The notes under the pieces are model-generated. The model made no database searches, was not told where the DNA came from, and worked only from the letters and a program-made list of their open reading frames with translations. The position numbers were made by a program, and so were the translations under genes. Below are positions 1 through 64,000 of a stretch of DNA of 64,000 nt, in pieces. Location of the stretch: NCBI GenBank assembly GCA_003024785.1, contig PUQB01000040.1:708522-772521 (forward strand). Reading direction: 5' to 3'. This stretch comes from Selaginella tamariscina (lineage: Eukaryota; Streptophyta; Lycopodiopsida; Selaginellales; Selaginellaceae). The first letter of the stretch is position 1. Each line of letters begins with the position of its first letter.

Positions 1-2
1 GA

Positions 3-2753
3 GCTCCTATCTTCTTTGTCAAGAAGAAGGATGGGAGTTTACGTTTGGTGGTGGACTACAGGGGTTTGAATCAAGTCACCATTCGGAATCGGTATCCGTT
101 GCCATTGATCCCGGAACTTCTCGATCGGCTGCGAGGGGCAAAGGTGTTCACGAAGATCGACTTACGAGGAGCCTACAACCTTGTACGGATTCGTCCCGGC
201 GATGAGTGGAAGACTGCCTTTCGTACAAGGTATGGACATTTTGAGTACACGGTAATGCCTTTCGGCCTTACCAATGCCCCAGCTGTATTCCAACACATGG
301 TGAACGACATTTTCCGTGACTTCTTGGACCAGTTTGTGGTGATCTACCTCGACGACATCTTGATTTTCTCCAAGGACCAGGCGGCACATGACAAGCATGT
401 ACGACTAGTTTTAGAGCGGCTTCGCGAGCATGGCCTGTACGCGAAGTTGGAGAAGTGTTTTTTCGATAGGGATTCGGTGGAGTTCTTGGGCTACATCGTC
501 TCTCCTGCTGGCGTTTCCATGGACATGCACAAGGTGAAGACCATCGTGGAGTGGGAGAGGCCCAAGTCGGTACGAGATGTACAATGTTTCCTTGGCTTTG
601 CAAACTTCTACAGGCGGTTCATACAGGACTTCTCCAAGCGTGTACTTCCACTCACAGAACTCACCAAGCGCACAGGACTTTTCTCTTGGTCCGACAAGGC
701 GGAACACGCGTTCACAACACTCAAGGACGTTTTCACGACAGCTCCGATTTTAGCACATCCTGACCCTTCTCATCCTTTCTTCATTGAAGCAGATGCCTCG
801 GATTTTGCAGTAGGATCCGTCCTATCGCAAGTTGGAGAGGACAAGTTGCTTCATCCTGTAGCCTTTCACTCTCGTAAGTTCCTGTCGGCGGAGATCAACT
901 ACGAGATTCATGACAAGGAACTCAAGGCCATTGTGGATTCGTTTGAGGAATGGCGGCATTTCCTGGAAGGTGCTGCACATCCTGTACAAGTTCTTACGGA
1001 TCACAAGAACCTGGAGTACTTTCAAACGGCTCGGGTCCTCAGTCGGCGACAGGCTAGGTGGGCAGAGTTCCTATCACGTTTTGACTTCGTCATCGTCTAC
1101 AGGCCCGGCTTTCGGAATGGCAAGGCGGACGCATTGTCTAGGCGCTCTTACCTTGCACCAAGCCCGGGCGATCCTGCATTTGACGGTCAAAGGCAAGTGT
1201 TGTTGGGTCCTGATCGTTTCCGGCTTGCGGCACTGCAGGTTCATCAGGCTCCAGCAAATTCAACACTCCTACAGGACGTTCGTTCGCAGTTGCCTACAGA
1301 CGACTTGGGAAAGAATGTGTTCTCACACATTCATCCTGACGTTGCAAGTTCCTCTTCCTCCAGTTCCCGTCCAGACTACAACCTATTCACCATACAGGAT
1401 GGACTCCTGTACCGGGAAGGTCTCCTGTACGTTCCTGTTGGTATTTCTAGGACTCGTGTGGTACAGGATTGTCATGATACCCCGGCTACAGGACATTTTG
1501 GTGTGGCCAAGACAGTGGAATTGGTGACTCGCAACTATTGGTGGCCTGGGTTGCGAGGTTTTGTGGAGAGGTTTGTACGGAGTTGTGACACTTGTAGCAG
1601 GTCGAAGATGCCTCATCATGCACCCTCTGGTCTTCTTCGTCCTCTTCCTGTTCCGTCTGCTCCTTGGAGATCCATTTCTATGGATTTCCTCACAGATCTT
1701 CCTCCTTCCCGTGGATTTGATGCAGTTCTTGTGGTGGTTGACCGTTTCACCAAGCAGGCTCATTTCCTACCCTGCAACAAGACAGCTACAGGTCAGACAA
1801 CTGCCGAGTTGGTGATCCGCGAGGTGTTCCGACATCATGGTCTTCCTGAGAGCATTGTTTCCGATCGAGGTCCACAATTCATGTCCAAGTTTTGGCGAGA
1901 GCTTCTTCGGAGTCTACAGGTCAAAGCGGATCTTTCTTCAGGATATCACCCACAAACCGATGGGCAGTCCGAACGCACAATTCAGACCTTAGAACAGTAT
2001 CTTCGTTGCTTCATCAGTTACCAGCAGGACAACTGGTTGGACCTCCTTCCAATGGCAGAGTTTGCCTACAACAACTCCATCCACGCATCTACAGGACAGA
2101 CACCTTTCTTTGCTCTTACAGGCCACCATCCACGTTTTGACTTTGCTCCTACCGCTTCTCCTTCTTCCGCTCCTGCAGTACAGGATCGTCTTCAGCATCT
2201 TCGGCAGGTACAGGATGATCTCCAGGTTCATCTTCAACAGGCACAGGAACGATACAAGCATCATGCTGATGCTCACCGACAGCCGGCACCTGCATACAAG
2301 ATTGGTGATCTCGTGTGGCTTCTTCGTCGACACATTCGCACCAACAGGCCTTCTTCTAAGTTGGATTTTCAACGATTGGGCCCTTATAGGATCGTGGCGG
2401 AGGTAAATCCTGTAGCTTTCCGACTCGAGTTACCATCCACGGTGAAACTTCATCCTGTGTTTCACACCTCTTTGTTGGAGCCGTATCATCCTTCTTCTCT
2501 TCCTGGTCGTGTTTCTTCTCCTCCCCCTCCTGTGGTCATTGACACGGAACCTGAGTACGAAGTCGCAGCCATCCTTGACTCTCGTCTTCATCGTCACCAA
2601 CTCCAATACTTGGTGGATTGGAAAGGGTACCTGCCTACTGATCGCACTTGGGAACCTGCATCCAACTTACTCCATGCTTCTTCCAAGGTTGCTGCCTTCC
2701 ATCGGCATTATCCTGCTAAACCAGGTCCCAAGACTCGTGGAACTCGTCTTTAG
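3..2753 (+). CDS. pol: Ty3/gypsy pol (RT, RNase H, integrase, chromodomain), 5' partial
   Basis: Polyprotein that copies element RNA into DNA and integrates it. Reading starts in frame at base 3 because the window cuts the gene; no true start codon is claimed. In order: reverse transcriptase with MPFGLTNAP and the catalytic YLDD box (about 340-365); RNase H beginning near [10 protein letters not shown] (about 790); HHCC zinc finger (about 1470-1610); integrase core with D in SMDFLTD, D in SDRGPQF and E in GQSERT (1680-2000); GPY/F module near RLGPYRIV (about 2375); and a C-terminal chromodomain (2550-2740, with LVDWKGY and WEP). The chromodomain defines a chromovirus and usually steers insertion to chromatin marks. 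No stop or frameshift is visible across 2.7 kb, so this copy could be functional if its 5' half is intact. Confidence 0.93.
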
Positions 2754-2764
2754 GGAGGAGGTGC

Positions 2765-3408
2765 TGTCACGACCCGATACAGAATACAGGATTCCGGATA
2801 CAGGACATGGGTTGCAGGACTTTCCTACAGGATTCCGGATACAGGATATGGGTTGCAGGATTTTCCTACAGGATACTCCTACCAGGATTCCGGACACAGG
2901 ATTCGGTTGCAGGATATTCCTACAGGATATGCCACAGGATATGCCTAGAGGATAAGGGACATGTGGACTCATCTTAGCCTCTGCATGCATGCAATCACTT
3001 TTGCATGCATGCAACCACTTTTGCATGCATGCCTAGATTAGCTCTTGGAGTTGTGAGCATAAAAGCTCCGACCTAATTGTTGTACAATCAGTTACTATCA
3101 ACACCAGTCTTACTACGATCAATCTTGTCTTGTCTTGTTTCCTGTCCTGTTCCTGTCTCGCTCCTATTTCCTGTCCTGTTCCTGGATCCTGTCCTGCTCC
3201 GGGATCCTGTCCTGTTCCTGTTTTGCTCCCGGATCCTATCCTGTGCTTTCCTGTCTTGCTCCCGGATCCTATCCTAATCCTGTCCTACTCCTAGATCCGT
3301 CCTGTTCCTATTCCTGGTTCCTGTCCTGCTCTCGGTCCTGTTCCTGAGTCAAGCCTTCATGTCCTTGGAATCCTGCTCTCTTCCTGTTTCCTGGATCGTG
3401 GCTTGACA
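2765..3408 (+). repeat. 3' LTR of A1
   Basis: 644-bp LTR bounded by TGTCA and TGACA. The left third has internal repeats built on CCGGATACAGGA and GGGTTGCAGGA. The middle holds three TGCATGCATG runs. A TATA-like CATAAAAG (3059-3066) is followed about 30 bp later by CAGTTACTATCAA (3089-3101), the likely RNA start and self-primer. The right third is a degenerate array of CCTGTCCTG/GGATCCTGTCC pyrimidine-rich units. The same layout occurs in every A LTR here. Confidence 0.92.
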
Positions 3409-4590
3409 CATGGCCGAATCTTCGAGTAGCGGTAGACCCGGCGCACCAGCGGCAGACCTGGCGCACCAGTGCAGAGGCGTTCGCACGCCGCCGGACGACG
3501 AAGAAGGATATAAAAGAAACCGTAGCACATCCGCACATCAGTCTAGGCACAATAGCATGCGGGTATGAATAGCACCCATACGGGCAACTTCGCTGATGAT
3601 AACCTACGATGCAGAAATGGGATGGATGGCAAGACGATGAAAGCCCTTCGCCTCTCGACGTAGGCAAAAGTGACAGCCACGATGAGCCCCCACACCAAAG
3701 AGAAAAACCTGTGTCGACGAGTACCCCGAAGGAGGAAGCCTCACACAGAACAACCCTAGGAAAGGGCAGGCCTGCGATGGAGGCAGGAATCCGAGGGGGC
3801 AAAAGCAACACGGATAGTGACGGGGACGTGAGCCAGAAGTCCAGCGTGGCCAGCACCACGACGGACGTAAGGTAGGAAACCCAGGGCCGTTGTCACCCAC
3901 TAGGGTGACGCAGGGGGCCCGTGACTGCCTAGAAAGAGGGGAGGAAGAGCCTCATCTGGAAGGCCCCGTAGGGAGGGGCATCGATTGCCAACAAGGCAAC
4001 CTCTACACCAAGAGTTCAACCGATTGAACAATGCAGCAAGCCAAGGTGGTTATCAAGATGAGAAACTAAGGCTTCGAAAGGTCGGGGTACACATGGGACA
4101 ACCACCTGCGCGAAGGTGACTGGACATTGACGAGCTGACAGACTGGGAGGAGGCACCAGAAAGAGGGGCCGCATAGTGGCCACTCTGGAGAAGGGACGAG
4201 AGGAATTCATCCAAGGGTAGGAGAGATTTGCCTGAGTGACTAGTATCGCACCGGCCTCGTGAGGTAAATCCGCTAGGGCACACGGCAGAGCCGCAACCAT
4301 TACCAGATGAGGGGATATTGTCTCGGGGCGAGGAGGAATCACTCCATCAATCACGACCGTCTAGACGTCATGGGGAGATTCCGCTCACAGTCCTACAAAA
4401 CCACTCACTAGAGGAGGGAATACTGTCCAGCCAAGGTAAGCCGCCCCACCAGCCGTCAGGTTGGTTCCGTGGAGGGGGCCCTCGAGGGACAGTCGAGAGG
4501 AGCTCGTCCTTGTCACCCACCCTCAACGGGAGGACAGGGCCGCGAGGAAGGAGAAAGGTGCCCACAAAATACCTGGACGGGGACTACACC
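3409..4590 (+). other. Leader/5' region of B1, no confident gene
   Basis: About 1.2 kb between the A1 LTR and the first recognisable gag sequence of B1. It contains a TATA-like GGATATAAAAG near 3509 and short open stretches (for example 3609-3875 and 4318-4695 on +) rich in Gly, Arg, Ser and Glu that match no family I know. The stretch 4570-4700 has a related reverse-strand counterpart in B2 near 27540-27680, so at least its end belongs to the element. Otherwise nothing identifiable. Confidence 0.5.
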
Positions 4591-4699
4591 ACATTCGAAG
4601 TGGAGGGTTCAGATCGGAACACTTCCCATGCACAATGGGACGGCATGGGAATTGACCCGATTACCTTACTAGCCTGCGCGCTCAATCGGATGTAGGAGA

Positions 4700-5480
4700 G
4701 CACCATAATAGTGCCCTTACCCACGTCTGTGAAGCGAAGGGGGAGACGTAGACCAACACGTACACAAGTTCGAACAGGTGTGCGAACTTCGGAGTGTAAT
4801 CGACAATCACAAGAAATTGAGTGCCTTCGTATGCACTCTGGACAAGAAGGCACACGCCTGGTGGATGCGATTTCACGAGGCAAACAAAGGAGCTCGCTGG
4901 GAAACCGCACGAAGGGCATTTCTGAATACCTTCCGGGAGGAAAAGAGTGAAGAGGAGGTGTCCACAAGCTGATGAGCTTGAAACAGAAAGCTTGAGAATC
5001 GGTTGACGAATCACAGTCCGCATGCTGGGGTATATCGCCTGGCTAAGAGACGCCCCAGTTGACCCAACCAAGAAAATGTGGTATTGAAAGGGACTGCGGC
5101 AGGAGATCTGCAAGTGGATCGGCTTAGATGATGACCGGATGTTCGACAAGTTACTCCGGTACGCCAAGAAGGTTGAGAAGCAGGAAGCTGAAAGACGCCA
5201 AGAAAGGAAGGCGCAGGACAAATTGGACGCAGAAGGGGCCAACGACACCACCACTGACGAGGAAGACCTCTTGGACGTTCCCAATCCGGCTTGGAAGGAG
5301 AGACAAAGGGGGCCAGGAAGCATGGGCAATCCCAACGAAGGGAGACCTATAGAGCGGTCGCAAGGCAGGAAGACCTAGCGGTGACTCTTGCTCAGTTAGG
5401 ATACACAGCGCATAGGGATAGATATTGCAAAGTATGTAATGTCCATGGATCCCACAACACAGATGATTGTTACTAGCTAA
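4700..5480 (+). pseudogene. gag: B1 gag remnant with zinc knuckle
   Basis: Capsid/nucleocapsid remnant in several frames. About 4740-4970 encodes a retrotransposon-gag helix region with KKLSAFVCTLDKKAHAWW and RWETARRAFLNTF (frame of 4778-4972). A lysine/glutamate-rich stretch follows (5139-5340). A zinc knuckle YCKVCNVHGSHNTDDCY (CX2CX4HX4C pattern) is encoded at about 5425-5476 and ends at a TAG where B2 reads CYRLTELL. Frame changes and stops show decay. The B2 counterpart (27097-27555, minus) has the same motifs but has lost the segment between capsid and knuckle. Confidence 0.72.
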
Positions 5481-6570
5481 CCAAGCTCCTAAGCAGCACG
5501 CCACCCAAACCAGCGCCTGGGTCACTGAGCGACAAGAGGCGGATCACCTGGGGACCGACGGTATGGGGGTCGTGGTGGTGACCAACCCCGCTGCAAATCG
5601 GGGTCAGGAGACCGCAATCAGAGGTCGCACTCTTGGGAGCGACAACTAAATTGACTGAGGTACAACGACAGAAAACAGATGGTCGGAACGCTGGGAGTTG
5701 ATATGCACGTTGTGCAGTGAACACCATCCACTGTAACAATGCCCCTGGATCGTGATATTCAAACCCATGCTGAAAGCACATGTACCAAAAGTCATAGGGG
5801 TGGCCGAGGGACCAACCTTGGCCACAACAACACTAGGTCCCACACCACTGGCCCACCATGTAGAGACGTCACCCCCGAGCTGCAATGCGGGGCAATCACA
5901 AAGTCACAAGCCCAACAGACGAGACGACCAATTGACTTGGAGGAGGAAGACAATGGGGAGTCCAGTGAGGAGGAAGTGGCAGTCAAACTTGGGAAACCAG
6001 GTCAGTGGGAGCAAGGACGTGTTGAAGTGGAAGCGGCTGCAGAACAAGTGAGACTGGCACAGGGCGCAGAGGCCAGGGGCACGACGGGGATGCACGAGGC
6101 CCTCATTGGGAAGATGCGAGAAACCCATGTGTCAGTAACCTTAGGAGAACTACTACGGTTATCCCCAGGGATTTATGAAGTCCTCACCAGAGAACTGCAC
6201 AGGCCCACAGTCGCGGCCCCAAGGGTCACACAACAGCAGTAGACTTTGTGGATGATGTATTGGCCATACCCGTCCAAGTGGTAGGCAGCACAGTCCACAA
6301 CGTGATCATAGATGGGGATCAGGCATAAATATCATGTCCACAGAACTCCATCAACAACTGAGGATGCCACCCCTGGAGCCCTCACCCTTCCTCATATGCA
6401 TGGTGAACCAAGCCAAGGTGGTCCCTAAGGGCATCATGAGGGAGGTAAGCATCAGGATCCAGAGCATCAAGTTCATGATAATGTGGTCATCCTCAACATG
6501 CACGCAAAGGAGGTTCGACTTACTCCTGGGCAGGCCGTGGCTCCGGGACGCAAGGGTACAACACGATTGG
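5480..6570 (+). pseudogene. B1 gag-pol linker and aspartic protease remnant
   Basis: 5480-6240 is a low-complexity linker (an acidic EEEDNGESSEEE stretch near 5940) without a recognised domain. Near 6305-6345 the sequence encodes VHNVIIDG followed by a one-base lesion, then GINIMSTEL, which fits a DGGSG-type retroviral aspartic protease active site as in Tat/Athila-like elements. The C-terminal flap region ending LLGRPWLRDARVQHDW is at 6520-6570. Stops and frameshifts make it inactive. The related minus-strand stretch in B2 is 26159-26560. Confidence 0.62.
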
Positions 6571-7019
6571 GAGAAGCAGTGAATTCAATTTCCCATCAAG
6601 GAGGGGGTCATATCTATTACTGCGAAACAAGTCCCGGGCCACCATCAGAATCCCGACCCCAGGAATACCATCTCCTAGACTAGGGAGAGGGCCTAGATGA
6701 TGAGGAAGAAGCGGCCATCTTAGCATGTTTGCCAGAGCTATTTGTCATAGGAGAGGTGGATCCTTGACAGGAAGTACGGGATTCGGTCGCTACGTACCTA
6801 ATGACTCGGCTAAAAACCGGAGCAGACACTCCAAAAGCTCAAATCTCGAGGTGGCATGTTCTATGGAAAAAAATGCGGAGTGTAGCCCATTGGCCCAAAA
6901 AGCATCGACAAAGACCCCTGACTAGTAAATGTTAATACATCGGAGCAAAGCTAGGAGAGGCAGATTACCGAATGTCTCCGTAGATACAAGGAGGTATTTG
7001 CCTGGACCTATCACGACCT

Positions 7020-7800
7020 AAGGGGAGTACCGCCGGAGTTGTGCCAACACCAAATTAAACTAAACCTAACACTCGACCCAACTAGCAACAATGCTACCAC
7101 ATCAACCCAAACTATGCCCAAAAAGCCAAACAGGAGATTGACAAGTGGCTTGAAGCGGACTTCATGTACCCCATCGAGAACCGGAATGGCTGTCACCAAT
7201 TGTGATCGTACCAAAGAAGGACGGTTGGTTGAGGATCTGCATAGATTACCGATGGCTGAATGCTGGCATAGAGAAGGACCCGTTCCCTATCCCATTCACA
7301 GAGGCCATCCTAGAAGACGTAGCAGGCCACGAGATGTACTCGTTCTGGACGGCTTTAGTGGATACAACCAAGTGACGATTGTAGCGGAAGACCAAGCCAA
7401 AAACCGCATTCATCACAGACTGGGGTGCTTACGCCTTCAGAGTTATGCCGTTTGGACTCTGCATGCTGCAGCCATGTTTCAAAGGTTGGTCCTGCGTGTA
7501 TTCTTGGACAACTATTACAAATTTTGTCTAGGCATTCCTAGACAACTTCACAGCTTATGGACCAGCAGAAGACCATGTGACATGCCTAGAATGGGTATTC
7601 CGGCACTACCAAGAACATGGGATATCTCTTAACCCCTCAAAGTGCGTATTTGGCATGACCGTGGGAAAGTTGCTAGGGCACATCGTTTCCAGGGAAGGCA
7701 TCATGGTGAACCCAGGTTCAATACAGCACTGGCCGAAATGCCTCCTCCATAGAACGTCACGGAACTCCGAAGATTCTTGGGGAAAGTAGAGTTCTACCGC
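7020..7800 (+). pseudogene. B1 reverse transcriptase remnant
   Basis: Ty3-type RT fragments in shifting frames: YPIENRNG and IVPKKDG (about 7165-7225), LDGFSGYNQVTI (about 7346-7380), an FITDWGAY/FRVMPFGLC region (about 7410-7460), an AFLDNFTAYGP region (about 7530-7560) and SLNPSKCVFGMTVGKLLGHIVSREGI (7625-7700). The catalytic YxDD box is not intact: the expected place (about 7500-7550) holds a partly duplicated, frame-broken segment. Homology to A pol is only at fold level, confirming a separate family. Confidence 0.7.
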
Positions 7801-8400
7801 AAGTTTATCCAGAAGTATGCCGATAGGGCCCAACCAATGACCGAATTACTCACCAAGGAGGCACCGTATGAATGGACCGCTCATCGACAAGCGGCCTTCG
7901 AAGACATAAAGTGCTAGTTGGTGGAAGCGCCCATCCTCATTGCACCGAATTGGAACAAACAGTTCCACCTGCAAACGGATGACTCAAGCATAGCGGCGGG
8001 TGCGGTCTTGTCCCAAAAGGACAACGAGAGGATGCTCCAACCCATAGCATACGGAAGTCGACTCATGGTGCTAGCCAAACGCAATTACTCGGTGATCAAC
8101 AAAGAATGCATGGCAGTCATCTATGGGGTATCCAAGTTTTGCCACTACCTTCTGAGTAACCACTTCATACTGATCGTAAATCACCACGCTTTGCTATACC
8201 TCGTGAACAAATCACAGCTCATCGGGAGGCCGGCTTGGTGGATACTCCTCTTGCAGGAGTTCAAGTTTACCGTAGTCCATAAGGCAGGTAAAACTGCACA
8301 TATCACCAAACCTCTCCCGAATAATGAGCGGCAAACCAGCGGAAGCTGTCGATTTGCTTGACATACCAGATGCTGACCTTTTTGGGACAACTGTTGACCA
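7800..8400 (+). pseudogene. B1 RNase H remnant
   Basis: The frame 7918-8361 encodes a mostly open RNase H domain: FHLQTDDSSIAAGAVLSQ (first catalytic Asp), PIAYGSRLM, NKECMAVIYGVSKFCHYLL (catalytic Glu), then NHHALLYLVNKSQL, where an Asp usually stands in place of the first Asn (B2 has DHHALLYLVNK). The tether region FTVVHKAGK follows at 8260. Upstream, 7800-7917 encodes the RT-RNase H connection and ends in a stop at 7915-7917. Confidence 0.7.
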
Positions 8401-9185
8401 AGGCACATTACCATGAACAATCAAACCAAGGACTGGCCCGGACGTCCCAAAGTGGCAACAACCGATATGGCACTACCTCACTAGTGGGTTAAATGGCCTC
8501 TCCGACACATCGATAACACATAGACAGAGCCTAGCCCGAAGGTACTTACCATTCCAGCTGATCGGGGATCAGCTATACAAGCGAGGGAGGGATGACATAT
8601 ACCAAAGATGCCCACTAACATGGGAAATTCCCGAGATTGTCGAGGCAGCTCATGTAGGACTGGGGGCAGGACACTTCGGGGGAGACAAAACGGCTAGGAA
8701 GATCCTACAAACCGGACTCTGGTGGCCAACAATCTTCCGGGACACCACCAAGGTAGCAAGGAGCTGTACCAATTGTCAACAAATAGGCAAACCCACGGTA
8801 GGCCAAGGCATGGAGTACCACCCCTCGGCAAGAATGATGGCATTTGAGAAGTGGGGCCTGGACTTTGTAGGGCCTATCAACCCAAGGGCCCACATGACAC
8901 ACTCCAGGTACATCGTAGTGGCAACGGACTACGCCACAAAATGGTTAGAAGCAAAGGCACTCAAGGAGGCAACAGCACTCAAGGAGCAATGGCAGGACAA
9001 ACAGCGAGGTTCATCTATACAAACATTCTGACACGATTCGGATGCCCATTGGAGTTGGTGTCAGACCAAGGGAGCCACTTCATCAAACGAGACGGTCCGA
9101 GAATTGATCAACGCATTTGTCATTAAAGCATCGCAAGTCAACAGCCTACTATCCATAGGGGAATGGACAGGCCGAGTCCACAAAC
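8400..9185 (+). pseudogene. B1 integrase remnant, first part
   Basis: Contains the HHCC zinc finger (about 8640-8790, CTNCQQIGKP) and the start of the catalytic core: [11 protein letters not shown] (8846-8880), [13 protein letters not shown] (8908-8945) and a region matching YTNILTRFGCP...LVSDQGSHF (9015-9085), which would supply the second catalytic Asp. The gene is cut at 9185 by a reverse solo LTR of family A and resumes at 10080 with the target base run shared. Confidence 0.7.
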
Positions 9186-10079
9186 TGTCAAGCCACGATC
9201 CAGGAACAAGGAGGTGAGCAGGATTCTGAGAACAAGGAGGCTTGACTAGGAACAGGGCCGAGAGCAGGACAGGAACTAGGAACAGGAACAAGACGGATCC
9301 AGGAGCAAGACAGGATCAGGATGGGATCCGGGAACAAGACAAGAGCAGGAACTCAGGAACAGAACAAGGAGTAGAACAAGGAACAGGATAAGAACTGGAG
9401 CAGGATAGGAACTAGGAACTTAGGAGTAGGACAAGGAGCAAGATAGAACTGGAGCAGGATAGCAGGACAAGGAGCTGGATAGGAACCGGAGCAGGGTAGC
9501 AGGACAAGGAGCAGGACAACAAGACAAGGAGCAGGATAGGAACCGGAGCAGAGATAGGAACCGGAGCAGGATAGCAGAATAGGAACTGGGAACTCAGGAA
9601 TCAGGAGTAGGACAGGATTCAGGAGTGAGACAAGAACAGGACAGGATTCAGGAGTAGGACAGAAACAGGACTGGATCTAGGAGCGAAATAGGAACAAGAC
9701 TTGATCCAGGAGCGAGGACAAGGCAGGAGGCAAAGGAGCAAGACAAGACAAGAACAAGACAAGAACAAGAATGATCGTTAGAATGACTGGTGTTGATAGT
9801 AAAATATTATATAACAATTAGGTCGGAGCTTTTATGCTCACAACTCCAAGCTATTTAGTCATGAGTCTCAATCTAGCCATGAGCTAAGAATAGTGTCCCT
9901 TATCCTCTAGGCATATCTTGTAGCATATCCTCTAGGATATCCTATAGGAATATCTTATAGGTATATCTGTAGGAATATCCTGCAGGCATATCCTGTAACC
10001 CGTATCCTGTATCCGAAATCCTGCATCCTGTATCCTGTATCCGGAAACCTGTATCCTGCATCGGGTTGGTGACACAAAC
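9181..10079 (-). mobile_element. Solo LTR of family A with perfect CAAAC target duplication
   Basis: Reverse-oriented LTR 9186-10074 (889 bp). It begins TGTCAAGCCACGATCC, the reverse complement of the usual A LTR end, and ends GGTTGGTGACA. It is flanked by CAAAC at 9181-9185 and again at 10075-10079. The uninterrupted B3 sequence at 32240-32255 (CCACAAACAAGG) gives the empty site, proving a real insertion followed by LTR-LTR recombination. The TATA-like box and CAGTT-type start are present in reverse near 9780-9835. It is longer than other A LTRs because of expansion of the GGAGCAGGATAGGAAC-type repeats. Confidence 0.9.
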
Positions 10080-10445
10080 AAGTGCTGGTCACCATCTTGA
10101 GGAACCTTGCCACAGGGAACCCAGGCGATAGGAAGAAATGCTACCACCAGTGTTATGGGCGTATCGGACAACGTTTAAAACCACAACGGAAACAACACCC
10201 TTCCAGCTAGCCTATGGTCTGGAGGCCATCATGCCATGGGAGTTCACCATAAACCCAGCTTATGGACAAGCCTGAACCACAGGATCATGGACGAACCAGC
10301 AGCTGTGCGGAAAAGATTGGAACAACTGGACAACTAGACGAAGTACAATTCCTAGCACAGTTGACGAGAGAAAACCGACAATAGCAGACCAAACAAGCTA
10401 GGGACATGAAAAAGAAACTCTGAGAATATAAACCAAGATAGTGAG
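10080..10445 (+). pseudogene. B1 integrase remnant, second part
   Basis: Continues the integrase after the solo LTR: VLVTIL-like sequence at 10080, a FQLAYGLEAIMPWEF-type region (10200-10245) and a helix ending near KKKLREYK (10405-10430). A2 then interrupts it at 10446, and the last integrase codons (WFQETxxTLxRQI) resume at 16775-16850. Confidence 0.6.
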
Positions 10446-11074
10446 TGTCACGACCCGATACAGAATACAGGATTCCGGATATAGGACATGGGTTGCAGGA
10501 CTTTCCTACAGGATTCCGGATACAGGATATGGGTTGCAGGATTTTCCTACAGGATATTCCTACCAGGATTCCGGACACAGGATTCGGTTGCAGGATATTC
10601 CTACAGGATATGCCACAGGATATGCCTAGAGGATAAGGGACATGTGGACTCATCTTAGCCTCTGCATGCATGCAACCACTTTTGCATGCATGCCTAGATT
10701 AGCTCTTGGAGTTGTGAGCATAAAAGCTCCGACCTAATTGTTGTACAATCAGTTACTATCAACACCAGTCTTACTACGATCAATCTTGTCTTGTCTTGTT
10801 CTTGTCTTGTTTCCTGTCCTGTTCCTGTCTCGCTCCTATTTCCTGTCCTGTTCTGGATCTGTCCTGCTCCGGATCCTGTCCTGTTCCTGTCTTGCCCGGA
10901 TCCTATCTGTGCTTTCCTGTCTTGCTCCCGGATCCTATCCTGATCCTGTCTTGCTCCTAGATCCGTCCTGTTCCTATTCCTAGTTCCTGTCCTGCTCTCG
11001 GTCCTGTTCCTGAGTCAAGCCTTCATGTCCTTGGAATCCTGTTCTCTTCCTGGTTCCTGGATCGTGGCTTGACA
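10446..11074 (+). repeat. 5' LTR of A2
   Basis: 629 bp, TGTCA...TGACA. TATA-like CATAAAAG at 10719-10726 and a predicted RNA start at 10750 (CAGTTACTATCAA). Compared with the 3' LTR (16129-16774) it differs by several short indels in the CCTG-rich right third and by one fewer TGCATGCA block, so the two LTRs are no longer identical and the insertion is not brand-new. Confidence 0.93.
10719..10762 (+). promoter_or_regulatory. LTR core promoter and 5' RNA self-primer
   Basis: CATAAAAG (10719-10726) sits 31 bp upstream of CAGTTACTATCAA (10750-10762), the distance expected from TATA box to transcription start. The 13-mer is an exact reverse complement of 11077-11089 just after the LTR. The start site is inferred, not observed. 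Confidence 0.6.
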
Positions 11075-11076
11075 GT

Positions 11077-11089
11077 TTGATAGTAACTG
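11077..11089 (+). promoter_or_regulatory. Primer-binding site complementary to the RNA's own 5' end
   Basis: TTGATAGTAACTG, two bases after the LTR end, pairs perfectly over 13 bp with 10750-10762. In Tf1/sushi elements the mRNA 5' end folds onto such a site and primes minus-strand DNA without tRNA. The sequence does not look like the usual plant initiator-Met tRNA complement (TGGTATCAGAGC type). Confidence 0.65.
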
Positions 11090-11164
11090 CTTCATAGTTC
11101 TCGTTTTCAGCTACCTTTTTCTTGATTCCTTTCCTTCATTTTCCTCCTTTTTCTTTCCTAGATC

Positions 11165-12139
11165 ATGGCTGATTTTGAGCGCTTTCAACGCGAGCACCAA
11201 ATGCTACTTCATGAGCTGGCCACTTTGCGCCAAGTGGTCACCGACCTGCAAGGTTCCACCACTGCGGCACATGCAGCTGCTGATGCATCCTCCAAGGCTG
11301 CTGCGCAGGCTCTCTCCCAGGCATCGGTGGTTCCCTCTTCATCAAACTTTTCTTCGGAGCCGAAGGTTAGCATGCCAGAGAAGTTCAGTGGTAATCGTGC
11401 CGATTTCCAAGGTTTCCTGAATCAGATCCGGCTCTTGATCCGTATGCAACCACGGCGCTACTCGACTGATGCTCAAAAGGTGGGTCTTTTGGCATCCTTA
11501 CTAAGTGGATCTCCACGGGCTTGGGTTGCCCCCTTGCTGGAGCGTGACGACCCATTGATGGAAGACTTTGAAGGTTTCGTGGCTGCCTTTGAAGCCTGTT
11601 TTGGAGATCCTGATAAGTACCGTTCTGCATGCACGAAGTTACGGAAGCTCACTCAAGGATCCCGACCAGCTTCCGTCTATGCATCCGAATTTCAGCAACT
11701 TTGCACGAACATTCCATGGGACGAGACTGCATTGATCGAACATTTCCGTTTTGGGTTGAGGGATGACGTGAAGGACCTTCTCCTTACGTTACCGGATGCC
11801 CAAACATTAGCGAGATCATGCAACAAGCTGTTCGTTGCGACAACCGTTTGTTCGAGCGTCGTCAAAAGATCCCGTCAGCAGTTCCTGCAAACCAATCCTG
11901 CAGCTGTGGTACATGTTCCTGCACCACCTTCTGGAGTAGTTCCTATGGAGGTTGAGAAATCCAAGCGTGGCTCTCTTTCCGCTGCTGAGAAGCAACGTCG
12001 TCGCAGTGAGAACCTGTGCTTGTATTGTGGTGGAGCAGGACACAAGGTGGCAGATTGTCCTACGAAAGCCAGGAACTTCAAGACGCGTGAAGTTGAAGCT
12101 GAAGTTCAGTCGGAAAACTCCAATGTCCACTTCGTCTAG
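11165..12139 (+). CDS. gag: Family A gag (capsid and nucleocapsid)
   Basis: 324-residue structural protein. It starts MADFERFQREH with a coiled-coil-like N terminus, followed by an Ala/Ser-rich linker. The capsid-like gag domain (about residues 75-215) has MPEKFSGNRADFQGFLNQI and FRFGLRDDVKDLLL, and a CCHC zinc knuckle CLYCGGAGHKVADCP lies near residues 288-302. Compared with A3 gag, residues about 216-236 are in another frame (ARSCNKLFVATTVCSS in place of AEIMQQAVRCYNRLFER), so two nearby compensating indels kept the frame open but altered a short helix. The stop overlaps the protease frame. Confidence 0.88.
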   Translation: MADFERFQREHQMLLHELATLRQVVTDLQGSTTAAHAAADASSKAAAQALSQASVVPSSSNFSSEPKVSMPEKFSGNRADFQGFLNQIRLLIRMQPRRYSTDAQKVGLLASLLSGSPRAWVAPLLERDDPLMEDFEGFVAAFEACFGDPDKYRSACTKLRKLTQGSRPASVYASEFQQLCTNIPWDETALIEHFRFGLRDDVKDLLLTLPDAQTLARSCNKLFVATTVCSSVVKRSRQQFLQTNPAAVVHVPAPPSGVVPMEVEKSKRGSLSAAEKQRRRSENLCLYCGGAGHKVADCPTKARNFKTREVEAEVQSENSNVHFV

Positions 12140-12731
12140 GAGCCCGAAGTTGGACGTAGGTGCAGGCTCCATTGGTGCTGCTCATACCATCCCATCACTT
12201 AAGTTTCCTGTACACATTCATCTTAATAATCGAGAGCTCATGGAGTTTGCCTTGTTAGACACTGGTGCAAATGCATGCTTCATGGATGACACGTTTGCAA
12301 CTCAACATGGCATTTCGGTGGTGAAGTTGAAGCGTGCAGTTCCTGTAGAGGTGGCCGATGGGCGTCTAATTGCTTCTGGCGCAGTTACCCATGCTACCGA
12401 ACCTCTCTCCTGCAGTTATGGCACATTCAACTGTTCAATTTCCTTCAACTTGATCAAGACTCGGTCGACTCCCATCATTTTGGGCATGCCATGGTTCGTT
12501 GTTGCAAATCCGCAGATCGACTGGAGGTCTAGGACGCTCACGTTTTCCTCTCCGACAGCTAGGATCAATCCTGTACCTTCCTGTGTGCAGGATACATCCT
12601 TAGTATCTGAGGCAGTACAAGCTACAGGATTGACCGTGCCTGTTCCTGTACCAGTGTTGAAGACTCCTCCTCGACAGGATTCACCTCATGGCAGTTCCTC
12701 AGCACATCCGCAGGCTCTCCCCATCCTGTAA
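12123..12731 (+). CDS. pro: Family A aspartic protease and linker (start of pol)
   Basis: The frame +1 to gag opens with ATG at 12123, overlapping the gag stop (12137-12139) by 17 bases. The retropepsin active site DTGANACFMDD is at about 12259-12290, with the C-terminal ILGMPWF motif at about 12478-12500 and IDWRSRTLTF after it. From 12560 the sequence becomes a Pro/Ser/Gln-rich linker with repeats on CCTGTACAGGATTC. The frame closes at 12731, whereas an intact element should read on to RT. Translation is probably by frameshift or reinitiation. Confidence 0.8.
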   Translation: MSTSSRSPKLDVGAGSIGAAHTIPSLKFPVHIHLNNRELMEFALLDTGANACFMDDTFATQHGISVVKLKRAVPVEVADGRLIASGAVTHATEPLSCSYGTFNCSISFNLIKTRSTPIILGMPWFVVANPQIDWRSRTLTFSSPTARINPVPSCVQDTSLVSEAVQATGLTVPVPVPVLKTPPRQDSPHGSSSAHPQALPIL

Positions 12732-13330
12732 GTTTGCGGTGTCCTGTACAGGGTTCTTCCAATCCTGTATCAGTGTCGAAGGTTCCTCCTCAACAGGATC
12801 CACCTCCTGTTGATTCGTCAGCACATTCGCAGGCTTCTTCCACTCTTGCGCAACCACGGACTCCTGTACAGGATTCTTCCAATCCTGTACACTCATCAAC
12901 ACCACACAGGTTTTTTCCAATCCTGCTTCTTTCTGTTACCCTGCTTCTGTTCCATCCCCCAAGATCCTTCCTCTTTTTCAGTCACAGCTCCCTCCTTCTC
13001 CTCTCCGAGTTCTTACCACTACCATGCATGAACTCGCCACTGATCCTGCTCCCTTCCACCTTTTTGCCTTTCAAGTAACTCCTACGTCCTCTTCTACCTT
13101 TCCTGTATCCGACTCTCCTGTTTTTCTCCTTCTCCTTCTCCTTCTCCTCCTTCTTCCCTACCATCCAAGTACCACGACTTTAAGGACGTTTTTGACAAGC
13201 ACAAGGCTGCAGTTCTTCCTGTTCACAGGTCCTACGACTGTCCTATTGATCTTGCGGAAGGAAAGACTCCACCATTCGGACCGATTTATGCATTGTCACC
13301 CACAGAGTTGGAGGTTCTTCGTCAGTACAT
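12732..13330 (+). pseudogene. A2 pol linker region before RT, frame-broken
   Basis: Pyrimidine-rich, low-complexity coding remnant (TCCTTCTCC runs at 13100-13160) leading to a Ty3 pre-RT segment: sequence around 13170-13320 encodes KYHDFKDVFDKHKAAVLPVHR and [16 protein letters not shown] across frames, the usual stretch before RT. Several frame changes are needed, so it is non-functional as read. Confidence 0.65.
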
Positions 13331-16117
13331 AGGGACAACTTGGCATCCGGCTTCATTCGTCACTCAAAGTCCCCTGCAGGAGCGCCTATCTTCTTTGTCA
13401 AGAAGAAGGATGGGAGTTTACGTTTGGTTGTGGACTACAGGGGTTTGAATCAAGTCACCATTCGGAATCGGTACCCGTTGCCATTGATCCCGGAACTTCG
13501 ATCGGCTGCGAGGAGCAAAGGTGTTCACGAAGATCGACTTACGAGGGGCCTACAACCTTGTACGGATTCGTCCCGGCGATGAGTGGAAGACTGGCCTTTC
13601 GTACAAGGTATGGACATTTTGAGTACACGGTAATGCCTTTCGGCCTTACCAATGCCCCAGATGTGTTCCAACACATGGTGAACGACATTTTCCGTGACTT
13701 CTTGGACCAGTTTGTGGTGATCTACCTCGACGACATCTTGATTTTCTCCAAGGACCAGCGGCACATGACAAGCATGTACGACTAGTTTTAGAGCGGCTTC
13801 GCGAGCATGGCCTGTACGCGAAGTTGGAGAAGTGTTTTTTCGATAGGGATTCGGTGGAGTTCTTGGGCTACATCGTCTCTCCTGCTGGCGTTTCCATGGA
13901 CATGCACAAGGTGAAGACCATCATGGAGTGGGAGAGGCCCAAGTCGGTACGAGATGTACAATGTTTCCTTGGCTTTGCAAACTTCTACAGGCGGTTCATA
14001 CAGGGACTTCTCCAAGCGTGTACTTCCACTCACAGAACTCACCAAGCGCACAGGACTTTTCTCTTGGTCCGACAAGGCGGAACACGCGTTCACAACACTC
14101 AAGGACGTTTTCACGACAGCTCCGATTTTAGCACATCCTGACCCTTCTCATCCTTTCTTCATTGAAGCAGATGCCTCGGATTTTGCAGTAGGATCCGTGC
14201 TATCGCAAGTTGGAGAGGACAAGTTGCTTCATCCTGTAGCTTTTCACTCTCGTAAGTTCCTGTCGGCGGAGATCAACTACGAGATTCATGACAAGGAACT
14301 CAAGGCCATTGTGGATTCGTTTGAGGAGTGGCGGCATTTCCTGGAAGGTGCTGCACATCCTGTACAAGTTCTTACGGATCACAAGAACCTGGAGTACTTT
14401 CAAACGGCTCGGGTCCTCAGTCGGCGACAGGCTAGGTGGGCAGAGTTCCTATCACGTTTTGACTTCGTCATCGTCTACAGGCCCGGCTTTCGGAATGGCA
14501 AGGCGGACGCATTGTCTAGGCGCTCTTACCTTGCACCAAGCCCGGGCGATCCTGCATTTGACTGTCAAAGGCAAGTGTTGTTGGGTCCTGATCGTTTCCG
14601 GCTTGCGGCACTGCAGGTTCATCAGGCTCCAGCAAATTCAACACTCCTACAGGACGTCCGTTCGCAGTTGGCTACAGACGACTTGGCAAAGAATGTGTTC
14701 TCACACATTCATCCTGACGTTGCAAGTTCCTCTTCCTCCAGTTCCCGTCCAGACTACAACCTGTTCACCATACAGGATGGACTCCTGTACCGGGAAGGTC
14801 TCCTGTACGTTCCTGTTGGTATTTCCAGGACTCGTGGTACAGGATTGTCATGATACCCCGGCTACAGGACATTTTGGTGTGGCCAAGACAGTGGAGTTGG
14901 TGACTCGCAACTATTGGTGGCCTGGGTTGCGAGGTTTTGTGGAGAGGTTTGTACGGAGTTGTGACACTTGTAGCAGGTCGAAGATGCCTCATCATGCACC
15001 CTCTGGTCTTCTTCGTCCTCTTCCTGTTCCGTCTGCTCTTGGAGATTCCATTTTTTACTTCCTCACAGATCTTCCTCCTTCTCGTGGATTTGATGCAGTT
15101 CTTGTGGTGGTTGACCGTTTCACCAAGCAGGCTCATTTCCTACCCTGCAACAAGACAGCTACAGGTCAGACAACTGCCGAGTTGGTGATCCGCGAGGTGT
15201 TCCGACATCATGGTCTTCCTGAGAGCATTGTTTCCGATCGAGGTCCACAATTCATGTCCAAGTTTTGGCGAGAGCTTCTTCGGAGTCTACAGGTCAAAGC
15301 GGATCTTTCTTCAGGATATCACCCACAAACCGATGGGCAGTCCGAACGCACAATTCAGACCTTAGAACAGTATCTTCGTTGCTTCATCAGTTACCAGCAG
15401 GACAACTGGTTGGACCTCCTTCCAATGGCGGAGTTTGCCTACAACAACTCCATCCACGCATCTACAGGACAGACACCTTTCTTTGCTCTTACAGGCCACC
15501 ATCCACGTTTTGACTTTGCTCCTCCCGCTTCTCCTTCTTCCGCTCCTGCAGTACTTCAGCATCTTCGGCAGGTACAGGATGATCTCCAGGTTCATCTTCA
15601 ACAGGCACAGGAACGATACAAGCATCATGCTGATGCTCACCGTCAGCCGGCACCTGCATACAAGATTGGTGATCTCGTGTGGCTTCTTCGTCGACACATT
15701 CGCACCAACAGGCCTTCTTCTAAGTTGGATTTTCAACGATTGGGCCCTTATAGGATCGTGGCGGAGGTAAATCCTGTAGCTTTCCGACTCGAGTTACCAT
15801 CCACGGTGAAACTTCATCCTGTGTTTCACACCTCTTTGTTGGAGCCGTATCATCCTTCTTCTCTTCCCGGTCGTGTTTCTTCTCCTCCCCCTCCTGTGGT
15901 CATTGACACGGAACCTGAGTACGAAGTCGCAGCCATCCTTGACTCTCGTCTTCATCGTCACCAACTCCAATACTTGGTGGATTGGAAAGGGTACCTGCCT
16001 ACTGATCGCACTTGGGAACCTGCATCCAACTTACTCCATGCTTCTTCCAAGGTTGCTGCCTTCCATCGGCATTATCCTGCTAAACCAGGTCCCAAGACTC
16101 GTGGAACTCGTCTTTAG
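13331..16117 (+). pseudogene. pol: A2 pol (RT, RNase H, integrase, chromodomain) with small frameshifts
   Basis: Collinear with A1 pol at base level but broken by small indels: loss of TC near 13499, an extra G near 13593, loss of a base near 13759, an extra G near 14005, loss of two bases near 14834, and a rearranged stretch at 15037-15060. Between them every domain of A1 is recognisable: YLDDILIF (13720-13745), RNase H (14165-14500), integrase core (15060-15380), GPY/F (about 15745) and chromodomain (15915-16115). The frame 14834-16117 is open to the end. All lesions are 1-2 bp, typical of age or of long-read error; A1 shows the undamaged form. Confidence 0.9.
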
Positions 16118-16128
16118 GGAGGAGGTGC

Positions 16129-16774
16129 TGTCACGACCCGATACAGAATACAGGATTCCGGATACAGGACATGGGTTGCAGGACTTTCCTACAGGATTCC
16201 GGATATATGGGTTGCAGGATTTTCCTACAGGATATTCCTACCAGGATTCCGGACACAGGATTCGGTTGCAGGATATTCCTACAGGATATGCCACAGGATA
16301 TGCCTAGAGGATAAGGGACATGTGGACTCATCTTAGCCTCTGCATGCATGCAATCACTTTTGCATGCATGCAACCACTTTTGCATGCATGCCTAGATTAG
16401 CTCTTGGAGTTGTGAGCATAAAAGCTCCGACCTAATTGTTGTACAATCAGTTACTATCAACACCAGTCTTACTACGATCAATCTCGTTCGTCTTGTTCTT
16501 GTCTTGTTTCCTGTCCTGTTCCTGTCTCGCTCCTGTTTCCTGTCCTGCTCCTGGATCCTGTCCTGCTCCTGGATCCTGTCCTGCTCCTGTCTTCTCCGGA
16601 TCCTATCCTGTGCTTTCCTGTCTTGCTCCCGGATCCTATCCTGATCCTGTCTTGCTCCTAGATCCGTCCTGTTCTATTCCTAGTTCCTGTCCTGCTCTCG
16701 GTCCTGTTCCTGAGTCAAGCCTTCATGTCCTTGGAATCCTGTTCTCTTCCCGGTTCCTGGATCGTGGCTTGACA
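16129..16774 (+). repeat. 3' LTR of A2
   Basis: 646-bp partner of 10446-11074, bounded by TGTCA and TGACA and preceded by the purine tract AGGGAGGAGG. It lacks part of the second GGATACAGGATATGG repeat seen in the other LTRs (near 16200). Three TGCATGCATG blocks are present. Confidence 0.92.
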
Positions 16775-17330
16775 GTGGGTATGGTGGTTCAAGAAACCAC
16801 AAGCACTCTAAAAAGGCAAATTCTAGCCAAGATGAAAAGGACCATATAAGGTGCTAAAAACCTTCGACAATGGCACGATTCTCCTGGGGGCCAATGGGCA
16901 ACCATTACAACAGAAGGTTAACGACAACCATCTCAAGCCATACATTCACCCGACAAGAACCCTTGCTTGGGGAAAACGAGAGAGAGAGGTAAACCCCACG
17001 AGCCTTCGGGACGAAGGCACGGCCAAAGTAGTGGTATTAAAAACCGGGGAAGGAGCACTCAATAGGAGAGCAGGGACCCCAGTCCCACACGAGTGGCCAA
17101 CTCATAGGGTCACATGGTTCATGAGGGTGGACCACACGCATGAGCACGTAAAACGGGGCAATAATGGCAGGCAACACCATTAATGCCCTAATTATGGTGC
17201 ATGAAAGGACGCACCGGGTGTATCCAGCAAGGTAGGCCGCCATGTAGGCACCATCTTCGGAAAGACAACAAAGGGTGAGCTAGGGCATGCCCACTTTTCA
17301 CAGGAAAGATCGACCATTTCCCAACAGCAA
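16775..17330 (+). pseudogene. B1 integrase C terminus and 3' spacer
   Basis: Begins at the right target duplication of A2 with the end of integrase (VQETTSTLKRQI, then KTFDNGTILLGxNG, matching B3 at 32620-32720). It continues with a non-coding stretch conserved in B1, B2 and B3: CTCATAGGGTCACATGG at 17101 and a GGTGGACCACACGCATGAG run. The conserved block may belong to a long leader of the downstream ORF; its role is unknown. Confidence 0.6.
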
Positions 17331-19700
17331 AGATGATGGAGTGGACCACACAGAACAAGCTGGTGACCATTCAGCACGTCCGGGTGCGGTACGAGGACCA
17401 GGATAGGATCATGGCGCTCGTGGCTCCCATGTTCTCTAGATTTCAGGAGTTGATCAGCAAACCCAACGTGCGGAGGTTGCGAAAGCAGATGCGGCTGCTC
17501 GGACTTTTTGAGGCCCTGTGGGGAGAAGTGGAGAAGCCTAAATTCGTAGCGTGGGCATCCAGACCGTACAGCTGGAGACGGGGAAAACCAAGCGAGAGGA
17601 GCTGCGATTCAGATTGGGCAGCTCTACAAGCTTCTACATCGATCTCAATCAACTGGCAGCAATGTTCTGTCTACCGGAAAACGGCACGCTCCTGGACGAC
17701 CTGGGGGAACCCAAATGCCAGTGGTTCCCCACCAACCGGGATGTGTCTCGACTCTCCATATAGGAAGGGGACGACGTGGACGACTAGGAGCACCAACAAA
17801 TAAGATTCCACACCAGGAGGGGGATGAGGTCCGTGTTCGCAAGCCAAGTCCAGGCACCCACGCAAAGATTCAGAGCGTTAGAATACTATGTACCAGGCAA
17901 GCGCGAAGGATGGGACAATGGCAAAATGGCGACCTCTGGCAGTTGTCCACTAGGCTCGAGCCACGTAATGCGGGAGGACCCTATGCAGAAGCACAAGAAC
18001 TAGTTCACCGACCATCGTCGCAATTCTGGAGGAGCCACTTGGACACACCCCAGTTGGACGACAGCGCCAGCCAAATGGGCATGCTCCAAGACTAGACCAA
18101 AAGCCCCATACCAACCCCTGCTGATTGAAGATTAGCTATGGAAGTGGGGGAGGGAAGAGCCCTGACGAGGACATTCCCTAATAGATGTAGGGCATGAAGT
18201 CCCAGGTGGGGAATGCACGGGATCAATGGTGGAAAGCCTCAATAGGAAGGGACCAATTGGTAAGGTGCTACAGTTAGGACCAGGGTGGGCTCCACCAGAC
18301 ATCATCAAGGTCACAACAAACAGCAATGACAAACAAGCACTACAATAGACAACTGATAATAGCTGCTTTGGCCCGAACATCCTCCCAGACGAAGCTTAGT
18401 CCAAGGCACCCTAGGGCAAGGCAACCAATGCAATAGGGAACCCCAAGGAAGTGCAGCAGGAAGGACAATGCGGCTGGAAGGAGGATCTCCAAACACACGT
18501 GTGGCCAGCTCATAGGGTCACATGGTCCATGAGGATGGACCGCACGTGTGAGGCACGTACTACAAAGGCAATGATGGTTAGACAATACCATCATTGCGTA
18601 TTTGGGTGCAGGGATAGTCACGCTAGTCACCTCTGAGGACGTCATGAGGACCGCCATGTCCGAGAAGGAGGTGTACAGTGCAATACTTCAACCACCATGA
18701 CAACAAATTGGATGGAGAGAGAAACAAGCCATTGGTGATCAAGAGATTTGCGTGTCCATCGAGGGCTAGGAGTGAATAGCGGAACTCGTGTCGCCCAAGT
18801 ATTTTAGGTTCAAAGAATTGATTAGCTGACCCGACGTTTGGCTGGTCAAGAAACAGTTGCATCTAGATGAGTTCTTCAACCTTCCATGGGGAAAAGTGGA
18901 GACCTCAGGATTTTTTGAGAAAGCCAGGCAATTCATCTAGTCTGCAGAATTGGTAGTTAGCCAGACCGGATGCAGAGGGATCCAGTTCTGCTTGGATGGG
19001 AGCGCAGCCTTTCGCATTATGTTTGATGAACTAGCAACAATCTTGACTACCAGAGGATGGCCTCACATTAGGAGAATTATCAGAGACGGAGCCATAGAAG
19101 CTGTCACCATAGAGAACAAGGCACTATGGGGCATACAAGAAGGGGAAGAAGGATGCCTGGGAACTTTGGAGCAAGAGAGACAAAATTCCATAGGCTATAG
19201 GGTGAGTACGATACCCTCCAGGGGCTCTTAGACCACCACCAACACACCCGCAACCAAGCCATAGCAGAGAAAGAATGGCAAACTCACGAACTCAAGACTC
19301 GGATCGAGCAAGGAGTAGGGAGTTCGAAGAAGCCCAAGCAAAGTTGGGGGCGGTCAGGGAAGAATTGCACATTACAGCCAAGCACATAACGGGAGCACAA
19401 CTCACTCAGAAAGCAGGACGCACCACTAATCACTACCACATAACTAGTAGGGCACGCCCAACAACAAGCCCAACTATTCGTAGCAAGGGAACAAGAGCTA
19501 TAGCGCTCGTGCAAGTGAGTCCGGGAGTTGGAAGCTCAAGTAAAACACGGGCAGGAGCAGCAGGAGGCGGGATTCCAAAGGGAGCTACAGAAGGCTACCG
19601 AGTTACAGGATGTGACAATCATTGCCTTGAAGCAGAAGCTAGCCGCACTGAAAAGCGAAGCCGCTATCTACTGCGACCACTTGGGCATGACCTAGGTTAA
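17331..19700 (+). pseudogene. B1 extra 3' ORF region (unknown function, coiled-coil tail)
   Basis: Region between integrase and 3' LTR. Starting at ATG 17333 it encodes a globular stretch with VAPMFSRFQELISKPNVRRL and a GLFEALWGEVEKPKF motif. Downstream, 19240-19700 encodes a Gln/Glu/Arg-rich sequence that in B3 is a heptad-like coiled coil. The globular motif recurs in diverged form at about 18780-18930 (KYFRFKELIS...LPWGKVET), preceded by a second copy of the conserved spacer (18490-18640), so the module is duplicated here. Not recognised as envelope or any named family. Many stops. Confidence 0.5.
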
Positions 19701-19746
19701 GGGGGCACATGGCTCGAGGACGAGCCAATGATTAAGTCCAGGCATT

Positions 19747-20117
19747 TGATTGATAGTGGTTTGACCACCGTCAAACTGCCAATCGCACGAACGAGCGATG
19801 GGATGGAGTGGCCAAGTGGTGAAGGTACAACAAGTACGGATTGACAATGATAGCTATTAGGCGGTGTTTAACCAGTGTAGATCTGATCGTCCGGATCAAA
19901 TACCAAGGTACTCAGGACAACATGCGTAAGGGAGGCGCATAAATGCTACAGGCAGGACTCTATCACAGGGCAACAGACCAGAGATAAAGTGCCACCTGTA
20001 CCTAAGGTCTAGCACTAGCCGACCCACTATATAAATAGGGAGGCTGGTAATGGGTCGGGGTCCTTCTAGTCCGTTTTCATCTTTGTATCTTCATGAGGCA
20101 ACTTTGCACTTGGATAG
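19747..20117 (+). repeat. 3' LTR of B1, first piece
   Basis: Begins TGATTGATAGTGGTTTGACC, the family B LTR start (TGGTTGAC in better copies), and includes the TATA box CACTATATAAATAGGG near 20025. The LTR is cut at 20117 by B2 and continues at 30226-30422 and 31122-31293, which together restore the usual length of about 700 bp. Confidence 0.8.
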
Positions 20118-20810
20118 TGGTCATTGGGGACTTCGCATGTCAAATGTGGTGCTTGCTATGAAGTTTCGGTGGTTGCCAAGACGCTGTGGATAGCGTCCAA
20201 TCCCAAGGGTCTGCGCCGATAAGCTGGCCTTACCTCGGAGTACTAGAAGGTGTTGAATGGCCTCTACCTAGATGCCACAAGGGTCCATGTATAAGGGTGT
20301 GGGAGTTCTCCTAGAGCAATGCTGTTGCTTTGTAACTGAGTACATTGTTGGCCTAGGAGTGGAGCGAGAGGAGAGTCATCGAAGAGATGGTGAACCAAAG
20401 GAACATGTTTTTATATATATAATATTTCCTACTTGAGCACAAGCTACCTCAGGAAGGTGGAGCAAGATACAAGACAAAAACTGAACTAGAAGGACCCCGA
20501 CCCACTACCAACCTTCCTACTTATATAGTGGGCCGGCTAGTGCTAGACCCTTGGTACATGTGGCACTCTCTCATTGGTTTGCTACCATGTGACAGAGTCT
20601 TGCCTGTCACATTTATGTGCCTCCCTTACACGTGCTGTCTTGAGTACCATGGGTAGTTGATCCGGACGATTGGATCTATGCCTGGTTAAGCGTCGCCTTA
20701 TAGTTGTCGCTGTCAATCTGTACATGTGATACCTTCCTTGCTCGGCACTCCATCCTGTCGCTTGTTCACATCAACTAGCAGTTTGACGGTGGTCAAACCA
20801 CTGTCAACTA
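20118..20810 (-). repeat. 3' LTR of B2
   Basis: About 693 bp. On the minus strand it starts TAGTTGACAGTGG and ends ...CCAATGACCA; the TATA box (CACTATATAAG, reverse) is at about 20522. It contains a short AT microsatellite near 20412-20422, the same position where other B LTRs carry long (AT)n. Confidence 0.8.
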
Positions 20811-22700
20811 GGTGCCCAAACTTATTTGTTGGCATGTCCTCAGGCCATTCCCTTAGATGTCCACCCCCTAGTGCTCCTGGTACAAGGTGATTTTGCTCTC
20901 TGTTGCGGCCAGCATTGTCTTCAGAGTGGTGATGGACACATCCTGTAGTGTGATCACTCTCCGTAGCCTCATCTCGGACCCTGCTTGCCACTCTTGGATC
21001 TACTTGAGCTAGACCTCCAGTTCCTGAGTCTGCTCTCGCAAGCGTTGTAGCTCCTGTTCCCTTACAGCGAGGAGTTGAGCCTGTAGTTGAGTGTGTACCT
21101 CTAATTCCATGGTGGTATGTGATGAGTCATGTGGGGCCTCGACCGGTCGGCGTTCCTCGAGTGGCGGGAATGGAACTATGGCCCATTGCACTTTTGACAT
21201 GGGTTTCTCTAAGGAGGGCGCATGAGTGGCTTTGAGCTAGCTGGTTGCCCGTGTAGTTCTTATTTGGCCACCGCCAGCTCTTGGTGGACCTTCTTGAGCT
21301 CTGCCTCATGTTGCTCGAGTTCGGAGCCAAGCTCGAAAATTTGCCGCTCCCTCTCTATTGTGCTTGCTCATAGTTTTGTTTGAGTTGTTCGTGGAGCCTT
21401 TGGAGGCTATCATTATTAGATTTGAGTTTGATCCAAGTGGTCGGATTATCTCTTGGACAGCCTCCCTGCTTGCTTCCTCCCAGCTTTCGTGATCTCCAAT
21501 AGTCAGACTCCCTGGAGAAGCTGTTCCAAATACCCCTGAGCCTCCTTTTTAGCAGTCCGGTAGCTGTCCATGAGCTCTGTCACTATGGCGTCATGCTCTG
21601 TGGATACTCCAGAGAGGTTTGAGTCGTTGTACATTGCTACGGCCTTCTTGATCCGATCGAAGGCCTTGGCCAATTCGAAATGCATTGGAGAATGCTGGTA
21701 AAGCCCCGCTCAACACGTTACCTATATCTTCCTCATTGCTCAAGTTGTGGCCTGTGATGGGCCAGCTAGACACTCTCCCGTGCTTTGTGCCCTTGTGTGT
21801 GGTGGTATTCTGGGGTTCTGCTAGGGGTACTGCCAGTGTGGACCCGTGGTTGGGGCCCCTTTGCTCCTTTCCCCGCCCAACTTGCTCTGGCAAGGAGTTT
21901 CTCTTGTCCGTTCTTCTGCAATGACTCTAGCATGTCTTGCTGTCTTTTTGTCGGTTCAGCTAGGGCCTGCTTGCTTTTCCTTTCAGAATCGGGGTGAATG
22001 GAATTGCGCCAGTAGGGGAATCAGGGTTTGGCTAATGATCCAGGTGATCATCACACTAAGATGGCCAGCTATGGTGAGTCTCTATCCAGTCCCTTCTGAT
22101 CCTGTTGATGCCTCGAGTCATGGCCGGGATCGTATAGTGCTTGAGGCAGTCCGCCTAGTCCATGGTGACTCCTTCCCATGTGCTGCATAGGCGTTCGTCA
22201 ATCGCATGGCGATGCGCCTCTATGTTCTTTCGGTGAACATGAAAGTTGCGAGAGCCAGGAACTTGTCCACGTCATCCCCTTCTTGTATGGAGAGTCTAAA
22301 ACATTGCTATCTCGTCCCGGTTGGCAGGGAACCATTGGCACTTGGGCTCTTCCAGGGTTATGCCATTCTCGTGTAAACAGAACATGGCGGCCAGGGTTTA
22401 GATCGATGCAGAAGTACATTGAGCCGCCCCGCAGGTTCGTTTGCTTGGTTTCCCCCATCTCCAGCTAGACTGTCTAGATGAAGTTGCCAGTTTGCATGGC
22501 AAATTTGGGCTTCTCCACTTCTCCCCACGGGGACTTGACAAGCCGAGTAGCTGCATTTGTTTCCGAACCCTTCGAACGTTGGGGTGGTTGATCAATTCCT
22601 TAAACTTGGAGAACTTGGGGGCCACAATCTCCGCGATCCTATCCTAGCCCTCGTACCGCACCTTGACCTGCTGGATGGGCACCGGCTTGTTCTACATGGT
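20811..22700 (-). pseudogene. B2 extra 3' ORF (globular domain plus coiled coil)
   Basis: Minus-strand counterpart of the B1 and B3 extra ORF. The N-terminal part (about 22690-22400) encodes IVAPKFSKFKELINHPNVRR and KQMQLLGL. A helical segment (21503-21685) encodes AKAFDRIKKAVAMYNDSNLS. The C-terminal part (about 21200-21000) encodes a Gln/Glu/Leu-rich coiled coil with EVHTQLQAQLLAVREQELQ, nearly the same as B3 35395-35440. Function unknown; conservation in three copies says it was a real gene of the family. Confidence 0.55.
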
Positions 22701-24245
22701 CCACTCCATCATCCTGATGCTAGGGAGTAGTCGGACATTCTAGAGGAATTGACTGTACCCTCGTTCACCCCTATGGTCCTTCTAGTATGGTTCCCACGTG
22801 GTGGCCTACCTCGTTTGATACGACCGATGCATCTACCCATGTGCCATAACAGGGCATTAATGGCGCCACCTACGATACCATTATTACCCCGTTTTACATG
22901 CTCAAGCGTGTGGTCCACCCTCATGGACCATGTGACCCTATGAGCTGGCCACTTGTGCGGGATTGGATCCCAGCTCCCCCGTTGAGTGCCCCTTCCTTCA
23001 GTTCTCAATGCCGCTACTTCGGTCGTGCCTTTGTGGGGTTCACCTTCTTCGCTCGGTTCTCTTGAGCGGGGGTTCTTGTTGAATGGATGTACGGCTTGAG
23101 GTGATTGCCGTTAACCTTCTATCGTAATAGCTGCCCGTTGGCTCCCAGTAAAATCGTACCATTGTTGAAGGTTTTAGTACCTTATATGGTTCTTTTTATC
23201 CTAGCTGGAACTTGCCCTTCTGGAATATTTGCGGTTTCTTGTACCACCATACCCATTGTCCTTGCTTATATTCTCAAAGTTTCTTTTATGTCCTTGCTCG
23301 TTTGGTCTGCTGTTGACGGTTCTCTCTGCCAATTGTGCCCGGGAACTGTACCTTGTCTAGTTGTTCCAACTACTCCAGTCTTTTCCATGTAACCGCTGGT
23401 TCATTCGTGATCCTATGGTCTAAGCTCGTCCGTAGGCTGGGTATGGTGACCTCCCATGGCATGATGGTCTCTAGGCCATAGACCAGTTGGAAGGGTGTTG
23501 TTCCCGTTGTGGTTTTGAATGTTGTCCGATACGCCCATAACACTTATGGTAGCATTTCCTCCCATTGCTTGGGTTCATTGTGGTAGAGCTTCCTCAAGAT
23601 GGTGACCAGTATCTTGTTTGTAGACTCGGCTTGTCCATTCCCTCACAAATAGTAGGCTGTTGATGTGCGATGCTTTGATGATGAATGTGCTGATCAATTC
23701 TCGGATAGTCTTGTTGATGAAGTGGCTCTTCTGGTCTAATACTAGCTCCAGTAAGCAACCGAACCTTGTTAAGATGTTTGTATAGATAAACCTTGCTATC
23801 TACCTTGCCATTGCCTCCCTGAGTGCCTTCACCTCTACCCACTTTGTGGCATAGTCCGTTGCCGCTACGATGTACCTGGAGCGTGTCGTGTGGGCCCTTG
23901 GGTTGATTGGCCCCACAAAGTCTAGGCCCCACTTCTCAAATGCTACCATTCTGCTAAGGGGGTACTCCATCCTGGCCTACCATGAGTTTGCCTATTCGCT
24001 GATAGTCAATGCAGCTCTTTGCTGCCTTGGTGGCTTCCCGAAGATCGTTGGCCACCAGAGTCTGGTCTGTAGGATTTTCCTGGCCGTTTTGTCCCCCCAA
24101 AGTGTCCTTTCCCCGGTCTTGGGTGAGCACATTGACAATCTCGGGGATTTTCCATGCCAGGGGGGATCTCCGGAGTATGTCATCCTCCCCCGCTTGTATA
24201 GCTGATCCCCAATCAACTGGAACAGTAAGCACCTTTGGGCGAGGC
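22701..24245 (-). pseudogene. B2 spacer and integrase remnant
   Basis: Reverse strand: conserved spacer (22860-22975, with GTGTGGTCCACCCTCATGG), integrase C terminus (23100-23300), catalytic core (about 23930-23600; GLDFVGPIN region at 23925-23895, YATKW near 23845) and zinc finger (about 24060-23970). Broken in several frames. Confidence 0.62.
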
Positions 24246-25760
24246 TTTCTCTATGTGTCGCCGATGTTTCCAGAAAGGTTGCTTAACCCGCTGATGAGGT
24301 AATGTCGTATTGGCTGCTGCCATGCTGGGATGTCCCGGCCAGCTATTGGCTTAGTGGCTCGTGGTGAGGTGCCTTGTACGACAGTTGCCTCAAAGAAAAT
24401 GGCGTCTGGTATGTTGAGCAAGGGCGCGGCTTCAGGTGGTTTGCCGCTCGTTATCCGGGAAACAAGATTCGGTGATACATGCAGTTTACCTGCTTTATAG
24501 ACTACAGTGAACTCAAACTCCTGTGGAGGAGTATCCACTGAGCCAGCTGCCTAGTGAGCTGTGGTTTGTTCACAAGGTAGAGCAGGGCATGGTGATCCAC
24601 GATCAGTATGAAGTGGTTGCCTAGGAGGTAGTGGCGAAACTTAGATACTCCATAGATAACCACCAAGCATTCTTTGTTGGTCGCCAAGTAGTTGCATTTG
24701 GCCAACGTCATGAGTTGGTTTCCATATGCGATGTGTCGGAGCATCCTTCCATCGTCCTCCTGGGATAGGACCGCACCTACTGCTATGCTAGAGCCATCCG
24801 TTTGTAAGTGGAACTGTTGATTCCAATCTGGTGGAATGAGGATAGTTGCTTCCACCAACTGGCGCTTTATGTCCTCAAAGGTAGCATGTCGGTTGGTGGT
24901 CCATTCATACAGTGTCTCCTTAGTGAGTAGTTCGGTCATAGGCTGGGCCCTATCGGCATACAGTCGGATAAACTTGCGGTAGAACCCTGCTTTCCCTAGG
25001 AACCGCTTAAGTTATGTGACATTCTGTGGGGTGGCATCTTTGCCAGTGCTCATACTAATCCTAGATCCACCATGATGCCTTCCCTGGAGACGATGTGCCT
25101 AATAGCTTCCCTGTAGTCATGCCAAATACACATTTTGAGGGGTTAAGAGATATCCCATATTCCTGGCAGCGCTGGAACACCCATTCTAGGCGTGCCACGT
25201 GGTCCTCCACTGGTCCATAAGCTGTGAAGTCGTTTAGGAATGCCTGGACGAAGTCCATGAGGTTGTTTAGGGATACACGTTGGACCAATGTGCTGGAGTG
25301 TTGCAGAGTTCGAATAGCATAACTCTGAACGTGTATGCTCCCCAATCCATGATGAACGTAGTCTTAACTTGATCTTCCGTTGTGATCATCACCTGGTTGT
25401 AATCTACTGAAGCCGTTCATGAACAAGTACATCTCATGACACGCTACCTCTTCTAGAATGGCCTCCATAAACGGATGGGGAATGGATCCTTCTCCGTGGC
25501 AGCATTCAGTCGTCAGTAGTCTATGCAGAATTCTCAGTTGCCCGTCCTTCTTAGGTACGATGACGATGGTGACAGCCATTCTGGGTTTCTCGATAGTGTA
25601 GACAAAGTCCAATCTCTTGTTTAGCCTTTTGGGCGTAGTTTGGGTTGATGCGATACTGTTGTTGGCGGTTGGGTCGGATGTCGGGTTTTAGCTTAATTTT
25701 GTGCTGGCACAACTCTGGCGGTACTCCCTTAGGTCGTGGTAGGTCCATGCGAATACCTCC
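24246..25760 (-). pseudogene. B2 RNase H and reverse transcriptase remnant
   Basis: RNase H is open over 24502-24939 (FHLQTDGSSIAVGAVLSQ, NKECLVVIYGVSKFRHYLL, DHHALLYLVNK). RT is in pieces: 25061-25345 with NLMDFVQAFLNDFTAYGP and SLNPSKCVFGMTTGKLLG, and 25364-25612 with IVPKKDGQLRI and NGFSRLQPGDD. The YxDD position reads FLNDF, so the catalytic Asp pair is damaged. Confidence 0.68.
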
Positions 25761-27686
25761 CTGTGCCTACGGAGGCAGTTGGCAATTTGCTTTTCTCAGC
25801 TCTGATCCTATGTGGGCATTAACATTTACTAGCCAGTGGTCTTCGTCGATGCCTATGTTGACCTGCTTGATTGCTGCTTCGGGAGTTATGTTCCACCCAT
25901 ACATTGGCTTGCCGCAGTACTCCTCTTGGGCCAACGGGGTGACACTCCGCATTTCCTTTCACAGAACGGGCCACCTCGGGATTTGAGCTTTGCTCCGGCC
26001 TCTAGCCGAGTCATTAGGTACACGGTAGCAGACTCCCATACTTCTTGCTAAGGGTTTACCTCTCCTATGATGAATAATTCTAGCAAGCATGCCAGAATAG
26101 CTGCTTCTTCCTCATCATCTAGTCCCTCACTCCAGTCTGGGAGGTGGTATTCCTAGGGTCAGGATTCTGATGGTGGCACCAGGACTTGTTTCACAGTAAC
26201 AGATATGAGTCCCCCTTGACGGGGAAACAGACCTGCTAATTCTCCCAGTTGTGTTGTACCCTTGCGCCCTGAGCCATGGCCGGCCCAAAAGTAAGTCGAA
26301 CCCCCTTTTGCATGCATATCGAGAACAACCATGTTTATCAGAAACTTGATGCTCTTGATCTTGATCCCTACCTTCCTCATGATGCCCTTGGTGCCACCTT
26401 GGCTTGGTTTGCCATATGTATGAGGAAGGGTGAGGGCTCCGGGGGCGGCATCCCTAACTCCTGATGGAGTTCTGTGGACATGATATTTATGCCTGATCCC
26501 CCATCTATGATCACGTTGTGGACTATGCAGCCTGCCATTTGGATGGTATAGCCGGTACATCATCACATAGTCTACGGCTGTTGTTGTGACTCTTGGGGGC
26601 ACTACTGTGGGCCCGTGCAGCTCTCGGATGAGGACTTCATACAGTCTTGGAGATAATTGTAGTAGCTCTCCTAAGGTTACTGACACCTGGGTTTCTTGCA
26701 CCTTCCGGCGAGGGCCTCGTGCACTCCTGTCGTGCCTCTGGCCTTGGACCTTGTGCCAATCTCACTTGTTTTGCAATAGCCTCCACCTCGGCGCGCCTTC
26801 TCTCCCACTGACCTAGTTCCCCAAGTTCAGCTGCCACTTCCTCCTCATTGGACTCCTTGTTTGTCTTCCTCCTCTAAGTCAACTGGTAGTCTCATCTATT
26901 GGGCTTGCGATCTTGTGATTGCCCTACATTGCAGCTCGAGGGGTGAATTTCTACATGGTGGTGCCTGTGGTGCGAGGCTTTGGTGTTACTGTGGCTAGGG
27001 CTGGTTTCAGCCACCCCTATGGCCTTTGGTACATGCACTTCTAGCATGGGCTTGAGCATCGCAATCCAAGAGGATCGTACAATGGATGGTTTTTTGCTAC
27101 ACAGCGTGTAGATCAGCTCCAGCGTTTTGGCAGTCTGTTCCTATCGTCATACCTTGGTCGATTCTGTTGGCGCCCCCAAGAGTGTGACCTCTAGTTGCGG
27201 TCTCGTGATTGCGATCTGCAGCAAGGTTGGCCATCGCTGTGGCCCCATATCGTTGGTCTCCTAGGTGGTCTGCCTCCTGTCGCTCGACAGCCCAAGTGGT
27301 TGTTTGGGGTAGCGTGTTATTTAAAAGCTCAGTTAGTCGATAACAATCATCTGTGTTGTGGGATCCATGGACATTGCACACTTTACAATATTTATCCCTA
27401 CACGCGGTGTATCCTAATTGAGCAAGAGTGTATACGAATGCACTTAGCTTCTTGTAGTTGTCGCTTACGCTCCTCAGTTCGCATACCTGTTCAAACTTGT
27501 GTACATGTTGGTCTACATCTTCACCCTTCGCTCCACGGAATGCAAGTAAGGGCACTATTACGGTGCTCTCCTACATCCGATTGAGTGTGCGGGCTAGTAA
27601 GGTTACTGGATCGATTCCCATGGCGTCCCAATGAGTCTATGAAGTGCTCCAATCTGGACCCTCTGCTTCAAATGTGTTGTAGTCTA
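25761..27686 (-). pseudogene. B2 protease and gag remnants
   Basis: 25761-26600 covers the protease-RT linker and protease (26159-26560; GAGHGSGRKGTTQLGEL corresponds to GRPWLRDARVQHDW of B1). 26600-27100 is the acidic linker. 27097-27555 is an open gag piece: KGEDVDQHVHKFEQVCELRS joined directly to AQLGYTACRDKYCKVCNVHGS, i.e. the middle of gag seen in B1 has been deleted in frame. It ends at 27686 where A3 inserted. Confidence 0.65.
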
Positions 27687-28497
27687 TGTCACAACCCGAT
27701 ACAGGATACAGGATTCCGGACACAAGATACAGGATGCAGGATGCAGGATACAAGATACGAGTACAGGAATGCCTGCAGGATATTCCTACAGGATATACCT
27801 ACAGGATATTCCTACAGGATATACCTACAGGATATTCCTACATGATATGCCTATAGGATATGCTACAGGATATGCCTAGAGGATAAGGGTCACTATTCTT
27901 AGCTCATGACTAGATTAGACTCATGACTAGATTAGCTTGGAGTTGTGAGCATAAAAGCTCCGACCTAATTGTTGTACAATCAGTTACTATCAACACCAGT
28001 CATTCTACGATCATTCTTGTTCTTGTCTTGTTTGTATCTTGCTCTTGCCTCCTGCTCTTGTCTTGCTTTCGGATCCTATTCTGCTTCCGGATCCTATCCT
28101 GTTCCTGTCTTGTTCTTGGATCCTGTCCTGCACCTTCCTATCTGGCTCCCGGATCCTATCTTGTTCCTGTCTCTCCCGGATCCTATCCGGTTCCAGTCTT
28201 GCTCCTGAGTTCCTAGTTCCTATTTGCTCTTTGTCCTGTTCCTAAGTCAAGCCTTCTTGTTCTCGGAATCCTGCTCTCTTCCTAGTTCCTGGATCGTGGC
28301 TTGACAATTCCTAGTTCCTATCCTGCTCTCTATCCTGTTCCTGAGTCAAGCCTTCTTATTCTTGGAATCCTGCTCTCTTCCTAGTTCCTGGATCGTGGCT
28401 TGACAGTTTAATAGTAACTGCTTCATAGTTCTCCGTTTTCCAGCTACCTTTTTCTTAATTCTTTTCCTTCATTTTCCTCCTTTTTCTTTCTTAGATC

Positions 28498-29475
28498 ATG
28501 GCTGATTTTGAGCGCTTTCAACGCGAGCACCAAATGTTACTTCATGAGCTGGCCACTTTGCACCAAGTGGTCACCGACCTGCAAGGTTCCACCAATGCGG
28601 CACATGCAGCTGCTGATGCATCCTCCAAGACTGCTGCGCAGACTCTCTCTCAAGCATCGGTGGTTTCCTCTCCATCAAACTTTTCTTCGGAGCCGAAGAT
28701 CAGCATGCCAGAAAAGTTCGGTGGCAATCGCATCGATTTCCAAGGTTTCCTAAATCAGATCCGGCTCTTGATCCGCATGCAACCACGCCGCTACTCAACT
28801 GATGCACAAAAGGTTGACCTTTTGGCATCCTTGCTAGTTGGATCTCCATGAGCTTGGGTTGCCCCTTTGCTGGAACGTGACGACCCATTGCTGGAAGATT
28901 TTGAAGGATTCGTGGCTACCTTTGAAGCCTGTTTTGGAGATCCTGATAAGTACCGTTCAGCATGCACAAAGTTACGGAGGCTCACACAAGGATCCAGACC
29001 AGCTTCCGTTTATGCATCCGAATTTCAGCAATTGTGCACAAACATTCCATGGGACGAGACTGCATTGATCGAACACTTTCGTTTTGGGCTGAGGGATGAC
29101 GTGAAGGACCTTCTCCTTACGTTACCGGATGCTCAAATGTTAGCGGAGATCATGCAACAAGCCGTTCGTTGCTACAACCGTTTGTTTGAGCGCCGTCAGG
29201 AAAAATCCCGTCAGCAGTTCCTGCCAACCAATCCTGTAGCCGTAGCACATGTTCCTACGACACCTTCTGAAGCAGTTCCTATGGAGGTTAACAGATCCAA
29301 GCGTGGCCCACTTTCAACTGCTAAGAAGCAATGTCGTCGGGGTGAGAACCTATGCTTGTATTGTGGTGCAGCAGGACACAAGGTGGCAGAATGTCCTAAT
29401 AAAGCCAGACAGTTCAAGACGCGTGAAGCCGAAGCCGAAGTTCAGTCGGAAAACTTCAATGTCCACTTCGTATAG
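28498..29475 (+). pseudogene. gag: A3 gag with one in-frame stop
   Basis: Same protein as A2 gag. A TGA at 28849-28851 (Arg codon in A2) splits it into an N-terminal 117-residue frame and a C-terminal frame 28867-29475. The C-terminal part keeps the original helix around LAEIMQQAVRCYNRLFERR, showing that A2 has the altered version, and the CCHC knuckle CLYCGAAGHKVAECP. The gag end and protease overlap as in A2. Confidence 0.82.
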
Positions 29476-29486
29476 GAGCCGCGAAG

Positions 29487-29693
29487 TTGGACGTAGGTGC
29501 ATGCTCCATTGGTGTTGCTCATACCATTCTATCACTCAAGTTTCCTGTACACATTCGCCTCAATAACCGAGAGCTCAAGGAGTTTGCCATGTTAGACACT
29601 GGTGCAAATGCATGTTTCATGGATGACACTTTTGCAGCTCAGCATGGCATTCCGGTAGTGAAGTTGAAGCGTGTAGTTCCTGTAGAGGTGGCT
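29487..29693 (+). pseudogene. A3 protease fragment
   Basis: Encodes the protease N terminus with DTGANACFMDDTFAAQHG, then is cut after VVPVEVA at the junction with B2 LTR sequence. Confidence 0.8.
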
Positions 29694-29777
29694 GCTGCTT
29701 TGTAATTGAATACGTTGTTGGCCTAGGAGCGGAGCAAGAGAAGAGTCATCGAAGAGATGGTGAACCAAAGGAACATG

Positions 29778-29841
<64 letters not shown>

Positions 29842-30225
29842 TGCCTATTTGAGCACAAGCTGCCTCAAGAAGGTGGAGCAAGATACAAGACAAAAACTGA
29901 ACTAGAAGGACCCTGACCCACTACTAGCCTTCCTGCTTATATAGTGGGTTGGCTAGTGCTAGACCTTAGGTTCAGGTGGCACTCTCTCACTAGTCTGCCG
30001 CCATGTGATAGAGTCTTGCCTGTCACATTTATGCACCTCCCTTACGCGTGCTATCCCAAGTACCTGGGTAGTTGATCCGGATGATCGGGTCTACGCTTGG
30101 TTAAGCGCCGCATGAAAGATGTCACCATCAGTCCGTACATGTGATACCTTTCTTGTTCGGCACTTTGTCCTATTGCTCGTTCGCACCGGCTGGCAGTTTG
30201 ACGGTGGTCAAACCACTGTCAACCA
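29694..30225 (-). repeat. 5' LTR of B2, truncated, with long AT microsatellite
   Basis: Reverse LTR lacking its outer 170 or so bases. It includes (TA)n from about 29781 to 29842, the TATA box region near 29940 and the LTR start ACTGTCAACCA at 30215-30225. Confidence 0.8.
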
Positions 30226-30231
30226 AATAGG

Positions 30232-30298
<67 letters not shown>

Positions 30299-30422
30299 TA
30301 TACATTTTCCTTCTATTCACCACCCTTTTCATTACTCTCCTCTCACTTCGCTTCTAGCCCAACGATGCACTACTGAAGGAAGCAATAGCACTACACTAGG
30401 TGAACTCCTCCCTGCACACGGG
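30226..30422 (+). repeat. B1 3' LTR, second piece, with (AT)n and (GATA)n
   Basis: Resumes the B1 LTR after B2: AATAGGCAATATAT, then (AT)n (about 30234-30265), (GATA)n (about 30266-30297) and TTTTCCTTCTATTCACC, as in the B3 LTR at 36100. Ends ACGGG at 30418-30422. Confidence 0.75.
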
Positions 30423-31126
30423 TGGTCGTCGAGGACTTTGCAGGTTAGATGTGGTGCTTCTTGGGAAGCTAATGTGGTCACCAGGACGCTGTCGAGTGCG
30501 TCCAACCCTGGGGGTTCGGCCGGCAAGCCAAGCCTTACCACGAGAGTAATGGAAGGTATTGGATGGCCTCTACCCGGACACCGTGAGGGCTCGTGTATAG
30601 GTAGGGGAGGAGTTCTACTGAGAAGACTTGGCAGAGAGTGTTGTGGTGCCCAGGAGTAGGGCCAGCGGGGGACGCCTGCTTGTAAGGTGAATAGAAGGAA
30701 AATGGATATATATATATATATTGCCTGTCTGAGTACAACTATCTCCGACAATGGAGCAAGATATAAGACGCAAACTTGACTCCCAAAAGACCCTGACCCA
30801 CTACCCGCCTTCCGGCTTATATAGTGGGTTACCTACCACTTGACCCTAGCTACAGGTGGTGCCCTCCCACTGGTTTGCCGCTTGGTGACAGAGTCCTGCT
30901 TGTCACATTTATGCGCCTCCCCACGCGTGCTGTCCTTCGTACCCTGGGTAGTTGGTCCGGACGATCGGATCTCCGTATAGTTACGCCGCCACCTGACATC
31001 GGTCGCCATCAGTTTGTACCTGAAGTACCTCCTTTATGTGGCGCTTCATCCCGTCGCTCATCCGCGCTGGTGGACGTCCTCGCCAGCTGGCCGTGTGACG
31101 ATGTCAAACCACCGTCAACCAACGGG
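30418..31126 (-). mobile_element. Solo LTR of family B with perfect ACGGG target duplication
   Basis: LTR 30423-31121 (699 bp), TGGTCGTCG...GTCAACCA on the + strand, flanked by ACGGG at 30418-30422 and 31122-31126. It interrupts another B LTR, whose sequence joins exactly across the duplication (compare GGGCCCTCACGACATC at 36208). It contains a TATA box (reverse) near 30820 and an AT microsatellite near 30703-30721. Confidence 0.88.
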
Positions 31127-31293
31127 CCCTCACACCATTTGAGTAGAGGCCATCTCAGCACCTCCTAGTACTCCTGCAGTAATGCCGGCTCACCGATGTG
31201 GACCTCCAGAATTGGACGCTATCCATAGCATCTTGGCAACCACCGAGACTTCATAACAACACCACATCTAGCATGCAGAGTCCCTGACAACTA
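31122..31293 (+). repeat. B1 3' LTR, last piece
   Basis: Right third of the B1 LTR, matching 36205-36377 of the B3 LTR, ending CCCTGACAACTA. About 85 unassigned bases follow (31294-31378) before B3 sequence starts; nothing is recognised in them. Confidence 0.72.
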
Positions 31294-31378
31294 GAGAATG
31301 GGGTATGACCAGAAAAGGACTAGGAAAGGATCCTGAGTATACTGTATTTTGTACTTTGTGTCGTGTATGGACATAATA

Positions 31379-32720
31379 TAGGTAAACTGCATGTATCACC
31401 ATACCTCCTCTCCAGAATAACGAGCGGCAAACCAGTAGAGGCTGCTAATCTGCTCGACATACCAGACGCTGACCTTTTCAGGACAATGGTTGACCAAGGC
31501 ACATTACCACAAACCACCGAACCAAGGACCGGCCTAGACATCCCAGAGTGGCAACGACCGATACGGCACTACCTCATCAGCGGGTTACACAGCCTCTCCG
31601 GCACATCGGTAACACATCGACAGAGCCTGGCTCGGAGGTGCTTACCGTTCCAACTGATCGGGGATCAACTCTACAAGCGAGGGAGGGATGACATACTACG
31701 GAGATGCCCATTGACTTGGGAAATTCTCGAGATTGTCGAGGCAGCTCACGCAGGACCGGGGCAAGACACTTCGGGGAGACAAAACGGCCAGGAAGATCCT
31801 ACAGACCAGACTCTGGTGGCCAACAATCTTCCGGGATGCCACCAAGGTAGCAAGAGCTGTACCAATTGTCAACGAATAGGCAAACCCACGGCAGGCCAAG
31901 GCATGGAGTACCACCCCTCGGCAGGAATGGCGGCATTTGAGAAGTGGGGCCTAGGACTTTGTAGGACCTATCAACCCAAGGGCCCACATGACACACTTCC
32001 AGTACATCGTAGTGGCAACGGACTATGCCACAAAATGGGTAGAAGTGAAGGCACTCAAGGACGCAACGGCAGGACAAATAGCAAGGTTCATCTATACAAA
32101 CATTCTGACACGGTTCGGATGCCTGGGAGCTGGTGTCAGACCAAGGGAGCCACTTCATCAACAGACAGTCCGAGAATTGGTCAAGGCATTTGTCATCAAG
32201 CATCGCACGTCAACAGCCTACTATCCACAGGGAATGGATAGGCCGAGTCCACAAACAAGGTGCTGGTCACCATCTTGAGGAAGCTCTGCCACAGGAACCC
32301 AGGCGTTGGGAAGAAATGCTACCATCGTGTTGTGGGCATACCGGACAACGTTCAAAACCACAACAGGAACAACACCCTTCCAGCTAGCCTATGGTCTAGG
32401 CCATCATGCCATGGGAGTTCACCATACCCAGCTTACGGACAAGCTTGGACCACAAGATCACGGACGAACCAATAGTTGCACGAAAAAGATTAGAATAGCT
32501 GGAGCAACTGGACGAAGTATGATTTCTAGCACAATTGAAGAGAGAAATCAACAACAGCAAACCAAACAAGCTAGAGATAGGAAAAAGAAACTCCGAGAAT
32601 ATAAACTAGGACAGTGGGTATGGTTTCAAGAAACCATAGGCACTCTAGAAAGGCAAATTCCGGCCAGGGTGGAAAGGACCATATGAGGTGCTAAAAACCT
32701 TCGACAATGGCATGATTCTC
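31379..32720 (+). pseudogene. B3 integrase remnant
   Basis: Encodes the zinc finger (CTNCQRIGKP near 31855), core motifs ([20 protein letters not shown], 32000-32060; AFVIKHRTSTAYYPQG near 32187-32235, which precedes the missing catalytic Glu region) and the C-terminal KLREYKLGQWVWFQETIGTL (32590-32645). One-base frame changes occur near 31960, 32130 and 32240. Confidence 0.68.
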
Positions 32721-33164
32721 CTGGGGCCAATGGGCAGCCGTTACAATAGAAGGTTAATGGCAACCATCTCAAGCCGTACATTCACCCGACAAGAACCCTT
32801 GCTTGGGGGAACAAGTGAGAGAGGTAAACCCCATGGGCCTTCGGGGCGAAGGCACGGCCAAAGTAGAGGCGTTAAGAACCGGGGGAAGGGGCACTCAACA
32901 GGAGAGCGGGGACTCTAGTCCCACATGAGTGGCCAGTTCATAGGGTCACATGGTTCACGAGGGTGGACCACACGCATGAGCACGTAAAACGGGGCAATAA
33001 TGGCAGGCGGCACCATTAATGCCTTGATTATGGTGCATGGAAGGACACGCCGGGCATATCCAGTGAGGTAGGCCACCACGTAGGCACCATCTTCGGAAAG
33101 ACAACAAGGGGTGAGCCAGGGCACGCCACTTTTCACAGGAAGATCAACCGTTCCCCAAAAGCAA

Positions 33165-35670
33165 AGATGATGGAGTGGACCACGCAGAACAAGCCGGTAA
33201 CCATCTAGCACGTTCGGGTGCGGTACGAGGGCCAAAATAGGAGCGTGGCGCTCGTGGCCCCCAGATTCTCCAGATTTTGAAGAGTTGATCAGCAAACCCA
33301 ACGTGCGAAGGGTGCGGAAGTAGATGCAACTGCTCAGACTTTTCAATGCCCCTTGGGGAGAAGTGGAGAAGCCCGGATTCATAGCGTAGGCCAGCCAATT
33401 CATCCAAACCGTACATCTGGAGATGGGGAAAACCAAGTGAGAGGAACTACGATTCAGATTAGGCGGCTTTGCGAGCTTCTACATCGATCTCAATCAGCTA
33501 GCCACAATGTTCTGTCTATAGGAAAATGGCACACTCTTGGACGACCTGGGAAAACCCAAACGCCAGTGGTTCCCCACCAACCAGGATGAAATTGCAATGT
33601 TCCGACTCTCCATATAGGAAGGGGATGAAGTGGACGAGTTCCTGGCGCTTACGGTGTTTATGTTCACTAGAAGGACAGAAAGGCGGGTCGCCACGCGACT
33701 AGCGAGCACCCTCTGCAGCGTCTGGGAAGGAGTCGTAGTGGACTGGGCAAATTGCCTCAGGCACTACATGATACCAGCCCTGACCCGCGGCATCAACGGG
33801 ATCCAAAAGGGAATCAGACAAAGGCTCACAACGGCGGGCCACTTCAGCGTGATGATCACCTGGATCGTCAACCGAAGCCTGATTCTCCTACCGGAGTAGT
33901 TCTACTCAGACACCATCAGGAATTGGGGGTAGGAGAACAAGCGGGCCCCAGCCAAACCAAAGAAGGGAAACAGCCGGACACTCTGGAGTCTTCGCAAAAA
34001 GTGCGAGAGAAGACTCCCCTGCGGAGCAAGCCAAGGGAAGAGGACCACAGGGAAAGGATCAAAGGGCCTCCACCACGGTGTCCCCACTAGCAGCTCTCGG
34101 AGCAGAGGCCCCACCAACCAAGGCCTGCGGAACACGGGGGAGTGCTCCGTCAGCCCCTCGCAGGTCAACGAAGGGAATAGCGAGGAGACACAGGCAACGT
34201 GCTAAAGGGACGTACAAATACTTCAACGCGAAGGGGCTATGGACCTCTACAGTGCATATGGATCTTTCCAAGGCCTTTGTTAAAGGTAAAATATTAGGAG
34301 CATAGGACGTCCTACTGTAGAGAGAATAAGGGTAGGAAGGTCCGTAGTAAGCATGGAAGGAAAGGCTGTGGAAGAGGAAAATCCTTACCAAGAGGAAAAG
34401 GTAAGGAAAAGGAAAAGGAAAAAGGTAAAGGATGACGTGGCGAGAGGAAGAGTAGTTAAGGGAAGTTAGGGCAACGAAGGAAGGGTCTCCATTTGAAGTT
34501 CTAGCAGGAGATAAAGGTTCTCTACACTTTGTCTTTTGTATTCATGTTAGTAATGAAAGGTGCATATTATAAGATCTTGTGTGTATGAATGTGTACTCTC
34601 AATGAATGGATCTAACAAGGCAATAGCCAAAATCCGTTCTTGCCCTTGACTTCGGAGACCAGTCATAGTGGCACTGGAAGAAGTCTGATATATATACAGA
34701 TATATTGAGAGTTGAGAAAGGAAAGGGTTGAGCCTTTCCTGTACATTGTATGAAAGGTTTCCTGTCTGCGTGAAGGAAACAAGTTAAATAGGAAAAGGTG
34801 AGGCAGAGAGCCCTTTTCCTGTTTAACAGCCTTCGGCCAAATCCGGAAGTCCATAGCGGTGTACAATGGGTTGGATCTCCCAGGGGTTATCACGGAGCAC
34901 GATGCAATAATACCAGGAGCTCACGGATAACTACCAAACCGCTCAAAAGGAGGCCCGAAAGTACTCGGACCAGCTTATCAAGGAAATCCACCTTTGGGAC
35001 ATCACGGAAGTCGAGAGGAAGCAAGTAAAGGAGACGTGTCAACAGTTAATCGATAACTTGGATCAGCTACAAATCAAGTATGACCACATCCAAAAGCTCC
35101 ACGACCAACTAGGACAGGAGTTTGAGCAGGTCACAGCGGAGAAGGAGCGATAGGTTTTGAGTTGGGATCCACACTTGAGCAACGTGAAGCAGAGCTCAGC
35201 TGGGTCCACCAAGAGCTGTCCGTGGCCAAAGAAGAGCTGAACAGAGCCACCAGTCAGCTCGAAATCATCCCCACATCTTCCTCAAAGAGACCCACGGCTG
35301 AGTCGTATGGAGCTCTGGTAACCATCTCCCCACTCGTGGAGTGCCAACCATTCAAAGAACTGTTGGACTCGGCACGAACCACCAGGGAGCTAGAAGTACA
35401 CACCCAGCTACAGGCCCAACTCCTCGTGGCAAGGGAATAGGAGCTGCAACACTCGCGAGAACGGGCACAGGACCTGGAGGGTTAGCTCAAGCAGGCTCGG
35501 AAGCAACAGGCAGGGTCCAAGGCAAAGCTCCGGAGGGTGATCACGCTACGGGAGGCGACCATCACCACATTAAAGACCACGCTAGCTGCAACAGAGAACG
35601 AAATTGCCATGTACTGGGAGCTCCAAGGGGCAGATGCCTAGAGCACATGGTCCGAGAACGTGCCAACGAA
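33165..35670 (+). pseudogene. B3 extra 3' ORF, interrupted by LTR C
   Basis: Third copy of the family's extra gene. Pieces: MMEWTTQNKPVTI (33168), VALVAPRFSRF (33248), GDEVDEFLALTVFMFTRRTE with CRHYMIPAL-like sequence (33620-33900), then after the inserted LTR SIAVYNGLDLPGVITEHDA (34850-34905) and a long Glu/Gln-rich coiled coil (34920-35660) with ELSWVHQELSVAKEELNRA and EVHTQLQAQLLVARE. The longest view of this protein: N-terminal globular part, central helix, C-terminal coiled coil of over 200 residues. No homology recognised. Confidence 0.5.
34273..34833 (+). mobile_element. Solo LTR of family C with perfect GCCTT target duplication
   Basis: LTR 34278-34828 (551 bp) begins TGTTAAAGG and ends CCTGTTTAACA, a 7-bp terminal inverted repeat with TG...CA ends, flanked by GCCTT at 34273-34277 and 34829-34833. 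B2 (reverse strand, near 21655-21670) has the empty site. No internal region remains, so the family cannot be placed; the ends and size suit a Ty1/copia or small Ty3 LTR. Its first about 170 bp recur at 60892. Confidence 0.88.
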
Positions 35671-35694
35671 TAAGTCCGGGCATCTGGTTCACGG

Positions 35695-36377
35695 TGGTTC
35701 AACACCATCACACTGCCAGCCGGCGGGGATGCCAACTAGTGTGGACAAATGACAGGACAAAGCGCCGGATAAGGGAGGTACTTTAGGTACGAAATGATAG
35801 CGACTGATGTTAGGCGGCGGCGTAACCAGGCGTAGATCCGATCGTCCGGACCAACTAACCAGGGTACGGAGGACAGCATGCATGAGGGAGGCGCATAAAT
35901 GTGACAGGCAGGACTCTGACACCAAGCGGCAGACCAGTGGGAAGGCGCCACCTGTATCTAGGGTCTAGCGGTAGGTAACCCACTATATAAGCCGGAAGGC
36001 AGGTAGTGGGTCAGGGTCTTTTAAGAGTCAAGTCTGCGTCTTATATCTTGCTCCTCTGTCAGAGATAGTTTGTACTCAGACAGTAAATATATATATCCAT
36101 TTTCCTTCGATTCACCTTACAAGCGGGCATTCCCCACTTGCCCTACTCCTGGGCCCAGCAACACTCTCTGCCAAGTCACTTCAATAGAACTTTCCCTACC
36201 TATGCATGGGCCCTCACGACATCTGGGTAGAGGCCATCCAATACCTCCATTACTCTTGAGGTAAGGCCCGGCTTGCCGGTTCGGACCCCCAGAGTTGGAC
36301 ACCCTCAATAGCGTCCTGGCGACCACTGCAGCTTCATAAGAAGCACCACATCTGGCCTGCGAAGTCCCCGACGACCA
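35695..36377 (+). repeat. 3' LTR of B3
   Basis: 683 bp, TGGTTCACGG...CGACGACCA, with TATA box CACTATATAAGCCGG near 35980 and a TTTTCCTTCGATTCACC block. It is the clearest B LTR for defining family ends (TGGT...ACCA). Confidence 0.85.
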
Positions 36378-37300
36378 ACAAGAAAACTAAATTAGCAATT
36401 TTTTTTAAAGATAAGTCTTTTTTGCTAAAAACAACTTGACCCTAAAATCAAGTTTATCCACATGAAAATTCTTGAGCAGTTTGTTAAGAAGAAATGAATA
36501 AGCTAGCTTCAAAACTTACATTATTTATTAACAAAGCATGTTATAACAAATTACAACCTACGTTTTGATTTTGTAAGTCATAAAGCGTGTTTTTATAACA
36601 GGTTTTGAAGTAAGACTTCACTGTGGGGTTGACGTGTATAATTCATTAATGTCCATGCCGTTCAATTTGAAATTAACGTATACCTCAATTATATATGCAT
36701 GCATGATATATATGTAGATGAATGAGCATAAGTGTATTTATATGTTGTTCTATAATGTGTGTGTGTGAGCGCGCGCGTGTGTGTATGTAATTAATTGAGG
36801 CTATTTTAGCTACCACTCTCTTGGCACTCCCAAGCGCGAAGTGAAGTGTACATGCGAACAGAAATAACATTTAATATTTGATATTACTTGGGTGTTTATT
36901 CACTTTTCAATATTGTTAATTTGTTAAATCGTTTAGGTCATAACTAAACACCCTTTCCAATATTCCTCATTTATTACACATTTAGGCTGGAATCTTGACA
37001 AGTTGGGTTTCCAATGGTTAATAAAAATATTGCAAAGGTTGGATGCTGCATACATCTTCGTCTTTATGATTTCGTTGTTGTGCCATTTGGTTGACTTTGG
37101 CCCAAATGATTTTTAAGAGCACGGTGAACAAACTTGTTAGAGAAATATGTTAGCTATCGCTGTTAGCTTTATCCATGACGGTGCTGTTTTAACTGTAGGA
37201 GCTGGTTCATAGGGCGACGGTCTCTTTTCCTTATGCACAACCATTCTTAGACTGAAACTGCTTTCCAAAGATTGGTTTGCTATTAAAATTCTAAGAAAAT
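36378..37300. other. AT-rich spacer with a small foldback
   Basis: No gene seen. At 36507-36610 a 104-bp segment starts CTTCAAAAC and ends GTTTTGAAG, a possible MITE or foldback without a clear target duplication. A short GTGTGTGTGAGCGCGCG run lies at 36758-36785. The segment may be original host sequence left of the D element. Confidence 0.35.
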
Positions 37301-37733
37301 ATGCAAGTTGTAACTAAGATGGGCATGGCTATAGTCCCATTTCTTAATAATTAGCAATTTTAGCTATTTAATTAGCATTTTCTAATATTAAAGGAATATT
37401 CTTTAGAATATATGTTTGAAAACAGAATATTCTTTAGAATATTCTATTTTGTATTCGACCCTTTAATAAATTATAGCATTCATTGAACAAAAATTAATAA
37501 CATTATAAAAGTAGAAGGTATTAAATTATATAATATATTGCCTAATATAACAATTAAGGAAGAGCATAAGAGGTACATTATAAATATTGATGTTGTTATT
37601 AAAATGTTAATATTTAAATATAACATTATTAATTAAAATTTGTAGTAGTAATATATAATATACAAAATCTTATAATAATATAGTTAATCTTCCATATCGT
37701 TTTTTAAATTTATATAGTTAAGTAAACAATTTG
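37301..37733 (+). repeat. Left terminal inverted repeat of D
   Basis: 433 bp, AT-rich, inverse of 51708-52142 and 61892-62323 with only scattered substitutions and short indels by eye. Its end is followed at 37734-37761 by a degenerate second copy of the first 28 bases (ATGCACGTTGTAACTAAAGTG...), i.e. a subterminal repeat of the very tip. Confidence 0.88.
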
Positions 37734-37761
37734 ATGCACGTTGTAACTAAAGTGGGCATGA

Positions 37762-38120
37762 TACGTGAAAATGGGAATATAAAATAAATTACTAATTAAT
37801 ACTTAAGTTTTAATTATTAATTAATCATTTAATTAATATGTAATTAAGCCTTAAATATTAATTAATTAATTAATTAATCCTTCAATAACCTTATTTAGTA
37901 AGGAATATTCCTAAAATATCTTAGAATATTCATATTATTCTAAAAATAGTTTACAATAATGAAGAAATACTATCAAACATAATTATAAATGAAATCATTT
38001 TCTTATCAATATGTTAATTTTTTTATAAATACTTTCTTCCTATCATACAAAGAAATCTTCTTATTTTGTCTAAATCATCACTCTCCGAATTAATCAAATC
38101 ATTTTGGTCAATATCTTGAT
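37762..38120. other. AT-rich spacer inside D
   Basis: TTAATTAA-rich sequence between the terminus and the phosphatase gene; it would carry the 3' UTR of the minus-strand gene. No ORF or motif is recognised. Confidence 0.5.
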
Positions 38121-38124
38121 GTTG

Positions 38125-39008
38125 TTACCACCACTTAACACTCTCACGAATGCAATTGGGAGTTGCAATCCTTGTTAATACATAAGATGTGATAAGAGAA
38201 GGTCTGCATAAAGGCTCATCTAAAAACTGACGTTCCTTAAGAATAAATATTAAAAGCACCCGGTTGCTATCCTTCATTTTATAAAATTCAATATCACGAG
38301 AAAGAAAAGCTTCAGGAAATTTATGATACGGTGGATACTGCTCACAAAAATTTTCGAGATTCTTCTTTCTGAGGCACGTATCCAAGTAGTTCACTAGCTC
38401 ATCCATGATATCGGTATCAGAATATGGATCGAAAGTGATTGGATGAATACAAGCAATGTTTTGGTTGAGCACAGCCTTCTGAGGAGAGTCGTCTACTACT
38501 AACATCTGTGCGTTCTTCATTATCCTTAAGCGACTGATCTCCCCATGAGTCCCAATTATTCTTTCATTCTTGAAGAAGTATAGCTGCTTTCCTTTCTTAT
38601 ATTGTGAAATTCTAGAGGTTTATAACATATTCGCTGGTCAAAAATCCAATCTTTACGAATCACCTCTTCTGCAACACTACAATGTTTCTTAAGTAAATTC
38701 AACAGCGGTGTTAAGTTATGAATATGCATGCATGACCAAATCCTCACAAGCGCACCCATCTCCTTAAGCTTTTGAAAGAGACGATCCAACCCTGGACGAA
38801 AAATAATATCATATCGAAATTTACCATGACAAGGAATGAAATCTCCTTGTTTGATTTTTTTTTTCCTATCCTCGGGCCTTTGTCGATGAAGCAGAACACC
38901 ATTGACATCCAACAACACAATATGGCCATGAGTAACATGAGATAGCATTGCCTCTTGAATACTTTGCATATCACTTGTTTGCTCCCTTTCACATTTATCC
39001 GTTGCCAC
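38125..39008 (-). pseudogene. FCP1/NIF-type HAD phosphatase, one frameshift
   Basis: Two overlapping minus-strand frames make one HAD protein. 39008-38610 carries motif I in HIVLLDVNGVLLHRQRPE and the FRPGLDRLFQKLKEMGALVRIWS block (motif II Ser region). 38600-38125 carries GKQLYFFKN and motif III/IV MLVVDDSPQKAVLNQ. The frame changes once near 38610-38620. Layout and the FRPGL and DDSP motifs fit the FCP1/SCP (NLI-interacting factor) family that removes phosphate from phosphoproteins such as the RNA polymerase II tail. The usual DxDxT is DVNGV here; Asn at the second position is known from a plant FCP1-like subgroup. An upstream exon may lie in 39009-39240. It is inside the transposon, so it is probably captured or co-opted cargo. 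Confidence 0.72.
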
Positions 39009-39467
39009 TATCTCGTTGCCTATCCCTTCATCATTTAATTGTACATCATCTTTACAAGATTCAGATATTGCATGCGCTAAGAAATTGATTTCGGAATTGA
39101 AGCCAATAAAAATGATGATGAAGTGGCCCCCATGGTAACGATGTTTTGAGCTGCATTATTATCCATTTCCTGCATGAACTCTGTCATTCTGACATGTGGC
39201 ACAAGAAATTGTCGCCAAACCCCTCTCTTACCTCATGCCAATGCTGAAAATCCATATTCTCAATTGTTTTATTACATTTGCAAAATGATAATTAGCTGAC
39301 CTTAAAATTATCAAGGTATATTATTTACCTTGTTAAATGTGTGACCCATGTTTGAACTAAAAGCTTCATTAATCCTTGAGAATTTATTTTCTGTACAAAT
39401 ATAAAAGAAATATACAAAAATGCCTTATGTTACACTCATTTACAACTATTCGTCACTCTACAATTCA
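39009..39467 (-). other. Spacer or upstream exon between phosphatase and methyltransferase genes
   Basis: The minus strand encodes LAHAISESCKDDVQLNDEGIGNEIVATDKCE running into the phosphatase frame from about 39090, so its N terminus may start further upstream through an intron. Beyond 39240 nothing is recognised. Confidence 0.4.
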
Positions 39468-42170
39468 TTACAATTCTTCTTTATTACCTTCTGAGTGAGG
39501 CGAAGAAGGTCTAAGCCGCTTGTGAGATGGTTCAAGATCTTCTGCATCTTCTATTGATGTTTCCATGGGTCCTGGAGTGTGCGAATGTTCTGTACTCCTC
39601 GAGATAACTTCCGGTCTAATATCTGATTGAAGTTCGTTCTCAGACTCCGAGATTGAACCAGATTCACCTTCAGAGCTATCGCACTTATCTGGAGGGAACT
39701 TTCTCAAATACGCCTTTATGGATTCGTTGGGGTACTCAGTTGAGACCCAATCTATCCACTTGTTCAGGTCCTCAACCATGGTCTTATCCTTTTCAACGGC
39801 AAACACACATGTATGCCGAAGGTAACACTCCTTCAAGACGGACCCCCTAGTGCAGTAGTCAAAAACCCACGCATCACTGTGAGGACCCCTGATCAAGTTG
39901 ACGATGCTCCGTGCCGCTTGACTTGTAATGTTTGGATAACGTACATTGCCGAATACGTCACTCACCTATCGGTGTATCGGATGGAGGTTCAGGGCCGTTG
40001 GAGTGCAAACAGATGCCTGGCCAGTCATTTGGAAGCTTGAAATTGTTTGGCGCATTCCTAACAACAAGTGAACAACGGTATCAATGCACTGGGATTAGCA
40101 TCGTTCATATAAATCCTGTCCAACGATGTCTATTCTTCTTGGCGAAGGCAAAATCGGTCGCAAGAATCAAGAAATAAATACCTGAAAAAGTAGGTATCAG
40201 TGAAGAGCGCAAGCATGAATTCAATAATAAATACCTTCTATGTATATGCTTGCACGGCTAAGTTTCTCCACCAGATCCTCTAGTGCCCTATCTGTCGAAA
40301 GATTTTTTGACACACCGCCGATCCATCACGAACAATTGAAACGGTTTCCTACAAGCAGTGATGTTTACCCCATAAAGTCTCCGAATCTAACAACAAACAT
40401 CTGTAGGGCTTGTCGTGATTCGTAGCATCCTCCTTTATAAGGTTCAATTCGGTTCTCCGCTGCTGAAGGACTGCCATAAGAGAAGGCGTCATCCCAATGT
40501 TCTCCTTTTTGGCGTTGGCGTGCAATAGATTCTTGCCTAGATCTTCCGATTGGTTCACCCATTCGACAAGCATATCATCGTTCGTCACATGCAAATATTT
40601 GCTGACCTCTTCATATGTTGAAGTCGAGGTCCAACCCAGTTTGTGGCAGTGTATTCCCAACCACTCCTTGAAATGCCTGACCGTCTTCAACTCCATTGCC
40701 TTGAGATGAAAAGGAGAGGTTGGGCTGCTGTTATTAATTTGTAGTTTGCCATCGATCACCAAATCAGCCAAGACTTCCATCTCCTCCATCGTTGTTCCAT
40801 TTAAAGGCTTCAACCATGTGAGCTTGAAATCGTTGTCTACATCCTTTGTAGATTGAACAGACTTAGCCTTCGGCGTCTTACTGGGTTTCTTTGCAGACTT
40901 TTCTGAGGGCTCCCCTTCACTTGTCTGCTTCTTCTTCAGTGTTCCTTTTGAAAAGGATTCCATAATCCCCAACCATTTGGCAAAGATCCTATCTTCGGGG
41001 CAAGAAATCAACATCATCAGAAAGGATGTTTCCTTCCCGCCCAAACAATTTGCTTACCCGGTAGTTCGCAGATTGTGTATTTCCTGCAGTAGCTCTTTGT
41101 GGTCGCTCAAGAGATTCCCACACGGCTCGCGTGTGTTTGAACTTCTCCCATATTTTACTATTGTAGTGGTTGGTGTCTGCAGCGTCCCATTCCGCCGATA
41201 ACTTATGGTACTACTCGATTGTGAGATTTGGCTTAGCTAAAAACGCCGATCTTTTTGTCAGCTTCTCACGGGTATGCTCGGAAAGTTTTGTTGCCATAGT
41301 TCCTTTGTTGTGTTCGTCGAGAAGTCGTTGGGCTGCCATTATTGTGTGCTGGCCACTAATGATGTAGTACTTGATAGATTTTTTATTCTCCGTCTGAATC
41401 TTCATGAGTTGTTCTGGTGTTGTGATCCAGACTTTGTCAGCGCCCTTCCTTCTTTCATAATATGGACATAAAACAGCATTATGTGGAACGGTATAAGAAT
41501 TGTCGTCCTTCATCTTCTCCATGAGCTCAGCTACACGTTCCTGGTTGAGTGGCCTGTAATTGAAGTTTGGGTTGACGCTGCAATATTTAACCCTACAAGG
41601 ATAAATCTTTTCATCCAACATCATTTCCTTGTGACTTATTGCAGCATGAGATGCCACAGGTGTAGCTGACAAAACGATTGATGATTTTCTTTTGTGATCC
41701 GAATCAACATGTGTGATCCCCGACTGCAGCTGTTCTAGTGTTCTCGGCACACTCTTCCAGCTCCCGAAGCTTCCTAAGCAAATTGAACGTGATCTGTAGA
41801 GAACCTGAGACCGAGCCACCCTCTCAATCTCCCTTATGATGTCGCTGTGTTCTTCTTCAATGTGAAGAGGGAAGATTGCTCCACTTGCTGATTTTCTGTA
41901 TTGTGAAGCAATATCTCCTGACAATACACCTACTCGATGAGTCTGAAGATCTTCGAAGTAGACATCCAGATTGGTCCCCTCCATAGATGGGCTTTCGTTG
42001 AGTTGAAGAAGAACTCCAAGGTCAACATCATTAGTGAACACGTGAACGTCATTATCCACAAGTCGACAAAACCACCCGAAATTAATGTTGTAACTGGCGA
42101 CCTCTGGATCCGAGAACGTGACATTGGATGGAACAAGGCATATGTGTCAAGCATCGTTCAATCTGGGTTC
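39468..42170 (-). CDS. ParB-like domain plus DNA methyltransferase-like protein, multi-exon or decayed
   Basis: Minus-strand gene in at least three coding blocks. Block 1 (42170-41211) holds an N-terminal unknown region then a ParB/sulfiredoxin-like domain: FNYRPLNQERVAELMEKM (about residues 166-183 of the 42059 frame) and YYIISGQHTIMAAQRLL (231-247), the position of the ParB GERR box. Block 2 (41140-40365) is a Lys/Ser-rich linker and a helical domain ending PYRCLLLDSETLW, where a methyltransferase DPPY-like motif would be expected. Block 3 (39965-39468) has SDAWVFDYCTRGSVLKECYLRHTCVFAVEKD, fitting the DxFxGSG plus ExD SAM-binding pattern of N4/N6 DNA methyltransferases, then an acidic Ser/Glu tail. 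DxFCxRGS lacks the canonical Pro and Gly, so activity is doubtful. 40050-40350 probably holds further exons. Exon limits are not established. Confidence 0.55.
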
Positions 42171-42601
42171 ACAGCATACTTTGGGATGCTTGACTAGCAC
42201 ACCCACTTTCCATTTGTTTTGCTTGTCCATGCGATGTAACAGAGGTTAGTTTGACAGCAACCATGGTTATTCCAATGCGCTTCCCGTTTAGTTTGAAATA
42301 TGGCCAAGTTGATTCCAAAATCCCGCTGCCCATCTCTTCTTTTGCTCTTGTCTTTAATGTCACCTCAATTCCACATCTGAATACAAAAATGATTAGTTCA
42401 AGTATCCGAGTATAACAGATTTTATTTTAATTCTTACCCAGAATTTGACGACGACTCCATACTAATGACTCGATCTCCTTGTTTGATCAAATCGTCTTTC
42501 TGTAAAATAATACACTATGAATACAAATCATATAAAAACGCACACACACTTGTATAAACCCGAATATATAAAATAATACACAGAGAGAAGTAGACATAAT
42601 T

Positions 42602-42688
42602 AACTGTCCGAAGCTCACATTTGTGCTAGTGCAAAAGAAAGATAACATTTCGTTTTAGAACCACCACAAATGTGAGCTCTGGACAGTT
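42602..42688. repeat. Hairpin-forming inverted repeat
   Basis: AACTGTCC plus AGCTCACATTTGTG on the left is mirrored by CACAAATGTGAGCT and GGACAGTT on the right, leaving a loop of about 40 bases. The copy in the inverted arm (60703-60783) keeps both arms despite loop differences, so the foldback is maintained. It lies upstream of the ParB-like/methyltransferase gene. Confidence 0.7.
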
Positions 42689-42794
42689 TTACATAGATCC
42701 CTAGCTTTTACTCGAAATATTATGATAAGATGATAAAAGTAAATAAAATGAGATATGCAACTTATATACTAATACACATATATATTCACATGGA

Positions 42795-44170
42795 AGGTGC
42801 AGTGGGATTAATCTCGCCACCCCTTCAATGCCTCCTGAAAGAGTGGGCGGGATTAATCTCGCCACCTTTCTGGAGGCCTTGAACGGGAGTGCGGAATTAA
42901 TTTTGCCACCCTTCTCGGTCTCAGAGAGAACTAGGCAGGATTATTTCTCACACCCCTTCAGTGACTCCAGAAAGGAGGCGGGATTAATTTTGCCCACCAT
43001 GTAAGGGATGGTTAAATGAATTTCCCCACCCTTCCCAATTCTCTCCATTGGTATGTTGTAAACCTTCTACGTCTCAGACAGAAACGTTTAGGATTGGTCC
43101 GACTCACCAATGGAGAAAAAGTGAAGGGTGGCGGGATTCATTTCTCCAATAGGCATTGAAGACTCAGCGGGATTAATCCCGCCGCCCAGGGCCTTCACTC
43201 GGTCCCTATGCAGCAGGATTAATCCTGCCGGACGCCAATTCCCTATGCGGAATCAGGTGGGATTAATCCCGCCGCCTAGGCACTTCACTTCAGGCGTAGG
43301 CGTGGGATTAATCCCGCTGAACGCCACCTTTCTCATTCTCAGAGAGAATTGGGCAGGATTTATTTTTCACACCCCTTCAGAGGTTCCGAAGGGGCGGCGG
43401 GATTAATCCCGCCCACCATGTAAGGGATGGTGAAATTAATCCCACCACCCTTCTCAGTTCCCTCCATTGGTATTTGTAAACCTTCTCCGTCTCAGACAGA
43501 GTTAGTCGGGATTGATTCAACATACCAATGGAGGAAAAAAGAAGGGTGGCGGGATTAATCCGCCACCGGGCAATGAAGGTTCGGAGAGATTAATCTCACC
43601 GCCCTCTCGTAAATCATGCGCTCACACATATATATTGGCTGCGGGATTAATCCCGCGGCATTTTCAACAGGGATGGGTGGGGGCAGGATTAATCCCGCCG
43701 CTTATATCCTGCGGAAGTGCCTGAGCGGCGGGATTAATCCCGCCGCCCTCCGCGAAGGGCATGAGCGTGGGGCGGGATTAATCCCGCCGTTCATGTCCTG
43801 CGTGAATTCCCTGGGCGGCGGGATTAATCCCGCCGCCTTACGCGCAAGACATGTGTGCAGGCTCTTCGGTTAGCCTTCCGTGCAGGATCTTTCATGCAGG
43901 CTCTTCGGTTAGCCTCATGAGCGGCGGGATTAATCCTGCCGCCCATCCCCTGTAAATGCCCTGCGCGGAATCCGCCGGGATTAATCCCGCCCATTAGGGC
44001 CTGCCTTCACACAGGCCATTGCCGGCGAATAAATCCCGCCGCATTCCACACAGGGCATGGGTGGGCGGCGGGATTAATCCCGCCGCTCTTCGGTTTGTCC
44101 TAGAGCGGCGGGATTAATCCCGCCGCCAAGGCCATAAACCTATAGCGGCGGGATTAATCCCGCCGCTCGA
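42795..44170. repeat. Palindrome cluster 1 (GGCGGGATTAATCCCGCC)
   Basis: About 25 copies of an 18-bp palindrome, perfect or near perfect, spaced about 35-70 bp apart with spacers that are mostly unrelated. Left copies are degraded (GATTAATCTCGCC, GATTAATTTTGCC); right copies (from about 43630) are mostly perfect and extended to GCGGCGGGATTAATCCCGCCGC. Two longer foldbacks, CCACCCTT...CCATTGGT with its inverse, lie at about 43026-43131 and 43446-43551. Confidence 0.92.
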
Positions 44171-44189
44171 GGGCTTAGCGTGTGTGAGA

Positions 44190-44639
44190 GAGATAAAATT
44201 AATAAATAAAAAATTATACAGATAAAAACACACACATATATATGTGTGTGTGTATATATATATATATATATGTATGTATAGGAGTGTACGTGTGTGTGCA
44301 AGAGATAGATAAATAAATAAAATTATACAGTACTGGTACACATAATATATGTGTGTACATAGGTATATATATGTGTGTATATGTATATCGTGTATATGCA
44401 TGTGAGCGAAACAAATAAAATCATACAGATAAACAAACACACACACACACATATATATACACAGGAGTGTGCGTGTGTGTGCGAAAGATAAAACTATTAA
44501 ACAAATAAAATTATACAGATAAACACACACACATATATGTGTGTATATAGATATAAACCCATAGAGAAAGAGAGAGAGTCTGTGAATATATAAGCATATA
44601 TATAAACTAGTGTTATATACTATTTGTTAATATGCATTG

Positions 44640-44675
<36 letters not shown>

Positions 44676-45028
44676 AAGCAGTGTGCGTGTGTGTGGGAGA
44701 GATAGATCAATAAAAAAATTATATAGATACTGGTACACATAATATATGTATGTATATATGTATATAAGTATATATATGTGTATATGTATATTGTGTGTAT
44801 GCGTGTGTGAGCGAAACAAATAAAATCATATAGATAAACAAACACACACACACACATATATATATACACAAGAGTGTGCGTGTGTGTGCGAGAGATAAAA
44901 CTAATAAATAAATAAAATTATACAGATAAACACACACATATATATATGTGTGTATATAGATATATAACCCATATGAATATAAGCATATATATAAACTAGT
45001 GTTGTATACTATTTGTTAATATGCATTG

Positions 45029-45071
<43 letters not shown>

Positions 45072-45336
45072 AAGCAGTGTGCATGTGTGGGAGAGATAGA
45101 TCAATAAAAAATTTTTTATAGATACTGGTACACATAATATATGTATGTATATATGTATATAGGTATATATATATATGTGTATATGTATATCGTGTGTATG
45201 CGTGTGTGAGCGAAACAAATAAAATCATACAGATAAACAAACACACACCCACACCACATATATATACACAGGAGTGTGCGTGTGTGTGCGAGAGATAGAT
45301 CAATAAATAAAATTATACGCACACTCCTATACATAT

Positions 45337-45367
<31 letters not shown>

Positions 45368-45370
45368 GAT
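44190..45370. repeat. AC/GT and AT microsatellite block with tandem copies
   Basis: Low-complexity (TG)n, (AC)n, (TA)n DNA organised as imperfect copies of about 300-400 bp: the block GTGTGCGTGTGTGCGAGAGATA...AAATCATACAGATAAACAAACACAC recurs near 44290, 44465, 44870 and 45270. Open reading frames here are artefacts of the repeat. Confidence 0.85.
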
Positions 45371-45419
45371 CTCACATGTGTGCACAGCCGCTGCTGCCGA
45401 TTTCACAGCCGCCGCCTCT

Positions 45420-46300
45420 TGAAACCCTAAGAATATACCTAAACCCTAAAGAATTAAATATATATATTAACCCTAATAGAATATTCCTTCTGAGAATATA
45501 CTTAAACCCTAAAAAGAATAAAATATAGATTCGCCCTAAACAAATATTCTTTCATTATATTATTAGTGCGTGCGTGTGCGTGGGTGTATTACATACACCC
45601 AAAAATATAAATCATGCAGGGATTTAACATGTGTGTGTCCATGAGAGTGTTAAAGTTTCATGATCAATACATACATACACATTGCATATATTAATACACA
45701 TAATATATACATACACACGTGTATACACACAGACATACATACATATTACATGGGTTTAGGGTTTAGGGTTTAGGGTTTTGGATTTAGGATGGATCATGCA
45801 TGGTGTGTATGTATGAGAGAAGAGAGAGTGTTACTTACACATATTATACACAGATATACATACATAGTATATGAGAGAAGAGAGACAGTACATATTATGG
45901 ATCATGCATGGTGTGTATTATACACACAGACATACATACATATTAGTACATAATATTAAAGAGACCGAGTACATATTATAGATCATGCATGGTGTGTATG
46001 TTTGAGAGAAGAGAGACAGTACATATTAACATGGATCATGCATGGTGTGTATGTATGAGAGAAGAGAGAAAGTACACATATATACATATAGAGTACACAT
46101 ATATACATACACACGTGTATACACACAGACATACATACATATTACATGAGTAAATTCATTGTGTTACATATTAGGGGTTTAGGGTTTAGGGTTTAGGATG
46201 GATCATGCATGGTGTGAAGAGAGAGTGTTGAAAAATTATTTTTGTACACACATGTATACACAGGGTTTAGGGTTTAGGAGTTTGCAGGTATTTGCCACAC
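45420..46300. repeat. Interstitial telomere-like TTTAGGG runs and GGATCATGCATGG repeats
   Basis: Short runs of the plant telomere unit: GTTTAGGGTTTAGGGTTTAGGG at about 45754-45776 and about 46175-46195, plus single AAACCCTAAA motifs near 45422-45450 and 46262-46315. Between them a unit GGATCATGCATGGTGTGTATG...AGAGAAGAGAGA recurs at 45789, 45898, 45980, 46031 and 46198. The inverted arm has the same features at 57660-58230. Confidence 0.8.
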
Positions 46301-47890
46301 ATTTAGGGTTTACTCCAACAAGCTTATATAAATATTACACATGTAAATTCAATGTGTTACATACACACAGATTGAGTACATATATATATATGCGTTGAAC
46401 ATGATGTTTTCAATAAAGAAGCAACATATTTCTTCAGTTTGGTTTAGGGTTGTGCATGTGTGTGCATATGTGTTTTTGTAAGTTCTTGTAATGCGTGTGT
46501 AAATTTATGATTGTGTTTATATATGTGTGCAAAACAAACATCGAATAATTAAGAAAATAATATTAATAAACACACTATGAACATATTTTAAATTATACAT
46601 AATAATATATGATTTTATCTAATATATAGCCATATATAGTTTTAATAATATATATTAATTTAATATTGATAAAAAGGTTTAACATTGAAATATTCTTGAA
46701 ATAATAAGAAATTAATTGAGAAAATCCCATTAATATATACAAATGTAAATTAAGTACTCAAATAATTAACTAAATTAATTATCATAATCATGTTTAATAT
46801 TGGAATATTCTTGGAATAATAAGAAAATAATAAAGAATATCCCATTAATATAAAGAAGATTAATTACTCAAGTAATTAAGGAAATGATATTAATATACAC
46901 ACTATGAACATATTTTAAATTATACATAATAATACATCATTTTATCTAATAATAGTCATATATAGTTTTAATAATATATATTAATTTAATATTGATAATA
47001 AGGTTTAACACATGAATATTCTTGAAATAATAACAAATTAATTGAGAAAATCCCATTAATATATACAAATGTAGAATAATTACTGCAATAATTAAGAACA
47101 AGACTAATTTAATTATGATAATCAGGTTTAATATTAGAATATTCTTCAAATATTAATAAAATAAAAGAATATCCCATTGATACTAGGAAATGAAAACTAA
47201 ATACTCGAGTAATTAAGAAAATAATAATAATAAACAGACTATGAATATATTTTAAATGATACATAATAATATCAATTTATTTATTGTATAAGTATATATT
47301 TATATATATATATAATATAAATATACTTGAATACTAAGAATGTAGAATATAGTCTAAAATTTCGTAATATTAAACAGCTTGAATCACTTGAATAACATTA
47401 AATGCAATTTTAAAATACTCATTGGAACTGGAGAGTATATATGTCAGAGTGTCGGATATTTGTGTCAACTCATCTTAAATTTTATTTTCTGTTCTTTTTA
47501 AAAAATTTGAATTTCTGACATATGTATTGTCGGTCTGACATGTAAATTTGAAAATGCATTTAATTTCCCACTCAAATTCAGATCTGGTTCTTTCTCCGGC
47601 AAGGGTTTCTTCATTTCTGTATTTTTCACTCTTTAGATCTTCTTTTTTCTTCATAGTGATCATCTCAGGAGCGAGATTAAATTGGGTGCTATTCTTTATA
47701 GGAAAGCACGGCGCCTTCAGTGCTGTTTACAAGTAAGTATTATAAACAAATTTAAAAATACTTATAAAGATTCACTCTCTTACATTCTCTCTTAAAATTA
47801 CAATTTAGGGGTTTAGGAATGCATTAGGATTATAATATATTCCGTTAGGGATTTATCCCGTTTAAATATCCTTTTAACTTAATATTCTAG
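46301..47890. other. AT-rich spacer inside D, no gene
   Basis: Long AT-rich tract with three related stretches (starting near 46610, 46900 and 47210) containing TTTTAAATTATACATAATAATA and AATATTCTTGAAATAATAAG, i.e. a tandemly repeated unit of about 300 bp. 47480-47750 is less AT-rich and mirrors 56460-56760. No coding sequence is supported. Confidence 0.6.
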
Positions 47891-47897
47891 GTTAACC

Positions 47898-48370
47898 GGG
47901 GCGGCGGGATTAATCCGGCCATTTCTTTTTCGCCTCTTCGAAGAGGTGGCGGGATTAATCCCGCCACCATCTCTCGGGCAATGCTTCTCCGCCACTGAAA
48001 AAGAGTGGCGGGATTAATCCCGCCGATAACCTTCTCAACTGATGAAGAGTTACCAGAATTTATTAGAAAGAGTTGTCGGCGGGATTAATCCCGCCAACCA
48101 TTTTAGGAGGCAGGGAAGGGGTGGCGGGATTAATCTCGCCACCACTCCCTGTTTTAAGGATTTGGGGACAGGATTTATCCCGAGATCTCTTTGAAATCAT
48201 AGTTTTGGAGAGAGTTATGTGCGGGTTTAATCCCCCACATTCCGTCGTAAGAATTGTGGGCGGGATTAATCCCGCCGACTCTCTCCGAAGGGGTTGAGTC
48301 GGCGGCGGGATTAATCCCGCCGACCGTTCCTCGTCGGAGGGATTCGTGGGCGGGATTAATCCCCCATCAG
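47898..48370. repeat. Palindrome cluster 2, upstream of the transposase
   Basis: About 10 copies of GGCGGGATTAATCCCGCC or close variants over 470 bp, ending about 150 bp before the transposase start. Its inverted counterpart is cluster 3 (55405-56305), which has about twice the copies. Confidence 0.92.
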
Positions 48371-48518
48371 TTGTATTAATCAAACATGAGATATTATCTC
48401 TAAACATAATTATGTATTATTGCATATGCATATTATTAAGTAACCGTAATTCAGATTTCTTAGAAATATTGCATAAACAGATATCATAAATAATACAATT
48501 ATTTATGTGCAGGACAAT

Positions 48519-51428
48519 ATGTTTAATACTGGAGATAAAGTATGTCTTCTTCGGAACAACGAGATAGTTGGCACTGGAACTGTGGAAGTTCGAGATAATA
48601 ATGCATCATGTCACAATATTGCCCAAGGATCTTGTGTGTACGTATGGGTGAACACCATTTACAAGCATGTTGAGGTTCTGGGAATGGAATTTGAGGAGGG
48701 TTCTCCTGTATTGTGGAATTTGGATGAAGTCAAGGCTGACACAGAATATGCAGAGTCACAAACAAATAGTAGCACGAGTTTACCAGATGATGGCTTGCCT
48801 GCTGTGATGGATGAGGTGATTCTCTTTCTTCGTGAGATTGAAGTCGGAAGAGGCATCATCACAGCTATAAATCCAATGGAAGCAGTGTCAGAAGAGAAAC
48901 TAGGGTCCGACTTCGTGGGTGTAGTTGTGACAGAGGTTTCACCTAATGGCACATTGTATCCTGGATCCCTCGTGAGGTGGCGAACATCTGAATTAAGACG
49001 GCAAGATGGTTCAACATATTCTGGGTTGGATTTCAATAATAACAACCCGGAAGAACAACTCATATTTGAAGAGGTTCCTTGCATTGGTCCTATTGTAAGA
49101 AAAAGGCGATTCATGGGTTGTAGATCTTCCCCTGCAAGTTTCAGCAAGAGGGTAAAGATGGATCCTACATCTTCCGAAAGTGTTACGAGCATTTCCACGA
49201 TTGACTGTTGCAAGAAGAAGTGTTGTCAGATGGCAGACCGGAATGAAATTACCCAATGTAGACATGTCTTTCGTATGCTCACCCAAAAGCAAAGGCATGA
49301 GTTTGTATATGCTGCACTAACTGGGTGTATTGATGGAATGGCCTCGGACACAGGTTATCAGAGTACATCCATGGTATTTAATAAGGTGGCCATCTGCTTC
49401 AAAGCTTGGTACAGTATATACGGGATCCCAAAGACCACGTTCTACCGTCGGAGGGATGAGTGGCTAGATGGAGCGCGAACCTCAGTTCATGGGAACACTC
49501 GCTTGGTCAAAACCCGCTCTCACATCATGGCAGCCATAGAGATACTCAAGGCTTTTGTGGAAGCAAATGCAGACAGGATGCCTCACAAATGCCGAACCAC
49601 AAATGCAGGGGTCAGGGAAAATCTCAAGGTTTTGCCTTCAATCTACACTCAATTGAAGCTGTGTGAACATGTGAACAAGTGCCTCAGTTTGATGGGGCTC
49701 CAAGCAATCTGCACTGGTACCTTCAACAACATATGGAATACTCATTTTAAGGATGTGGAGATTGCAAAACACTCTAGCTTTTCCAAGTGTGACACTTGTA
49801 CATCATTGAAGGCTGCAGAGGCTTGTGCAAAAACCTTGGTGGAGATCACTACCATTCAAAAGAAGATGGAGGCCCACATGATTGCACAACAAACTTGCCG
49901 GTCTCAGTACTATGCACACCGCATGCTTTCTGTGTCACGCCCATCAGAGTACCTGTGCTTGATCCATGACAAGATGGATCATTCAAAGACCAGCATTCCA
50001 AAGCTCTTTGCAACACCAAAGTGCCTTGGAAATGTCATGAAACTTCCGATTTCATTGACAGGTGTGCTAACACATGGACACGGTTGTGAGTCATATGGAC
50101 ACTTTTCACTTCCACATTGGTCTAGCGACTCCAATTTCACTATTGGGTCGTTAGCCATGTGTTTCAGAAACCTTGAAGCCCACTCACAGACAAGTCCTAT
50201 CAGTGATCTCAAAGTGAAGAAACAACACCTTCAACCTTTACATAATGCTCTCATGAACACGTCTGCACTTGAGGCTACTTGGGAATATGAGAGGCATTGT
50301 CAACAGCCTGCACAGAAAACAGATGGCCCTGTTGAGAGTTCTGGTTCAGTGGAGGGATCTAGCTCAAATAGTGTACATGTGTCCTCAACATCAAATAAGC
50401 TTCCTCGTCATTTGCTTTTACAGATGGATAATTGTGCAGGCGAGAACAAAAATAGGTAAATCATTTTACTTAAGGGTTTCTCAAGCTCATACTTACTTTT
50501 ATTTTCTAGATATGTGCTAGCATACTTGTCAATGCTTGTTGCCAAAGGTGTGTTTGAAACAATCACGCTCAGTTTCCTTATGGTTGGTCACACTCATGAA
50601 GATATTGATGCGTTCTTCAGCAAGGTCTCCAACTCTACAAAAAGGACAAGTGCACTTACTTTACCGCATATGATGAATCTTTTTGAAAATTGCATCTCCA
50701 AAAAAAGTTGTGCTTTGCTTGTGACTGAGGTGCCAGACTTCAAAAAATTTCTCAAGGAGTATATAAAAGAAGGGAGTGATTCTTTAGTTGGTCACCTTGT
50801 GCCGCTACAATTCTTTTTCTCCATACGAGATGGTATACCTATTATGCAGTACAAGTTACGGCCATCAGAGCAGGAGTGGTTACCGAAAGAGGGCTTAATG
50901 CTCTTCAAAAGTGGAGAGGATGGAAAGCCACTTCTCCCAGAAGGACAACCAGACCCTATTCCATTGAGTGCCCAGCTCAAGGAACAAGAGGTTATTATTG
51001 ATGGCATCAAAAAATATGTGGCATGGGTTCAAAAATCGATGCCAAAGAATTCTGATAAGGCAACTGGTTACTCAGAACTATATAAGCATGTGGTCGACTA
51101 TTGGGAGACTGTTGTTCGAGAGTTGGAAGGGCCTACTGTCACAAGTACAGAATTGCAACACCCTTTCTGGCCTAAAACAAGGTGGCGAGAGGAGATTGAA
51201 ATGACATCACTGAGCATAGACGACATAGAAGCCAGTAGTGATGTGGAAGTGCAAACCCCACACTTTGTTGGACAAAGGAACCAAAAACCTAAAGCATACT
51301 TTGATTGTTGCCAGGATCTTCAAAAACTAATGATGGTTCTCATTACTCCAGATGCGTCATATAATCAGCCTATTTGGATGGGTCAAATTATCGACACACC
51401 TGAAGTAATCACAAAAAATAATTGTTAA
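48519..51428 (+). CDS. DUF7869-type transposase of element D, copy 1 (one intron, 3' frameshift)
   Basis: Join 48519-50455 and 50510-51428. In-frame ATG is 48519 (VTGDKVCLL-like start MFNTGDKVCLL); AG just before 48513 could also be an acceptor for an earlier exon. Intron: AATAG/GTAAAT...TTTCTAG/ATATGTG, 54 bp, restores ENKNRYVLAYLSML. Domains: N-terminal region with a Cys cluster CKKKCCQMADRN and QCRHVF (49208-49270), a helical segment with SIYGIPKTTFYRRRDEW (49415-49463), zinc-like FSKCDTCTSLKAAEAC (49779-49830), then a DDE-like core: LIHDKMDHSKT (49958), LLLQMDNCAGENKN (50415-50454), GHTHEDIDAFF (50585-50617). The D...D...GHTHED pattern is that of the DUF7869 family (RNase H-like transposase by inference). 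A C-terminal module PIWMGQIID...VAWFKP resembles a small chromatin-reader fold. A 2-bp loss near 51420, relative to copies 2 and 3, ends the frame about 60 residues early. Confidence 0.8.
50456..50509 (+). other. 54-bp intron in the transposase
   Basis: GTAAATCATTTTAC...TATTTTCTAG. The same segment with intact borders is in the inverted copy (53345-53398). Removing it joins the second catalytic Asp region to the GHTHED region in frame. Very short for a plant intron. Confidence 0.75.
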
Positions 51429-51634
51429 GGTTGCATGGTTCAAACCACAAAAAAGGCGACACGAGAAGGAGAGCGAAAGATATAATGGATGCCTAGAGAA
51501 AACATGGTCTCCCAATCAAAAAGACCCAGCATGTTTTATAAATGTTAAATCCATTCGATATGGGTGGATGTCAAGAAGCGTTGATAAAGTCACGATTAAC
51601 AAAACTGCAAGGGAATGTATGTTTTCTGAAGCTT
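51429..51634 (+). pseudogene. Out-of-frame transposase C terminus, copy 1
   Basis: Encodes IVKVAWFKPQKRRHEKESERY and INVKSIRYGWMSRSVDKVTI up to a TAA at 51634, in a frame shifted by two bases from 50510-51428. In copy 2 (minus strand, 52218-52733) the same residues are in frame. Confidence 0.85.
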
Positions 51635-51707
51635 AAAGCAATTACAAAATTATAAAATATCATATATTTAATATTCATAATTATTATAAACTCTTTAATA
51701 ATAGTAC

Positions 51708-52142
51708 CAAATTGTATACTTAACTATATAAATTTAAAAAATGATATGGAAGATTGACTATATTATTATAGGATTTTATATATATATTATTATACTACAA
51801 ATTTTTAATTAATAATGTTATATTTAAATATTAATATTTTAATAACAACATCAATATTTATATAATGTACCTCTTATGCTCTTCCTTAATTGTTATATTA
51901 GGCAATATATTATATAATTTAATACCTTCTACTTTTATAATGTTATTAATTTTTGTTCAATGAATGCTATAATTTATTAAAGGGTAGAATACAAAATAGA
52001 ATATTCTAAAGAATATTCTATTTTCAAACATATATTCTAAAGAATATTCCTTTAATATTAGAAAATGCTAATTAAATAGCTAAAATTGCTAATTATTAGG
52101 AAATGGGACTATAGCCATGCCCATTTTAGTTACAACTTGCAT
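51708..52142 (-). repeat. Right terminal inverted repeat of D, at the centre of the giant palindrome
   Basis: 435 bp, reverse complement of 37301-37733, ending GTTACAACTTGCAT at 52142. Directly after it (52143) the inverted second copy begins without its own terminus. It is therefore the unpaired loop of the large inverted repeat. Confidence 0.9.
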
Positions 52143-52217
52143 TTTGGTACTATTATTAAAGAGTTTATAATAATTATGAATATTAAATATATGATATTTT
52201 ATAATTTTGTAATTGCT

Positions 52218-55200
52218 TTAAGCTTCAGAAAATATACATTCCCTTGCAGTTTTATTAATTGTGACTTTATTAACGCTTCTTGACATCCACCCATATCGAA
52301 TGGATTTAACATTTATAAAACATGCTGGGTCTTTTTGATTGGGAGACCAAGTTTTCTCTAGGCATCCATTATATCTTTCGCTCTCCTTCTCGTGTTGCCT
52401 TTTTTGTGGTTTGAACCATGCAACCTTAACAATATTATTTTTTGTAATTACTTCAAGTGTATCAATAATTTGACCCATCCAAATAGGCTGATTATATGAT
52501 GCATCTGGAGTAATGAGAATCATCATTAATTTTTGAAGATCCTGACAGCAATCAAAGTATGCTTTAGGTTTTTGGTTCCTTTGTCCAACAAAGTGTGGGG
52601 TTTGCACTTCCACATCACTACTAGCTTCTATGTCGTCTGTGCTCAGTGATGTCATTTCAATCTCCTCTCGCCACCTTGTTTTAAGCCAAAAAGGGTGTTG
52701 CAATTTTGTACTTGTGACAGTAGGCCCTTCCAACTCTCAAACAATATTCTTCCAATAGTTGACCACATGCTTATATAGTTCTGAGTAACCAGTTGCCTTA
52801 TCAGAATTCTTTGGCATCGATTTTTGAACCCATGCCACATATTTTTTGATGCCATCAATAATAACCTTTTGTTCCTTGAGCTGGGCACTCAATGGAATAG
52901 GTTCTGATTGTCCTTCTGGGAGAAGTGGCTTTTCATTTTCTTCATTTTTGAAGAGCATTAACCCCTCTCTTGGTAACCACTCATGCTCCGATGGTCGTAA
53001 CTTGTACTGCATAATAGGTATACCATCTCGTATGGAGAAAAAGAATTGTAGCGGCACAAGGTGACCAACTAAAGAATCACTCCCCTCTTTTATATACTCC
53101 TTGAGAAATTTTTTGAAGTCTGGCACCTCAGTCACAAACAAAGCACAACTTTTTTTGGAGATGCAGTTTTCAAAAAGATTCATCATATGCGGTAAGGTAA
53201 GTGCACTTGTCCTTTTTGTAGAGTTGGAGACCTTGCTGAAGAATGCATCAATATCTTCATGAGTGTGACCAACCATAAGAAAATTGAGCGTGATTGTTTC
53301 AAACACACCTTTGGCAACAAGCATTGACAAGTATGCTAGCACATATCTAGAAAATAAAAGTATGAGCTTGAGAAACCCTTAAGTAAAATGATTTACCTAT
53401 TTTTGTTCTCGCCTGCACAATTATCCATCTGTAAAAGCAAATGTCGAGGAAGCTTATTTGATGTTGAAGACACATGTACACTATTTGAGCTAGATCCCTC
53501 CACTGAACCTGAACTCTCAACAGGGCCATTTTTTTTTTTATGCAGGTTGTTGACAATGCCTCTCATATTCCCAAGTAGCCTCAAGTGCAGACGTGTTCAT
53601 GAGAGCATTATGTAAAGGTTGAAGGTGTTGTTTCTTCACTTTGAGATCACTAATAGGACTTGTCTGTGAGTGGGCTTCAAGGTTTTTGAAACACATGGCT
53701 AACGACCCAATAGTGAAATTGGAGTTGCTAGACCAATGTGGAAGTGAAAAGTGTTCATATGACTCACAACCGTGTCCATGTGTTAGCACACATGTCAATA
53801 AACTCGGAAGTTTCATGACATTTCCAGGCACTTTGGTGTTGCAACGAGCTTTGGAATGCTGGTCTTTAAATGATCCATCTTGTCATGGATCAAGCACAGG
53901 TACTCTGATGGTTGTGACACAGAAAGCATGCGGTGTGCATAGTACTGAGACCGGCAAGTTTGTTGTGCAATCATGTGAGCCTCCATCTTCTTTTGAATGG
54001 CAGTGATCTCCATCTCCACATCCTTAAAATGAGTATTCCATATGTTGTTGAAGGTACCAGTGCAGATTGCTTGCAGCCCCATCAAGCTGAGGCACTTGTT
54101 CACATGTTCACACAACTTCAATTGAGTGTAGATCGAAGGCAAAACCTTGAGATTTTCCTTGACCCCTGCATTTGTGGTTTGGCATTTGTGAGGCATCCTG
54201 TCTGCATTTGCTTCCACAAAAGCCTTGAGTATCTCTATGGCTGCCATAATGTGAGAGCGGGTTTTGACCAAGCGAGTGTTCCCATGTACTGAAGTTCGTG
54301 CTCCATCTAACCACTCATCCCTCCGACGGTAGAACGTGGTCTTTGGGATCCCGTATATACTGTACCAAGCTTTGAAGCAAATGGCCACCTTATTAAATAC
54401 CATGGACGTACTCTGATAACCTGTGTCCGAGGCCATTCCATCAATACACCCAGTTAGTGCAGCATATACAAACTCATGCCTTTGCTTTTGGGTGAGCGTA
54501 CGAAAGACATGTCTACATTGGGTAATTTCATTCCGGTCTGCCATCTGACAACACTTCTTCTTGCAGCAGTCAATTGTGGAAATGCTCGTAACACTTTCAG
54601 AAGATGTAAGATCCATCTTCACCCTCTTGCTGAAATATGCAGGGGAAGATCTGCAACCCATGAATCGCCTTTTTCTTACAATTGGACCAATGCAAGGAAC
54701 CTCTTCAAATATGAGTTGTTCTTCCGGGTTGTTATTATTGAAATCCAACCCAGAATATGTTGAACCATCTTGTCGTCTTAATTCAGATGTTCGCCACCTC
54801 ACGAGGGATTCAAGATGCAATGTGCCATTAGGTAAACCTCTGTCACAACTACACCCATGAAGTCAGACCCTAGTTTCTCTTTTGACACTGCTTCCATTGG
54901 ATTTATAGCTGTGATAATGCCTCTTCCGACCTTAATCTCATGAAGAAAGAGAATCACCTCATCCATCACAGCAGGCAAGCCATCATCTGGAAAACTCGTG
55001 TTACTGTTTGTTTGTGACTCTGCATATTCTGTGTCAGCCTTGACTTCATCCAAATTCTACAATACAGGAGAACCCTCTTCAAATTCCATTCCCGGAACCT
55101 CAACATGCTTGAAAATGGTGTTCACCCATACGTACACACAAGATCCTTGTGCAATATTGTGACATGATGCATTATCATCTCGAACTTCCACAGTTCAAGT

Positions 55201-55250
55201 GCCAACTATCTCGTTATTTCGAAGAAGACATACTTTATTTTCAGTATTAT
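52218..55250 (-). pseudogene. DUF7869-type transposase, copy 2, with deletions
   Basis: Reverse copy of 48519-51634. Blocks: 55250-54799 (N terminus, one frameshift), 54820-53813 (Cys cluster to SIPKL), 53831-53393 (core up to the second Asp box), an intron at about 53345-53398, 53342-52737 (GHTHEDIDAFF on), 52733-52218 (C terminus, in frame to its stop). Lesions: about 27 codons including the FSKCDTC zinc-like motif are missing after FKDVE (near 54010), a frameshift lies near 53820, a TGA near 52737 splits the C-terminal part, and a T-rich insertion alters 53531-53540. Not functional as read. Confidence 0.85.
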
Positions 55251-55404
55251 ACATATTGTCCTGCACATAAATAATTGTGTTATTTATGATATCTGTTTAT
55301 GCAATATTTTTAAGAAATCATACTGCGGTTGCTTAATAATATGCATGTGCAATAATACATAATTATGTATAAAGATAATATCTCATGCTTTATTAATACA
55401 ACTG

Positions 55405-56305
55405 ATGGGCGGGATTAATCCTGCCACAGACTCTACCCCTTATGAGTGAGTTGGCGGGATTAATCCCGCCGTCGACTCTACCCCATCGAATAGAGTCGGC
55501 GGGATTAATCCTGCCGCGGTACTTCCTTGTCGGAGAGAGGCGGCAGGATTAATCCTGCCGCAGACTCCCTCCGACGAGGAAGTACCGGCGGGATTAATCC
55601 TGCCGCGGGCTCCCTTCGATGAGGAAGTACCGGCGGGATTAATCCCGCGTAGGCTCCCTCCGACGAGGAAGTACCAGCGGGATTAATCCCGCCGCGGGCT
55701 CCCTCCGACGAGAATGTACCAGCGGGATTAATCCTGCCACGGGCTCCCTTCGACGAGGAAGTACCAGCGGGATTAATCCCGCCGCCGGATCTTCCTCGTC
55801 TGTGAGAGTTGGCGGGATTAATCCCGCCGCAAATCCCTCCAACAAGGAAGAGGGAGCGGGATTAATCCTGCCCACAACACTGACGATGGAGAATAGGCAG
55901 CGGGATTAATCCCACCCACAACTCTGACGACGGGGAATAAGCGGCGGGATTAATCCTGCCCACAACTCTCTCCAAAACTATGATTTCAAAGAGATTCGGG
56001 ATGAATCTTGCTCACAAATATTTAAAATAGGGAAGTAGTGGCGAGATTAATCCCGCTACCCCTTCTCTGCCTCTTAAAATGATTGGCGAGATTAATCCCG
56101 TCGATAACTCTTTCTAATAAATTTAAGTAAATCTTTATCAGTTAAGAGAGTTATCGGCGGGATTAATCCCGCCGCTCTTTTTAAAAGGCGGAAAAGCATT
56201 GCCCGAACTAATTCTGCCATAGCTATCAAAGAGATGGTGGCGGAATTAATCCTGTCATCTCTTAAAAGAGGCGAAAAAAAATGGCCGGATTAATCCCGCC
56301 ACCCC
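55405..56305. repeat. Palindrome cluster 3
   Basis: About 20 copies of GGCGGGATTAATCCCGCC and variants. From 55560 to 55790 the palindrome lies in a regular tandem unit of about 46-47 bp with the spacer GGCTCCCTCCGACGAGGAAGTACC, showing local tandem expansion not present in cluster 2. Confidence 0.92.
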
Positions 56306-57350
56306 GGCTAACCGAGAATATTAAGTTAAAAATATATTTAAACGGGATAAATCCCTAACAGAATATATTGTAATCCTAATGCATTCCTAAATTCTAAAAT
56401 TTAAGAGAGAATGTAAGAGAGTGAATCTTTATAAATATATCTAAATTTGTTTATAATATTCACTTGTAAACAGCACTAAAGGCGCCATGCTTTCTTATAA
56501 ACAATAGCGCACCCAATTTAATGTCGCTTCTAAGCTGATCATTAAAAAGAAAAAAGAAAATCTGAAGAGTGAAAAATAAAAAAATGAAGAAACCCTTGTC
56601 GGAGAAAGAACCAGATCTGAATTTGAGTGAGAAATTAAATGCATTTTCAAATTTACATGTCAGACCGACAATACTTATGTCAGAAATTCAAAATTTTTGA
56701 AATAATAAAAAAGAAAATTTAAGATGAGTTGAAACAAATAACCGACAGTTTGACATATATACTCTCTAATTCCAATGAGTGTTATAAAATTGCATTTAAT
56801 GTTATTCAAGTACTTCAAGCTGTTTAATATTACGAAATTTTTGTAATTATTCTACATTCTTAATATTCAAGTATATATTATTAAGTTTATAATATATATA
56901 TATACACTAATACAATAAATAAATTGATATATTATTATGTATCATTTAAAATATATTCATAGTCTGTTTATTATTATTATTTTCTTAATTACTCGAATAA
57001 TTAATTTATATTTCCTACTATTAATGGGATATTCTTTATTATTTTCTTAATATTCAAAGAATATTCCAATATTAAACCTAATTATCATAATTAAATTAGT
57101 CTTATTCTTAATTATCTCAGTAATTATTCTACATTTGTATATATTAATGGGATTTTCTCAATTAATTTGTTATTATTTCAAGAATATTCTAGTGTTAAAC
57201 CTTATTATCAATATTAAATTAATATATATTATTAAACTATATATGGCTATATATTAGATAAAATCATATATTATGTATAATTTAAAATATGTTCATAGTG
57301 TGTATATTAATATTATTTTCTTAATTATTCGATGTTTGTTTTGCACATAT
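56306..57350. other. AT-rich spacer of the inverted arm, no gene
   Basis: Inverse of about 46500-47890; no coding sequence. It contains the mirrored 47480-47750 stretch and the AATATTC-rich units. Confidence 0.6.
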
Positions 57351-59757
<2,407 letters not shown>

Positions 59758-60580
59758 TAGCGGCGGGATTAATCCCGCCGCTATATGGTGAGACGTGTGT
59801 AGCGGCGGGATTAATCCCGCCACCTACGGATGCCCTGTGCAGAATCCGGCGGGATTTATCCCGCCGCCAATGGCCTATCTGAAGGGCCTAGGCAGCGGGA
59901 TTAATCCCGCCGGATTCCGCACAAGGCATTGGCGTCCGATGGGATTAATCCCGCCGGGTACGCAGCCTTGCGCGGAATCGAGCGGGATTTATCCCGCCGC
60001 CAAAGGCCTGCCTGAAGGGCCTAGGCGGCGGAGATTAATCCCACCCGATTCTGCGCAGGGCATTGGCGTCCAGCGGGATTAATCCCGCCGCCTAAGGCCC
60101 GAGTGAAGGGCTTGGGCAGCAAGATTAATCCCGCTGCCTTGCACGGAATTCGGTGGGATTAATCCCGCTGCCTAAGGCCCAAGTGAAGGGCCTGGGCAGC
60201 GAGATTAATCCTGCCGAGCCTTCAATGCTTATTGGAGGAATGAATCCCGCCACCCTTTCCTTTTTTCTCCATTGGTGAGTTAGACCAATCCCAAACGTTT
60301 TTGTCTGAGATGTAAAAGGTTTACAACATACCAATGGAAGGGACTAGGAAGAGTGGCGAGATTCATTTCACCGTCCTTTACATGGTGGGCGAGATTAATC
60401 CCACCGCCTTTCTGGAGTCACTGAAGGGGTGTGCCAAATAAATCCTGTCAAGTTCTCTCTGAGACCAAGAAGGGTGGCAAGATTAATTCTGCACTTCCGT
60501 TCAAGGGCTCCAGAAAGGTGGCGAGATTAATCCCGCCCACTCTTTCAGGAGGCATTGAAGGGTGGCAAGATTAATCCCGC
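59758..60580. repeat. Palindrome cluster 4
   Basis: About 17 copies of the palindrome. The best are at the left (59760-60110) and become degraded to the right (GATTAATCCCGCT, GATTCATTTCACC), the mirror image of the quality gradient in cluster 1. The CCATTGGT foldback is at about 60240-60350. Confidence 0.9.
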
Positions 60581-60702
60581 TGCACCTTCCATGTAAATAT
60601 ATGTGTATTAGTATATATAAGTTGCATATCTCATTTTATTTACTTTTATCATCTTATCATAATATTTTGAATAAAAGCTAGGAATCTATGTAAAACTGTC
60701 CA

Positions 60703-60783
60703 GAGCTCACATTTGTGGTGGTTCTAAAATGAAATGTTATCTTTTTTTTGCACTAGCACAAATGTGAGCTTTGGACAAGTTAA
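60703..60783. repeat. Hairpin-forming inverted repeat, second copy
   Basis: ACTGTCCAGAGCTCACATTTGTG...CACAAATGTGAGCTTTGGACA, counterpart of 42602-42688. Confidence 0.65.
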
Positions 60784-60891
60784 TTCCGTCCACTTCTCTC
60801 TGTGTATTTTTTTATATATTCGGGTTTATACAAGTGTGTGTGCATTTTTATAAGATTTGTATTCATAGTGTATTATTTTGCAAAAGGACGA

Positions 60892-61058
60892 TGTTAAAGG
60901 TAAAATATTAGGAGCATAGGACATCCTACTGTAGAGAGAATAAGGGTAGGAAGGTCTGTAGTAAGCATGGAAGGAAAGGTTGTGAAGAAGGAAAATCCTT
61001 ACCAAGAGGAAAAGGTGAGTAAGGAAAAGGAAAAGGTAAAGGATGACGTGGCGAGAGG
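60892..61058 (+). mobile_element. 5' fragment of LTR C at the element D breakpoint
   Basis: Starts exactly at the LTR C terminus TGTTAAAGG and matches 34278-34452 with few changes, then switches to transposase sequence at a shared GAGTGGTTA/GAGTAGTTA. The rest of the LTR and any right flank are gone, so an LTR C insertion was later cut by a deletion. Confidence 0.85.
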
Positions 61059-61822
61059 AAGAGTGGTTACCAAAAGAGGGCTTAATGCTCTTCAAAAGTG
61101 GAGAGGATGGAAAGCCACTTCTCCCAGAAGGACAACCAGACCCTATTCCATTGAGTGCCCAGCTCAAGGAACAAGAGGTTATTATTGATGGCATCAAAAA
61201 ATATGTGGTATGGGTTCAAAAATCGATGCCAAAGAATTTTCATAAGGCAACTGGTTACTCAGAACTATATAAGCATGTGGTCAACTATTGGGAGACTGTT
61301 GTTCGAGAGTTGGAAGGGCCTACTATCACAAGTACAGAATTGCAACACCCTTTCTGGCCTAAAACAAGGTGGCGAAGGAGATTAAAATGACATCACTGAG
61401 CATAGACGACATAGAAGCCAGTAGTGATGTGGAAGTGCAAACCCCACACTTTGTTGGAAAGGAACCAAAAACCTAAAGCATACTTTGATTGCTGCAAGGA
61501 TCTTCAAAAACTAATGATGGTTCTCATTACTCCAGATGCGTCATATAATCAGCCTATTTGGATGGGTCAAATTATCGACACACCTGAAGTAATCACAAAA
61601 AATAGTATTGTTAAGGTTGCATGGTTCAAACCACAAAAAAGGCGACACGAGAAGGAGAGTGAAAGATATAATGGATGCCTAGAGAAAACATGGTCTCCCA
61701 ATCAAAAGACCCAGCATGTTTATAAATGTTAAATCCATTCGATATGGGTGGATGTCAAGAAGCGTTGATAAAGTCACGATTAACAAAACTGCAAGGGAAT
61801 GTATGTTTTCTGAAGCTTAAAG
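61059..61822 (+). pseudogene. Transposase 3' end, copy 3
   Basis: Direct copy of about 50874-51634 beginning in EWLPKEGLMLFKSGEDGK. The frame is open to 61390, lost by a deletion (GGCGAAGGAGATT at 61372), then open again 61424-61732 including the C-terminal junction KNSIVKVAWFKP, i.e. without the 2-bp loss of copy 1. A 1-bp loss near 61707 follows. It lacks the catalytic core. Confidence 0.85.
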
Positions 61823-61891
61823 CAATTACAAAATTATAAAATATCATATATTTAATATTCATAATTATTATAAACTCTTTAATAATAGTAC

Positions 61892-62323
61892 CAAATTGTA
61901 TACTTAACTATATAAATTTAAAAAAATGATATGGAAGATTGACTATATTATTATACGATTTTATATTATATTATTACTACAAATTTTTAAATAATAATGT
62001 TATATTTAAATATTAATATTTAATAACAACATCAATATTTATATAATGTACCTCTTATGCTCTTCCTTAATTGTTATATTAGGCAATATATTATATAATT
62101 TAATATATTCTACTTTTATAATGTTATTAATTTTTGTTCAATGAATGCTATAATTTATTAAAGGGTAGAATACAAAATAAAATATTCTAAAGAATATTCT
62201 CTTTTCAAACATATATTCTAAAGAATATTCCTTTAATATTAGAAAATGCTAATTAAATAGCTAAAATTGCTAATTATTAGGAAATGGGACTATAGCCATG
62301 CCCATTTTAGTTACAACTTGCAT
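61892..62323 (-). repeat. Outermost right terminal inverted repeat of D
   Basis: 432 bp, inverse of 37301-37733, ending ACAACTTGCAT followed by ATGATTGG. With the left end (AAAAT before ATGCAAG) this gives a 2-bp AT (or TA) repeat at the two outer edges. Confidence 0.88.
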
Positions 62324-62971
62324 ATGATTGGATTCTAGTCAATAAACGAGTTCTATTGTGACATTTTACATTCGAACAATAGCAAGAACGACTCTCACGA
62401 TGCATGCCAACGTGTTCCAGGATTGTTTACTTCCGTCTTCAAAGTGCGAGCAAGCATGAAATATGGTCAGCCCATTGTCATACCTCATCTTTTAATTAAT
62501 TAATGTCTTGTGTGTGCATACCTATTACTAACTAATTATTTAAATACCTACTGTGATCTATGAGTTTATATGGGCACGTATCATAAAAATTAAACTTATT
62601 GATTTAATACGATTTAGCATATTTACATTATTCTATATTTATTAAATATGGGCATTGATTTCAGTGACAATATTAATTAAACTATGTTAATATAGCGTTA
62701 TAATTAATTAATTGAAAAGCTAGATTACATTCACCCACATATCACAAATCATGTCATGGAATAGTTATATATCTGTGCTGCCGATGAAATTAAAGGTGCT
62801 GGGAAGCATATATATCTAAGTAAGGATATTCCAGCGAGAGGGGATGTATACATCATCAAATTATACGATGGTATCCAGCCGTCGGATCCATTACGCACGT
62901 GCGATATATATGGGGCAAATACAGCCCTAGTGTGATTCCTAACGTAGCGATTTCCAAGGAAGTTAAAGATA
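62324..62971. promoter_or_regulatory. Upstream region of the TFIIB-like gene
   Basis: Unique, moderately AT-rich sequence between the D element and the gene. A TATA-like GATATATATGG at 62903-62913 lies about 60 bp before the ATG, a workable distance for a core promoter. An open stretch at 62764-62937 has no recognised homology. Confidence 0.4.
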
Positions 62972-64000
62972 ATGGATTCCATGTGCCCTCAGTGCAAGAA
63001 GCAAACACATATTGTTTTGGATCACTCGACCGGGGATACAATTTGTAAGGAATGTGGTCTAGTGCAAGAGTCCCACTACATACAGGACATGGCTGAATGG
63101 AGGACATTCGACGATTCGGACAACGATCCTACTCGTGTTGGCAGCGCTTCCAACCCGCTACTTACCAGCGGTGGCCTCTCAACAACAATTTCAAAGGGAA
63201 ATGCCTCTGGAGGGATTCTTCTGGTTTTGAAAATACCAGAATCGTGTGCCGGATCCTGACAGGGCACTTTTATCTGCTTTCAGTAGGATTGAGACTATCG
63301 CTATAGGTGTGCGTGTGTGCGTGTGTGTGTGTGGAGAGAGAGATATTATTCTGTATTCATCTTCTGAGCGGCTTCATTTAGGCTGGATCTGGTGCGGGAC
63401 AATCAAGGTATATTTTTCCCTTTCAAGCGTTTTCCCCTATTCAACTAACTTTTTGGATGAAGGACCGCGCAAACGAGATTTACAAAACCGTGGCGGATGA
63501 CCTATCTAAGAAGGGGAGAGATCAAAACGCTACTGCAGCTGCCTGCATATACGTCGCATGTAAGCAAAACCCAATCCCCGAACTTACAAAGGTATGGCAT
63601 ATTTAGAGATAGCTTTCTTGTACACAGTGTATGTACGCATATGCGGTTACATAAATAATAATTTTTATTTTTGGTGTTGGTACGCAGATATTCGGGATGC
63701 AGCTAATGTTTCTCAAAAAGACATCGGCAAGCTAATCAAGTTTATTCTAGACTTGCTAAAAGTGAAAGGTACCGCGTTGGTGCCAAATAAAAGTGTTACT
63801 ACTGCTGCCGACTTCGCGGTACGTATATTTAGAGTACATTAATTAGCAAAATGTACTCTTTATTGTTTCGTGTATTAGGTGTTGTGGTTGAACATGTACA
63901 TAGATGCATTTTAAATATACACTAAACACTGTCCAGTAAACTATTGAGTACCAACGCGTCCGATCCTTTGCAGAAAGGCTTTGGCATAAAGCTAGGGATG
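62972..64000 (+). CDS. TFIIB: TFIIB-like general transcription factor, 3' partial, with frame irregularities
   Basis: Encodes the N-terminal half of plant TFIIB, which bridges RNA polymerase II and TBP at promoters in the nucleus. From ATG 62972: zinc ribbon CPQC...CKECGL, the B-finger stretch EWRTFDDSDNDPTRVG and NPLLTSGGLSTTISKGN. After ASGG (about 63214) the expected KYQNR, VPDPDRALLSAF and SRIETIA continue in another frame (to about 63303), followed by a TG repeat, then SSERLHLG...GTIK ending at 63407. Later exons: 63463-63591 (DRANEIYKTVADDLSKKGRDQ...ACIYVACKQ, cyclin fold), 63688-63818 (DIRDAANVSQKDIGKLIKFIL) and 63974 on (KGFGIKLGM). Introns have GT/AG ends, but the 63591/63688 junction is off by one base. 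Either a decaying copy or small sequence errors. Confidence 0.72.

Follow-up and report, generated by a model that had tools for sequence, protein, structure and literature searches.

The 64,000-nucleotide window of Selaginella tamariscina DNA analyzed here carries two near-identical inverted segments of about 434 bp, which raises the question of whether they are the terminal repeats of a 14.8-kb transposon beginning at position 37301, as the original prediction held, and of what the genes between them contribute to such an element. The inverted pair itself exists (37298-37733 and 51708-52145; 96.1% identity over 440 alignment columns), but its arms are not the two ends of one element. Instead, a 14,409-bp transposon on the forward strand, copy A (37734-52142), jumped into an inverted relative, copy B. 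The arm at 51709-52142 (forward strand) is the right subterminal region of copy A, 3′ of its transposase gene, and in all seven other loci of an initial set this 434-bp stretch comes last, 3′ of the transposase, as a single right end. The arm at 37301-37733 (reverse strand) constitutes copy B's right end, cut off by copy A from the remainder of B at 52147-60892 (reverse strand), which holds a transposase and palindrome cores at 55412-56287 and 59766-60156 and is truncated before the extra genes described below.

Copy A is bounded by its own TTTG target site duplication (37730-37733 and 52143-52146, forward strand), and the 887-bp empty site rejoined from its flanks aligns unbroken, at 96-97% identity, to all four copies tested, with copy B picking up again at 52147, beyond copy A. 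Moreover, eight of ten other copies start at the equivalent of 37734 and extend to that of 52142, with collinear content. It is therefore exceedingly improbable, even with arms that are 96% identical, that the 434-bp repeats are genuine long termini of a 14.8-kb element; the true left end is at 37734 and the size is 14.4 kb. Nesting of this sort recurs, as copy C794 likewise adjoins a fragment from the transposase end of a different copy, and a copy nested close to the end of another can mimic long terminal inverted repeats, a pitfall. The window also contains a third-copy fragment (61054-62323, forward strand; 97.7% identical to copy A) comprising the 3′ part of the transposase and a right end, and this third occurrence of the 434-bp-type end lies at 61892-62323.

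The terminal inverted repeats of copy A are 27 bp long (37734-37760, forward strand; 52116-52142, reverse strand) and match at 25 of 27 positions. Members of the family measure about 14-15 kb and have the termini ATGCA..TGCAT within these repeats. A 4-bp target duplication is present in seven of the ten copies with both ends readable, copy A included, and absent from C866, C852 and C586. The element was thus rightly called a transposon with terminal inverted repeats. Reading from the left end, it carries a phosphatase gene and an orphan gene (both reverse strand), palindrome array 1, an AT-rich spacer, palindrome array 2 and the transposase gene (forward strand) before the right end. We assign a probability of about 0.85 to this anatomy and to the identification of copy A as a cut-and-paste DNA transposon, one member of a large land-plant family that has amplified recently.

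The 300.7-Mb genome, in which LEAFY is present, contains 1146 exact left ends and 1094 exact right ends, while a reversed-pattern control yields 0. The original prediction had placed the transposase, the phosphatase and a “ParB-like/methyltransferase” gene in one element, and would have been abandoned had other copies of the terminus never enclosed the two extra genes. Among ten copies traced inward from the right end, eight enclose both genes, collinear between the same two ends, showing that the extra genes are co-mobile with the transposase. The gene region of all seven copies compared is 91.6-99.6% identical to that of copy A, although copies throughout this analysis were chosen by similarity to A, and young copies are consequently over-represented. 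Large plant DNA transposons usually persist chiefly as short deletion derivatives. By contrast, 30 of the 100 left ends listed here lie 13.65-15.38 kb from an exact right end (a pairing that reflects spacing and not content), so it is apparently the long form that moves.

The predicted transposase gene is indeed present in copy A. Its first exon (48519-50455, forward strand) encodes a DUF7869 domain with the motifs HDKMD and MDNC, and is followed by a GT-AG intron (50456-50509) and by a second exon (50510-51428, forward strand) with the motif HEDID, whose frame stops earlier in copy A than in copy B. The three motifs, which begin at residues 483, 636 and 675 of the spliced protein, make up a candidate acidic triad. 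Residues 517-806 fall below a pLDDT of 50 in a model of the homologue P0001, leaving a DDE fold without structural support, and the match of this homologue to the TNP1 domain (PF03017) is just under the cut-off. Exon 1 is unbroken in two of 13 sequences (copy A and C738), and the numerous small indels may reflect assembly error. Median dN/dS values are 0.20 for exon 1 (22 pairs; as high as 0.91 against the L029 fragment) and 0.55 for exon 2 (15 pairs). We infer that this protein would cut the 27-bp ends and join the element to its target by a 4-bp stagger.

As a whole, the element is best read as a Sola-like DNA transposon of unproven superfamily that carries new accessory genes together with an operator-like array. 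It is doubtful that the element falls outside every named plant superfamily, as had been proposed: Sola transposons are reported from the moss Physcomitrella (Sola1), and the accessible portions of these sources describe 4-bp target duplications, as found in seven of ten copies here, a DDD-type triad, variable terminal repeat lengths and sizes ranging to more than 15 kb (PMC10741241, PMC9033089). The corresponding triad in copy A is a candidate one, suggested by the motifs HDKMD, DN and HEDID in a region for which the model gives no confident fold, and kinship with Sola in transposase sequence is putative. Those portions do not mention an accessory phosphatase, an orphan gene or a phased palindrome array for Sola. 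Fungal transposons bearing TET/JBP genes, as far as the available text describes them, similarly place an accessory gene beside the transposase, but there the gene is a dioxygenase and the hosts are fungi rather than plants; their target duplications are 8 bp (Dileera), 7 bp (Kyakuja), 2-3 bp (Plavaka), 7 bp (hAT7), 6 bp (IS3EU) and 2 bp (PHISTA), versus 4 bp here (PMC12730594). From the same text, the 7-8-bp duplications of KDZ elements (Zisupton, Dileera and Kyakuja) argue against assignment to that group (PMC12730594), as do, for Mutator/MULE elements, the 7-12-bp duplications and often long terminal repeats given in the portion available (PMC10741241), set against 4 bp and 27-bp repeats here.

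Both extra genes are broken in copy A by small frameshifts or stops and have longer open frames in other copies. The phosphatase gene (38125-39008, reverse strand) is split by a frameshift into open reading frames at 38556-39008 and 38125-38520, and in another copy occupies a single 388-amino-acid stop-to-stop frame (L029:3820-4983). Pfam confirms the predicted HAD-type enzyme as a NIF domain protein (PF03031; E value of 1e-8 in copy A, and of 6.3e-11 in L029, where 42.6 bits compare with a cut-off of 21.8), and at least 150 homologous matches are found at 89-99% identity. Phosphatases of the NIF/FCP1 type carry the catalytic motif DxDx(T/V). This canonical motif is not what the element encodes: LLDVNGVLL has DxN in place of DxD, with DVNG in 12 of 12 sequences read and DING in C738. 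The gene is probably of host type and was captured by the element; its catalytic motif is altered, and its role is possibly regulatory. Its dN/dS values range from 0.08 to 1.28 at a dS of just 0.03-0.04, too little divergence to judge constraint.

The orphan gene (39468-42460, reverse strand) has multiple exons, whose limits are inferred and not drawn from RNA: a small first exon starting near 42460, a large exon with an open reading frame at 41211-42059 that belongs to a 478-amino-acid open frame in other copies, a third exon within 40349-40988, and one or more last exons from about 40180 to 39468. At least 140 matches to the large open reading frame occur at 86-100% identity, many in the 478-amino-acid frame. 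Searches that included Pfam, PHROGs, NCBIfam and PDB sequences found neither a family nor a homologue for the protein. The earlier label “ParB-like” survives to the extent that the motif YYIISGQHT resembles ParB by eye; a ParB domain gave no match at E values up to 10 in Pfam, PHROGs and NCBIfam, and a profile search of PDB sequences gave no match at all. As to a ParB/Srx fold, a single-sequence model of the protein reaches a pLDDT of 33.5. DNA adenine and cytosine-N4 methyltransferases carry the catalytic motif [DNS]PP[YFW]. The methyltransferase label has to be dropped, as there is no family match and PP[YFW] is absent from the three open frames of L031.

Values of dN/dS for the large open reading frame are 0.24-0.37 in all 15 pairs that join L032, L033 and L040 to copy A, L031, L041, L042 and L043, and these comparisons between subfamilies hint that the protein is under constraint. 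Among L034, L035, L036, L037 and L039 the values are 1.4-3.1 (one pair is identical), and for L038 against the rest they are 0.56-0.98; the alignment there contains frame-shifted runs. The third exon gives 0.09-0.15 for C794 against copy A, L029 and L031, a median of 0.35 over 12 pairs, and 0.76 for pairs with C586; the last exon gives 0.62 (two pairs). Plant transposons often capture host genes, and both extra genes could be chance passengers without function for the element: the phosphatase yields no demonstrable constraint, and the values for some pairs of the orphan gene are near or above 1. We consider this unlikely, since both genes are retained in eight of ten copies and the low values between subfamily groups hold for every pair.

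The two predicted palindrome clusters are likewise present in copy A. Array 1 (42800-44165), upstream of the orphan gene, has 21 sites of CGGCGGGATTAATCCCGCCG with five or fewer mismatches, and array 2 (47902-48367), some 150 bp before the start of the transposase, has eight. In nine of nine copies the palindrome GGCGGGATTAATCCCGCC, a perfect 18 bp with a fixed ATTAAT center, forms two arrays, one before each of the divergent genes. These copies hold 307 sites, 28-41 per copy against a shuffled expectation of 0.05, spaced mostly 44-45 bp apart and lacking codon periodicity (98/93/91). Genome-wide there are 27,128 exact sites and 0 in the reversed-pattern control.

We suspect, at somewhat less than even odds, that the arrays serve a dimeric DNA-binding protein as docking sites. 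They might instead be an internal satellite that grows by unequal exchange and binds nothing, as the varying number of sites would allow, along with rapid divergence of the array region, which is just 49-79% identical to that of copy A in four of five copies compared. This is rather doubtful given that all nine copies have two blocks, each preceding one of the genes, and that the core carries 1.1-2.0 bits per position versus less than 0.52 between sites (a difference inflated by selecting the 307 sites on their match to the core). A host factor, for instance of the E2F type, could bind the palindromes and confer S-phase expression, leaving the orphan protein another role; plants possess E2F proteins, the half-site TCCCGCC equals the core of E2F sites, and the arrays sit before both genes. 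However, TTT or ATT usually precedes CCCGCC in E2F sites, whereas AAT does here, the perfect palindrome with its fixed center suggests one symmetric dimer, and literature on E2F or GGCGGGA sites in transposons offered nothing of use among the matches listed. Such a host factor is a possibility, if not a likely one.

Under the docking-site reading, the putative dimeric binder would set the expression of both divergent genes in an operator- or enhancer-like manner, and perhaps also spread or pair along the element. The first candidate would be the orphan protein, which seems to be under constraint and whose gene lies beside array 1, although it is improbable as the binder. By analogy with ParB on parS, it could represent a new family of transposon DNA-binding proteins that load on phased palindromes, with more than 1000 copies and about 27,000 sites sharing a switch, clustering in the nucleus or shaping host chromatin, and with the phosphatase as signaling partner; this broader picture is likewise improbable. 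If true, one element-encoded protein would have about 27,000 binding sites over more than 1000 dispersed copies. Because a gene that shows signs of constraint, and for which the searches yielded no relative, accompanies an 18-bp palindrome phased before transposon genes and repeated 27,128 times, self-regulation by a transposon becomes directly testable, as does the way in which a transposon spreads a regulatory site across a genome.

The En/Spm (CACTA) elements, which have CACTA-type termini and subterminal repeats bound by TNPA, offer a partial parallel, in that many copies of a short repeat lie inside a plant transposon and, in En/Spm, are bound by protein; the near-threshold TNP1 match of the transposase homologue P0001 is a further point of likeness. 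Membership in that group is contradicted by the termini found here, ATGCA..TGCAT, and by the 4-bp duplications, neither of which is CACTA-like, and the palindromes reside not in the ends but in two internal arrays before the genes.

Self-comparison of the window revealed an inverted pair of segments of about 434 bp (37298-37733 and 51708-52145, 96.1% identical over 440 columns), with a third copy at 61892-62325. The original prediction took this pair for the terminal inverted repeats of a 14.8-kb transposon carrying a transposase gene, a ParB-like/methyltransferase gene and a phosphatase gene. When the 434-bp segment was used to search the genome (300.7 Mb in 1391 contigs, the window being C727:708522-772521; 40 of 2263 first-look candidates scored), 40 of the 41 matches listed were 96-100% identical to it and one was 81% identical. 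At all seven loci fetched besides the window, the segment directly adjoins the 3′ portion of the transposase gene and the sequence outside ATGCA differs. The 434 bp is therefore a single right end, not a terminal repeat. A 27-bp motif, ATGCA[A/C]GTTGTAACTAA..TGGGCATG, occurs four times in the window, at 37301 and 37734 on the plus strand and ending at 52142 and 62323 on the minus strand, and is absent from 100 shuffles.

The expected linkage of the other two genes to further copies of this end was confirmed by walking 20 kb into the element from each of ten right ends (20 stretches). Eight copies, on contigs C866, C835, C495, C247, C852, C720, C794 and C586, are collinear with the window from 37734 to 52142 and carry both the phosphatase gene and the supposed ParB-like/methyltransferase gene, here called the orphan gene. 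The C738 copy retains the left end, the phosphatase gene and a portion of the orphan gene, after which it skips to the sequence preceding the transposase; the left half of C645 was not seen in the 20-kb stretch traced. Flank comparison identified 4-bp target duplications in seven of ten copies with two readable ends (TTTG for the window's copy A, TAAC for C835, ATAA for C495, ATCC for C247, TATT for C720, CAAT for C794 and AGTA for C738), and none in C866, C852 or C586.

End tracing and the flanking duplications thus delimit copy A as 37734-52142 and place its insertion in an inverted sibling, copy B, 434 bp short of that copy's right end. The flanks of copy B, rejoined with one TTTG, form 887 bp that match the right ends of all four copies tested at 96-97%. 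Copy B extends to 60892, where it is broken off before the orphan and phosphatase genes. Directly beyond lies a 186-bp match to an LTR element (60884-61069, 92% identical to 34270-34458), and then a third transposon fragment (61054-62323); the LTR-matching piece at this junction resembles filler DNA at a repaired break. Elsewhere, the C866 copy (L003, C866:50226) abuts sequence 90.6% identical to window 40978-39493, and so apparently sits within a sibling's orphan gene. Window 1-36377 contains nested LTR-like repeats, including 3.4-kb direct repeats (1-3408 and 13380-16774, 97.7%), more LTR-like copies in either orientation, and tandem repeats of the TCCTG/CAGGA type.

Exact left ends number 1146 in the genome (581 + 565) and exact right ends 1094 (575 + 519), while reversed-pattern controls for both motifs gave zero. 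When 100 listed left ends were matched, by spacing alone, to right ends (88 of the 100 listed), 47 properly oriented pairs less than 30 kb apart emerged: 31 spaced 13.65-15.38 kb (involving 30 distinct left ends), seven shorter (7.1-11.9 kb) and nine longer (17.8-29.2 kb). Over the last 1.9 kb, the median substitution divergence among 12 copies picked by similarity is 0.74% (66 pairs, range 0-1.6%), with 2-13 small indels per copy. Because small indels are so numerous, many frameshifts may be assembly errors. Among near-identical copies at loci L009-L028, small indels are unusually frequent relative to substitutions and probably represent sequencing or assembly error that disrupts reading frames.

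The DUF7869 gene between the 434-bp arms is divided in copy A by a GT-AG intron into exon 1 (48519-50455) and exon 2 (starting at 50510), with Pfam E-values of 1.8e-12 and 2e-25. Its eight homologues are 28-36% identical and share HDKMD, DN..NKN and GHTHEDID; in copy A, whose spliced product has 951 residues, HDKMD, MDNC and HEDID start at 483, 636 and 675. We infer a transposase with a candidate DDD triad, which would carry out cut-and-paste transposition with a 4-bp stagger. One homologue, P0001, scores 19.9 bits against the TNP1 domain (PF03017), just under the 21-bit cut-off. Exon 1 is unbroken in two of 13 sequences (A and C738), and the median dN/dS (NG86 throughout) is 0.20 for exon 1 (22 pairs) and 0.55 for exon 2 (15 pairs), the exon 2 value counting against constraint.

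Sola transposons are described as having 4-bp duplications, a DDD triad and comparable length, and as found in moss (PMC10741241, PMC9033089). The present transposon likewise has 4-bp duplications and similar length, together with a candidate DDD triad; these features, with the moss occurrence, point to a possible Sola affinity. Membership of KDZ, Mutator or CACTA is ruled out by duplication length or termini. For accessory genes, the nearest case is that of fungal TET/JBP transposons (PMC12730594). The host genome contains a LEAFY gene, matched once here and in none of 14 control genomes. The DNA-binding part of this gene gives its highest score with 4bhk (317 bits), ahead of 9fwy and 9g19 (about 294), 2vy1 'PROTEIN LEAFY' (281) and 8s8q (167), which places the host among land plants or close streptophytes.

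Both additional genes lie on the minus strand between the arms. The orphan gene is multi-exon and without significant Pfam match; many of the 140 matches listed have a 478-aa open frame, and searches including Pfam, PHROGs, NCBIfam and PDB sequences returned no relative. Its ORF has dN/dS of 0.24-0.37 in all 15 pairings of L032, L033 and L040 with A, L031, L041, L042 and L043, and its third exon 0.09-0.15 for C794 against A, L029 and L031 (12 pairs overall, median 0.35, up to 0.76). Against constraint stand ORF ratios of 1.4-3.1 among L034, L035, L036, L037 and L039 (L035 and L039 being identical), 0.56-0.98 for L038 against all others, and 0.62 for the last exon (2 pairs); the alignment behind the high values in the L034-L039 comparisons contains frame-shifted runs.

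The other gene encodes a NIF phosphatase by Pfam, with a 388-aa open frame containing this domain in L029. DVNG replaces DxD in 12 of 12 sequences, and the C738 motif is DING; the protein may be an accessory with altered chemistry. Its dS between copies, only about 0.03-0.04, is too low for judging constraint. In the C673 element (L044 and L032) compared with window 38556-39008 and 41211-42059, dS is 0.177 for the orphan ORF and about five times lower, 0.036, for the phosphatase, which hints that the phosphatase segment spread or was exchanged later.

The 18-bp palindrome CGGCGGGATTAATCCCGCCG occurs at 28-41 sites per copy, allowing up to five mismatches (nine copies, 307 sites). The sites form two blocks that precede the orphan gene and the transposase, respectively, and six copies have one additional lone site. 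Neighbouring sites are most often 44-45 bp apart (100 of the 282 distances shorter than 200 bp), and these distances are evenly distributed across the three codon phases (98/93/91). Shuffled copy A gives 0.05 sites, and all 44 ten-base cores in the window fall within 37301-62323. Exact palindromes number 27,128 genome-wide (reversed-pattern control 0), the first 100 places listed all being on C1. These arrays are putative docking sites for a dimeric regulator of the two divergent genes, with the orphan protein as first candidate binder. Array regions are 49-79% identical to copy A in four of five copies (79-95% in C852, a close copy), versus 91.6-99.6% for the gene region in all seven. Sites were chosen by core match, which inflates core conservation; this rapid turnover with core and position retained is the stronger hint of function.
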